Positions 1 through 42,127 of a stretch of DNA of 42,127 nt are shown here, piece by piece. Position 1 is the stretch's first letter. Each line of letters starts with the position of its first letter. Position numbers and translations under genes: made by a program. The notes below the pieces were generated by a model. It saw only the letters and a list, made by a program, of their open reading frames with translations. It had not been told where the DNA came from and did no database searches. The stretch lies in IMG/VR virus record IMGVR_UViG_3300025892_003881, positions 1 through 42,127 of that record, one strand, 5' to 3'. Origin of the DNA: a virus.

Positions 1-2995
1 CCTTGGCTATGCTATCAACAACTCTCATTGCAGAAATAGAAGTTCCTATATCTCCATATAATCCAGTGTATCCATTTTTTCTTGAATATTCAGCCATATG
101 CTCGTACAAATCTTTTCCGTAACCTTTTCCTCTTAAAGATTGGTTGGCTTCTGAAGTCATTATTACCTGTAATGCTCTTTTATTTGGATCTTTAAAGTCG
201 GCGATATCTATAGCATGAGATGTTGCAAAATTTTTCCCACCCACACTGGACTCAAAATATACTTGCTTAGGAGGTCCGTGCTCACTTGGCCCATCATCTC
301 TAACCTGGGTTTTATATTTAGCTGGAATTCTTGCACTCGCATAATTAGGAACATAACCTCCGCTAGTGCTCATATCCCATTTTTTCGGCTTGTCTATCCT
401 TAAACTGCCAAACATATTTTTTGGTATTAAAGTATGAGGAAAAAGATGAGGAGGTATCGGTCTATCAGGTTTCATATAACCAGATTTCCAATACATCATG
501 GCGGCTTTCTCCATCATTGAAGAGCTAAGATCTCTAAACCTTTTACCTTCAGTTCTTCCTGATGAACCTTTTGGAGTGAAGTATTTTTTGGGGCCAGGAT
601 TCCTGTAGCTTGCATTCATTTCATCAATGTAATTATACATCGCTCTATCATCAGAATTCATTTGAGAAGGTAATCCTCTTCCTCCTTTTGCAAAATTAGG
701 AACGAATCCTTTTGAGTATGGAAGTTCTAATTTTCTAGATGATTTTCTTGCGGAATTTAATTGTTCCACCATTCCGTAAACTAAATCGTCTTGAACTCCT
801 CCCGTACCCCATTTTTCGACCGATTTGCCGCCAATATTTTTTAAAGCTTTATTAACTTCCCCCCTAAAGTCGCTCCCTTTATTTTGAATAAAATTTTTAT
901 AAATTCTTTCTCTTATAGAATTCATTTCGTTTCCTGTAGCCATTGCTGGCGCAAAAGAATGCCAAGTGTCTTTGAATCTTTTTCCTCCGCCCATATTCAA
1001 GTTCATAGCGGTAGTTTTTCCGTGAATCAATGCTCTTGCGATAGTCGCAGCATTTTCTCCAGAAAAAGATGCCCCTCTTGGGTCTCTAGGCAACCCTCTG
1101 GCGAAGTTGGGGACGAATCCCCCACTTGCATAAGGATTGAATCCATGAGTTTTTGCAAATGCTTTTTGGTATTTCTTGCCAGCCCTACTTCTTGGAGGTG
1201 GCATAATTGCTGGCTGAACCATTCCTGGGAAAGATTTTACTTTTTCTGCTGAGTTATAAACCACCCTTCCCTGACCAGGCATTTTCATTGATTTTACTGC
1301 TCCTGGAGAATAACCTCCAGATTTAGCTCCCGATCTTTCTGCTGAAGCTTCAGTTCCAGATACATAATTTGGTATATGACCCTCACTTCTAGTTCTTTTA
1401 AATTGAGCGTTATAACCACTCCTCATTACTGCTGGCCCTATTGCAGCTGCAGCTGCAGCTATTTTTGCTTGTTCCCTACTTTGAGCTTGCAATATACTTA
1501 AAATTGTTTTTTCTTGTGCAGCTCGATTACCTTCTTGTGACAATATCTTTTTTTGTAATGCTGAGTTTTCTCCTAACACTGCAACTATTGATCTTTGAAT
1601 ATCTCTTTGTTTTTGTGATGCGGTGGTTATTCCAATCAATTCCTTAACAGAACCACCAAGAAATGCAAATGTTTTTAGGAAAAGTTTGCCAAGAACTCCT
1701 AGGGCTAGAATTAAAGTCGGGCCAGTCAAGAAATTTCCAAGACCTTTTATTAAACCTCTTGCTGTTATGGCACCTATTTCTTCTCCATTTTTTAACCAAT
1801 CCGCCCTGCTTTTTAGTAGCTCGTTAAATGAAGAAATTAATATTTTTAAATTATCTTCAAAAGCTAAACTTCCAACTACATTAGTAAACTCTTCTAAACT
1901 AACTGCTGCTTGGGATGAAATAGCAGATAAAGTTTTATTTAATAATTCATTCTTTTTTATAGCTTCATCTGTTGCTTGGCTTGAAACTCTGGTTGCTCTA
2001 GCAAGAATACTGTTTTGATCAGTTAGATCTTTTATTGCAGCTTTTAAAATGTTGATTTGAAAAACTCCACCAACTTGCTCAGCTACTGCAGCTTTAGTTG
2101 TATCAGCAAGAGTCTCATATGTTTTTGATAAATTTGTTAATATTTGAATTGCTGGCAAAGTACTACCTGTAACATCTCTAACTGCTATTCCAAGTTCTTC
2201 TAATCTTTTTATTGTTGATTGTCTTTGAACCCTAGTAAAAATAGTTTTGAAACTATTACCGATAACTTTACCACCTCTAGCTGTTTGTTGTTGAGCTGCA
2301 GTTACTGCACCCAATAACTCATCAAAGCTGACTCCTGCATCTTGAGCAACAGCACCAGCTCTAGAAACAGCATCAATTAAATCTTCAGTACTAACTGCAA
2401 ATTGAACATCAACTGCAGCCATTTTACTTAAAACCTTAGTTGAATCTAATCCTGCTTTATTAAAAGTATTTAATGCAGCCGTAAGACCGCTTACTGCACT
2501 AGCTGCATCTAGACCCGTCAATCTAGTTAATATTAGTGCATCATTAGTTCTTTTCAAAGTCTCCTCCATAGACAGACCTTGCCTAGCTAATTCAGTTGCA
2601 GCAGTTGCAACAGTTGAGAAGCTTTGAGCTGTATTTCTAGCTACATTAAATAATCCTTCTCCAAATTTTTCAAGCTGTTTATTTGTTGCACCCATGACAA
2701 CATTAATCTCAGCCATTTGTTTTTCCACTCTTATAGTAGTTGTGATTAAGGCGGCAAAAGCTTTTTGCACACCTTGTATCATTCCAACTGAAGCTCCAAA
2801 AGCAAGAACACGGGCATTAGATGCTTCAAGAGATTTATTAAACTCGCTTACAGACCCAGTTATTTTACCCAAGGGTCTAGTGAATTGCCTATCGTTGATG
2901 GCTATGTTTAAGCCGCCTCGACGATTAACATTTCTAACAGCCTTCTGTATAGACTGCTCTAATCCTGTCTGTACTGTTTGTACTCTTAATGGCAT
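1..2995 (-). CDS. Tail tape measure protein, C-terminus off the left edge
   Basis: Minus-strand reading frame open from ATG at 2995 to the window edge (998 codons visible). The N-terminal 350 residues look like a phage tape measure protein: an Ala/Thr-rich amphipathic helical region with segments such as VEKQMAEINVVMG and TELARQGLSMEETLKR, then hydrophobic stretches near residues 390-440. From residue 538 the style changes to Gly/Pro/Lys-rich linker with four short repeats (residues 538-545, 625-632, 762-769, 879-886). After the last repeat comes a GNAT acetyltransferase-like segment (about residues 920-998) with the acetyl-CoA loop LRGKGYGKDLYEH near residue 951. The start follows AAGGAATAAGGAAT, a plausible ribosome site, and a GTGTAATTA promoter motif at 3016-3024. 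Tape measure proteins set tail length and can carry enzymes delivered to the host; the GNAT part is unusual. Identity as tape measure is confident; the enzymatic role is inferred. Confidence 0.85.
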   Translation of the reverse strand, partial: MPLRVQTVQTGLEQSIQKAVRNVNRRGGLNIAINDRQFTRPLGKITGSVSEFNKSLEASNARVLAFGASVGMIQGVQKAFAALITTTIRVEKQMAEINVVMGATNKQLEKFGEGLFNVARNTAQSFSTVATAATELARQGLSMEETLKRTNDALILTRLTGLDAASAVSGLTAALNTFNKAGLDSTKVLSKMAAVDVQFAVSTEDLIDAVSRAGAVAQDAGVSFDELLGAVTAAQQQTARGGKVIGNSFKTIFTRVQRQSTIKRLEELGIAVRDVTGSTLPAIQILTNLSKTYETLADTTKAAVAEQVGGVFQINILKAAIKDLTDQNSILARATRVSSQATDEAIKKNELLNKTLSAISSQAAVSLEEFTNVVGSLAFEDNLKILISSFNELLKSRADWLKNGEEIGAITARGLIKGLGNFLTGPTLILALGVLGKLFLKTFAFLGGSVKELIGITTASQKQRDIQRSIVAVLGENSALQKKILSQEGNRAAQEKTILSILQAQSREQAKIAAAAAAIGPAVMRSGYNAQFKRTRSEGHIPNYVSGTEASAERSGAKSGGYSPGAVKSMKMPGQGRVVYNSAEKVKSFPGMVQPAIMPPPRSRAGKKYQKAFAKTHGFNPYASGGFVPNFARGLPRDPRGASFSGENAATIARALIHGKTTAMNLNMGGGKRFKDTWHSFAPAMATGNEMNSIRERIYKNFIQNKGSDFRGEVNKALKNIGGKSVEKWGTGGVQDDLVYGMVEQLNSARKSSRKLELPYSKGFVPNFAKGGRGLPSQMNSDDRAMYNYIDEMNASYRNPGPKKYFTPKGSSGRTEGKRFRDLSSSMMEKAAMMYWKSGYMKPDRPIPPHLFPHTLIPKNMFGSLRIDKPKKWDMSTSGGYVPNYASARIPAKYKTQVRDDGPSEHGPPKQVYFESSVGGKNFATSHAIDIADFKDPNKRALQVIMTSEANQSLRGKGYGKDLYEHMAEYSRKNGYTGLYGDIGTSISAMRVVDSIAK
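338..1384 (-). repeat. Four xG[FYH][VI]PN[FY][AV] peptide repeats in the tape measure gene
   Basis: Minus-strand in-frame copies at 1361-1384 (EGHIPNYV), 1100-1123 (GGFVPNFA), 689-712 (KGFVPNFA) and 338-361 (GGYVPNYA). The intervals are 79 to 129 residues of unrelated sequence. The conserved core PN followed by an aromatic residue is kept although codons differ, so selection acts on the protein. The copies could be processing sites, docking motifs or hinges between cargo modules; which is unknown. Confidence 0.8.
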
Positions 2996-3000
2996 ATTCC

Positions 3001-3024
3001 TTATTCCTTAATAAGTAATTACAC
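3001..3024 (-). promoter_or_regulatory. Late-type promoter motif before the tape measure gene
   Basis: The minus strand reads GTGTAATTACTTATT just downstream of the terminator of the preceding gene and about 20 bases before the tape measure start. It belongs to the recurrent GTGTANNAT family seen before most structural operons. Here the leader contains AAGGA, so translation would be conventional. Inferred from recurrence only. Confidence 0.5.
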
Positions 3025-3033
3025 CAAAAAACA

Positions 3034-3069
3034 AAAGAACCCCCCAAAAAATGGGAGGTTCTTTTTTTT
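3034..3069 (-). terminator. Rho-independent terminator after the major tail protein gene
   Basis: Inverted repeat GAACC-CCCC / GGG-AGGTTC around an A6 loop, flanked by T runs on both strands. On the minus strand it follows the stop of the 535-aa tail gene and precedes the promoter and start of the tape measure gene, so it separates two transcripts. Confidence 0.8.
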
Positions 3070-3086
3070 AGGCGGATTTAAAAAAC

Positions 3087-4694
3087 TTACCTTCCAGGAA
3101 TGCCAACATGTCCAGAAATCGCAGCTCTATTAGCTCCAGAAATAAACACGCCGTGTATTAAATCTTCTGGGCCACCAATTTGAGTAGTAAAAGTTAAATC
3201 AACACTTTTATTACTTCCGATATCTGAGCTAATTGACTCACTATCAATTCTAGCCCCCTTGAAGTCGATAATCATTGAATCTTTGGTTTCACCTTCACCG
3301 CAAGCAGTATTGGCTTTCATTGTGATCTTAACATCTCTTTCTTCACAATCATCAAGAATCTCAGCCAAGTTGCCTTCATTAACTTCAGAAACTAATGCAC
3401 TCACACTCATTGTTGCTACGACAGGAAAGTCAACAACACGAGAGAACGCAAACCTAGTTCCAAGCCTATCAATTGGGCTTCTTGCAAGAGGTAATGAAAG
3501 ATTGAAGTTCTGGATATGAGCTCCTCCATCACCACTTACATCTGCAAATATAGATAGTCCCTCTGGAATATCCATAGTTATGTCTCCTGGGCGAAGAGCT
3601 GAAACTCCAGCATCTCCAGTACTTGGGGACTGGCCTCCGTTTTTATTTATCTTTAGTTCTCCTGGTCTTAGACCGCTTGGAGATCCAACTGTAAAAGTAA
3701 TTCCACTTAAAGCAGATCCGTCACTCAAATTTACTCCAGGTGTGTTTACCCCAGTAGTCCCTTTGTCTGATTTAGCATTAAAAAGCTCAACCGTACTTGA
3801 TACACTTGGAATAGATCCAACAGAAGCTTCTAATGAATAATCACTCAGGTATCCGTTACCAAGAGAAATCACACTTCGATTAGCATGCGCTGATGTTGTG
3901 TTAAATGCGTCAGTACCTTCTGGAGTTGTTAGGATGAAAAAGTTTCTACCAGCAGAGTCATCTTGAAGATGCCCTTTTGCGGAAGATAATTGAGCCTTAC
4001 CCATTCCTTCGCCCTTGTCGTTAGCACCTTGAACGTAGAAACCAAGATTTCTTTCGTTAAATCCATCAGTTGGATAATAAGAAAAGTCAAGATTTACTGT
4101 GGGTGGCTCAAGAGCGATAGCATCAATTCTAGCAAGCTGACCGAATGTATTAACATCAGTACGATTAATTGTAAAGTTATAATTCGCGCTTTGAACTCTA
4201 TGTAGCTGCTGAACTAAATTTGTATAACTTCCACTAAAAGGGTGGAGCAATACCCCAGTGGTGTAGTTAGAGTCAACGCTGTTTATGCCATTATAGCTGT
4301 CCAAGAACGTTTCCCATTGTGTTATATTTGTAAACAGTGTTGTTCCGCCGTTAGTGATACTTGTGGCATCCTTGGAATTAAGTCCAAGATTAGCACCTAG
4401 AGAACCTGTTATAGCACCACTTAAATTTGCAAAGTCTGTTACTGCCATATCGTTAGAATCTGAATTCAACTTAGCATCAGTCATTTGAGCAACGCCAAAA
4501 TCTTCCTTAAGGCCAAATGGATCCGAAGCAATTCCGATTGCTGAAAACATGTGTTGAGCGACTGGGTTAGGGCCAAAACTTGTTCCTGTAGCTCCTCCTC
4601 CAGTTATTAAACCGTCACATATAAAATGTGCTCCTGTTGCGTTGGGACTTACAAATAATGCTTCGCTTTGATATATTACTCTATTTCTTGCCAT
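3087..4694 (-). CDS. Probable major tail protein
   Basis: 535-residue protein with no signal peptide or membrane segment, beginning MARNRVIYQSEALFVSP. A central beta-rich part includes LHRVQSANYNFTINRTD and FSYYPTDGFNERNLGF (about residues 165-215), a Gly/Ser/Pro-rich insert follows (about 310-385), and the C-terminus ends HVGIPGR. Position immediately before the tape measure gene is where tailed phages keep the major tail tube protein. The gene has its own terminator and codons visibly richer in GC than its neighbours, fitting high expression. A contractile sheath was considered, but I see no sheath-like motif. The upstream CTGTAATTT at 4729-4737 resembles the late promoter motif. Structural role is fairly safe; tube versus another major tail component is inference. 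Confidence 0.65.
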   Translation of the reverse strand: MARNRVIYQSEALFVSPNATGAHFICDGLITGGGATGTSFGPNPVAQHMFSAIGIASDPFGLKEDFGVAQMTDAKLNSDSNDMAVTDFANLSGAITGSLGANLGLNSKDATSITNGGTTLFTNITQWETFLDSYNGINSVDSNYTTGVLLHPFSGSYTNLVQQLHRVQSANYNFTINRTDVNTFGQLARIDAIALEPPTVNLDFSYYPTDGFNERNLGFYVQGANDKGEGMGKAQLSSAKGHLQDDSAGRNFFILTTPEGTDAFNTTSAHANRSVISLGNGYLSDYSLEASVGSIPSVSSTVELFNAKSDKGTTGVNTPGVNLSDGSALSGITFTVGSPSGLRPGELKINKNGGQSPSTGDAGVSALRPGDITMDIPEGLSIFADVSGDGGAHIQNFNLSLPLARSPIDRLGTRFAFSRVVDFPVVATMSVSALVSEVNEGNLAEILDDCEERDVKITMKANTACGEGETKDSMIIDFKGARIDSESISSDIGSNKSVDLTFTTQIGGPEDLIHGVFISGANRAAISGHVGIPGR

Positions 4695-4781
4695 GACTTT
4701 TTTTTTGTTAAATATTTGGGTTTACAATAAATTACAGGTAACTATGTATAATGTGAAATTTTTTAATTTTTTTTTTAAAAA

Positions 4782-5642
4782 TTAACAAACTCTTGGAAAT
4801 CTATTTTTTGTGACTTCAAAATCTATAAATCCAACAAAAAGAGTCGGAGATATAGAACTTCTAATATTGTCACTTATTTTTGATGTCGTAACTCTTTCTA
4901 TATTAAAGAGATCATTACTTCTTTTCTTTGCAGTTTCATTATATAAATAAAGACCACTCTTCAAGTCTCCAAACTCATTTATAGGATGATCTCCAAAACT
5001 TATAGCTGAAAAAGAAACATTTCTTGTATCTGAAAATAAAGAAAGAATTCCGTCTAGTTGGTAAAGATTCTCTGCAAATACTACAGATTTAAAGCTTAAT
5101 ATAGTTTTATCTTCTCCACCAAACGCATATGGAATGTTTTCTATATCTTCATTATTAACAAAAACAGCTGGGGTTACAAAATCATATGGAGCAATTCCGC
5201 TTTCTACTACTGTAAATCTACTATTATTGTCAAATTTACTCTCTACAATTAAAGACTCTTCGCTTTGGTTTGTGTTATATATATTAAATTCTTTTACAGA
5301 AAAAGCTCCGCTTAAATTTAAACTTGCAGAAGCAGCGTTTCCAGTAATGACCACTCCCCCATTATTAAAATCTATATAATATCCATTAATATCGTTAGTT
5401 TTGTCTATTTCTCCAGCCGCTCCAGATATAGCAGTTGGCACAAATGCTCCTCCCGCACCGCTTTCATTTACCCATTGCTTGTAAGGACTACTATAGCGAT
5501 AATAATTATTTGGAAGCCTATCATCATCAATGTAAAAAAGTTTTCCAGTTTTTTGATCATAAGCTTCTCCATGCTCTAATAAGTGATGCTCAAACCATAA
5601 TGAGAAACTAGTGGTAGCTTCATGAGAAAAAGATATTTTCAT
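4782..5642 (-). CDS. Tail-associated structural protein
   Basis: 286 residues, soluble, beta-rich composition, aromatic N-terminus (MKISFSHEATTSFSLWFEHH) and Ser/Asn-rich body. Its ATG overlaps the stop of the preceding 222-aa gene by four bases (ATGA), so the two are translationally coupled. Lying between head-tail joining genes and the major tail protein, it is probably a tail terminator, adaptor or minor tail component. No family recognised. Confidence 0.5.
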   Translation of the reverse strand: MKISFSHEATTSFSLWFEHHLLEHGEAYDQKTGKLFYIDDDRLPNNYYRYSSPYKQWVNESGAGGAFVPTAISGAAGEIDKTNDINGYYIDFNNGGVVITGNAASASLNLSGAFSVKEFNIYNTNQSEESLIVESKFDNNSRFTVVESGIAPYDFVTPAVFVNNEDIENIPYAFGGEDKTILSFKSVVFAENLYQLDGILSLFSDTRNVSFSAISFGDHPINEFGDLKSGLYLYNETAKKRSNDLFNIERVTTSKISDNIRSSISPTLFVGFIDFEVTKNRFPRVC

Positions 5643-6307
5643 CTTATACGTAACCTCTCTAAGTTTGATACTTTTTGAGAAAATTCTTTTAATATCGTAG
5701 AAATGTAGCTTGTTCTAGTATATCTAGTTCTTTGAGTTGCTATAGCTCCACCAGTAGATCCTCCGCCAACTGCTTTTTCTGATTTCTTTCCCCCTTTTAA
5801 CTGTATCGCTGGTCCAGATCTTGAGCCTTTTATATCTCCATCTTCTTTATATAAGTAAAACCCAAGTCCAGATAATCCTGTTTCTATTCCATCTAGCCAG
5901 CTTCTTCCTCCTTCTAATTCAGGTCTAAAAGAAGAAATTTTAGTCATCTTAAATAATTCTTCTCTAGTTGGTTCTGTAGTTATAAAGCTCATTCTTCCAT
6001 TTTTAAAATTAATTTTTCTTAAAATAGTTTCTTCAAGCCTTTCTCTTATTTCTTGTATTGGGTTTGCACCAGAAGGAAAACCTATAAATGTAAAAAGATT
6101 TCCATACCCAGAAAGAGTTCTGCTAGTATTTGACGCATTAGGTCCAGCCTCTATTTCTTGGGTTACAGGATGACTATCAAAATCTTGGATCATTTCCAAC
6201 TTTATCTTTTCAAAATTTTTCCTTGTTATAGCTTCGAGTCTTTGTCCTAGCTCCTTTGGTAATTGAGCGTTTATAGATCTTCTTACATCTGATGGTAAAA
6301 TAGACAT
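5639..6307 (-). CDS. Head-tail or tail completion protein
   Basis: 222 residues, mixed charge, no membrane segments. The N-terminal half is helical and charged (AQLPKELGQRLEAITRKNFEKIKLEM) with a Gly/Ser/Lys-rich stretch around residues 165-190. The gene overlaps its upstream neighbour by one base (TAATG) and its downstream neighbour by four, forming a three-gene unit. By position it may be a neck or tail completion protein. Function not recognisable from sequence alone. Confidence 0.45.
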   Translation of the reverse strand: MSILPSDVRRSINAQLPKELGQRLEAITRKNFEKIKLEMIQDFDSHPVTQEIEAGPNASNTSRTLSGYGNLFTFIGFPSGANPIQEIRERLEETILRKINFKNGRMSFITTEPTREELFKMTKISSFRPELEGGRSWLDGIETGLSGLGFYLYKEDGDIKGSRSGPAIQLKGGKKSEKAVGGGSTGGAIATQRTRYTRTSYISTILKEFSQKVSNLERLRIR

Positions 6308-6765
6308 TATTCTTCAGTAGGTAATAGAAAAAATGTATAATGAGTTGGTTTAAATAGTCCGTGAGGTCGGACGTCACTTTCTATGGTAAACTTTCTTCCA
6401 TCAAACTCCACTCTCTTTGACTGTTTTATATATTCATATCCATTCTTATCAACTTTTATTCTTACATACCCATCTGGCATTTTTAATTTTAATTGAGAGT
6501 CAATTTCTGGAGAAGTTACATTTTCTTGGTTTCTATCTGTATCATATGTTATTCTCGCTGAAAATTTTCCAGATTGAACTTGTCTTTTTACTGTTTGGCT
6601 TTGAGCTGTATTTTGCTGATAAATTGCATTGTAATTTGGACTTGTCGATATTACAGTGCTTTTTGCTTCTTTGTAAATATAAATATCCCTAGCAAAAGTA
6701 TCATGCAATTCATTAAGAGCTGACTGAAGGGCATTCTTTTGAGCACTTGTAAGTAGTGAGGCCAT
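6307..6765 (-). CDS. Putative neck/tail completion protein
   Basis: 152 residues. An N-terminal helix (SAQKNALQSALNELHDTFARDI) is followed by a predicted beta-rich domain with a terminal segment GLFKPTHYTFFLLPTEE. It is the first gene of a coupled trio. The start codon sits directly after GTGTAATATATTTAT with no room for a ribosome binding site, so the mRNA may be leaderless. The size and layout resemble small head-tail joining proteins; the assignment is positional. Confidence 0.45.
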   Translation of the reverse strand: MASLLTSAQKNALQSALNELHDTFARDIYIYKEAKSTVISTSPNYNAIYQQNTAQSQTVKRQVQSGKFSARITYDTDRNQENVTSPEIDSQLKLKMPDGYVRIKVDKNGYEYIKQSKRVEFDGRKFTIESDVRPHGLFKPTHYTFFLLPTEE

Positions 6766-6823
6766 ATAAATATATTACACTTATTTTATTGAAATATTTT
6801 TTTTAAAGTGTATTATTATTTAT
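6766..6823. promoter_or_regulatory. Divergent pair of late-type promoter motifs
   Basis: Two copies of the recurrent motif face away from each other. The minus strand has GTGTAATATATTTAT (6780-6766) ending exactly at the ATG of the 152-aa gene. The plus strand has GTGTATTATTATTTAT (6808-6823), eight bases before the ATG of the 95-aa gene. The TANNAT box lies 6 bases from the minus-strand ATG. No -35 box is evident. Promoter function is inferred from recurrence and position. Confidence 0.55.
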
Positions 6824-6830
6824 CAAAGGT

Positions 6831-7118
6831 ATGGAGGATAAGGAAATTCTACAGGAAAGGTATGAAAAACATATAAAAGGTTTGTTTAAATCTTTTTTGT
6901 TTATTCTAGAAGATTTGAATGATGATCATTCAATTAATTTTGCTAAACTTAAGAAAGCATTACCTGAACATGAGCACATAATAACTCAAGCAGATTATTT
7001 CGATAGGAATAAACTGCAATTCTTAAGAAAAAGAGTTTTAGATTTAGGGAATGATTCTCTCAGAGGGCAAAATGAAGATTTAGAAAAATTTACTGTAATT
7101 TTAAATTTTAAACGTTAA
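6831..7118 (+). CDS. Hypothetical protein in the inverted tail island
   Basis: 95 residues, charged and predicted helical (MEDKEILQERYEKHIKGLF), no membrane segment, no recognised domain. It opens a three-gene plus-strand island inside the minus-strand structural module and lies 15 bases before the next gene. The late-type motif directly upstream suggests expression with the virion genes. Possibly a tail assembly factor by association. Confidence 0.5.
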   Translation: MEDKEILQERYEKHIKGLFKSFLFILEDLNDDHSINFAKLKKALPEHEHIITQADYFDRNKLQFLRKRVLDLGNDSLRGQNEDLEKFTVILNFKR

Positions 7119-7133
7119 TATAAGGAATAAGTT

Positions 7134-7895
7134 ATGAAAGAAATATATAGTTTTAATGTAGAGGTAGAGCGCGAGATTCAGGAAACTGAAACCAAAAAAC
7201 GCAAAAATAAAGAAACTGGTAAAATGGAAGAGGTTTCTGTAGACAAGACGGTCAAAAAGGAAGTTCCTATAAAAGTCATTATCAAAGAGCCTAACAGAAG
7301 ACAGCTTGAAGATGCAGATATGGAATTTAGTATCGAAATGAGTAACTGTATCAAAAGAGGAATACTTACTAAAGCTATGTTAGCCAAGAAGTATAGTGAC
7401 TCTGGAGGACTCCTTTCTGAAGAAGATGCAAAATTCTTAACTAGAAAATATTCTGAGCTTGGTGATCTTCAAAATAAATATACTAGATTATCTGCGAAAC
7501 CCAAAAAGACAAAAGCTGACGAAGACAGATTAACCTCAATGATGGGTGATATGGCAGATAAAAGAAGAGAAATAGTTGACATAGAAACTAGTTATTCTTC
7601 TTTGTTTAATCATACTGCAGATAATAAAGCTCAAAACAAGGTTATACTTTGGTATCTTGTTAATTTATCTCACTATCAAGAGGATGAAAGTGACGATATT
7701 AAACCTTTCTTCAACGGAGAAGAATCTGAAGATAAAATAAATCAATACTATGATATTGATGAAAATGGCGATGAAATTTTTGACCTAGCTAAAGATAAAC
7801 TTAGCACATTTCTAAGTTTTTGGTATTTTAGTTCCAATGCAAGCGTGGAAGATTTTGATCAGTTAAATCAAGACATCGACACTGGAAATGTCTGA
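7134..7895 (+). CDS. Probable tail assembly chaperone (first of pair)
   Basis: 253 residues, strongly acidic C-terminus. The N-terminal part has a Lys/Glu-rich loop, then KVIIKEPNRRQLEDADMEF and IKRGILTKAMLAKKYSDSGG (about residues 45-85), a pattern I associate with tail assembly chaperones of marine phages. The middle is helical. A good ribosome site (AAGGA) precedes the ATG. The stop codon overlaps the next start by eight bases, and the next gene is in the +1 frame, so coupling or a +1/-2 shift is conceivable. In most long-tailed phages this pair sits between major tail and tape measure genes; here it is displaced and inverted. Confidence 0.5.
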   Translation: MKEIYSFNVEVEREIQETETKKRKNKETGKMEEVSVDKTVKKEVPIKVIIKEPNRRQLEDADMEFSIEMSNCIKRGILTKAMLAKKYSDSGGLLSEEDAKFLTRKYSELGDLQNKYTRLSAKPKKTKADEDRLTSMMGDMADKRREIVDIETSYSSLFNHTADNKAQNKVILWYLVNLSHYQEDESDDIKPFFNGEESEDKINQYYDIDENGDEIFDLAKDKLSTFLSFWYFSSNASVEDFDQLNQDIDTGNV

Positions 7896-8880
7896 TGCAG
7901 AAAATCTAACTAGATACAGAAAAGTTTTTAGAGATATTGTAAAGGGTTATTCTAAGAATGACTCTGAATTTGGGCTGTTATATATAAAACATTTAACAAC
8001 TCATGATCAAGTTGATCTTGAGGAGATAGAAGAACGCTTTTATAAAAAAGCAAAAGAAAAAGGTTTATGCACAGAAGAGGAGAGGTTAGCTTCTTTATAT
8101 AATGAAGGTTCATGGACCAAAGAAGACGAATCTTTTATACATTCTCAGAGGTCATATATAGAGAATTTAGAAAAATCAAAATCTCAATTAATACTTAAAT
8201 CTCAAATAGATAATCAGCAAAAATTAATAAAAGCTGAATTTCAAAAATTAAATAAGTCATTAAACATTAAAAATGATCTTATTGGATCTACCTGCGAAAA
8301 CTATTCTCAAAAAAGAATTAATGATTATTATATATCAAAAAGTTTTTTTAAAGATGAATTTTTCAAAGAGCCTTTGTATTCAGAAAAAGAGTATGATGAG
8401 TTGAGTTATACTGATATATCAAAATTAATACTTATTCATAACGAGCAGTTTAATTTATTTTCAGAAGAAAATATTCAAAAATTGATATTAGAAGAATTTT
8501 ATTTTCCTTACATGCCTTTCTGCGAGGATAGTGTGCAGTTTTTTGGATTGGCTGTTTGTAAATTAACTCATAATCAATTAAAATTATTATTATTTACCCG
8601 TATATTTAAAAATATATTTGATAATAATGATAATATACCAGAAAAAATAAAAAAAGACCCTCAAGCATTGTTGGATTATGCTTCGTCCTCTAAAAAAGGC
8701 AAAGATTTAATCGAGCAAGATTCAGAAAAAGGAGGAGCCAGTACCATAGTTGGAGCTACAAAAGAAGATTATGAGTACATGGGTGTAGATACAAGAAAAG
8801 GAAAGAGTCTCGATCAAGCCGCAAAAGCTAAAGGAGGATCATTAAATATGCAAGACTTAATGAACTTGGCTGGAGAATAA
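7888..8880 (+). CDS. Probable tail assembly chaperone partner
   Basis: 330 residues, Lys/Glu/Asn-rich and mostly helical, no membrane segments. The C-terminal tail contains YEYMGVDTRKGKSLDQAA and ends AKGGSLNMQDLMNLAGE, a short Gly-Lys linker plus a terminal amphipathic helix as often seen in long chaperone forms. It overlaps the preceding gene by eight bases and ends one base before the convergent minus-strand gene, with no terminator between. I infer a helper that coats or folds the tape measure protein; it may instead be an unrelated tail factor. Confidence 0.45.
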   Translation: MSDAENLTRYRKVFRDIVKGYSKNDSEFGLLYIKHLTTHDQVDLEEIEERFYKKAKEKGLCTEEERLASLYNEGSWTKEDESFIHSQRSYIENLEKSKSQLILKSQIDNQQKLIKAEFQKLNKSLNIKNDLIGSTCENYSQKRINDYYISKSFFKDEFFKEPLYSEKEYDELSYTDISKLILIHNEQFNLFSEENIQKLILEEFYFPYMPFCEDSVQFFGLAVCKLTHNQLKLLLFTRIFKNIFDNNDNIPEKIKKDPQALLDYASSSKKGKDLIEQDSEKGGASTIVGATKEDYEYMGVDTRKGKSLDQAAKAKGGSLNMQDLMNLAGE

Positions 8881-8881
8881 A

Positions 8882-9406
8882 CTACTCTTCAGCATCTTTC
8901 CCTGCGACTTGCCTAGGTCCACCTCTATAGGAAGTATATCTTTGCAATAAATCTTTTAGATTATAATCGGCGGTTTGAGCAAAAGTCGAATAAGTTCTGG
9001 ATGCAGTAACTTTTGTAGCTGGACTAGCAAGCATAGCTTGTCTTCTTATATAGCTATCTCCATCCCTAAGCTCCGTCCAGTCCGAAGTCACTATCGCCCC
9101 AGATCCACTTGATACAGAACTTGACGAGCTTGAACTAACGCCCATTAAGGCTTGCCTTCCAAGTTTTGTATAATAATTTTTAAGGAATATTTGTCTGTAT
9201 ATAGCTTTTTCTTCAACCTGCATTCCTGGGCTACCCCCACTATAACAAGAATGAATTAATACATTAAGCTCTCCGATATTATTATGAAGCCAACCAGATA
9301 TATACCCTATTGAGATATCTCCAGTACTAGAATCAAAATCAAATTTAAAAATTCCAGTAGCAAGATTGCCTATCTCATTTAAATCACTGTCAAAATGGTA
9401 ATTCAT
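8882..9406 (-). CDS. Putative head-tail connector protein
   Basis: 174 residues. The N-terminal half is compact and aromatic (MNYHFDSDLNEIGNLATGIF), then an eight-Ser run (about residues 91-102) leads to a Gly/Arg-rich C-terminus ending GGPRQVAGKDAEE. Its start overlaps the stop of the basic 146-aa gene by four bases. Position after the capsid gene fits a head completion or connector protein. No specific family recognised. Confidence 0.45.
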   Translation of the reverse strand: MNYHFDSDLNEIGNLATGIFKFDFDSSTGDISIGYISGWLHNNIGELNVLIHSCYSGGSPGMQVEEKAIYRQIFLKNYYTKLGRQALMGVSSSSSSSVSSGSGAIVTSDWTELRDGDSYIRRQAMLASPATKVTASRTYSTFAQTADYNLKDLLQRYTSYRGGPRQVAGKDAEE

Positions 9407-9843
9407 TTACCATTCAATATATCAAGTATATCTTTGGCTAATTTAGAATTATGATCAACCAATGGCTGCTCTACAGAACTATTATATTTTTTTGTAGAGT
9501 CCTTTGATCCAAATTTTGAAGAAAATTCTTTTTTAATTTTATTTTTTAAACTAGTTTTATTGCCAGAAGGAAATACACTAGCCTTTACTGCCATTTCTTG
9601 CATTTGTCTTAAATTCATTCCTTCAAGCTTTTTTTCAAGCTCTTCGTTAGACTTTGCTCCGAAAGGATTTTTAGGTGGAGATAAAATCTCTTCAATATCC
9701 ATAGATAATTCGTGCTCCCCTTCAACCTTACCATCTATAAACTGAATTTCTTTTTTCTTTGTTCTCGCTTTTTTTGCAGTTTTTGCTTTAGGCAGAGTCT
9801 TAGCTTTTGTTGTAGTTCTGGTTGTTGTTTTTTTTCTTGGCAT
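9403..9843 (-). CDS. Basic protein with a SAP-like motif
   Basis: 146 residues. Residues 1-33 are almost entirely Lys/Arg/Thr/Ala (MPRKKTTTRTTTKAKTLPK), a DNA- or RNA-binding style tail. Residues 65-105 read EELEKKLEGMNLRQMQEMAV followed by GNKTSLKNKI, which matches the two-helix pattern of SAP-type DNA-binding motifs. It follows the capsid gene and precedes a connector-like gene, so it could be a head protein that contacts packaged DNA. A ribosome site AAGGAG and a GTGTATATT promoter motif lie upstream. Confidence 0.5.
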   Translation of the reverse strand: MPRKKTTTRTTTKAKTLPKAKTAKKARTKKKEIQFIDGKVEGEHELSMDIEEILSPPKNPFGAKSNEELEKKLEGMNLRQMQEMAVKASVFPSGNKTSLKNKIKKEFSSKFGSKDSTKKYNSSVEQPLVDHNSKLAKDILDILNGK

Positions 9844-9851
9844 TTTTAATT

Positions 9852-9877
9852 TCTCCTTATTTATTTATAATATACAC
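9852..9877 (-). promoter_or_regulatory. Late-type promoter with ribosome site
   Basis: The minus strand reads GTGTATATTATAAATAAAT followed by AAGGAG and the ATG at 9843. This copy of the recurrent motif keeps a normal leader of roughly 20 bases, showing that the motif is not itself a ribosome site. The TATAAATA core also resembles T4-type late promoters. Confidence 0.5.
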
Positions 9878-9897
9878 TTTTATTATAAATTCTAGAA

Positions 9898-9928
9898 ACA
9901 AAAAATCCACCCGTAGGTGGATTTTTTG
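9898..9928 (-). terminator. Terminator after the major capsid gene
   Basis: Perfect stem AATCCACC / GGTGGATT with loop CGTA, with A6 and T6 on either side, 27 bases after the capsid stop on the minus strand. It isolates the highly expressed capsid transcript from the connector genes, which have their own promoter. Confidence 0.85.
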
Positions 9929-9953
9929 AAAGAATCTATGAAAATCTTTACCC

Positions 9954-11042
9954 TTAGGCGTTTTTGATTTTCATCGCAAGGATCGCTCCGTCATTAATAA
10001 CGGTACGTCCCTCTTCAAGCTCGGCATAGTAACCGATCTTCTTTGACCGACCAACGTATTGGTCATCAGCATTAACGCTCATGGTAGTACCAGATTCAGC
10101 ATCGATAGCTACGGCGCGAAGCATCGATTCACGACTGCGATCAAGACCGACAACGATATCATCAGCAGCGGTTTGAAGACCAAGCGTGTTCGCTACCTTT
10201 TGGTACTTCTGACCCTTACCAAGCTCATAAAGTTCCATAATGGAAACTCCGTAGAACTCAGGAAGCCCAGCATTGTTATAAACTGCATCTCTAATCGAGT
10301 CAGTAGCAGGCATAACGTTATCTGCAGCATTAGGAGGCGACGTACCCAGAGCATTACGAGTGTTCACAGGGTTGTAAGACATTTCACGAAGGCTTTGAAC
10401 AATCTCAGGAGAAACAAGCAAGTCTGTCATTCCTCTTCCGTTCTCAGGTGTTCCACCGCTCCAAGAAGGATTGTTCCTCTTCATCTTGGTCATCATGACA
10501 TTAAAGTCATGAAGCATCAGTCGATTGACTTGAGTGGAAGTTGTAAGAAGTTTACCCGCTTCATCTTTAATAGTTCCGAAAAGCAAGCTAGCAGAAGCAT
10601 TTTCTTGTTGAAGGAGAATTTCCTGAGCCATTCTTGTTAAACTTTTACTAACGACATCAAGGCGCGAGCGAGAAGCGTAGCGCTTGTCAAAGTCAACGGC
10701 ACTTTCCAACCTGTAAGTAGCAAGCTTCAACTCACTATGAGTTGGAGTTACATGACTGGAAGGAAGTCCACCAGCTGAGTTCGAGCTGTAAACCTTAATG
10801 TAATCATCATCAGTTACGTCGTGATAAAGATCAAGTGGAATGCTTGGGCTATCATCAGCATTAAACTGAAATGGAGTGAATAAGTTGCTAAGAGAAGGAG
10901 CGTTGTCAACTACTTCGGCAAGTACTGGCCCGATAAATTCGGCTAATGCTTGCTGGGCTTCGTACGCGACATCTCTGTTACGTGAGGCCATAGCCTTTAC
11001 AAGTTCTACTTGCTCTTCTGTTCTTTTTAATGTGATATTCAT
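9954..11042 (-). CDS. Major capsid protein
   Basis: 362 residues, no signal or membrane segment. An N-terminal helical arm (LVKAMASRNRDVAYEAQQAL) is followed by segments typical of HK97-fold capsids: SNLFTPFQFNADDSPSIPLD, a long helix DVVSKSLTRMAQEILLQQEN (about residues 128-147), MTDLLVSPEIVQSLREMS, and a C-terminal beta part ending DGAILAMKIKNA. The size is normal for phage major capsids. It lies between a decoration-like gene and a strong terminator. Its codons are richer in GC and more uniform than the neighbours, as expected for the most expressed virion gene. Family assignment rests on order and general pattern, not on an alignment. Confidence 0.75.
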   Translation of the reverse strand: MNITLKRTEEQVELVKAMASRNRDVAYEAQQALAEFIGPVLAEVVDNAPSLSNLFTPFQFNADDSPSIPLDLYHDVTDDDYIKVYSSNSAGGLPSSHVTPTHSELKLATYRLESAVDFDKRYASRSRLDVVSKSLTRMAQEILLQQENASASLLFGTIKDEAGKLLTTSTQVNRLMLHDFNVMMTKMKRNNPSWSGGTPENGRGMTDLLVSPEIVQSLREMSYNPVNTRNALGTSPPNAADNVMPATDSIRDAVYNNAGLPEFYGVSIMELYELGKGQKYQKVANTLGLQTAADDIVVGLDRSRESMLRAVAIDAESGTTMSVNADDQYVGRSKKIGYYAELEEGRTVINDGAILAMKIKNA

Positions 11043-11080
11043 TTTTGTTTAAACCTTACTATTTATTAATTGGTTATCGT

Positions 11081-11734
11081 TTAGCAATCGAGCTTTATAA
11101 CGTAGTATTTGCCAGACTGTTGGTCTGCACGAATTCCTCCGTAGTTATTATCTTTATTATCTCCTCTGGAGCCAACTCCGATAATAGAACCAATGACAGC
11201 GAAGTCCTTATCGTCAGCCTTAGCTGGCACAAACTTACCACCTAAAGCGGCAAGCTTCGTTCCAACGACTTCGTCCCCGTGTCCTCCGACTCCATTTTCA
11301 TGGACTGCAATAACTCCCCTTGTGAGGACTGGTACAGTTTGTCCAGAAAGAACCGCATTAAGCTCATCTTTCTTTACTGGGTTGAAAAGCAAGCTTTCGC
11401 CATTTTCGTCAACCGAAAGAGTTTGTCTAAGAGTAACTCCAAGAACTGCATCTCCAGATCCAGCTGGTGCAACCTTAAGAGGATTCGTTGGATAAGGATT
11501 TCTGCCAACTGGAGAATTATAAGATCCTTGAAATCTTCCGTCTTCACCAACATCAACCGTATCTAGGTTCATGTTGCCTTCGGTAACTTTTACAAGAACT
11601 CCGTCTGCGTTAATGCCGTCATCATTTGGATCCATCAACTTAAGCGATGTACTTAATGTATCTGCATCCAATGCGTATAAATTTACGACGTCATTTTCGT
11701 CGTACTGTCTGAAAGGTAATAGTCTATGTGCCAT
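11081..11734 (-). CDS. Capsid decoration-like structural protein
   Basis: 217 residues, Gly/Asp/Val-rich and predicted beta, with no hydrophobic segments. Features include a DPNDDGINADGV acidic loop (about residues 35-46), NENGVGGHGD-type glycine loops and a C-terminus YYVIKLDC. It lies between the protease-scaffold and capsid genes, the usual place of head decoration or stabilising proteins. Its GC-richer codons resemble those of the capsid gene, suggesting high expression. A capsid cement role is inferred. Confidence 0.55.
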   Translation of the reverse strand: MAHRLLPFRQYDENDVVNLYALDADTLSTSLKLMDPNDDGINADGVLVKVTEGNMNLDTVDVGEDGRFQGSYNSPVGRNPYPTNPLKVAPAGSGDAVLGVTLRQTLSVDENGESLLFNPVKKDELNAVLSGQTVPVLTRGVIAVHENGVGGHGDEVVGTKLAALGGKFVPAKADDKDFAVIGSIIGVGSRGDNKDNNYGGIRADQQSGKYYVIKLDC

Positions 11735-11741
11735 GATTTTT

Positions 11742-13367
11742 TTAGTATTTGATTGTTATAGATTCTTTTGAAAATGCTTGCTCAAATTTTTCTTTTAAGC
11801 TTACTTCTCTTTCTGTGGACTCGCCATTGTTTGAAGGAATTTCTTCAGTAGTAGCTTCTGCATTATCTAATACTTCCTCTGCTACTTCTTCACTTTGCTC
11901 AACGGGAGTTTCCTCAGAGGAAGCTTCGGTTGTTTGAATTTTCTTTTGAACTTCAGCTTCTACTGCTTCAGCGAAAGCTTTTTCTTGTTCTGCTAAAAAC
12001 TCTTTACTCTTATGTTTATATATTACTGCGATTCTTTCTTGGTAAGAAGCGAAAGCTTCTTCGGAATCTTCCACAGTCTTAAGATCTTCAGCTATAATCT
12101 TTCTATCTTCATCTGAAAGATCGTAAGATTCGTCAAGAGCTTCCATTCTGTTATTAAATACTTGAAGCTGCTTGGCTGCTTTTTGCTCTGCTTCAATTGT
12201 TGAAAGTTTTTCTTGAGAGGAAGCGAAATCTTCTTCAAGTTGCTTAAATTTATCTTCGGCATCTTGTTTAGCTTTTTCAGCTTCTTCTTTTTGAGCTTCA
12301 AGCTCTGCCTTCTCTTTTGCGTAAACTTCGCTTTTTTCTTTAATCGCTTCGGATACTACCTTTGCGATATTTGCGACAGCCTCTTGAGAGAACTTATCTG
12401 AAGTCGAAGCTTCGATAGTTTCCTTGAGTTCTTGGATTAGTTCTTTAGTTTCCATATTTTTATGATTTAAAGTTTTTTCTGCTTTGTCAGAAATTACATG
12501 CGTTTTTGCAGTATGTGAAAGATTTTTTTTATTTTTTTTAATTTTTTTTAAAAAACTTGTATTATCAACGATGATTTTTTCTATCTCATGAGATGAGATT
12601 TCCTCAACTTCCTCGTCTTTTTTTTTATCTTCTTTTAGATAGACTCCCTCTACATCCGCAGCTGGATTAGCTGTGAATCCTATTCCTAGTGGATATACGT
12701 CTCCAGAAACTAATCTATATATTTCGCTTCCATCTTTTGTTTTTCCTTCTCCTCCGAAAGCTTTTAGATATTCTTTCATTTCTTCTATCTGGTTGGGATC
12801 TGAAATAATTTCTGCTTCTTCTAAATTTTTACTACCGACTGCGATCATGTAATCATTAAATCCAATTTCCCAACTTGCAGAAACAAAATTAAAAGCATCG
12901 CTGTCTGGATTAGCAGACTTCTCAACTAAATCCGCAAAATTCTTATTAACTGTTTTATATATTACCGCAGCAAGTGCTATATTAAAAGCTCCATTTGAAT
13001 TATCGAGATCTTCTTTCTGAATCATTTCATTAGTTCCATATTTAGAAAACCCAGAAGAAACAATATGACCAACGACTTTTTCTTTTTTATGTTCTATATT
13101 TGTTGGCTTATGTATAAAGTAATCAGAAACTGCAAGAGCTGTTTCTGTATTTATGCCGTCATGATTTTTATTAAATCTATTTACAACTGCAGCATTAAAG
13201 GCAACAGCTATTAAATCTAAATTAGCATCAAGATCTATATTTTCAGGTACAAGAGGAGCAAGAGACTCAAGAGAAGCTTTGTTAATTTCTATGTTTGAGT
13301 TATTTAGATTTGAGGAAGCTACTATCTCACTTGTAAAAGAAGTTTTGTATTTAAATTTGTTCGACAT
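11742..13367 (-). CDS. Prohead protease fused to scaffolding protein
   Basis: 541 residues in two parts. Residues 1-270 look like a phage prohead maturation protease: helix-strand pattern with IAVAFNAAVVNRF (53-65), YFIHKPTNIEHKKEKVVGHI (83-102) and DAFNFVSASWEIGFNDY (157-173); the His near 93 and the Ser near 163-165 are candidate catalytic residues. Residues 290-480 are a Glu/Lys/Ala-rich coiled coil typical of scaffolds, and the tail is Glu/Ser/Thr-rich. An internal ATG at 12455 (residue 305, METKELIQEL) could give a separate scaffold, as in lambda-type nested genes. The ATG at 13367 directly follows GTGTAACATATCTTT, without a ribosome site. It sits between portal and capsid genes, as expected. 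Confidence 0.65.
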   Translation of the reverse strand: MSNKFKYKTSFTSEIVASSNLNNSNIEINKASLESLAPLVPENIDLDANLDLIAVAFNAAVVNRFNKNHDGINTETALAVSDYFIHKPTNIEHKKEKVVGHIVSSGFSKYGTNEMIQKEDLDNSNGAFNIALAAVIYKTVNKNFADLVEKSANPDSDAFNFVSASWEIGFNDYMIAVGSKNLEEAEIISDPNQIEEMKEYLKAFGGEGKTKDGSEIYRLVSGDVYPLGIGFTANPAADVEGVYLKEDKKKDEEVEEISSHEIEKIIVDNTSFLKKIKKNKKNLSHTAKTHVISDKAEKTLNHKNMETKELIQELKETIEASTSDKFSQEAVANIAKVVSEAIKEKSEVYAKEKAELEAQKEEAEKAKQDAEDKFKQLEEDFASSQEKLSTIEAEQKAAKQLQVFNNRMEALDESYDLSDEDRKIIAEDLKTVEDSEEAFASYQERIAVIYKHKSKEFLAEQEKAFAEAVEAEVQKKIQTTEASSEETPVEQSEEVAEEVLDNAEATTEEIPSNNGESTEREVSLKEKFEQAFSKESITIKY

Positions 13368-13382
13368 AAAGATATGTTACAC
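13368..13382 (-). promoter_or_regulatory. Late-type motif abutting the protease gene start
   Basis: The minus strand reads GTGTAACATATCTTT and then immediately the ATG at 13367. The TAACAT box lies six bases from the ATG, so transcription would be expected to begin at or next to the start codon. Confidence 0.55.
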
Positions 13383-13391
13383 CGAACTATA

Positions 13392-15431
13392 CTATTTTGA
13401 GAATTCTTTACTATGATACAATAAAGCCGCTGGATAAACCTCAATCTCATGACCCTCAGATATTTCGACTATTTTTGGAATGATCGATATTGCTTCAATT
13501 TTATTAAAATCCTTAACACAGGAATTAAGTGTTCTAGTCCACATATTTTTATCTTTTCCCAAAACTATAGATTTACACAAGTCGGATACTAATTTTTTTT
13601 GATTTTTATTTAATCTTTTTTTACCCAATGATTCCATTATTTTTTTAGAAGCATTTTTTTCCAAATCTTCTATTTTATAAATAATTGATTGTATATCTTT
13701 TCTGGAGTATAATTCTTCTGCATTTACTGTTCTAGGTATACCCGTAGTGCCTTTAGGTCTTCCAACTGGTCTTCCGTTACTTTTTGGGTGTGAAGATCCT
13801 CCTTGTTCTTTTTCAGTAGAAACAGTATCTACCTCTCCGTCTCCATCGACATCAATCATAGGAATTCCGCCAACTAATGGATTATACATTCCTTCTTTTC
13901 TTTTTTCTACATATTTTGCTTGAGCTGGCTCTATCTCTTCAGCATTTGGATATATTCCAGTTTTGATTGCATTAATCCCTTGTTCAGGTGTGAGTATTCC
14001 CATTTCTATGAGTCTTGTTACAACTCTTTGTAATTGAACTTCATCCTTAATGTCAATTTCCTCAAACTTTACCGTTGGGTATACTTTAAATCCCATGTGC
14101 TTACATACCATCTTTACTTGAGGTTGAAGAAAGTTGTGAACAAATGATTGCCTTGCCTCTTTAAGTCTTTCTAAAAATATTTCAGCCTTAACTTGTGTAT
14201 TCTTATATTTTTCGTCGCCGACAATTACATTTTGCAAACCTTGCCTAATATCTTCATTTACAATTTCATATTTTTCTGGCCCAATTACTTTTCCTATGTC
14301 TGGTAATATAAATTCAGCCTTTGTTGTGTAATCAGCAACTAATACTCTACCAACACTTTCATTTTGAAATAATGATTGCATAGCAGCAAGATTATTCGGA
14401 TTAATACCTCCTTTATCTGGATCAGCCCCCATAGTTATAAGAAGGATTACATTTTCAATAGTTCTACTTATTGCTTGGTCAACTTTTTTAAGCTCCATTT
14501 TCCAGTTGATATCATCTAAAACTGGAAAACCAAATGGAATAGCAAATGGTTCATAATCTTGTTTTTTATAAAAAGCATAGCACAACTTGGTGGTATCTAA
14601 ATCCATAGTAACTCCTTTTGCCCCCCAGCCTCCGCTTTTAATTCTTTCTTTTACCTCTTGTGGTAAATTTTCAAAAATTTCTTTATCTTCTTCGGTTTTG
14701 GGGTTTTGGAGTCTTTCTAATTCATACTCTGATAATATTTTTTTATAAACATTCTTATTGTATGAAGTGCTTCTTGATGCAGTTATATCGAAAGGATTTA
14801 ATAAAATATATTTAATTGGTATCTTATTTTCTTTTATAAATTTCTCAGATCCATAGATTTTATTTAATTTTGAGAAATCTTCTTTATCAAATTTTCCATC
14901 TATTCTATAAAGAAATATATTTCCAGATCTATAATATTCTCTAAAATATTGATCTTTTAATGACCATAAGTTTATTTTTGAAAACCATTTTTCAATAAAT
15001 TTTTTAGACGCTTCATTTCCTCCTTCTACATAAATTGGGGAATTAGCTAGCTCAGCCATTATATCTATTGCATTTCTAAATATAGGGACATTGCAATAAG
15101 CTTTTTGGCAAAGCTCAATAGATTCTCTAACATTTACTCCATCAGATGAGACTTCATATGGAAGCATTCCCTGTCTAATATTAGCAAACCTATAATTTTT
15201 TGATTTACTAGTTATGGAATTTCTTCTTCTACTTGTTGATGTTCCGCTTCCTGTTCTAGTGTAGCTTCCTGCAGATGCAGATGAAACATAAAAACTTTCT
15301 CCAGCAGATATAGGTTGAATTCCTTCTTGGAATATATCGCCTGCAGAGTTTTGCTCTCCTAAAACTTCATCAATTGGTTTATTAAATTTATTCCAGTACT
15401 CAGACTTTTTTACATACTTTCTTTTCTCCAT
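13392..15431 (-). CDS. Portal protein
   Basis: 679 residues if translated from ATG at 15431 (MEKRKYVKKS); an upstream GTG at 15446 would only translate the promoter motif. Portal-like features: N-terminal Ser/Gly-rich segment, then VPIFRNAIDIMAELANSPI (about residues 108-126), YFREYYRSGNIFLYRIDGKF, a central stem region near QAISRTIENVILLITMG and NLAAMQSLFQNESVGRVLVA, and the crown-like helical C-terminus. PMIDVDGDGEVDT (about residue 520) resembles a calcium-binding loop. It follows the large terminase gene and precedes the prohead protease, the canonical order. The length is large but within the range of phage portals. Confidence 0.7.
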   Translation of the reverse strand: MEKRKYVKKSEYWNKFNKPIDEVLGEQNSAGDIFQEGIQPISAGESFYVSSASAGSYTRTGSGTSTSRRRNSITSKSKNYRFANIRQGMLPYEVSSDGVNVRESIELCQKAYCNVPIFRNAIDIMAELANSPIYVEGGNEASKKFIEKWFSKINLWSLKDQYFREYYRSGNIFLYRIDGKFDKEDFSKLNKIYGSEKFIKENKIPIKYILLNPFDITASRSTSYNKNVYKKILSEYELERLQNPKTEEDKEIFENLPQEVKERIKSGGWGAKGVTMDLDTTKLCYAFYKKQDYEPFAIPFGFPVLDDINWKMELKKVDQAISRTIENVILLITMGADPDKGGINPNNLAAMQSLFQNESVGRVLVADYTTKAEFILPDIGKVIGPEKYEIVNEDIRQGLQNVIVGDEKYKNTQVKAEIFLERLKEARQSFVHNFLQPQVKMVCKHMGFKVYPTVKFEEIDIKDEVQLQRVVTRLIEMGILTPEQGINAIKTGIYPNAEEIEPAQAKYVEKRKEGMYNPLVGGIPMIDVDGDGEVDTVSTEKEQGGSSHPKSNGRPVGRPKGTTGIPRTVNAEELYSRKDIQSIIYKIEDLEKNASKKIMESLGKKRLNKNQKKLVSDLCKSIVLGKDKNMWTRTLNSCVKDFNKIEAISIIPKIVEISEGHEIEVYPAALLYHSKEFSK

Positions 15432-15446
15432 ATAGATATAATACAC
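15432..15446 (-). promoter_or_regulatory. Late-type motif abutting the portal start
   Basis: The minus strand reads GTGTATTATATCTAT directly followed by ATGGAG. The TATTAT box is six bases from the ATG. A short GTTAAA-type tandem repeat (about 15470-15494) separates it from the terminase stop codon. Confidence 0.55.
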
Positions 15447-15489
15447 ATAACTTCAATAAAAGTCTAAAAGTTAACTTTAACTTTAACTT

Positions 15490-17361
15490 TTACTTTATAA
15501 ACATAGGAACAAAAGAATTGAATTCTTGCTGTTCCTGAGCAGACATCATGTCATAATATATTTTAATCATCCAGTTACCAAGTACTAGTGCTGAATATGA
15601 ATCTTTTCTTGCCTTATTTGGGCCAGATGTTCTTTTCAGAGTGTCTGGCAGATCGAATGTCTGGTTGCCCTGAGGAGAAGTTTTAATTTGTATTAATGCA
15701 CATTGAGCTTTTGCTAGATTTATCATATCTTGCTGATGTTCTATAAAATCAATCATTTTAGCTCCTTGACTTTGCTTGTCTTCTATTTCTGCATGAGTTG
15801 AAAATTTTAAATCTTTTATTGGTATTTTTTGTTTTATTTGTATATTGTAATGATCATCCATGGCTCTAGAAGCGAACCATATTTTTTTATGATCAAAACT
15901 GGCTTGTAATAATTCGTTGCCCCTTCTTATCCATTGACTAGTAGGCTTTCTTAAAATGCAATATTTTCTTTCTGTTAAATTGTATTCTTTTTTTGCTTCG
16001 ATTAATTCTTTTTTATATTCATCAGGCTTGTCAAAATCTTGAGATAAAGTTTTTATTTTTATGTTAGAGTTCTTAAATAAACTACTTTCGTTGCATGCAT
16101 TTATAAATTGAACACCTCCGTTATAATCTCCTACTATAGAAACTATATTAAAATTTTTTAAAAGATAATGAAAATATTTTATATGGTGTTTTAAGTTGGT
16201 TCCTGGTAAAGCATAACCGTGAACCATAGTACCTTGTTGAGTTTCGTCATTTAGTTTAAATACTTGTATGGCGAAATCATCTGAACTTTCTGATTCTGCC
16301 CAGCTCGGATCAAAAGATAGTATGTACTTTGATTTTGGGTCTCCATATACTTCAACAGAAGGCTCGTCTCCGTCAATAACAGTGCAAGCTGCCATTCTTG
16401 AAGTTTTAAAATAACCAGAACTATCGTCTGTAAATAAAGCTCCAAACTCACGATCAAACTGAGATTGACTCATGGTCTGTTTCGATTGATTTATTAGGTT
16501 CTCATCATATAGTTTCTTGGGGGCGCAATCATAACTAAACTGCATAATACATCTAGTTGCATTCCCCGAATTTTCTTTTACTTGACCAGATATTAATGCC
16601 TCAAATTTTTCATAAACTTTATATAAATATTCGAACTTATATGAGGCAGAAGATAGGGCTATTAATTTATTATTAGGCCATACATATCTATCCTCTTCTT
16701 TCATTTTTCCCTGCTCTATAAGTTTAGTTTCCACATTATGCATTTTTTCTCTTTCAACAGGATTTTCGACAACAGAAAGAAAGGGTACTATAACCTCATT
16801 ATAAATTCTTTCTGGCATTAATAAGAATTCATCTATTATTATTCTGTGGAATCTAAAGCCTCGAAGTTTAGATCCGTCCCCTAATGGCAATGCTCTAATT
16901 CTAGAAGATCCAATTTCAAGAAGCCATTCATCATTACTTTTCGATTTATGAGTAATGCATTGAGACAGAAATCTAGCCTCAGGTTTGGCGGCGATATCTT
17001 CTATTTTTTTAAAAATCATTTTGGATTGTCTAAATGATTTAGATAAAATTCCGATTTCAACCCCTTGATTCATGATAGCATCAAGAAAAGCATAGATGCC
17101 AGTAGTAAAAGATTTGGACATTCCTCTGGACCATATACCCAACGTGTAGTCTGTTTCAAACATAGCCTTTATTGCCATATGCTGAAATGGAAAAAGCTCC
17201 ACTCCTGATATTAAATCTGCCGAAAAAGTTATATTTTCTCTTAAGAACTTATATAACAATATCTTCGCTTCATCTTCTTCTAAAAAACCTTTTGTTTCTA
17301 ATAGAAGTTTATTAAAGTCTTCTTTTTTAGATCTAAGTTGCTCTCCTTTATCCCAAGCCAT
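15490..17361 (-). CDS. terL: Terminase large subunit (packaging ATPase-nuclease)
   Basis: 623 residues. The ATPase half has LFPFQHMAIKAM (Q-like motif, about 56-67), Walker A-like GIWSRGMSKSF (75-85), Walker B RIIIDEFLLMP (173-183) and a coupling motif near LIALSSASYKFE (233-244). The nuclease half begins near KYILSFDPSWAES (345-357) with Asp351 as the expected metal ligand, then IVSIVGDYNGG. The Walker A lacks the classical GxxGKS glycine-lysine pair and reads SRGMSKS, which occurs in terminases. It docks on the portal and pumps DNA into proheads. The start overlaps the SpeD-like stop by one base (TAATG), so it is the last gene of a coupled operon. Confidence 0.9.
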   Translation of the reverse strand: MAWDKGEQLRSKKEDFNKLLLETKGFLEEDEAKILLYKFLRENITFSADLISGVELFPFQHMAIKAMFETDYTLGIWSRGMSKSFTTGIYAFLDAIMNQGVEIGILSKSFRQSKMIFKKIEDIAAKPEARFLSQCITHKSKSNDEWLLEIGSSRIRALPLGDGSKLRGFRFHRIIIDEFLLMPERIYNEVIVPFLSVVENPVEREKMHNVETKLIEQGKMKEEDRYVWPNNKLIALSSASYKFEYLYKVYEKFEALISGQVKENSGNATRCIMQFSYDCAPKKLYDENLINQSKQTMSQSQFDREFGALFTDDSSGYFKTSRMAACTVIDGDEPSVEVYGDPKSKYILSFDPSWAESESSDDFAIQVFKLNDETQQGTMVHGYALPGTNLKHHIKYFHYLLKNFNIVSIVGDYNGGVQFINACNESSLFKNSNIKIKTLSQDFDKPDEYKKELIEAKKEYNLTERKYCILRKPTSQWIRRGNELLQASFDHKKIWFASRAMDDHYNIQIKQKIPIKDLKFSTHAEIEDKQSQGAKMIDFIEHQQDMINLAKAQCALIQIKTSPQGNQTFDLPDTLKRTSGPNKARKDSYSALVLGNWMIKIYYDMMSAQEQQEFNSFVPMFIK

Positions 17362-17720
17362 TATTCTCTATGAATCTTTTGAACTTTATAGCTTTCTGAT
17401 TCAAAGAACTTTGATAAAAACTCAATCAACTCGCTTGGTCTATATGGGTTACAACTATGTATATTTATATAAGCCTTCTTTTTGCTTTGTACAAAATGGC
17501 CAGTAAGCAATGAATTTTGATTTTCATGAACTATCCTGAATCCTTTCATTTCCTCGTTATGCCCCCCAAACTCAGTAACGACCCCAATTATTTCCGCATC
17601 TTTATCAAAGATTGCTGAAGCTTCTTGAGCCATTTCCTTAAGGGAGTCTTCGTTGAATTTATCTACATTACAAATAGATAAATCTACTGCTAAATCAAGT
17701 GACCATATTACATTACTCAT
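17361..17720 (-). CDS. S-adenosylmethionine decarboxylase-like (SpeD-like) protein
   Basis: 119 residues. The pattern IWSLDLAVDLSICN at the N-terminus and SLLTGHFVQSKKKAYINIHSC (about residues 69-89) followed by P-Y-R resembles small SpeD-like proteins carried by marine phages. SpeD makes decarboxylated SAM for spermidine synthesis through a self-cleaved pyruvoyl Ser within ESH. Here that site reads TGH, so classical self-processing is doubtful and another activity or a structural role is possible. It is coupled to the ERCC4-nuclease gene (8-base overlap) and the terminase gene. Family assignment is from memory of motif shape and is moderate. Confidence 0.5.
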   Translation of the reverse strand: MSNVIWSLDLAVDLSICNVDKFNEDSLKEMAQEASAIFDKDAEIIGVVTEFGGHNEEMKGFRIVHENQNSLLTGHFVQSKKKAYINIHSCNPYRPSELIEFLSKFFESESYKVQKIHRE

Positions 17721-18651
17721 TTTCTTTAATTTTTTTGTTAATAAAATATTGCAAATCTACATTCCATAATGCTTTGCCATGTAATAATAATTTAGGTATT
17801 ATTTTTTTCAACCCATTTCTGTTTTCTACAAAAATGAATTGGCAATTTTCTTTGTATTCTTGAGATATAGTTTTTAAGTTATGCCATATGTAGGGAAGCT
17901 TTGCTTTATGAGCCCCAAAATTATTGTTTATTTTTATTTTATTTATGCTACTTTCAACGGCTATAAAAATATATGAATCAAATTTTTTAGCTCTATCTAA
18001 TTCTCTTTTGAATCTTTCAAAGTTTTCCCCGCTTAATGTGCTTTTAAAATCTTGCTCGCTTTTCCTATCTATATATGTATAATCATAATGCTTTCCACCC
18101 ACAGTATAATCACCGAAGTCAAGCTTCATGTTTTGACTATTTTTTAGTTTTATTGGCTTTTGTTCTCTAGTGTCTATGAAAATCAATATCTCCTCTTCGC
18201 ATTCAGAGAAAAAATTATTTGGTATATTTTTGTTGTGAAAATTATTTAAACCTATTTCCTTACAAGCTTCAGAGTAGCTCCCTAAAACATTTTTGTAGGA
18301 ATTAATACTGGGAAAATCACAAAGCTCTAACTCCAACTCACTCAGGGAATACTCAATGCCTTTATTTAATTTTCTTTTTTTGATTAAATCTAGAATATAA
18401 GGTTTTACTATTTCCTTTTTTTCTTTATCGCACCACTCTAAAAGCTCCGCTCTATTTATAAAATCTCTTTCAAGGTAATCTTTTGAATTTTTGAAAGGAA
18501 TAGTTTTTTTATAAAGCTTACTCTTTTTCGGGTCGTATTTTTTGTAATAAGATTTTAACTCAATCTTATGAGCTTTTTTTATATGCAAATGAAGCCCTCT
18601 TCTTTTTTCGAACTCCTTACCACAAACTTTACATTTTAACGGCATATCCAT
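17713..18651 (-). CDS. Zinc finger plus ERCC4-type nuclease
   Basis: 312 residues. Residues 7-28 form a C2H2 finger (C7, C10, H23, H28; CKVCGKEFEKRRGLHLHIKK). After a Lys-rich helical linker, residues 155-300 show the ERCC4/XPF nuclease signature: DTREQKP (160-166), LDFGDYTVG (177-185), YIDRKSEQDF (193-202) and ENFERFKRELDRA (209-221). This fold cuts branched or structured DNA. In a packaging-linked operon it may resolve junctions before packaging, or process genome ends. The start overlaps the thermonuclease stop by 23 bases; M3 is an alternative start. Catalytic Asp, Glu/Arg and Lys residues are all present. Confidence 0.75.
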   Translation of the reverse strand: MDMPLKCKVCGKEFEKRRGLHLHIKKAHKIELKSYYKKYDPKKSKLYKKTIPFKNSKDYLERDFINRAELLEWCDKEKKEIVKPYILDLIKKRKLNKGIEYSLSELELELCDFPSINSYKNVLGSYSEACKEIGLNNFHNKNIPNNFFSECEEEILIFIDTREQKPIKLKNSQNMKLDFGDYTVGGKHYDYTYIDRKSEQDFKSTLSGENFERFKRELDRAKKFDSYIFIAVESSINKIKINNNFGAHKAKLPYIWHNLKTISQEYKENCQFIFVENRNGLKKIIPKLLLHGKALWNVDLQYFINKKIKENE

Positions 18652-18988
18652 TATTTAATAAAAAATTATTTAAAGACTCTTCTCTATCATCTATTGTAAT
18701 TATACCTAACGATCTACCATATTTACCTAACCCTTTAGATTCAAGCTTTATTGATCTGGCATTATATAAAATTTCTTTAACTTTTTCTTTTGCAATAAGT
18801 CCTCTTTTTTTCTCTTTCTCTCTTTCTTCAATATTTGCGATTGATTTTTGTAATCTAGTTTCTGGAGTGTTTATGCCATATAATCTCACTCTCACTTTAA
18901 TAAAAGTATTGAAGCCTAAATCAATCATTACATCTACAGTGTCTCCGTCAACAACTTTTACTATTTCTTTTATTTTATATTTATACAT
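18629..18988 (-). CDS. Thermonuclease (staphylococcal nuclease-like)
   Basis: 119 residues, close to the minimal SNase fold. Visible motifs: VVDGDTVDVMIDLGF (about 11-25), VRVRLYGINTPETR (32-45), then KVKEILYNARSIKLESKGLGKYGRSLGI, where LGKYGR matches the second active-site stretch. These give the usual Asp, Arg, Glu and Arg catalytic set. No signal peptide, so it acts inside the cell, for example in host DNA breakdown or repair. It overlaps its upstream neighbour by one base and its downstream neighbour by 23. Confidence 0.85.
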   Translation of the reverse strand: MYKYKIKEIVKVVDGDTVDVMIDLGFNTFIKVRVRLYGINTPETRLQKSIANIEEREKEKKRGLIAKEKVKEILYNARSIKLESKGLGKYGRSLGIITIDDREESLNNFLLNNGYAVKM

Positions 18989-20034
18989 TATAATACATCC
19001 TCCCTTCTTAAACCTAAAACTCTAGCTTTCCATGAATCCATATCTTCTAATCTATCAATTTCTTCATCTACTAATTGCTTTTGTTTTTCTGCTATCTCAA
19101 TCATCCTAGTTCTTTCCTCTTCTTCTTGAAATGATTGAACTAAATTCAAAATAGAAGCAAACCTATCTTGCTTATTTTTCATTCTTACAGAACGATCTCC
19201 ATTTAATTTTTTGATCAAAGATTCTTGTCTTTGCTCGCATTGATGGTATTCAGCACTTTTAGCTTTTAATATCTCTGCAAGTTTTACAGACATTTCTGTC
19301 TGATCTTCAACTTCGTCAAACATTTGATTTAACTTCTCCATGTTTCTTTGTATTGTTTTTAAATTTATATAGTCCACACAAACATTAATATATAAATTAA
19401 TTTCATCAATAGTTAAATCTGGCTTATCCCATGTAGCCCTTACAAATTCAGCCTCAAATAAATTTCTATCCTGACAATTATATGTATTCATAAGTTGAAC
19501 AAATCGAGGGGATGACATGTATTTTTTTGTCATCGAAATGCATTCGTTTTCAAATCTTTTCATTTTTTCTGGATTTAATTCTACATGAGCATATTGATTT
19601 ATCTTTTTTATAATCTTCAAATCTGTTTTGGGAGATTCATATATTTCGCTATCTTCAGTTTGTTTTGGCTTTATAAAATCTGGACTGTTTGTTTTTAAAA
19701 AATCAGCTACAATTCTTTGCTCCATACTTAAATTTTTAACTTCTTTATCTTGAAAAACTAACTGAGCTATTTGCAGGCTGCTAAGTTTGTCTTTTGCATA
19801 TTCTTTTATTAAACTTTCTTGCTCTTGATTTAATCTTATTTTTTTTGCTTTTTTATGAACCCTAGTCTTGTATCCATAACCTTTTTCAATCATGTACTCA
19901 GCTACAGCTTTACCTTCTTTATTACGCCCATCTAATGATTCGTCTTCAAATAAAGCTCTAGTTAACTGATCTATATCTGGGATTTGTAAATAATTTTTAT
20001 CTATAAATTCTTTTTGTTTTTTTGATAGTTTCAT
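18988..20034 (-). CDS. Possible terminase small subunit / DNA-binding protein
   Basis: 348 residues, very charged, mostly helical. Two N-terminal segments look like duplicated helix-turn-helix units: LSKKQKEFIDKNYLQIPDID (3-22) and LNQEQESLIKEYAKDKLSSL (68-87), each followed by a second conserved block (AVAEYMIEKGY and IVADFLKTNSP). The C-terminal 150 residues are coiled coil. A DNA-recognition module plus oligomerising helices, upstream of the large terminase in the same operon, suggests the small terminase, but the length is unusual. It is coupled by one-base overlaps at both ends. Moderate to low certainty for function. Confidence 0.4.
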   Translation of the reverse strand: MKLSKKQKEFIDKNYLQIPDIDQLTRALFEDESLDGRNKEGKAVAEYMIEKGYGYKTRVHKKAKKIRLNQEQESLIKEYAKDKLSSLQIAQLVFQDKEVKNLSMEQRIVADFLKTNSPDFIKPKQTEDSEIYESPKTDLKIIKKINQYAHVELNPEKMKRFENECISMTKKYMSSPRFVQLMNTYNCQDRNLFEAEFVRATWDKPDLTIDEINLYINVCVDYINLKTIQRNMEKLNQMFDEVEDQTEMSVKLAEILKAKSAEYHQCEQRQESLIKKLNGDRSVRMKNKQDRFASILNLVQSFQEEEERTRMIEIAEKQKQLVDEEIDRLEDMDSWKARVLGLRREDVL

Positions 20035-20780
20035 TACAAAAATATGTCTCTTTTTTTAATTAATCTTTCTCCAATTTCTTTAAATTTTATTTTTAAATTT
20101 TTTATTTGTTTATATCCAGCTTTTCTTCCTTTTTCTGAAGTTTTATATCCAAGTTTTAGAGCGACTTCTTCTTCTGGTATTTCCTCTATAAATAACATGC
20201 TATAAATCCAGAATTGTCTTTCGTTTAATTCCTCTTTCATTTGTTTGTGAAATATAGATATGTTAGTATCTAGTTCTCTGTCAAACTGAAAAGTGCTTGA
20301 AACTTCTCCTGTGACTTCTTCCATTGATATGGGAATTTTTATGTTACAAGCATGTTTTTTTGATTTAGACCATTTTTTATATAAAGGGCAGGTTTCGTCT
20401 TGAATTCCGCTTTTTGTAAAAGAACAAGAATTATCTGCACCCTCTCCAGTCATTGAATTATTCAACGGACAGCCTTCACAGGGTTTGACAAAACTATGAT
20501 AATAATTTCGTAATATATTTTTGAATTGATTTGTTATTATCTTATTAATCCACGGGAGCAATGGTCTAGACTGATCCCATTGGTCCCATTTTTTAGCTAA
20601 ATGAGCGCGCATAATTTGAGATACATCATCAAAATCCATCCAATTAAGAGCAGTCAGGCGCCATTTAGGTCGCCTTTTCCTTATCTCATTATCAATTTCT
20701 TTTGACTTGTCTTCGTACCTTACTTTTTGTTTTTTTCTTGACACTCTTAGGTTTTTGTTTATTGACCTCAGGCTCTTCAA
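20034..20780 (-). CDS. Phage RNA polymerase sigma factor
   Basis: 248 residues. Region 2-like helix block: MDFDDVSQIMRAHLAKKWDQW and SRPLLPWINKIITNQFKNIL (48-90). A Cys-bearing insert (C101, C104, C119, C131) may bind zinc. Region 4-like block LNERQFWIYSMLFIEEIPEE (185-204) with LGYKTSEKGRKAGYKQIKNL (210-229) forms a helix-turn-helix. Such proteins direct host RNA polymerase to phage promoters; sigma factors of this design are known in marine phages as late sigma factors. It is the natural candidate reader of the GTGTANNAT motifs in this window. It overlaps the zinc-ribbon gene by 89 bases, so either this start or that gene's end is unusual. Start taken at ATG 20780. Confidence 0.7.
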   Translation of the reverse strand: MKSLRSINKNLRVSRKKQKVRYEDKSKEIDNEIRKRRPKWRLTALNWMDFDDVSQIMRAHLAKKWDQWDQSRPLLPWINKIITNQFKNILRNYYHSFVKPCEGCPLNNSMTGEGADNSCSFTKSGIQDETCPLYKKWSKSKKHACNIKIPISMEEVTGEVSSTFQFDRELDTNISIFHKQMKEELNERQFWIYSMLFIEEIPEEEVALKLGYKTSEKGRKAGYKQIKNLKIKFKEIGERLIKKRDIFL

Positions 20781-21030
20781 TTCTTAAAAGCTCTGAGCCT
20801 TTAAAAACCTTACTCTTATCATGAGAGATATCTACTTCTAATCTTGCTATAATTGGAACTTGATCAATGTCAGTTTCGTCATCATTGAGTGGCTCGCTTG
20901 GAATTTCTCTTACTTTTTTTGCTTTAGTTGAGTTGTCTGAAAAAGATTCTCCACAACTATTGCAAAAGTTAGGCGGGGTCAAAGTGTAAATATTTTTATG
21001 ACCACAATTTCTGCAATATAAAAAGGACAT
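20692..21030 (-). CDS. Zinc-ribbon protein upstream of the sigma factor
   Basis: 112 residues from ATG 21030 (MSFLYCRNCGHK); a GTG one codon earlier is possible. A four-Cys zinc ribbon occupies residues 6-28 (CRNC, then CNSC), followed by an acidic linker and a very basic tail ending VRRQVKRN. The start overlaps the upstream stop by one base and the 3' part overlaps the sigma gene by 89 bases. It is a plausible RNA polymerase- or DNA-contacting accessory factor working with the sigma factor; this is inference from adjacency. Confidence 0.55.
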   Translation of the reverse strand: MSFLYCRNCGHKNIYTLTPPNFCNSCGESFSDNSTKAKKVREIPSEPLNDDETDIDQVPIIARLEVDISHDKSKVFKGSELLRIEEPEVNKQKPKSVKKKTKSKVRRQVKRN

Positions 21031-21389
21031 CACACAATCTCCTTATTTAGGGCTTCAGTATATTTTTTTATTTTATTCATATTATCTAAGTTTATGTTTT
21101 CTTTATTTTCAAATTCTACTATAAATTCAAAATTATCCTCAACAATTCTCAATATCCTCTCTTCTTTTGACAGCCAATCATCTAATGATGATTTTGATTC
21201 ATGCTCCCAAACTTTCTCATCTTTTTCTTTTTTTATTATTAGGTAAACATTTTTAACAAATGTATTTTGTAATATTTCTCTAGTTCTTTCTATTCTTTTT
21301 TCTTTTTTCTTAAAGTTTAATTTATGTTGAAAGAATACAGCCGAAAGAGTTGTAGCACAAGATATTAAAGCGATTAAAATTTCTACCAT
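21030..21389 (-). CDS. Small membrane-anchored protein
   Basis: 119 residues with one N-terminal membrane segment (residues 2-20, VEILIALISCATTLSAVFF) followed by a basic, then acidic, coiled-coil cytoplasmic part. The ATG follows TATAATGTATATAT without a ribosome site. No family recognised; it shares its downstream overlap with the zinc ribbon gene. Confidence 0.55.
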   Translation of the reverse strand: MVEILIALISCATTLSAVFFQHKLNFKKKEKRIERTREILQNTFVKNVYLIIKKEKDEKVWEHESKSSLDDWLSKEERILRIVEDNFEFIVEFENKENINLDNMNKIKKYTEALNKEIV

Positions 21390-21406
21390 ATATATACATT
21401 ATACAT
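21390..21406 (-). promoter_or_regulatory. Promoter-like TATAAT box adjoining a start codon
   Basis: The minus strand reads ATGTATAATGTATATAT and then ATG at 21389. The TATAAT box ends eight bases before the start. It is a variant of the late-type motif and would restart transcription for the sigma-terminase operon. Confidence 0.45.
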
Positions 21407-21435
21407 TTTAAAAAATTTTTTTTATTTTTTTTTAT

Positions 21436-21627
21436 TTAGAATGAATAATTTTTGTGGTATGGGATTGTTAATTCATTTTCCCATAAGTTTAATCTTGAAT
21501 TAACTCTAACCATAGAAACCATAATTTCTCCATGGTTATCAAACCCGTATTGTTTAAATATTTTTGTTATTTTTACTAATACAATATTTTCATCGTAAAT
21601 AATCTTAATTAGATCTCCCTGCTTCAT
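21436..21627 (-). CDS. Hypothetical 63-residue protein
   Basis: Begins MKQGDLIKIIYDENIVLVKI and overlaps the phoH stop by 23 bases. The short beta-rich pattern resembles a small SH3-like barrel, but no family is recognised. No ribosome site is obvious beyond coupling with phoH. Confidence 0.45.
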   Translation of the reverse strand: MKQGDLIKIIYDENIVLVKITKIFKQYGFDNHGEIMVSMVRVNSRLNLWENELTIPYHKNYSF

Positions 21628-22333
21628 TGTTTTTGGTCTCTAATTTAGATATTATGTATTTTAATATCTCACTTCTTTTTATATCTCTTTGGTTAAATTT
21701 TATACAATGAATTCCTTTCTCTTTGCTTTTTTCATCATCAAATAAATTCATCATATCAACAAAACCGCTTTTCCCGTTTATATCGCTTTGCATATAATCT
21801 CCGCATATGAAAAGTTTAGAGTTTTCCCCCAATCTTGTAATTAAAGTAGTAAGTTCTTTAAATGTTGCATTTTGAGCTTCATCCATAATTACTATTTTAT
21901 TTTTCCAATTAGCTCCCCTCAGAAAGTTTATTGGCATTGCTTCAATTCTTCCTTTATCAAATAATGAATGTTTTAAGGTTGTATTTTTGGGTAATATTTC
22001 ATAAAGTTTATCCTCAAGAGGAAGCATATACGGATTAAATTTCTCATTTAGATCTCCAGGAAGAGCTCCTAAGCCTTTTTCAGCACTCTCAATGATGGTC
22101 CTGACATATAGCAACTCAAGATCGTTATTTTGAGCCAACAACCTTAATGCTGAGTACACAGATATGTATGTTTTTGAGCTGCCAGCTGGGCCTGAAACAA
22201 ACATTATCTTAGAATCTTCACTTAAACTAGTCTGCAGTATTTTTTTTTGTTTAGTAGTTAATTCTAAACTGTTTAGCGTTATTTTCTCTTCACCTCTAAA
22301 AGGTGCAGTATTTTTAGTTTTTCTTTTTGTCAT
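21605..22333 (-). CDS. phoH: PhoH-like ATPase
   Basis: 242 residues covering just the PhoH ATPase domain. Walker A is SGPAGSSKTYIS (47-58), with GSSKT where GTGKT is usual. Walker B is IVIMDEAQNATFKEL (147-161), and sensor-like LFICGDYMQSDI follows. PhoH proteins are RNA-helicase-like ATPases common in marine phages; their role in infection is unsettled. It overlaps the J-domain gene by 20 bases and the downstream small gene by 23. Confidence 0.9.
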   Translation of the reverse strand: MTKRKTKNTAPFRGEEKITLNSLELTTKQKKILQTSLSEDSKIMFVSGPAGSSKTYISVYSALRLLAQNNDLELLYVRTIIESAEKGLGALPGDLNEKFNPYMLPLEDKLYEILPKNTTLKHSLFDKGRIEAMPINFLRGANWKNKIVIMDEAQNATFKELTTLITRLGENSKLFICGDYMQSDINGKSGFVDMMNLFDDEKSKEKGIHCIKFNQRDIKRSEILKYIISKLETKNNEAGRSN

Positions 22334-22886
22334 GTTTTAATCCATCTGTTATGGTTTTAATGATTTGTTTTTGTGTGTTGTTGTTTCCGTGATACCACTT
22401 CCATTCTATAGAAAGTTCTATATCCTCTATCTCCTTTTTTAACTCTGCTACTTCTGTTTCTATTCTTTTAACGACTTCGAACGAAATTTCTTCAATTTTA
22501 ATATTAGATTCTTTTGCACTATCTAAAAGTTTATTTACCTTGCCTTCTTTTTTCGAGTTGACTAATTCTTTGAAGGCTTCATCACTACTACTATTTTTAT
22601 CTGGATGTGTTTTTACAGCCACACTTCTATATATTTTTTTAATTTCGTCCAACTCAAAGACCTTCGCCTTCCCCTTTCTTTCTGTACTCTCTTCTTGAGA
22701 AAATGGGTTATCTAGGTCAAACTCTTTAACTACGTCCATAACTTCTTTATAAAACAAAGAAGATGCTTTTCTATGTATCGTTGAAATTTGATTGAATTCT
22801 TTTTTCAGATTCCTCCACTCAAATCTCAATCTGTTAAATTCATTTTTTTCGAAATTTAGTATTTGTAAATTTTTCAAACAATTCAA
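22314..22886 (-). CDS. J-domain (DnaJ-like) cochaperone
   Basis: 190 residues from TTG at 22886; TTG at 22829 is an alternative that would avoid the 47-base overlap with the lipoprotein gene. A helical N-terminal part is followed by a J-domain core DEIKKIYRSVAVKTHPDKNSS (about residues 77-97) with the diagnostic HPD at 92-94. The C-terminal part is a coiled coil. It would stimulate host DnaK, perhaps for virion assembly or replication complex remodelling. Confidence 0.75.
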   Translation of the reverse strand: MNCLKNLQILNFEKNEFNRLRFEWRNLKKEFNQISTIHRKASSLFYKEVMDVVKEFDLDNPFSQEESTERKGKAKVFELDEIKKIYRSVAVKTHPDKNSSSDEAFKELVNSKKEGKVNKLLDSAKESNIKIEEISFEVVKRIETEVAELKKEIEDIELSIEWKWYHGNNNTQKQIIKTITDGLKHDKKKN

Positions 22887-23160
22887 ATAGTTTGGGAGAT
22901 ATACATATAATAATTACAGAAGAAAGAATTGCAATAATAGAAATTGTTGGTAGGACATTTCTCTGCTCTTTTCTTTTTTGGCTAAATTCTAATGGATCAA
23001 TATACCCATCTTTGTTTAAATCTTGCTCTTGAAATAAATCTTGGACTTTTTCTTCTGTGCTTTTTATTTCTACATTTTTAATTTCATTTTTGGAGGGGTT
23101 TAGCACTTTAGTTATAGAGCAAGAGGTTAATAACAAACTTAAAATTAAAATTAATTTCAT
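22840..23160 (-). CDS. EF-hand lipoprotein with C-terminal membrane segment
   Basis: 106 residues from ATG 23160 (MKLILILSLLLTSCS), chosen because it gives a lipoprotein signal with lipobox LTSC; an ATG at 23196 would add 12 residues. The mature part has one EF-hand loop, DLNKDGYIDPLEF, with Asp, Asn, Asp, Gly, Ile and Glu at the expected positions. A membrane segment follows (ISIIAILSSVIIICIS), then a basic tail. It is anchored in the envelope and probably binds calcium. It heads the long minus-strand operon. Function is unknown. Confidence 0.65.
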   Translation of the reverse strand: MKLILILSLLLTSCSITKVLNPSKNEIKNVEIKSTEEKVQDLFQEQDLNKDGYIDPLEFSQKRKEQRNVLPTISIIAILSSVIIICISPKLFELFEKFTNTKFRKK

Positions 23161-23196
23161 TTTACTCTTTTTTTTTGGAATTGTTAAATTAAACAT

Positions 23197-23219
23197 TTAA
23201 TATATAAAATATATTACAC
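23197..23219 (-). promoter_or_regulatory. Late-type promoter at the head of the sigma-terminase operon
   Basis: The minus strand reads GTGTAATATATTTTA, about 57 bases before the lipoprotein start preferred here. This is one of the best matches to the recurrent motif. It sits back to back with the small plus-strand gene that opens the glycan cassette. Confidence 0.55.
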
Positions 23220-23396
23220 GTGAAAAGTAAAGAAATCTTAGAAAACATATGTTTAGAATATACTGAAGATGCCGATTTTAGGGACGGGTTTTTTAATGTA
23301 TTAATACATAATCAATACTTTGAAGACATTAAAAAAAGAATGAATGCCCACGGCTATTCGGTTGCATCAATAAAAAAAAACATTTTCTACTGTTAG
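23220..23396 (+). CDS. Small hypothetical protein, GTG start
   Basis: 58 residues, VKSKEILENICLEYTEDADF to a C-terminus ending KKNIFYC. No ATG exists in frame upstream and a stop lies five codons before the GTG, so GTG is the likely start. The pattern (two amphipathic helices, FFNVLIHNQYFEDIKKRM) looks like a real small protein. It lies just before the first glycosyltransferase. Confidence 0.5.
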   Translation: MKSKEILENICLEYTEDADFRDGFFNVLIHNQYFEDIKKRMNAHGYSVASIKKNIFYC

Positions 23397-23414
23397 TTAA
23401 ATTTAGAAATATTT

Positions 23415-24992
23415 ATGAATAAACCCAAACTTTATTGTTTTTTTACCCCTTCCCATGAAGAATTTTATGAAAATTTTTTAAAACCCAGCTCAGAAGAGTA
23501 TGATGTAAGACCAATTTTTTTCGAAAAACAATTGTCTGATTCTGGAGAATATAGAGAACAGGGATGGAGGGAAACTCAATATAATAAAGTTCTTGCTTGG
23601 AAAAAAGCGGTAGAAGAAAATATGGGCGAAGTGATTGTTTGCTCAGATGTAGATGTACAGTTCCTAAATGATTCTTATGAGTATCTAAAAGATTTTTTAA
23701 AATCTGATGATATAGCTTTTCAAGAAAACGATTTAAAGGGTAAAATATGTTCTGGTTTTTTTGTATGTAGATGTTCTTTGCAAACTCAAAACTTTTTTGA
23801 AATTGTCGCTAAGAGATTGCATGATATAATGCATGAAAAAGGAGGAGGAGAGCAGTACGTCATGCAGAGCCTTCTTGATGAAGGATGGTTGCAATTAAAT
23901 TGGAAAAAAATCCCTAGAGATAAGGTTTGGAATCCTGGAGTTAAATACTCAGATCCATCTGAGTTAAATGTGCCAGAAAACTTAATCGCTCATCATGCTA
24001 ATTGGGTAGAAGGCAACGAAAACAAGAAAAAACAACTTGAATATGTTAAGTCTTTATATTTTTCAAGCAATGAACCTGATGAAATTGAAATTCAAAATTT
24101 TTCTTCAAATTTAGAGCAATCTTCTATCGCTTTATGCATATCCTCTCTTTTGAGATATTTTGATATAGGTTCAAAATCTTTAATTGAAAAAATAATAAAT
24201 ACTCTACCAGATAAGCCAGATTTATTTGGACATTTTCCCGTAGAATGCCAAACCGAAGAAAATTTAAAAATATTAGAAGAAATTAAAACGCATTGTAATA
24301 ACAATTTTATTGTTTTTGAGCCTGATTATGTTGATGAAAAATATATAAACTTTTCTCATAACTTAAATTCTTTTCAAAGAAATGGAATGAAGGGCAATTT
24401 ATTGCAATGGATTTCTATGTTAAAGTGCAGGAATCTAAAAATATCTTCTGAAAATTTTTATGGCAAAAAGTATGAGTGTGTTATATGGACTAGGCCAGAT
24501 TTGTATTATTTTAATTCTTTAGAAAATATAAACAACCTAAGAGAATACGAGCTTTATATACCTGCGCATGACAATCATTTTTGCGGTCTTTTTGATCGTT
24601 TTTGTTTAGGATCTTCTGAGCTCATGGATATGCGAATGGCTATATTTGAATACTTTGTCAACATCTGGTACAAGAAACAACTTGAAGATAAAAATATTTT
24701 ATTCTATAATGATCGTTCAAAGTCTTACCAATGGAACCCAGAGCTTGTATTCAAGTCTCTAATCTATGACCAAATGAAAGTTGAGCATGGTAAGTTGAAC
24801 TTATGCTCTGGAAAAATAAGAGAAAATAGAAGAATTAGAGTACCTTTCTGGCATAATGTTCAAGGCTCAGGTAATCCTACATCTGTAGAATGCGAGGAAG
24901 ATATAGTAAACCCAGAAGTGTTAAAATTAATTTATAGTAAAAAAGAAATAATTCCAGATAAAAATGGGGCATGGTTTGAGATTGTTATATGA
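23415..24992 (+). CDS. Two-domain glycosyltransferase
   Basis: 525 residues. Residues 1-230 are a nucleotide-diphospho-sugar transferase (GT-A) with metal-binding DVD at 78-80 in VIVCSDVDVQFL, KICSGFFVC and GEQYVMQSLL, as in the GT77-like group. Residues 232-525 form a second module with CVIWTRPDLYYFNSLENINN (about 351-370) and IPAHDNHFCGLFDRFCLGSS (about 377-396), a pattern seen in another, less studied glycosyltransferase-like group. One polypeptide may thus add two sugars. First large gene of the plus-strand glycan cassette, overlapping the next gene by four bases (ATGA). Confidence 0.7.
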   Translation: MNKPKLYCFFTPSHEEFYENFLKPSSEEYDVRPIFFEKQLSDSGEYREQGWRETQYNKVLAWKKAVEENMGEVIVCSDVDVQFLNDSYEYLKDFLKSDDIAFQENDLKGKICSGFFVCRCSLQTQNFFEIVAKRLHDIMHEKGGGEQYVMQSLLDEGWLQLNWKKIPRDKVWNPGVKYSDPSELNVPENLIAHHANWVEGNENKKKQLEYVKSLYFSSNEPDEIEIQNFSSNLEQSSIALCISSLLRYFDIGSKSLIEKIINTLPDKPDLFGHFPVECQTEENLKILEEIKTHCNNNFIVFEPDYVDEKYINFSHNLNSFQRNGMKGNLLQWISMLKCRNLKISSENFYGKKYECVIWTRPDLYYFNSLENINNLREYELYIPAHDNHFCGLFDRFCLGSSELMDMRMAIFEYFVNIWYKKQLEDKNILFYNDRSKSYQWNPELVFKSLIYDQMKVEHGKLNLCSGKIRENRRIRVPFWHNVQGSGNPTSVECEEDIVNPEVLKLIYSKKEIIPDKNGAWFEIVI

Positions 24993-25819
24993 AGAAAACA
25001 TTATTAATAGTTCCATATTTCGGAGAATTTCCCTATTATTTTTCTCTGTGGAAAGAGAGCGCTAAAGCAAATCCAGATATTGATTGGATTATTTTTACGG
25101 ATCAGGAAAAATCGCACAAAGACAAAAATATAGAATTTGTTAATTTCTCTCTGGACAAACTCAACAAGCTTGCTTCAGCAAAATTAAACATAAAAGTTGA
25201 GATTAAAAAGTCGTACAAAATCTGCGATTTAAGAATGGCTTTCCCAATTGTATTTCAAGATTATTTGAAGGGTTATTATTTCTGGGGACATTGCGATTTA
25301 GATATAATATGGGGTAATATAAAAAAGTTTCTAGATTATTCATATGTATGGGATTATGATATAATTTCGGCAGATAGAAAACATCTGTGTGGCCCATTTT
25401 GTATTTATAAAAACCAATCAAAAACTAATAATATATGGAAAAATTTTGAAGATTATGAAAATGTTTTAAAAGACGATGAATATGAGGGATATTTATATGA
25501 TGAAATTTCAAATGAAAGAATTTTAGAATTTGATAATTCTATTAAAATTTTTAATGGACATAAGGTTTTTGGAGATCTTATTACCTTGCAAAGATATAGC
25601 ACTGAAAGAGTTCCAGCTTATTGGAAAGAGGGCAATTTATTCATTGAAAAATATTTCAAACAAGCTGTGGTGCTCAATAAGAACATGCACGGTTTTGGGG
25701 CTGAGTCAATGATGTTGCATGTCAGAAGATGGCACTATGTTAATACAAAATTAAAATCAATACATCATAAAAATGAATCCAAAGAAATTTATAAAGAATG
25801 GATCCAGAAGGTAAAATAA
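24989..25819 (+). CDS. GT-A glycosyltransferase (DUF6625-like)
   Basis: 276 residues. N-terminus LLIVPYFGEFPYYFSLWKES, then DIDWIIFTDQ, KICDLRMAFPIVF, and the metal motif in GHCDLDIIWGN (DLD at 103-105). The order and motifs resemble the DUF6625-type sugar transferases found near capsule genes. No membrane segment. Coupled to both neighbours (4- and 22-base overlaps). Sugar donor and acceptor unknown. Confidence 0.65.
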   Translation: MKKTLLIVPYFGEFPYYFSLWKESAKANPDIDWIIFTDQEKSHKDKNIEFVNFSLDKLNKLASAKLNIKVEIKKSYKICDLRMAFPIVFQDYLKGYYFWGHCDLDIIWGNIKKFLDYSYVWDYDIISADRKHLCGPFCIYKNQSKTNNIWKNFEDYENVLKDDEYEGYLYDEISNERILEFDNSIKIFNGHKVFGDLITLQRYSTERVPAYWKEGNLFIEKYFKQAVVLNKNMHGFGAESMMLHVRRWHYVNTKLKSIHHKNESKEIYKEWIQKVK

Positions 25820-26733
25820 TATGTAGCCCTATAAACGGCTTAGCCAACAGGTTTAGGGCGATGCATTCTGCATATAATCTATCCAGACAATTAAATAGAA
25901 AATTTGAAATCAAATGGTGTCCTGAGCCAAAAACCAATTGCTTATTCGAAGACATCTTCGAGTATAATGATTTTTTCACCAATAGTAATTTTAACTTTAA
26001 TTTTAAAGAAATAAGAAAACTTGGTGTTGAAAGTAAAATTAGAACTTTGCAATCTAAAGATTTTATTTATTTCCAGCTTGGGTCTGAGAATGAAAATATA
26101 GATTTAATTAGATCTTCTGATGTACAAAACATTATCATAATAAACGGTGGATATATGCCAGGAACTCACAGCGAAAACAAGTCTGAAGAAGCTGATTTTT
26201 ACTCAAAGTTTGAAGTTAACAGTCATATTCAAGACGAATTATTTAAATTTTGGATGACCTATGAAAATAAAAATGTTCTGGGTTTGCATGTTAGGCTGAC
26301 TGATAACATGAGGCCCCATGGCAATCTTAATATTTCTTACAAAAATTATAGATCTAATAAAAAACTTTTTGCGAAAAATGTTTGCAAAAAAATAATTGAT
26401 TATATCAAAAATAAAGATTTTGATTTTTTATTTTTATGTTCAGACTCAAAGGATGTATATGATTTTTTTAAAGAAAATTTTAATAAAAAATTATTTTATT
26501 ATAAAAATATACAATCCGAAAGAGGAACTAAAGAAGGAATTATAGATGCTTATATAGATTGGCATTTACTCGGAAAATGTGAAAGCATAATATGTAGCCC
26601 AGGTTCTACATTTGGCCCTTGTGCCGCTGCAAGAAAATCTAAACCTTTTGAAATTCTAAAAGATATGTTTGATTTTGGGCAAGATACTTTGAAAATAAAA
26701 ATTAGAAATAAAGAAACAACTTTAAAATTATGA
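25798..26733 (+). CDS. Fucosyltransferase-like protein (NodZ/O-FucT-type fold)
   Basis: 311 residues. The donor-fold signature is visible: IICSPINGLANRFRAMHSAY (7-26), VLGLHVRLTDNMRPHG (160-175) with the Arg of HVRxTD, LFLCSDSKDVYDFF, and the C-terminal IICSPGSTFGPCAAAR. GDP-fucose-dependent enzymes of the NodZ and O-fucosyltransferase type share this N-G-L-x-N-R start and HxR motif. The 22-base overlap with the upstream gene and ATGA overlap downstream keep it in the cassette. Confidence 0.65.
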   Translation: MDPEGKIICSPINGLANRFRAMHSAYNLSRQLNRKFEIKWCPEPKTNCLFEDIFEYNDFFTNSNFNFNFKEIRKLGVESKIRTLQSKDFIYFQLGSENENIDLIRSSDVQNIIIINGGYMPGTHSENKSEEADFYSKFEVNSHIQDELFKFWMTYENKNVLGLHVRLTDNMRPHGNLNISYKNYRSNKKLFAKNVCKKIIDYIKNKDFDFLFLCSDSKDVYDFFKENFNKKLFYYKNIQSERGTKEGIIDAYIDWHLLGKCESIICSPGSTFGPCAAARKSKPFEILKDMFDFGQDTLKIKIRNKETTLKL

Positions 26734-27662
26734 ACTATATATGTTATGAAACTTGCGGAGGTGGTTTAGCTAATAGAGTTATAGAGCATTGTCAGGTCAA
26801 AATTTTTTCAGATTTATTGGAAAAAGATCTTTTCAGGCAAGAAATTCCACGGAATAGATTTTTTAAAGATTCTAAATATAGGGAGTTGGGTGATATTTAT
26901 GAGAACGATTTTTTTTATTCAGACAAAAAAGCGAATTTCTCATTACGGGGCGGTTCATGGGCACTTTCTTATAGAATTAAATTATTAAGAGATTTAAAAA
27001 TTCAAATAAGCAAAGAAGATTATAAGTTAGCTTTTTTAAAAAATGTGCAAAATTTAATCTTTAAAAAAGAAATAAGAGATAAAGCGAATGAATTGATTTT
27101 AAAAAAAAATATTAAACTAGAGAGCACTATGGGTGTTCATATTAGGACAGAAGATTATAGTAGAGTAGGGGTAAATGCAGAAAATAATGAAAAAATAAGA
27201 AAATACATAGGAGGAAATCCTACTATAGATCATATGTGCCAAAGATTATTTGGGACCGCAAGAGTTATTGAAACTTTGGAGGAAAAAAAAGTTTTGTACA
27301 AAAGATACCTTGAATATATAATAAATTCAATAAGAACTTCTTTGAGCCGAAAAAAGATTTCTAAAATTTATTTAGCGGGAAATGATCTTTGCCCAATCTG
27401 GCCGATATTACCGCTAGTAAAGGAAAATCTTTCTAAAGATTTTGATGTAGTTACAAATGATGAAGTTGAATATTTAAGAGATTCGGTAGATTGGTTAATT
27501 GATTTTAAAATTCTTTCTGATTGTGCATATTTTGCTGGATCAAACTCACAATCCACTTGGTCTCATCTGGTCTCGTGGACAGCTGGCAAGGAATTGATAA
27601 AAATTTTTGATTATTCAAAAGGAGTGCCAAATTTTGAATATAAGGTTGATCAAATAAGATGA
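26730..27662 (+). CDS. Fucosyltransferase-like protein
   Basis: 310 residues. YETCGGGLANRVIEHCQ (6-22) corresponds to the N-terminal GGLxNR loop; STMGVHIRTEDYSRVG (132-147) carries the HIRTED variant of the HxRxTD motif; AYFAGSNSQSTWSHLVSW near the C-terminus matches the donor-binding end. The first and last motifs suggest the same fold as its neighbour, though the two proteins are otherwise diverged. It probably transfers fucose or a related GDP-sugar. Confidence 0.6.
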   Translation: MNYICYETCGGGLANRVIEHCQVKIFSDLLEKDLFRQEIPRNRFFKDSKYRELGDIYENDFFYSDKKANFSLRGGSWALSYRIKLLRDLKIQISKEDYKLAFLKNVQNLIFKKEIRDKANELILKKNIKLESTMGVHIRTEDYSRVGVNAENNEKIRKYIGGNPTIDHMCQRLFGTARVIETLEEKKVLYKRYLEYIINSIRTSLSRKKISKIYLAGNDLCPIWPILPLVKENLSKDFDVVTNDEVEYLRDSVDWLIDFKILSDCAYFAGSNSQSTWSHLVSWTAGKELIKIFDYSKGVPNFEYKVDQIR

Positions 27663-27716
27663 AATAGCCATTTAGTCAATTACCTAAAAAACAAAAATAA
27701 ACCATAAGTTATTTAA

Positions 27717-28970
27717 ATGAAACCAATAGAAGAAAAAATAAATAATATGATGAACTATACGCCTAAAACATCACAAGAGTTAGGCTCTTCTTATTACAGT
27801 ATTAAAGATATTGAAGAATGGCACGAATGGTCTCAATGGCTTTCTTCTAAATCTGGCTTTATGCAGCCAAGAAATAACCCAAGTCATTCATTGGAGTTCG
27901 TTTGTTGGCTAATTAATAAGTTAGATTTTAATACTATTGTTGAATGCGGTAGTGGCATTCAAGGAAATATGAGCGGAAATAGTGCATTGTATTGGTTTAA
28001 TAAAACAAATGCAAAAAATTTACACTTTATAGATCTTGAGGAAAAGCACATTAATTCAGTGAAAAAAAAATTAAGAAGTAATTCTAGAGTAAATTATTAT
28101 AATCAAGATTGTCTTGAAATTGTTCCCAATATAAAAAATATAGATTTGTTATATATGGATTTTAATCCACCCAAAAGGCATCAATCTTATTTAGAGCTTT
28201 ATAATAAATCCAATTATCCAGCCATTATTTTAATAGACGATTCTGATCATTCTGATCCATGGAAGCAAACTTTAGTTGTCCCTCAATGCTTAAAGGATGG
28301 ATATACTGTCTTGTATACAGGTAGACAGACATTGCTCTTGAGATCAGATATTTATTTTCGATATAATAAGATCAAGAAACCATCTTTGACTAAACCCATA
28401 GAAGAAAAGCTTTTCGTAATCACACCAACTGGAAGCGGCAGTACTTTGCTTATTAATATACTTCACGGTTTTTTCGACCCTGAATCTCCTGTTAGAATAA
28501 CACCTCCAGAAAATTTAAAGTCTGACATGATTCAGGAAAAATTAATTGATACAGATATAAAAATATATAAACAACACGCAAGGAAAGGTCAAAACGATTG
28601 GATGTTTGATATTAATGATGCGGCCCTAATAACTATTGAGCGAGGTAAAGCAGTTGTTCCAGATTTTTGCCATAAAAGAAGTAATATCTTAGTTTTTAAT
28701 TATAATGATATTGTTTATAAGTCAGAGTACTCAAAAGATGCTACTGGGACTCTATTGGATTCAATAAATCATGTCGCCCAAAAAGTTTCTAAAAAATTTG
28801 GTATTAAGATTACAGATGATCAAATTACTAATGCAAAGAAGAGGGTTGATGGAATGAATGAAGCTTACGAAAAAATTAAAAATAAACCTTTCAAAGAAAA
28901 AGATAATTTTTATCATATACATGGCAATCATAGGAATAGAAAACAAAATAAAGTCGATACAAAAACATGA
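27717..28970 (+). CDS. Methyltransferase-sulfotransferase-like fusion
   Basis: 417 residues. Residues 70-212 are a class I SAM-dependent methyltransferase: IVECGSGIQGNMSGNSAL (74-91), NLHFIDLEEKHINSVK (101-116), VNYYNQDCLEIV, IDLLYMDFNPP (142-152) and IILIDDSDHSDPW. Residues 230-417 look like a sulfotransferase: LFVITPTGSGSTLLINIL (232-249) is the phosphosulfate-binding loop position, and the C-terminus reads DNFYHIHGNHRNRKQ. The reverse 3'-phosphate motif RNPWDR seen in the other sulfotransferases is absent. A 54-base gap precedes it; ATGA overlap follows. It may methylate and sulfate the same glycan. Confidence 0.55.
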   Translation: MKPIEEKINNMMNYTPKTSQELGSSYYSIKDIEEWHEWSQWLSSKSGFMQPRNNPSHSLEFVCWLINKLDFNTIVECGSGIQGNMSGNSALYWFNKTNAKNLHFIDLEEKHINSVKKKLRSNSRVNYYNQDCLEIVPNIKNIDLLYMDFNPPKRHQSYLELYNKSNYPAIILIDDSDHSDPWKQTLVVPQCLKDGYTVLYTGRQTLLLRSDIYFRYNKIKKPSLTKPIEEKLFVITPTGSGSTLLINILHGFFDPESPVRITPPENLKSDMIQEKLIDTDIKIYKQHARKGQNDWMFDINDAALITIERGKAVVPDFCHKRSNILVFNYNDIVYKSEYSKDATGTLLDSINHVAQKVSKKFGIKITDDQITNAKKRVDGMNEAYEKIKNKPFKEKDNFYHIHGNHRNRKQNKVDTKT

Positions 28971-29758
28971 AAAATATTAAGGATATTGTATTAGTAGCAA
29001 ATTATTCCACTAATGGATTGTTTTCAATTTTGAATGGGCTCATATCTTCATCTTCTGAATATCTAAACAATAAGAATATTCACATCAACTATGCAATCAA
29101 ATCAAAAGCTTATGGAGAAGATTTTCTTGATACAATTTTTAAGCAGTCAAAAATTAATAATAAAGATTTCAAAGAGGTCAAAGGTCGTATGTTGAGGGAT
29201 AGGAAAAAAGCTCATTTATCTTATGAAAGATATATAAAACCAATAATTAAAAAAGAAATTGAAGATGAAATAAATTCTTTTGTTGCTCATAATTTTAAAG
29301 AAAAAACTTTAGGGATTCACATTAGATCGACAGATAGAAAAAAAGATAATCTTTTTGGCGATAAATGGGATCGCATTAGTGAAAAAGATGTCGTCAATGA
29401 AGTTTGCTTAATAGAAAAAAAATATGATAAGATTTTTATAGCTACTGATTATGTAGTGTATAGAGATGCTTTGATAAAAGCTTTTGGAGGTAAAGTGTGT
29501 TTTTATTCTAATAACATTTCCAAAGAAGAAGCAAAAAGCATACATCACAACCCAGACTTTGATAAAAAACAAAATGTCAAAGAAGTTTTTATTGATGCAA
29601 TGCTTTTATCTAAATGTTCTTACCTTCTTAGAACAACATCGAATGTTTCTTATTTTTCTTTAGTTGCTAATCCTGATTTAAATTTTTTAGACTTAAGTTT
29701 AAAATATAATTCCTATAATAGTAACCTAGAAAGCTTTCTTAATAATTGGCGTTTATGA
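28967..29758 (+). CDS. Fucosyltransferase-like protein
   Basis: 263 residues. IVLVANYSTNGLFSILNGLI (7-26) replaces the usual GLxNR loop; TLGIHIRSTDRKKDNLF (114-130) gives the HxRxTD motif clearly; the C-terminal part reads VFIDAMLLSKCSYLLRTTSN, equivalent to the end of the other two fucosyltransferase-like proteins. The canonical N-terminal Arg is missing, so the acceptor or donor may differ. Coupled to both neighbours by ATGA overlaps. Confidence 0.55.
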   Translation: MKNIKDIVLVANYSTNGLFSILNGLISSSSEYLNNKNIHINYAIKSKAYGEDFLDTIFKQSKINNKDFKEVKGRMLRDRKKAHLSYERYIKPIIKKEIEDEINSFVAHNFKEKTLGIHIRSTDRKKDNLFGDKWDRISEKDVVNEVCLIEKKYDKIFIATDYVVYRDALIKAFGGKVCFYSNNISKEEAKSIHHNPDFDKKQNVKEVFIDAMLLSKCSYLLRTTSNVSYFSLVANPDLNFLDLSLKYNSYNSNLESFLNNWRL

Positions 29759-30336
29759 ATTTTTGTAATAAAAGAAAGTTTATCTTTATTCATATCCCGC
29801 GTACTGCTGGAGGGTCATTGGAGAAATCCATCGTGTGTAGAGGAGGGAATGGCAAAGAATGGGGCGGGATAAAACTAGGAAACTACAGAAACGGTCACTC
29901 TAAGCTCTCATGGTATCCCCATGAAATGGTTATGAGTTTTTTTAAATTTTCTATAATAAGGAATCCCTGGGATAGAGTTTTTTCCATATACAAATGGCAA
30001 AGAAAAAATATTAATAGTAATAATTTTAAGATTTGGTTGACAGATCAAATAAACTGCAAAGATGAGACTCGCATATGGCATAGCGGTTTTTTAAATCAAA
30101 TTGACTATATTACATACGAAAATAATATATGTATAGATTATTTAATGAGATTTGAGAGATTAGAAAAAGATTTTTCTAAACTCAAGAAAGAATATCCCCA
30201 CATAGTTGTTAATTCATTACCTCATACCCACAAAACAGCAGTATTAAATTATAAAAATTTTTATGATGAAGACACTTATAATATCATAAATAACCTTTTC
30301 AAAAAAGATATAAATTTTTTTGATTACAAATTCTAA
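29755..30336 (+). CDS. Sulfotransferase
   Basis: 193 residues from ATG 29755, which overlaps the upstream stop as ATGA; a TTG nine bases earlier is less likely. The 5'-phosphosulfate loop is FIHIPRTAGGS (11-21) and the 3'-phosphate motif is IIRNPWDRVFSIYKW (67-81). C-terminus ends KKDINFFDYKF, as in the other copies here. Such enzymes move sulfate from PAPS to a sugar hydroxyl. PAPS must come from the host, as no PAPS synthesis gene is visible. Confidence 0.75.
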   Translation: MNFCNKRKFIFIHIPRTAGGSLEKSIVCRGGNGKEWGGIKLGNYRNGHSKLSWYPHEMVMSFFKFSIIRNPWDRVFSIYKWQRKNINSNNFKIWLTDQINCKDETRIWHSGFLNQIDYITYENNICIDYLMRFERLEKDFSKLKKEYPHIVVNSLPHTHKTAVLNYKNFYDEDTYNIINNLFKKDINFFDYKF

Positions 30337-30346
30337 AATAACCAAT

Positions 30347-31033
30347 ATGAACAATTCGCTTGATTTTTTCTCTATAATAAATTCAGGGGATAAAAAATAT
30401 TCCCCAATATATGATAATTTTATTTCTCATTTAAAAAATGTAGGAATAGAAAACAGACATGAGCTTGTTGAGGTTAGTGGAGAATCTGCATCTTTCGTTG
30501 AAGGTGACTTCCCTAAAATAGCTTTTGAAAAAATAAATTTAACAAAAGAAAAATTAGAATCTGGCAAAACTGTCTTTTGTTCTGATTTAGATATAGTTTT
30601 TTTAAAAGATCCCATTGATTATATGCTATCCTTGTTAAATATCTATGATATCGTTATTCAACGCGATGGAGTAAGATGGAATGCTACTAGAAATAATAGA
30701 CCTCCAAGACTATGTACAGGCTTTTATATGGTTAAGCCAACTAAATTAACACTTGAGCTTTTTAATACTAAATACGATAGGAATGATCATTGGATAGGGA
30801 AAGATAAAACTGACCAAGGTTATCTTAACGCTAAATTTTGGAGCAATGCAAAACGTGACGGCATATATAAAGATTTAAAAGTAAAGATATTAGATATTGA
30901 TACATTTCCGAATGGTTCTCACTGGTATGAATATAGTAAATTTATTAAAGACCCTTATATTGTTCATTATAATTATAAAGGAACGGTAGAGCAAAAAACA
31001 AATGCCATGAAAAAATATAACCACTGGATTTAA
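30347..31033 (+). CDS. GT-A glycosyltransferase
   Basis: 228 residues from ATG 30347 (MNNSLDFFSIINSG). Metal motif in VFCSDLDIVFLKDP (DLD 80-82), donor/acceptor segment LCTGFYMVKPT, DQGYLNAKFWSNA, and a C-terminal IVHYNYKGTVEQKTNAMK ending YNHWI, as in the GT77-like nucleotide-sugar transferase group. It is similar in design to the first domain of the 525-aa protein. Ten bases after the sulfotransferase. Confidence 0.7.
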   Translation: MNNSLDFFSIINSGDKKYSPIYDNFISHLKNVGIENRHELVEVSGESASFVEGDFPKIAFEKINLTKEKLESGKTVFCSDLDIVFLKDPIDYMLSLLNIYDIVIQRDGVRWNATRNNRPPRLCTGFYMVKPTKLTLELFNTKYDRNDHWIGKDKTDQGYLNAKFWSNAKRDGIYKDLKVKILDIDTFPNGSHWYEYSKFIKDPYIVHYNYKGTVEQKTNAMKKYNHWI

Positions 31034-31035
31034 AA

Positions 31036-31258
31036 ATGATTAATCATAAACATAAATGTATATTTATACATATACCTGGGACTGGCGGGACATCAATAGA
31101 ATCAGCTTTTGGTGAAAATATTAAATCAGGTTTCGTTAAGCATCAAACTTTATCTGATGTAATTAAAAAAAATCCATCAGAATATTAAAGAAGCTAAAGA
31201 AATCGTTGCGGAAAAATACGCAAAAGACATCGAGTCTTTCGTGTATGAATTTAAATAG
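31036..31258 (+). pseudogene. Broken sulfotransferase with internal deletion
   Basis: The first 50 codons (31036-31185) read MINHKHKCIFIHIPGTGGTS and match the phosphosulfate-loop end of the sulfotransferases here, then meet a TAA at 31186. Immediately afterwards, in the +1 frame, KEIVAEKYAKDIESFVYEFK and a stop (31187-31258) match the C-terminal end of the same family. The middle part with RNPWDR, roughly 120 residues, is missing. The simplest explanation is an internal deletion that also shifted frame. Starts two bases after the preceding stop, as an intact cassette gene would. Confidence 0.8.
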
Positions 31259-31272
31259 AACGAAAATTCACT

Positions 31273-31884
31273 TCAATAGTTATAGTTAAACATTTCTATA
31301 TCTTTCTTATATATTTCCGCTACTCTGTCTATAGTTTCTTGATCGTAGTATTCTTGATAAGGCTTTCTTTCTGTTGCATTGTGTCTACCTAGCTCTTCAT
31401 AATTAATATCTAATACCCTGCAAACCTCATAAAGGTCACTCTCGATGTTTTCAAACCTTCCAATGAAGTCTACTATTAAATCTCCATTCTCATCGCATAA
31501 ATGTACATATTGTGGTAATGCATGCCATATGATATTTTGAGTGCTTCTTTTCGCATCTCCATTTTTTTCATAAGGATATGCTTTTATAAAATCTTTAAAC
31601 TCTTTATATGGGCCTCCTCTGTTCTTCCAACATGATACAGATCTATCCCATGGGTTTCTTACAAAACCGAACTTAAAGTAGTCTTGCCATATATCTTCAA
31701 GACCTCTCTTTAGCCTTCTTGATGTTCCAATTTTGTAGGCTCCAGTTTCATTATCATGAGATCCATCTTTTGCTTGATGGTAACTTATATTAGAGAAGTT
31801 CTTAGTTCTTAAAAATTTTCCCATTGATGTACCAGCACATTTTGGCACATGTATAAATATTGATTCATGTAAATGACTTATCAC
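31273..31884 (-). CDS. Sulfotransferase
   Basis: 203 residues from GTG at 31884. Phosphosulfate loop FIHVPKCAGTS (10-20), 3'-phosphate motif FGFVRNPWDRSVSCW (72-86), C-terminus KKDIEMFNYNY. A TACTAT box lies six bases before the GTG, again suggesting a leaderless message. It is convergent with the broken copy. Soluble, so it acts in the cytoplasm on a glycan or lipid-linked precursor. Confidence 0.75.
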   Translation of the reverse strand: MISHLHESIFIHVPKCAGTSMGKFLRTKNFSNISYHQAKDGSHDNETGAYKIGTSRRLKRGLEDIWQDYFKFGFVRNPWDRSVSCWKNRGGPYKEFKDFIKAYPYEKNGDAKRSTQNIIWHALPQYVHLCDENGDLIVDFIGRFENIESDLYEVCRVLDINYEELGRHNATERKPYQEYYDQETIDRVAEIYKKDIEMFNYNY

Positions 31885-31979
31885 TAATAAATAGTAAAAC
31901 TATAATTGTGATTTTCAATATTTAAATTATCTCTGCAAACTGCTGATTATGAACGGCTTAGGCCGGTCGTATAACCTCT

Positions 31980-32570
31980 TTAGAATATTAAATATTTTAA
32001 ATATTCCTGATTAGGGTATTCTTCAATTAATTTTTTAGCTCCAGTCTGAGCCTCAAAAATAAACCAACCATTATTGGTTATTATTAAGTTAATCATATGT
32101 AGTGAGCCAGGGGAGGCAGGAATGCCGCCAAAAGCATGTCTTTGTTCCACTACTAATACTGCGACAGCAGGTTCGTTCTTATTGCCGTTCTTATAGGCTC
32201 CTATACCCATTAATGACTTATATAAAAGAGCGAAGTTATCACAATCAAGGTTTTCTTCTTGATCGATTGGCATAATGCCGTTTTCAAACTTTAATTTTTC
32301 GAACCAATTATTAAATTTTAAAAAATAAAAATAATCAACTTGATCGAACTTAGAATCAAACAATAAAACTCCTATATCTCTAGGAGTTCTTAACTTCTTA
32401 TAGTTAAACTCTCTTTGATGATTAAAGTGATAACCAATGTCTTGTCTTTTTAAGACGGATGTTTCGTCATCTCTTTCAAAATTAGGAATCTCTGATAGTT
32501 CTTCTAAATTCTGTTTATTGCAAGAACAGAATAAAAAAACTATAAAGAATATTTTTAGCAATTTTTTCAT
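31980..32570 (-). CDS. Lipoprotein with cysteine-peptidase/transglutaminase-like domain
   Basis: 196 residues. Signal MKKLLKIFFIVFLFCSC has Cys at 15 and 17 as lipobox candidates, so the protein is probably a membrane-anchored lipoprotein. The C-terminal part shows NLDCDNFALLYKSLMG (about 107-122, Cys nucleophile candidate), GSLHMINLIITNNGWF (His candidate, about 157-172) and IFEAQTGAKKL, a Cys-His-Glu layout like bacterial transglutaminase-like cysteine peptidases. It could trim cell wall peptides or process an envelope protein during lysis or exclusion. Its start lies after two tandem hairpins that may mask the ribosome site. Confidence 0.5.
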   Translation of the reverse strand: MKKLLKIFFIVFLFCSCNKQNLEELSEIPNFERDDETSVLKRQDIGYHFNHQREFNYKKLRTPRDIGVLLFDSKFDQVDYFYFLKFNNWFEKLKFENGIMPIDQEENLDCDNFALLYKSLMGIGAYKNGNKNEPAVAVLVVEQRHAFGGIPASPGSLHMINLIITNNGWFIFEAQTGAKKLIEEYPNQEYLKYLIF

Positions 32571-32572
32571 GG

Positions 32573-32606
32573 CAATTCCCCTCCTTTTGGGAGCCGCTTT
32601 TGCGGC
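32573..32606 (-). promoter_or_regulatory. Tandem hairpins over the lipoprotein ribosome site
   Basis: The minus strand reads GCCGC-AAAA-GCGGC and then CTCC-CAAAA-GGAG, with the second arm being the GGAGGGG ribosome site ten bases before the ATG. No T run follows, so it is not a standard terminator. It may tune translation of the lipoprotein relative to the upstream membrane protein. Confidence 0.45.
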
Positions 32607-32843
32607 TTATCTTTTTTGAATGGTATCGTATATTTTTATAATGTCAGCTCTTCGATCTTCTAAAAGCTTATTTACTTGAATCCATCTTTCTGCATCAAGA
32701 GCGCCGTTTTTCTCTGCTCTGATTTCTAGACTTTTTACTCTTTGGTCTAATTCTGATTGTTTTTGAGCTTCTTTCTTTAGAAAGAAACCTAAGATACTTA
32801 GGGCCACTCCTACCCCAAGAAATATGTAGTTACTGTAATCCAT
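32607..32843 (-). CDS. Small membrane protein, holin-like layout
   Basis: 78 residues. One membrane segment near the N-terminus (YIFLGVGVALSILGFFL, residues 6-22) with a charged coiled-coil tail (KQSELDQRVKSLEIRAEKNG). A strong ribosome site AGGAGG precedes the start. Single-span proteins with this layout include phage holins and spanin-like proteins. Next to a peptidase-like lipoprotein it may belong to lysis, which is inference. Confidence 0.5.
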   Translation of the reverse strand: MDYSNYIFLGVGVALSILGFFLKKEAQKQSELDQRVKSLEIRAEKNGALDAERWIQVNKLLEDRRADIIKIYDTIQKR

Positions 32844-32863
32844 TTTTTGCCTCCTTTTCGCTT

Positions 32864-32887
32864 TATGTTTATATAATATATATACAC
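32864..32887 (-). promoter_or_regulatory. Late-type promoter with normal leader
   Basis: The minus strand reads GTGTATATATATTATAT, then a 27-base leader with AGGAGG before the ATG at 32843. Another copy of the recurrent motif, here at promoter distance from a good ribosome site. Confidence 0.5.
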
Positions 32888-32932
32888 CTCAAGCCAGAGG
32901 TTGGATCTATTTATTTTGATTTCCTGTAAGAA

Positions 32933-33163
32933 TTAATCAGGCTGCCGCCTATTATTAATCGGGGAATTATTCACTTGACTCCATATGCTGTTATATAGCT
33001 GCTGTGCATATATTGCCCTGTTTTGCTCTTCAATTGTATCAAGAGCTAAATCTAGATCTTTTTCTAGTTTTTTATTAGATCCCCATAGGTTATATAATGC
33101 AACTATTAACATAAAACATGCGAAATAAGTGATATTAAGCTTTACTTCATGTTTTTTCTTCAT
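32933..33163 (-). CDS. Small membrane protein with periplasmic or cytoplasmic coiled coil
   Basis: 76 residues: basic start MKKKHEVKLN, one membrane segment (ITYFACFMLIVALYNLW), a coiled coil and a Pro/Asn-rich tail. The layout fits an inner-membrane spanin or other lysis accessory, but no motif proves it. The ATG follows GTGTAATTTATATTAA, with no ribosome site. Confidence 0.45.
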   Translation of the reverse strand: MKKKHEVKLNITYFACFMLIVALYNLWGSNKKLEKDLDLALDTIEEQNRAIYAQQLYNSIWSQVNNSPINNRRQPD

Positions 33164-33179
33164 TTAATATAAATTACAC
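33164..33179 (-). promoter_or_regulatory. Late-type motif adjoining a start codon
   Basis: The minus strand reads GTGTAATTTATATTAA then ATG at 33163; the TAATTT box ends seven bases before the ATG. Confidence 0.5.
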
Positions 33180-33224
33180 ACAATCTTGTTGACTTATATT
33201 TTATTTAGTATTAATATAGTATAA

Positions 33225-33461
33225 ATGCCACAAGACATAGGAAAAGAAAGTGTTAAGCATGTTGAGAACTGTATGGATGAATATTTCGAAGGAATATTAT
33301 CAGGTGAAGAAGTGACACATATATTAAATGATGTTGAATGGTATGAATCTATAGATCCTAACTATGTTTATCCAGTTTTAATTGTTGAGCCAATTTTAGA
33401 GGAAACTCCAAATAATCTTGTATGTATATGTAACCCCTTTGATAAAACAAAATTTTTATAA
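33225..33461 (+). CDS. Hypothetical acidic protein
   Basis: 78 residues, acidic (MPQDIGKESVKHVENCMDEY), containing EGILSGEEVTHILNDVEWYE, and ending CICNPFDKTKFL. No family recognised. A TAATAT box ends seven bases before the ATG. The stop codon lies two bases before the tRNA gene, so the two are probably co-transcribed. Confidence 0.45.
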   Translation: MPQDIGKESVKHVENCMDEYFEGILSGEEVTHILNDVEWYESIDPNYVYPVLIVEPILEETPNNLVCICNPFDKTKFL

Positions 33462-33463
33462 AA

Positions 33464-33540
33464 GCGAGAGTAGCTCAGTTGGATAGAGCATCTGCCTTCT
33501 AAGCAGAATGTCGTGAGTTCAAGTCTCACCTCTCGTGCCA
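33464..33540 (+). tRNA. tRNA-Arg (anticodon UCU)
   Basis: Full cloverleaf: acceptor GCGAGAG pairing with CTCTCGT (a G-U at the first pair), D arm GCTC/GAGC, anticodon stem TCTGC/GCAGA with loop CTTCTAA, T arm GTGAG/CTCAC with TTCAAGT, discriminator G and encoded CCA. The anticodon UCU reads AGA and AGG. AGA is the dominant Arg codon in this genome, so the tRNA probably supplements the host pool. Confidence 0.95.
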
Positions 33541-33581
33541 TTTTTAATTGAATATATTTTTTTTAAAACTATTATAATAGT

Positions 33582-33713
33582 ATGAAATATTTATTAATAC
33601 TAATTCTTCTTTCAGGATGCACATTTAAGCCCTGTATTAAAAAAACATCTCATAGTTGTCCTAAGCCAGGTCATGGACCTTGCTATTTATGCGAAGACCC
33701 TAAAAAATCGTGA
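33582..33713 (+). CDS. Very small lipoprotein
   Basis: 43 residues: MKYLLILILLSGC is a clear lipoprotein signal with lipobox LSGC, followed by a Cys/Pro/Lys-rich mature peptide (FKPCIKKTSHSCPKPGHGPC) with four further Cys. A TATTAT box ends six bases before the ATG, with no ribosome site. It may be an outer-membrane spanin-like or exclusion lipoprotein; unproven. Confidence 0.6.
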   Translation: MKYLLILILLSGCTFKPCIKKTSHSCPKPGHGPCYLCEDPKKS

Positions 33714-33716
33714 AAG

Positions 33717-33797
33717 ATGTTGCTTGAGTACTTTTCTATAGGATTTTGTATATTTTTAGCTTTAGTATTTATTCTCGACATGTTAATTAAAAAATAA
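33717..33797 (+). CDS. 26-residue single-span membrane peptide
   Basis: MLLEYFSIGFCIFLALVFIL followed by DMLIKK: one membrane helix with a positive C-terminal end. It starts three bases after the lipoprotein stop and overlaps the next ATG by one base (TAATG). Coupling at both ends supports a real gene. Confidence 0.45.
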   Translation: MLLEYFSIGFCIFLALVFILDMLIKK

Positions 33798-34201
33798 TGA
33801 AACTTTTTAAAGACATAGAATTTAAAGATCACCCGTCAATAGAAAATGCCACTATTGGAACAATAACACTAACAAATGGATTTGATGCTGTTTTAATTGC
33901 TCATGTTAAAAATGAAAAAACTGGCAAAATTGATAAAAAATTAAATGGAGAAGTTGTTTTTAAAAAAAATAAGAAAATTTCTGAAAACTATCAATTCGAG
34001 ATATATCAAAATGATTTAAATGATGACGATTTATTTGAAATTGAAGATGGAATATATTCCTTAAGTAATTTAACCCCAGAAAAAATAAATGAGTATCTTG
34101 TTTCAATACAGGAACTTGGGCATGAAGAATATTCGCTCAGAATAAAACAAAGAAAAAGAGATAACTTTTTTAAAAAGTTTGAAAATTATATTGATAAATA
34201 A
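33797..34201 (+). CDS. Hypothetical protein
   Basis: 134 residues, soluble, Lys/Glu/Asp-rich. The N-terminal half is beta-like (NATIGTITLTNGFDAVLIAH) and the C-terminal half helical (EKINEYLVSIQELGHEEYSL). No recognised family. Translationally coupled to the preceding membrane peptide. Confidence 0.45.
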   Translation: MKLFKDIEFKDHPSIENATIGTITLTNGFDAVLIAHVKNEKTGKIDKKLNGEVVFKKNKKISENYQFEIYQNDLNDDDLFEIEDGIYSLSNLTPEKINEYLVSIQELGHEEYSLRIKQRKRDNFFKKFENYIDK

Positions 34202-34264
34202 CTTTTATACAGTATAATAAACTTTATTAACACTACAGTACAACAAATAGAAAAAAAATAATAT

Positions 34265-34435
34265 ATGAGTCTAGAACCTGATGATAGCACAAAATGGCTG
34301 GGATGGAGAATTGGAACAGAAATGTCAAAGCAACACGAGGAAATGCAAGAAATTAAAAACCAACTCGCAATTTTAAATAAAACTTTAATGGAAATATCTA
34401 TTCGACTCGCAGAAATTGCAGAGAGTGATGAATGA
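34265..34435 (+). CDS. Small coiled-coil protein
   Basis: 56 residues: MSLEPDDSTKWLGWRIGTEM followed by a heptad-like helix (KQHEEMQEIKNQLAILNKTL) and an acidic end. It overlaps the next gene by eight bases. No ribosome site seen. Confidence 0.45.
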   Translation: MSLEPDDSTKWLGWRIGTEMSKQHEEMQEIKNQLAILNKTLMEISIRLAEIAESDE

Positions 34436-34820
34436 TGAAGGTTTATACGATGTATCAATCTTCCTACAAGAAGTAGGAGTAGTAAAAGTAAAAGGGGCAT
34501 CACAAAGAGATGCCGAAGAAAAAATAAGAAGATTTTGTAAGGGTTACAATAATTGTGATACTCAAGATCAAATATATATGCCGACTCTTCCTTTTAAACT
34601 AAAGGAATTAGAATTTAGAGAAGTAGAGGTAATAGATAGCGAATCCATACCAAGCATTAGTAATAAAGAAAGTAATAACTCAATTTATAATAAAGTTATT
34701 AATTCTGATAGTTATGAATCATTAAATAATGTTTCTATATCAAAAGAAGAATACGAAGAAATAAAAAATCTTAAAAATAAAGATATATCTAGTATAAAAG
34801 ACTCGGTAGAATTAAAATAA
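34428..34820 (+). CDS. Hypothetical protein
   Basis: 130 residues from ATG 34428 (MNDEGLYDVSIFLQEVGVV); a TTG 12 bases earlier is possible. The first 60 residues have a beta-alpha pattern with GASQRDAEEKIRRFCKGYNN, the rest is Ser/Asn/Lys-rich and probably disordered. No family recognised. Coupled to the coiled-coil gene and followed 20 bases later by a sulfotransferase. Confidence 0.45.
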   Translation: MNDEGLYDVSIFLQEVGVVKVKGASQRDAEEKIRRFCKGYNNCDTQDQIYMPTLPFKLKELEFREVEVIDSESIPSISNKESNNSIYNKVINSDSYESLNNVSISKEEYEEIKNLKNKDISSIKDSVELK

Positions 34821-34840
34821 AAAGTTTTTTAAAATTTTGA

Positions 34841-35452
34841 ATGAGGATATCTCATAAATATAAGTTTATATTTATTGCAGTTCCAAAGACAGGTTCAAGC
34901 ACGATTAGAAAAACACTAAATCCTCTTTCGGATATTAAAAGTACGGGAGATAAAGATTCTCCTTATTATTGGCATGCATCAGCAGCTTCTTTAAGAAAAC
35001 ACTTTATCGAGCAAGGATGGGACTGGGATAAATATTATAAATTTTCATTTATCCGCAATCCGTGGGATATGGTAGTTTCTTCATATTTTTATTTAAAACA
35101 CGAACACGAATCAAGATTTTACTATAAAGACTTTAGTTTTGAGGATTTTGTATTTAGAGGACAGCACATATTATCTCATCAACCTATACCCTTTGACACA
35201 AATCAAGTAGATTTTTTAATTGATTCTGATTATAATTCGGTAGAATATTTAATAAATCATATAGGCCGCTTTGAGTATATGCAAAAAGATTTTAATTCAA
35301 TATGCTCTGAAATAGGAATTACTTGCGAATCTCTACCTAAAATAAATAAAACAAAACATAAGCACTATAGTGAATATTATAATTCTGAAACAAGAGAGTT
35401 TATTAAAAATAAATATGCAAAAGATATATACGAATTTGGTTATGAATATTAA
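34841..35452 (+). CDS. Sulfotransferase
   Basis: 203 residues. Phosphosulfate loop FIAVPKTGSST (11-21), HWHAS-type segment YYWHASAASLRKHF (42-55) and FSFIRNPWDMVVSSYFY (68-84); the usual Arg after Asp in RNPWDR is Met. C-terminus YAKDIYEFGYEY. It is diverged from the other copies in the middle. Its stop overlaps the stop of the convergent sulfotransferase by two bases. Confidence 0.75.
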   Translation: MRISHKYKFIFIAVPKTGSSTIRKTLNPLSDIKSTGDKDSPYYWHASAASLRKHFIEQGWDWDKYYKFSFIRNPWDMVVSSYFYLKHEHESRFYYKDFSFEDFVFRGQHILSHQPIPFDTNQVDFLIDSDYNSVEYLINHIGRFEYMQKDFNSICSEIGITCESLPKINKTKHKHYSEYYNSETREFIKNKYAKDIYEFGYEY

Positions 35453-36021
35453 AATTTATAATCAAAGTTATATAAGTCCTCTGCAAATCGTTCCTTTACA
35501 ATATTCGCGCATTCATCATTGTAATAATATTTGTATTCTTCTCTCTTTGTCTTTCCTATATTCAGTATTTCGGCGCGTGATCTAATTCCTTTCATAGAAC
35601 ATATCTTTTTCAAATCTTCTTCTATGTTCTCTACTTTTCCTATGTAGTCAAATTCAACAGACTTGTCTGTTACTAAAAATTCAGTCATTGATAAAGGATC
35701 TTTGTTTTTCCAATTAACGCCATCTATTGTTTTATCTATCCAATGATTAATTAAGCCGCCTTTTATCCAATCTTGAAAACCTTCTCTTGTTTTAGGCTCA
35801 TATTCTTCGCCTTTATGCGCAAAATACCAACTTACCATACGATCCCATGGATTTCGCACAAAACTAAATTTAAAAAAAGATTCTATTCTTTCTCCTTCTT
35901 TCTTTATATATTCATCTAATGTTCTATGTCTTCTTCCTTTATATTCAAAATACCTTTCCACACTCCTGCCTGCACATTTTGGAATGTGAATGAATAAAAG
36001 TTCTTCTTTGTCTAATAACAT
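35449..36021 (-). CDS. Sulfotransferase
   Basis: 190 residues. LLFIHIPKCAGRSVERYF (8-25) and FSFVRNPWDRMVSWYF (52-67) are the two cofactor motifs; C-terminus FAEDLYNFDYKF. A TATAAT box ends five bases before the ATG at 36021. Last gene of the cargo region before composition and promoter type change to the right. Confidence 0.75.
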   Translation of the reverse strand: MLLDKEELLFIHIPKCAGRSVERYFEYKGRRHRTLDEYIKKEGERIESFFKFSFVRNPWDRMVSWYFAHKGEEYEPKTREGFQDWIKGGLINHWIDKTIDGVNWKNKDPLSMTEFLVTDKSVEFDYIGKVENIEEDLKKICSMKGIRSRAEILNIGKTKREEYKYYYNDECANIVKERFAEDLYNFDYKF

Positions 36022-36051
36022 ATATTATTATAATTTGTTGTTTTCCTTTTT

Positions 36052-36123
36052 TCAAAAAATAGGCGCCGATTTTTTTTGGTTCTTCAAATATTCCAATTTA
36101 TTAAAATGCGCGCGATTTTCCAT
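36052..36123 (-). CDS. Possible 23-residue peptide
   Basis: Minus-strand ATG at 36123 preceded by AGGTGGGGGG, then MENRAHFNKLEYLKNQKKSA to a TGA at 36052. A TATAAT box lies further upstream. Basic, no motif. It may be a leader peptide or chance; the rest of 36022-36275 holds nothing else I can support. Confidence 0.2.
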   Translation of the reverse strand: MENRAHFNKLEYLKNQKKSAPIF

Positions 36124-36275
36124 TAATACCCCCCACCTACGGATTACCCTGTATTATAATAGTTTATTCTAATGTATGATTTGATTTTTTGATATTGAAG
36201 AAAGGGCCCTAGGGCTAAAATTCAACTGATAGGATTGTGCAATTTTCTAGTTAATGGGGTAGGGTTATGTCTAGG

Positions 36276-36310
36276 CATAAAAAAAGCCACGGATCCGCAG
36301 ATCCGTGACT
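36276..36310 (-). terminator. Terminator after the 185-aa gene
   Basis: Stem CACGGATC / GATCCGTG with loop CGCA; on the minus strand it is followed by GGC and T7. It lies about 25 bases past the stop of the 185-aa gene and separates the right region from the cargo region. Both arms carry GATC. Confidence 0.8.
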
Positions 36311-36332
36311 ATGTGATTGTTTAGCCTACTAC

Positions 36333-36890
36333 TTAGCTAGAAAGCATTTCATCAACTGCCTTATGGCAAAGGTTGATTGCCATGTTGGAACAGGCGAGAG
36401 CCGCGCTTCTCTCGGATCCGTTGTGTCTTAGGCAGTACTCCTCAAGAGCTTGGAAACTCTCAGGAGTTGCGAACAGATTGTTTGGAAGCAAAGGGTTGGA
36501 GGGAACAGGTCTGCCTGTGAAGAAATCGAGCTCTGTGGCAGAAGGGTTGAGTTTACGAGCTTGGCGCTTTCCTCTCAGTATTGTGATCGCCTCCTGTAGG
36601 CTAAGAATAAGCTGTTCATTGTCTCGGATCTCTTGGGCTCTCTCTGTGGCTTTCTGAGCTTTCCTGTGCATCTCTAAGATAGATGTACCAAGTAGTGAAA
36701 GATCTGCATACTCCTCAGGATATCCTGTGTTGTCTGAGCTATCCGTGTAAGTTTCGATCAGTTTAGCATCTAAGCAGTACTGAAAGCATTTTCCATTCTG
36801 TGTATCCATGTTCTGAAAGTCATTTGTCCAAATGCCTCCATCCTGTTCGGATACCATGTTAAGAAAGATAACGAGTGTTTTTATGTTCAT
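36333..36890 (-). CDS. Hypothetical protein of the right region
   Basis: 185 residues. A hydrophobic start (MNIKTLVIFLNMVSE), central charged helix (LEMHRKAQKATERAQEIRDN), then a Pro/Asn-rich stretch GRPVPSNPLLPNNLF and a C-terminal helix. No family recognised. Codon use is GC-richer than in adjacent small genes and like that of the DUF932 gene. A (GTA)n run sits directly before the start, and a TTGACA promoter lies 36 bases upstream. Confidence 0.5.
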   Translation of the reverse strand: MNIKTLVIFLNMVSEQDGGIWTNDFQNMDTQNGKCFQYCLDAKLIETYTDSSDNTGYPEEYADLSLLGTSILEMHRKAQKATERAQEIRDNEQLILSLQEAITILRGKRQARKLNPSATELDFFTGRPVPSNPLLPNNLFATPESFQALEEYCLRHNGSERSAALACSNMAINLCHKAVDEMLSS

Positions 36891-36907
36891 AGTAGTAGTA
36901 GTAGTAG
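36889..36907. repeat. Trinucleotide run (AGT)n at a gene start
   Basis: Six consecutive AGT-type units lie immediately before the ATG of the 185-aa gene. A shorter CTACTACTAT run lies before the next gene (37081-37090). Such runs can slip; in the leader they would alter spacing rather than frame. Confidence 0.6.
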
Positions 36908-36926
36908 GTTAATAATGTTCAGACTC

Positions 36927-36955
36927 AATCTCTCATAGATCTAGATCCGTGTCAA
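36927..36955 (-). promoter_or_regulatory. Early-type promoter (185-aa gene)
   Basis: The minus strand has TTGACA, 14 bases, TG, one base, GAGATT. Its first 22 bases are identical to the promoter of the neighbouring 48-aa gene. The -10 box ends 36 bases before the ATG. Confidence 0.65.
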
Positions 36956-37079
36956 ACTCTTTCTGCATTTTATAGATACAGAGAGCAGAAGCAATCCAAG
37001 GCAGTAGTAAACTGAGCCCATTAGTAAGACCTGCCAAGAGGAACGAGGCGGGAACGATAGATATGATAATAAGTTTCAT
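36933..37079 (-). CDS. Small membrane protein
   Basis: 48 residues: MKLIIISIVPASFLLAGLTN and LSLLLPWIASALCIYK form two hydrophobic segments, with a charged end KEFDTDLDL. The ATG lies seven bases after a -10 box, so no leader is expected. Its 3' end overlaps the promoter of the next gene. No family recognised. Confidence 0.5.
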   Translation of the reverse strand: MKLIIISIVPASFLLAGLTNGLSLLLPWIASALCIYKMQKEFDTDLDL

Positions 37080-37086
37080 GCTACTA

Positions 37087-37115
37087 CTATAGACATAGAT
37101 CTAGATCCGTGTCAA
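37087..37115 (-). promoter_or_regulatory. Early-type promoter abutting a start codon (48-aa gene)
   Basis: TTGACA, 14 bases, TG, one base, CTATAG; the box ends seven bases before the ATG at 37079. Same design as eight other sites in the right region. Confidence 0.7.
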
Positions 37116-37206
37116 CACTTCTTTCGTTTAGTTTGTTCTGTTCGGATCTGCACGGACAAATACACTTCCAACCCTCTTGGAAGTTTACTTTTTAACTTCC
37201 ATCCAT

Positions 37207-37283
37207 AGATCCGCCTCAGATCTGTAGATCCGTAGATCCGCCTCAGATCTGTAGATCCGTAGATCCGCCTCAGATCCGTAGAT
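37207..37283. repeat. 27-base tandem repeat, three copies, GATC-rich
   Basis: Two exact 27-base copies (37207-37233, 37234-37260) and a diverged third (37261-37283). Each exact unit has three GATC sites and an internal AGATCT. It lies in a 417-base gene-free stretch (37080-37496) with the pyrimidine tract. Iteron-like; could be an origin, a regulatory array or a protein-binding array. Confidence 0.85.
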
Positions 37284-37289
37284 GCTCAC

Positions 37290-37415
37290 GTAGATCTGTT
37301 TAGTTTGTTTACTCTCTCTTTCTTTCTCTCTTTCTCTCTTGTTATTTTGTTCTATTTTGTTTCTTTCCTATTTCTTTCTATTTAGGTTCTATTTCGTTTC
37401 TTTCTATTTAGCCCA
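37290..37415. repeat. Pyrimidine-rich tract with dispersed repeat
   Basis: Long T/C tract with TTTCTTTCTATTTA-type units. CTTGTTATTTTGTTCTATTT at 37338-37357 recurs exactly at 39641-39660 and in shorter form at 38758-38773 and near 42037. All lie between genes of the right region in the same orientation. On the transcribed strand these are A/G-rich leaders. Role unknown. Confidence 0.6.
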
Positions 37416-37442
37416 AAAAAAAGCCCTCCTTTCGGAGGGCTA
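37412..37442 (-). terminator. Terminator after the DUF932 gene
   Basis: Perfect stem AGCCCTCC / GGAGGGCT with loop TTTC; on the minus strand T8 follows. About 55 bases beyond the DUF932 stop. Confidence 0.9.
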
Positions 37443-37496
37443 AGGTTTAGGGTAAAAGGATTGTCAAAAGCAATCCTAAGCATAAGACAAGGGCAA

Positions 37497-38429
37497 TCAT
37501 ATCGCTAATACTTCAGTTATAGCATTGCGAACCTTAGTAGGAAAGGCGCTATCAGCTAATGAGCGAAAGCGATTTTCTTCTCTAGAGGTTTGCTTGGTTT
37601 CTCTAGTGATTCGATCATGAGTTTGATAGGCGGTGAAAGCATTGAAAGCATCCCATGCGGTTTCACCGAATGCACCAAGGCGCTCATTAGAGAATTGAGC
37701 CTTAGTCGCTTCTCTTGCGGTTTCAGCTTGCTTGCTTTCGCCCTTGAATACGATTTCATTGATTAGATCAAACTCGCTTGGGGTAACTTCCCTAAGTGAC
37801 AAGTCAGTAACGTCAGCGCTTAGATTGTGAATGATTTGCCTAACTCCCGTTGCTTGCTCAAGGGCGGTTGCCATGATCGCCCTTTGATTGCGAGTATGCT
37901 TTACCTTGGCAATGCGATTGCCCTTGTCCCATGATGCCATGCCATTGTCGCACCATACTCTAAGGATTTCGATTTGAATCACCGTTGCAAGCGAACCGTC
38001 AAAGCTAGTTCTTGCAGTGACTCTAATCTCTAGAATATCGCCCTTTTTCCTATCGCCCTTGCTAGGCACTTCGATAGTCATATCCATTTTACCGCTGATA
38101 TAAAGCTGACGCCCTTGGTGAGTAAAGCCTGCGGTATCATACTCAAAGCCTAGTTCTTCTTTAAGTGCATCTAAGAATGCGAATGCTTCAGTAGGTTGGA
38201 GCAAGTCATAAGTAGATGAAACGATAGTTAAAGGCTCGCCACGATCATCTTTGATTAGTTTAAAACCATTGCAAACGTGGTTAAGTGATTCAGTTGAATA
38301 ATCACCAACGTCTAACTTAGTTAATACGTCATTAACGTTCTCGCTATCGCTTACGTCTTCAATGTTGAAAGACCGTGCTTTGATTGCTGACTCTATGGTT
38401 GGCGGGGTTGAATTTAAGAAGTAACTCAT
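37497..38429 (-). CDS. DUF932-family (phage/plasmid-like) protein
   Basis: 310 residues. Recognisable DUF932 pattern: a Tyr/Leu-rich core VVSSTYDLLQPTEAFAFLDA-type segment (about 68-90), GRQLYISGKMD, VQIEILRVWCDNGM (about 151-164) and KVKHTRNQRAIM (173-184), then a helical C-terminal half. Family members are widespread on phages and plasmids, with unknown function, often close to replication or recombination genes. It has a real leader (44 bases) with AAGGATAT before the ATG, in contrast to its leaderless neighbours. GC-richer codons suggest strong expression or a different origin. Confidence 0.8.
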   Translation of the reverse strand: MSYFLNSTPPTIESAIKARSFNIEDVSDSENVNDVLTKLDVGDYSTESLNHVCNGFKLIKDDRGEPLTIVSSTYDLLQPTEAFAFLDALKEELGFEYDTAGFTHQGRQLYISGKMDMTIEVPSKGDRKKGDILEIRVTARTSFDGSLATVIQIEILRVWCDNGMASWDKGNRIAKVKHTRNQRAIMATALEQATGVRQIIHNLSADVTDLSLREVTPSEFDLINEIVFKGESKQAETAREATKAQFSNERLGAFGETAWDAFNAFTAYQTHDRITRETKQTSREENRFRSLADSAFPTKVRNAITEVLAI

Positions 38430-38473
38430 TTTTATATCCTTATGTTTAGATTAATAATTAACTGTGAAACCAT

Positions 38474-38502
38474 AGATTCGCATAAGTAGATAGTTATGTC
38501 AA
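38474..38502 (-). promoter_or_regulatory. Early-type promoter (DUF932 gene)
   Basis: TTGACA, 14 bases, TG, one base, GAATCT, preceded by an A-rich stretch. The box ends 44 bases before the ATG, one of two copies with a true leader. Confidence 0.7.
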
Positions 38503-38800
38503 ATCTTTTTTTAATTAGTTTAAAATTGTTTTAAATAGATAGTTTTACCTTTGTTCTAATTAGTTTGTTTTTACCTAGTGAAATGCTCTAATCAAATAAG
38601 GGCTTAGAAAGGGCTTGCTTAGTCGATACGATACAAGGCTCACGTCTTACCTTGAAAAGCAACCCTAATGTTCTAATCAATTCAATAATGTTCTAATTAG
38701 TTTGTTTATATATCTTTCTTTTGTTCTTTTGTTCTATCTATTTTATTTATTTCTTTCTTATTTTGTTCTATTTAGTTTATTATTGATTTCTATTTGAACA
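38503..38800. other. Gene-free stretch with repeated TGTTCTAATTA words
   Basis: No open frame is supported. TGTTCTAATTAGTTTGTTT occurs at 38552-38570 and again at 38689-38707, with partial copies at 38584-38594 and 38669-38679. A less AT-rich core (about 38590-38665) lies between them. It could be a long leader, a small RNA gene or a binding region; I see no decisive structure. Confidence 0.4.
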
Positions 38801-38828
38801 CAAAAAAACCCTCTATTTCTAGAGGGAA
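38798..38828 (-). terminator. Terminator after the 172-aa gene
   Basis: Stem CCCTCTA / TAGAGGG with loop TTTC; T7 follows on the minus strand. 28 bases beyond the stop. Confidence 0.85.
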
Positions 38829-38853
38829 AGAATGATTTCTTTTTTTGACTAGC

Positions 38854-39372
38854 TCAGTCTAGAATAATGTTTTCCCCTTGGAATCTCATTGAAAGAATAT
38901 TCTCTAACTTAATATCTCTTAGAATAATCTTTTTGTCTAATTGATCTTGAGTCGAACTTTCTCTCTTTTTTGGCAAGAATTCTTCGATTGCGCTTTTTTC
39001 GATTGGCGCGCCGTTTTCAAGAAAATAATTTACCTCGAAAGTTTTTTCAACTTTGCATTCAAGGTAATGATTCCCTTTGTGTTCGACAAGCGCGCAATTA
39101 GGCAAACGAATTCCCCAACGCCTTGGTTTAACGTCAAAGTCAATCTCTTTGCCTTCACGTTTCGCCTGTGAATTTAAAGAATTAGAATATTGGAATCCAA
39201 CATTTGCAAGCAAACGTGTTTTCTTTAATATAATCTCTTTGTCTTTGATATATGGGTTATTCGTTTTCTTGACTCGCGCATCTGTTAAGATAGTCAAGCC
39301 AATGAGAGAATGTCCAACGTAGTTCAAAAAGAACTGAAGGACTGAGCTAGTAGTATTCGTTTTTGTAATCAT
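38854..39372 (-). CDS. Hypothetical protein
   Basis: 172 residues, soluble, Lys/Glu/Asn-rich. It has a helical start (SSVLQFFLNYVGHSLIGLTI), a middle with VKPRRWGIRLPNCALVEHKG and a charged C-terminus ending RFQGENIILD. No family recognised. The ATG follows the -10 box by six bases, with no ribosome site. Confidence 0.55.
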   Translation of the reverse strand: MITKTNTTSSVLQFFLNYVGHSLIGLTILTDARVKKTNNPYIKDKEIILKKTRLLANVGFQYSNSLNSQAKREGKEIDFDVKPRRWGIRLPNCALVEHKGNHYLECKVEKTFEVNYFLENGAPIEKSAIEEFLPKKRESSTQDQLDKKIILRDIKLENILSMRFQGENIILD

Positions 39373-39378
39373 GCAATC

Positions 39379-39407
39379 AATATCTCATAGATAATTCGTT
39401 ACGTCAA
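39379..39407 (-). promoter_or_regulatory. Early-type promoter abutting a start codon (172-aa gene)
   Basis: TTGACG, 14 bases, TG, one base, GATATT; six bases to the ATG at 39372. A long A tract precedes the TTGACG. Confidence 0.7.
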
Positions 39408-39487
39408 CTTTTTTTTAATCTTTTTTAAAAATAATTTTTAAGGTAATAAAAGAGTTAGAATAATACCACAGATAAAAATTGAAATAA

Positions 39488-39604
39488 TCATTTGCTCTTT
39501 GGCTTTGGTATGGAATCAATAGCTTGTTTCCTTGTATAGTTAAAACGTTTCATGATATATAAAATCATTTCCTCTCCTTTTAATTGTTTTGTTTGTTCAC
39601 TCAT
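39488..39604 (-). CDS. 38-residue basic peptide
   Basis: MSEQTKQLKGEEMILYIMKR followed by FNYTRKQAIDSIPKPKSK. It could form a short helix-turn-helix-like unit. No promoter of the early type directly upstream and no clear ribosome site (ATGTAATG context). Coding status is plausible, not certain. Confidence 0.4.
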   Translation of the reverse strand: MSEQTKQLKGEEMILYIMKRFNYTRKQAIDSIPKPKSK

Positions 39605-39660
39605 TACATATATATTTCTATTTAATTAATTTATTTTTCGCTTGTTATTTTGTTCTATTT

Positions 39661-39698
39661 AAAAAATTTCCTGTTTGTATTTGACGGAAAACAGGGAA
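39661..39698 (-). terminator. Terminator-like hairpin with 12-base loop
   Basis: Ten-pair stem built on CCTGTTT / AAACAGG (39667-39676 with 39689-39698); on the minus strand T6 follows directly. It lies 17 bases after the stop of the 58-aa gene. Confidence 0.65.
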
Positions 39699-39714
39699 AA
39701 ACGTTTTGATTAAT

Positions 39715-39891
39715 TTAAACTATGCAATCTAATTGCCAATATGGCTTGTAATCTTTTTTCTTTTCGATTGCGTTTAATACTTCTTTTGTCAACCAAGCAA
39801 ATTTCCCATCATTCATACGGACAAGAAAATATCCGTTTTTAGATTTTGTTTTACTTAGTTTAATTGCTATTGATTTCTTTTTTATGTCCAT
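39715..39891 (-). CDS. Small basic protein
   Basis: 58 residues: MDIKKKSIAIKLSKTKSKNG, then YFLVRMNDGKFAWLTKEVLN and YWQLDCIV. A compact beta-alpha pattern, very basic N-terminus; a nucleic-acid-binding role is possible. The ATG is six bases after its -10 box. No family recognised. Confidence 0.55.
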   Translation of the reverse strand: MDIKKKSIAIKLSKTKSKNGYFLVRMNDGKFAWLTKEVLNAIEKKKDYKPYWQLDCIV

Positions 39892-39897
39892 GTTCTT

Positions 39898-39926
39898 ACA
39901 ATCTCACGTTTAAGTTATCTTGTCAA
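39898..39926 (-). promoter_or_regulatory. Early-type promoter abutting a start codon (58-aa gene)
   Basis: TTGACA, 14 bases, TG, one base, GATTGT; six bases to the ATG at 39891. The TTGACA box overlaps the last codons region of the upstream gene. Confidence 0.7.
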
Positions 39927-39927
39927 A

Positions 39928-40215
39928 TTAATTTTGTACGACGTGCCAATCTTTTAAATTAATTACTTTAGCGCCGTTATAATATTGTTCATGATCTTTT
40001 TGATAGACATCGACATTTAAGATTCCTTTTAATCTTTCTCTCGTTGTAGAAGATCCCCACCCTGCAAAGGTAAAAAGTATTACCCCACTTGGATCTCTTT
40101 TAATTATCTCGTTTCCATGTAAAAAAACCGAGTCCCCATCAGTAAACGTTGCATTTACTTTCTTTGTTTGACGTGCAAAGAATGCTTTTTTAATTTGTTC
40201 TGTTACTTTTCTCAT
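39928..40215 (-). CDS. Small phage protein
   Basis: 95 residues: basic helix at the start (RKVTEQIKKAFFARQTKKVN), then DSVFLHGNEIIKRDPSGVIL, FAGWGSSTTRERLKGIL and a C-terminal QYYNGAKVINL. The segment AGW followed by STTRERL resembles a small family I have seen in phage and plasmid early regions, whose function I cannot name. A ribosome site AAGGAG precedes the ATG, and the gene follows the 79-aa gene by 15 bases in one operon. Confidence 0.55.
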   Translation of the reverse strand: MRKVTEQIKKAFFARQTKKVNATFTDGDSVFLHGNEIIKRDPSGVILFTFAGWGSSTTRERLKGILNVDVYQKDHEQYYNGAKVINLKDWHVVQN

Positions 40216-40230
40216 ATTGTTTTTCTCCTT

Positions 40231-40470
40231 TTAGTTATTTGAATTTAATCTACTATTGCGCGCATTTAATCGATTGTCAAATTCTTTTTCTGTAATGAAA
40301 AGATCTTCATTAAAAGAATAATAACAATGGGATTGTTCTACTACGTTATAAACGTATATGTACCACCGCCCGCTAATTTCAGACGGGATCTCATCGCCAC
40401 CGCACGCTATTCTGTAAGGATGTAGCCACCCGCTTTTCCAATCGAAAGGACATTGTATTGTTTTAATCAT
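40231..40470 (-). CDS. Hypothetical protein
   Basis: 79 residues, aromatic and Cys-containing (MIKTIQCPFDWKSGWLHPYR), with ISGRWYIYVYNVVEQSHCYY in the middle and a charged end. No family recognised. First gene of a two-gene unit; ATG six bases after its -10 box. Confidence 0.5.
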   Translation of the reverse strand: MIKTIQCPFDWKSGWLHPYRIACGGDEIPSEISGRWYIYVYNVVEQSHCYYSFNEDLFITEKEFDNRLNARNSRLNSNN

Positions 40471-40476
40471 ATAAAC

Positions 40477-40505
40477 AAATTGCCACGTCTTTAATCTTAC
40501 GTCAA
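40477..40505 (-). promoter_or_regulatory. Early-type promoter abutting a start codon (79-aa gene)
   Basis: TTGACG, 14 bases, TG, one base, CAATTT; six bases to the ATG at 40470. Confidence 0.7.
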
Positions 40506-40512
40506 ATAAATT

Positions 40513-40743
40513 TTAATCTTTTTTAAAGTTTTTCTTTTCCTGGTAATTCCCAGGAAAAAGTTTAACGTGCAAACACATAAAACAAAATAAACTAATTAAA
40601 TAGAATATAATTGAAAAGAGAAAAAACCAATTAGAATGGTGCGAGGTAAAGGCAAAGTATATAATAAAAGATCCAATAAAAAATGATAAAGCTTGAACAA
40701 TACAAAGGAATGAATCTTGTAAACTAGAAATTAATATTTTCAT
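40513..40743 (-). CDS. Two-span membrane protein
   Basis: 76 residues with two membrane segments, LSFFIGSFIIYFAF (19-32) and WFFLFSIIFYLISLFCFMCL (39-58), and a basic tail. It is followed almost directly by the promoter of the 79-aa gene. No early-type promoter is visible in front of it. An envelope or exclusion role is possible. Confidence 0.5.
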   Translation of the reverse strand: MKILISSLQDSFLCIVQALSFFIGSFIIYFAFTSHHSNWFFLFSIIFYLISLFCFMCLHVKLFPGNYQEKKNFKKD

Positions 40744-40832
40744 TTATTTATTTTATTTAGATTATTTTTCTTTTTATTTATTTAGAATAAATTAGCTTTT
40801 ATTTAGGGAAAAGCTTAAAACCTTTTAATCAA

Positions 40833-41051
40833 TTAAATGATTTGCCCGCCATTCTTATAAAAGTTTAATTCGAATTGATCCAAAACCTTTTGTTTGTTTC
40901 CTTTGTATCCGAATAACTTTTTAACTTGCGAGTAACAAGTTGGCGCTTTTGCTGTCAATCTCATGCCTTTACCTTTTACTTCGGCACGTAAGCCAACTAA
41001 AAGCAATTTCATTTTATAGGCGTGAGGATCATATACTTTTGTTTCATTCAT
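40833..41051 (-). CDS. Hypothetical basic protein
   Basis: 72 residues: MNETKVYDPHAYKMKLLLVG, then LRAEVKGKGMRLTAKAPTCY and a C-terminal FELNFYKNGGQII. The basic helical pattern suggests nucleic-acid or protein binding; no family recognised. ATG six bases after its -10 box. Confidence 0.5.
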   Translation of the reverse strand: MNETKVYDPHAYKMKLLLVGLRAEVKGKGMRLTAKAPTCYSQVKKLFGYKGNKQKVLDQFELNFYKNGGQII

Positions 41052-41057
41052 AAGTAG

Positions 41058-41086
41058 AGAGTAATCTATATAATTTTAAATTGCAA
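41058..41086 (-). promoter_or_regulatory. Early-type promoter, TTGCAA variant (72-aa gene)
   Basis: TTGCAA, 14 bases, GA in place of TG, one base, TACTCT; six bases to the ATG at 41051. An A8 tract precedes it. Confidence 0.6.
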
Positions 41087-41105
41087 ACTTTTTTTTAATC
41101 TTTTT

Positions 41106-41288
41106 TTACAAATCCCATTCTCCTTCTTTTACATTATCAATGTCTTGCATTGCCTTGTCGTAAGCAGTCGATTCGCTTGTATCGATTATCTCGTCATCAT
41201 ACAATTCAAGTATATCATTTGCATACTGAGCATTGAATGATTCCTCTTTAACTAATCTATTTAATTCCTTTTCTAGTATTTCTCTCAT
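41106..41288 (-). CDS. Small acidic protein
   Basis: 60 residues, strongly acidic: MREILEKELNRLVKEESFNA, then ILELYDDEIIDTSESTAYDK and an acidic end EGEWDL. Third gene of a run with the basic 43-aa and 65-aa proteins, five bases downstream of the former. Acidic small proteins of early regions often mimic DNA or inhibit host enzymes; this is only a possibility. Confidence 0.5.
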   Translation of the reverse strand: MREILEKELNRLVKEESFNAQYANDILELYDDEIIDTSESTAYDKAMQDIDNVKEGEWDL

Positions 41289-41293
41289 GTTAT

Positions 41294-41425
41294 TTAATCA
41301 ATTAGAATTTCTTTCTTGTATTTCCTTCTATTGTATTTCTTTTTATCCTTATGCGGGCGTGACTTAGTAAATAAGACTTTCAATCTTATCTTAATTACTT
41401 TATTCTTCTTCTTTCTCTTTTTCAT
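41294..41425 (-). CDS. 43-residue Lys/Arg-rich protein
   Basis: MKKRKKKNKVIKIRLKVLFT followed by KSRPHKDKKKYNRRKYKKEI and LID; more than half the residues are basic. The ATG overlaps the stop of the HicA-like gene by four bases (ATGA), which supports translation. It probably binds nucleic acid or the acidic neighbour protein. Confidence 0.5.
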   Translation of the reverse strand: MKKRKKKNKVIKIRLKVLFTKSRPHKDKKKYNRRKYKKEILID

Positions 41426-41619
41426 TTGAGATCGATTCCTGTTTCCTTTCTTGCCCAAGAAATAATTGGCTTAATTGCCTTATCTCCAAAATGGCAATAA
41501 TAAGACTGCTCTGCTTTAGAGTGGGAAACAATATCTTTCCCATTTCGTTTATTAATAATAAAACCTAGCTTGCGCATCCGTTTCATTAACTTTTTTAATC
41601 CGCTACTTGTGTGACTCAT
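41422..41619 (-). CDS. HicA-like small protein without the usual catalytic His
   Basis: 65 residues. GLKKLMKRMRKLGFIINKRN (7-26), SYYCHFGDKAIKPIISWARK (39-58) and ETGIDLK follow the HicA pattern (helix, GF turn, strand, late helix). In HicA mRNA interferases a GSHH-type His follows the first strand; here it is GKD. So it may be an RNA-binding fold without cleavage, or a chance resemblance. No HicB-like antitoxin follows. ATG six bases after its -10 box. Confidence 0.35.
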   Translation of the reverse strand: MSHTSSGLKKLMKRMRKLGFIINKRNGKDIVSHSKAEQSYYCHFGDKAIKPIISWARKETGIDLK

Positions 41620-41625
41620 AATAAT

Positions 41626-41654
41626 ACTTTCGCATACTTGTTTGCCTATTGCAA
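41626..41654 (-). promoter_or_regulatory. Early-type promoter, TTGCAA variant (65-aa gene)
   Basis: TTGCAA, 14 bases, TG, one base, GAAAGT; six bases to the ATG at 41619. Confidence 0.65.
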
Positions 41655-41662
41655 ACTTTTTT

Positions 41663-41842
41663 TTAATAAATCGTTACTTCTAATTTATCTAATTCTTTTT
41701 CGCTTAATTGATTGAATCGTTTTTCAATTTGTTTTAATCCGATTATCTTTCCGCGCCAATCTTCATAAAAAGATTCATTTTGGAATCTCCATAAAAAGTT
41801 TAATTGTAACGAGTCGATGTATTGTTTTAATAAGTAATTCAT
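41663..41842 (-). CDS. Small hypothetical protein
   Basis: 59 residues: MNYLLKQYIDSLQLNFLWRF, then QNESFYEDWRGKIIGLKQIE and a charged helical end. No family recognised. The ATG is six bases after a -10 box and there is no ribosome site. The next promoter starts within a few bases of its stop. Confidence 0.5.
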   Translation of the reverse strand: MNYLLKQYIDSLQLNFLWRFQNESFYEDWRGKIIGLKQIEKRFNQLSEKELDKLEVTIY

Positions 41843-41848
41843 ACAAAC

Positions 41849-41877
41849 ACTAAACGATACAATTCAAACGATTGCAA
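41849..41877 (-). promoter_or_regulatory. Early-type promoter, TTGCAA variant (59-aa gene)
   Basis: TTGCAA, 14 bases, TC in place of TG, one base, TTTAGT; six bases to the ATG at 41842. The TTGCAA lies inside the end of the possible 25-residue membrane peptide. Confidence 0.55.
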
Positions 41878-41941
41878 CTAAAAAATGAAAAAAGATTGAA
41901 GGAATTAAAATTGATATAATCAAACTAATTAAATAATTCAT
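41864..41941 (-). CDS. Possible 25-residue membrane peptide
   Basis: MNYLISLIISILIPSIFFHF ending LVAIV: a single hydrophobic helix. Overlaps the next gene's promoter. An upstream 18-residue hydrophobic frame (41950-42006) is even less certain. Coding is uncertain for both. Confidence 0.25.
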   Translation of the reverse strand: MNYLISLIISILIPSIFFHFLVAIV

Positions 41942-42061
41942 TTCTATTCTTACGGTATTTGAATTGTTATTAAAAAACCTAAAATTAATATTCCCATTAT
42001 TATCATATATTTCTTTCTATTTAATTTATTTTCGCTTATTTTTTGATCTATTTAAAACAAT

Positions 42062-42092
42062 AGCAAAAAACTTGGCGCTTAATGCGCCAAGT
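42062..42092 (-). terminator. Terminator of a gene entering from the right edge
   Basis: Perfect stem CTTGGCGC / GCGCCAAG with loop TTAAT; T6 follows on the minus strand. Confidence 0.85.
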
Positions 42093-42127
42093 ATGCTATA
42101 GGTTTTTTGAAGTCTTTAATAAAACAA
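42079..42127 (-). CDS. C-terminal fragment of a gene off the right edge (tentative)
   Basis: One minus-strand frame is open from the edge to a TAA inside the terminator loop (FIKDFKKPIAYLAH at the end). Another frame stops slightly earlier, so the exact end is uncertain. Terminator position shows that some minus-strand gene ends here. Confidence 0.3.
   Translation of the reverse strand, partial: CFIKDFKKPIAYLAH

Follow-up and report, generated by a model that had tools for sequence, protein, structure and literature searches.

Leaderless genes of Actinobacteria and Deinococcus-Thermus carry a TANNNT motif some 12 bp ahead of their start codon (PMC3160421), and GUG is well used by some actinobacteria (PMC9031893). 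Among phages, leaderless initiation has been reported for lambda (cited in PMC3160421), and the middle and late transcripts of Thermus phage phiYS40 are, as outlined in PMC3594737, leaderless, a change of initiation factors during infection (IF2 up, IF3 down) being proposed in the same outline. In the cluster O mycobacteriophages (Corndog and others), SigA promoters have been predicted whose +1 is the first base of the start codon (PMC4351075). An earlier description of a leaderless style for the phage group considered here was not found in the literature.

Promoters and genes of the window

The window is the whole 42,127-nt stretch of IMG/VR record IMGVR_UViG_3300025892_003881, and the finding concerns its region 36927-41877. 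The original prediction placed nine minus-strand promoters there, and all nine are present at those positions, each with TTGACR or TTGCAA, 14 bases and a -10-like hexamer, seven of them with a TG extension and one base ahead of the hexamer. Seven hexamers lie, as claimed, 6-7 bases ahead of an ATG: six at 6 bases (41877, 41654, 41086, 40505, 39926 and 39407), and the one of 37115 at 7 or 6. The two sites said to have leaders do serve the DUF932 gene (38502) and the 185-aa gene (36955). These promoters and the genes behind them, the latter called mechanically as open reading frames (ORFs), are listed below, SD standing for Shine-Dalgarno site.

41849..41877, minus strand: promoter TTGCAA-N14-TCG-TTTAGT, 6 nt to ATG
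41663..41842, minus strand: 59-aa gene, predicted leaderless
41626..41654, minus strand: promoter TTGCAA-N14-TGC-GAAAGT, 6 nt to ATG
41422..41619, minus strand: 65-aa gene, predicted leaderless
41058..41086, minus strand: promoter TTGCAA-N14-GAT-TACTCT, 6 nt to ATG
40833..41051, minus strand: 72-aa gene, predicted leaderless
40477..40505, minus strand: promoter TTGACG-N14-TGG-CAATTT, 6 nt to ATG
40231..40470, minus strand: 79-aa gene, predicted leaderless
39928..40215, minus strand: 95-aa gene (Kyano_Gp96 / phrog_554), downstream in the unit of the 79-aa gene, with SD AAAGGAG
39898..39926, minus strand: promoter TTGACA-N14-TGA-GATTGT, 6 nt to ATG
39715..39891, minus strand: 58-aa gene, predicted leaderless
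39379..39407, minus strand: promoter TTGACG-N14-TGA-GATATT, 6 nt to ATG
38854..39372, minus strand: 172-aa gene, predicted leaderless
38474..38502, minus strand: promoter TTGACA-N14-TGC-GAATCT, with a conserved leader (GGTTTCACA...) and SD AAGGA before DUF932
37497..38429, minus strand: DUF932 protein (E 1.8e-32), leadered
37086..37115, minus strand: promoter TTGACA-18-TATAGT, 6 nt to ATG; alternatively 17 bp and CTATAG, 7 nt
36933..37079, minus strand: 48-aa gene, predicted leaderless
36927..36955, minus strand: promoter TTGACA-N14-TGA-GAGATT; its leader is about 30 nt long and has no SD
36333..36890, minus strand: 185-aa gene, leadered

The promoters had been called near-identical, which holds for the constant -35 element and spacing and is overstated otherwise, the hexamers being weak and the spacers different. 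The exception to this spacer divergence is the pair 37115 and 36955, which have CGGATCTAGATCTATG in common. Read as TTGACA-18-TATAGT, the 37115 promoter matches the consensus at 11 of 12 positions, the gap to the ATG then being 6, and the TTGCAA found in three of the six 6-nt sites matches the -35 consensus at 4/6.

When the leaderless pattern followed by an ORF no shorter than 40 aa was counted against 1000 dinucleotide shuffles, six sites stood against a mean of 0.009 in the shuffled 5.8 kb and of 0.057 in shuffles of the whole window. All six are on the minus strand and inside the region of the finding.

Outside those coordinates, an eighth site of the predicted leaderless layout, missed by the original prediction, is found on the opposite strand at 33189.

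33189..33217, plus strand: extra promoter TTGACT-17-TAATAT, 7 nt to the ATG at 33225
33225..33461, plus strand: 78-aa ORF, predicted leaderless, directly ahead of tRNA-Arg

The layout across related phages

A terminase search returned at least 598 relatives, and the clade sample consisted of 30 IMG/VR records (1.8 Mb) whose terminase is related. In this sample, a promoter stands exactly 6 bases ahead of the ATG in 143 genes, against about 4 (3.9) per distance, and at 7 nt in 31, against the same gene-centred background. Counting from the promoters instead, the 30 records hold 360 sites, with an ATG at 6 nt in 111 compared with about 6 at other distances; such sites occur in 24 of the records, and several of the six that have none are fragments. 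The peak arises with a 17-bp spacer only. Leaderless-layout genes, spread across many records, number up to about 25 in a single one. The clade promoters are of sigma70 type (TTGACA-like -35, 17-bp spacer, -10 with A2 and T6, optional TG), these features being weaker in the window's own hexamers and its three TTGCAA sites, and the -10, which is TANNNT-like as in leaderless genes, stops some 6 nt short of the start codon. The predicted leaderless architecture is clade-wide in these uncultured, probably aquatic phages.

The stretches of T4 and of pelagiphage HTVC008M that were scanned contained no genes with the 6-base layout, and control-pattern loci from IMG/VR viral contigs were taken as the background sample. 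The statement that such a regulon would be unusual in a phage, of a host that is only putatively of Gram-negative type, stands only in part, since other phages have known or predicted leaderless transcripts and a 6-base excess, albeit a smaller one, is also seen in generic IMG/VR contigs.

The start codon at 6 nt is almost always ATG (111 cases, against GTG in 6 and TTG in 1). Moreover, in 98 clade promoters without a nearby ATG, a pyrimidine-A-T begins at position 5 in 23, versus about 5 elsewhere; the start site thus seems to be marked independently of the codon, because in these promoters the A of the trinucleotide occupies the position that the A of an ATG would have. An SD precedes 1 of 175 genes in the leaderless class and 33 of 147 in the leadered class, a contrast that is partly circular because the -10 hexamer fills the SD position in the former. 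Overall, SD use is 11% in the clade, whereas it reaches 41% in a set of 78 further IMG/VR loci and 47% in T4.

Orthologues in two relatives, G004 and G007, follow the same arrangement in several cases. The 59-aa gene has a 90% identical orthologue in G007 with the same ATG, the layout being kept as TTGACT..TGGTTTATT while the spacer has diverged, and the 65-aa and 79-aa genes have orthologues in G004 (94% and 89% identical, respectively) with the same +1 ATG. The relatives of the 72-aa gene in G004 and G007 match from residue 10, with the ATG equally far from the promoter. The G007 orthologue of the 58-aa gene has a AAAGGAGAG SD in place of the promoter, and that of the 172-aa gene reads ATA at +1 and has a leader that bears an SD. 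An SD is thus present in G007 when no promoter lies directly against the gene, which points to leaderless transcripts in the other arrangement.

Proposed initiation and alternative explanations

The best explanation overall, and in our opinion a highly probable one, is that sigma70 promoters start transcription at the A of the ATG and yield leaderless messages. The promoters would be of the host sigma70 type (TTGAC, 17-bp spacer, often an extended TG -10), transcription would start at an A six bases past the -10, and in the listed genes this would be the A of the ATG; the messages would therefore begin with 5'-AUG and have no leader. The host ribosome, most likely as a 70S particle, would take up the 5'-terminal AUG without SD pairing, SD sites, if any are used, being left to the later genes of a unit and to leadered genes. 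Such an arrangement could evolve easily, as the common sigma70 initiator pyrimidine-A-T becomes a start codon with a following G. Against it, the hexamers of the window are weak, and promoters further upstream could also transcribe the genes. From sequence data, we infer a start at the A of the ATG, translation, early timing, and a host tolerating or favouring leaderless messages. That leaderless mRNAs are a systematic, normal output of these promoters, as originally predicted, is well supported by the 6-base peak, the initiator at promoters without ATG, the near-strict use of ATG and the orthologues. The assignment to an early class is plausible, taking into account that the genes are short, lie mostly outside the structural cluster and have sigma70-type promoters.

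It could be argued that the ATG is coincidental, or part of a promoter or operator, translation starting elsewhere on longer transcripts, and GGATCT motifs do overlap two of the window's promoters. However, the promoter-proximal ATG is the first ATG, GTG or TTG past the upstream stop in all seven ORFs, no SD-preceded later start was found within the first 40 codons of the seven genes, the orthologous proteins of relatives start at the same place with the ATG equally distant, and GTG, TTG and CTG have no use at 6 nt comparable to that of ATG, all of which makes this reading very improbable. Hardly more credit is given to a middle or late class read by a sigma-like protein of the phage itself, for which the following gene is the candidate.

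20034..20780, minus strand: conserved sigma-like protein (region 2-like segment; C-terminal part similar to sigma region 4), a candidate for a late sigma factor

This protein is present in 68 loci, but it sits in the structural cluster, its Pfam match is weak (E 1.6e-4, under the gathering score), and the promoters carry sigma70-type -35 and -10 elements with a 17-bp spacer.

If the preferred reading of leaderless messages is accepted, their use might reflect a host lineage rich in leaderless and poor in SD initiation, which the phage matches. We hold this to be reasonably probable: the promoters resemble canonical sigma70 sites, SD use in the clade is low, leaderless genes are widespread in some bacterial phyla (PMC3160421), and the layout occurs in some cellular genomes (G143, with 12 exact sites and 0 in the control) of a phylum tied to one terminase-bearing metagenome-assembled genome (MAG). 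However, the terminase-linked MAGs (Halobacteriovorax, a Flavobacteriaceae bin, a Verrucomicrobiales bin and one more) are possibly binning noise, and the sampled chromosomes have 0.4 to 1.5 leaderless genes per 100, versus 7.7 in the phages, together with a higher SD use (30-34%). This difference in density would also fit a phage that alters host ribosomes or initiation factors so that leaderless messages win, as proposed for phiYS40 (in the outline given in PMC3594737), and most genes of the 36927-41877 region have no recognised function. This explanation appears unlikely, as no IF3 homologue was found in 15 records and no candidate factor was found; besides, if the genes are early, they must function before any phage factor exists. 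Thus, a habit of the host is likelier than a phage factor, considering the sigma70-like promoters, the low SD use of the clade and the missing IF3 homologue.

Several host clues were tried and set aside. Alignment of the terminase with genome contigs yielded just four MAG contigs, whose groups are unrelated, and was taken as unreliable, and a tRNA-Arg match to a Synechococcus phage is too conserved for assignment. A WhiB homologue (PF02467), which is common in actinophages and might mark one, is absent in 24 records, which is weak evidence. Leaderless density in the groups around the MAGs is sparse, with G143 as the one richer genome; the 5-7 nt cluster of its exact-pattern distances owes part of its size to a repeated element (TTGACCTTCGAACGATACC..), and its sampled stretches contained 1 gene only, so that it was not taken as the host. 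Thermus phage P23-45, intended as a positive control, has almost no TTGAC-pattern sites (1 gene in 50 kb) and is of little use as a control for this promoter type.

Significance and relation to known leaderless systems

If these predictions are true, a common group of uncultured phages starts many small genes from leaderless messages, which bears on the competition of phages for ribosomes and should allow better start-codon calling in such genomes. The layout would be a signature that may help to find the host, and it suggests a simple route by which the sigma70 pyrimidine-A-T initiator plus a G turns into a start codon. Tentatively, and with some doubt, an early programme can be imagined in which many units open with a leaderless gene and SD use has been largely given up, reflecting either an uncultured host with mainly leaderless or SD-independent initiation or an escape from the control of SD-led initiation during takeover.

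As in Actinobacteria and Deinococcus-Thermus, the -10 ends about 6 nt before the start codon, the start site coincides with that codon (a prediction in this case) and there is no SD; in contrast, these phages are low in GC, their promoters have TTGAC and extended TG elements, and GTG, unlike in some actinobacteria, is scarcely used. Lambda, as cited, offers a parallel to the predicted messages in a phage mRNA beginning at AUG, there in a Gram-negative host, but it is a single case, whereas the clade has a promoter set. In phiYS40, going by the outline available, most messages of one class are also leaderless, as predicted here, although that class is middle and late and its host is a leaderless-rich thermophile, whereas the class of this clade looks early. 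The cluster O phages likewise have leaderless mRNAs predicted from promoter sequence, but with few promoters per phage and an actinobacterial host, compared with up to about 25 genes per record in the clade. In sum, the leaderless style is already known in bacteria and in a few phages (phiYS40, cluster O), to which this clade adds a well-sampled predicted case.

Promoters and start codons in the window

All nine promoters of the original prediction were found on the minus strand between 36927 and 41877, at the positions proposed, and the two sites with leaders, those of the DUF932 gene and the 185-aa gene, match their earlier description. The other seven hexamers had been placed 6-7 bases before an ATG; the gap is exactly 6 in six of them and 7 at site 37115, where an alternative reading (TTGACA-18-TATAGT), closer to consensus than the 7-base one, also gives 6. 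In these genes, predicted to be leaderless (i.e., with the mRNA beginning at the ATG), the ORF offers no possible start before this ATG in 7/7 cases, and no internal start with a Shine-Dalgarno (SD) site in front was found within 40 codons of it. A scan of the whole window against shuffled DNA, proposed earlier as a check, gave six leaderless patterns (counted only when followed by an ORF of 40 aa or more), all in the studied region and strand, versus 0.009 expected in the region and 0.057 in the whole window from dinucleotide shuffles.

Other features were observed in the window:
33189-33461, plus strand: an additional leaderless-type promoter, TTGACT-17-TAATAT-7-ATG, then a 78-aa ORF, with tRNA-Arg(TCT) directly after
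37201-37283: tandem 27-bp repeat of GGATCT/AGATCT units upstream of promoters 36955 and 37115, resembling an array of repressor operators
Promoters 36955 and 37115: spacers containing GGATCTAGATCT
Several -35 boxes (41654, 41086, 39407), minus strand: A-rich, UP-element-like AAAAAAAAGTT directly upstream or overlapping
23415-36021: cargo rich in sugar-modifying genes (nucleotide-sugar transferases, NodZ-like and O-FucT-like proteins), with four Sulfotransfer_2 matches (29746, 31273, 34841, 35449)

Promoter spacing in the clade and in other viruses

The window, a virus record of 42 kb with a G+C content of 32%, carries a terminase distant from those of cultured phages (best matches approximately 24-28% identity). 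In IMG/VR, this terminase has at least 598 relatives, with identities of approximately 69-86% for the best 80; among those listed, the longest contig carrying a relative measures 194 kb, and a 163-kb one has genes for a ribonucleotide reductase, a protein resembling DNA polymerase III alpha and a DnaB-like helicase. An aquatic habitat is inferred for the group from organism names on weak matches and MAGs.

The clade sample comprised the window and 29 terminase-bearing relatives (30 records, 1.8 Mb), fragments included and ORFs called mechanically; five of the 34 records searched were left out, four of these being short and without match. The comparison with related phages suggested earlier revealed a sharp peak of ATG distances at 6 bases: among 360 TTGAC-17 bp-TANNNT sites, with identical sites removed and related records counted as separate, ATG lies at 6 bases in 111, at 7 in 28 and at 8 in 21, versus about 6 sites for an average distance. 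These 111 sites come from 24 of the 30 records, the peak is seen with the 17-bp spacer only, and GTG (6) and TTG (1) are scarce at 6 bases versus ATG. Counted by gene, the promoter lies at 6 bases in 143 genes and at 7 in 31, with 3.9 expected per distance. Seven genes of the near relative G004, several of them absent from the window, are preceded by this layout with diverged spacers.

In 78 other IMG/VR loci, chosen as background on a different promoter-ATG distance, 17 genes were found at 6 bases and 3 at 7 (2.7 expected per distance). Leaderless-type genes amount to 7.7 per 100 in the clade versus 1.8 in these loci, approximately four-fold; since the latter also exceed expectation at 6 bases, the layout is present outside the clade at lower strength. 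No gene with such a promoter was found in the first 50 kb of T4 or of pelagiphage HTVC008M. A 146-kb phage contig (IMGVR_UViG_3300023174_000064) contains around 24 TTGAC-17-TANNNT sites on one strand within 14.8 kb, the majority exactly 6 nt before ATG, and is probably an independent, locally denser case. Moreover, 9/80 genes are leaderless-type in a 32.6-kb contig of a Halobacteriovorax MAG (G035:C12), distinct from the 71.7-kb terminase-bearing contig; it probably represents one more fragment of a phage of this type that was binned with the MAG.

Initiation of transcription and translation

The usual sigma70 initiator is a pyrimidine followed by AT. In 98 clade promoters lacking an ATG 3-11 bases past the hexamer, pyrimidine-A-T begins at position 5 in 23 cases, versus approximately 5 at other positions, which puts the A at position 6. 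Judged from sequence, this initiator marks the predicted +1 independently of the start codon, and, because addition of a G makes it a start codon, leaderless genes can arise by this route. Most likely, host sigma70 polymerase would initiate on the first base of the ATG, giving a 5'-AUG that the host ribosome would take directly. In E. coli, 70S binds a 5'-terminal AUG and other codons are poorly used (review, PMC9031893), with which the scarcity of GTG at 6 bases agrees.

SD motifs precede 1/175 leaderless clade genes versus 33/147 with the promoter further upstream, a contrast partly built in because the -10 occupies the SD position. Orthologue comparisons with the related record G007 are free of this bias. 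The orthologue of the 59-aa gene (90% identical) keeps -35, TG, -10 and the 6-base spacing with a changed spacer; that of the 58-aa gene, leaderless in the window, has AAAGGAGAG upstream in place of the promoter; and that of the 172-aa gene, also leaderless in the window, has the promoter, then ATA at +1 and a leader with AAAGGAAAAC. Counting all genes, SD use in the clade (11%) is lower than in the other viral loci (41%) and T4 (47%). The DUF932 leader (window 38429-38473, minus strand) opens with GGTTTCACA..., a stretch conserved in the window and four related records (G001, G004, L010, G007) that may be a control site or mRNA element; in most of them the leader has an SD.

Timing, host and known leaderless systems

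Leaderless genes are shorter (median 82.5 aa versus 133.5 aa) and, in nine records inspected, the majority lie well away from the terminase, both features fitting a predicted early expression. As the reason for the layout, a habit of the host is favoured over a phage factor, which is possible. A sigma-like protein (20034-20780, minus strand; conserved in 68 related loci), encoded inside the structural cluster, has a region 2-like segment, a C-terminal region 4-like segment and conserved cysteines between the two. It is a possible late sigma factor, for which late genes are the more plausible targets. As regards cellular genomes, one (G143) of the same phylum as the Verrucomicrobiales MAG G038 has many TTGACTTTT...TGCTATACT promoters; at 12 of these, ATG follows after exactly 6 nt. 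It also has a repeated element containing TTGACCTTCGAACGATACC.

In the open-licence literature, no description of a leaderless layout was found for the present clade. Leaderless genes make up approximately 20% of all genes in Actinobacteria and, in Deinococcus-Thermus, approximately 40% (PMC3160421), the majority of middle and late transcripts of phiYS40 are leaderless (PMC3594737), and some leaderless transcripts have been predicted in Cluster O mycobacteriophages (PMC4351075). Leaderless genes are thus a class already known in bacteria, and known or predicted in some phages.
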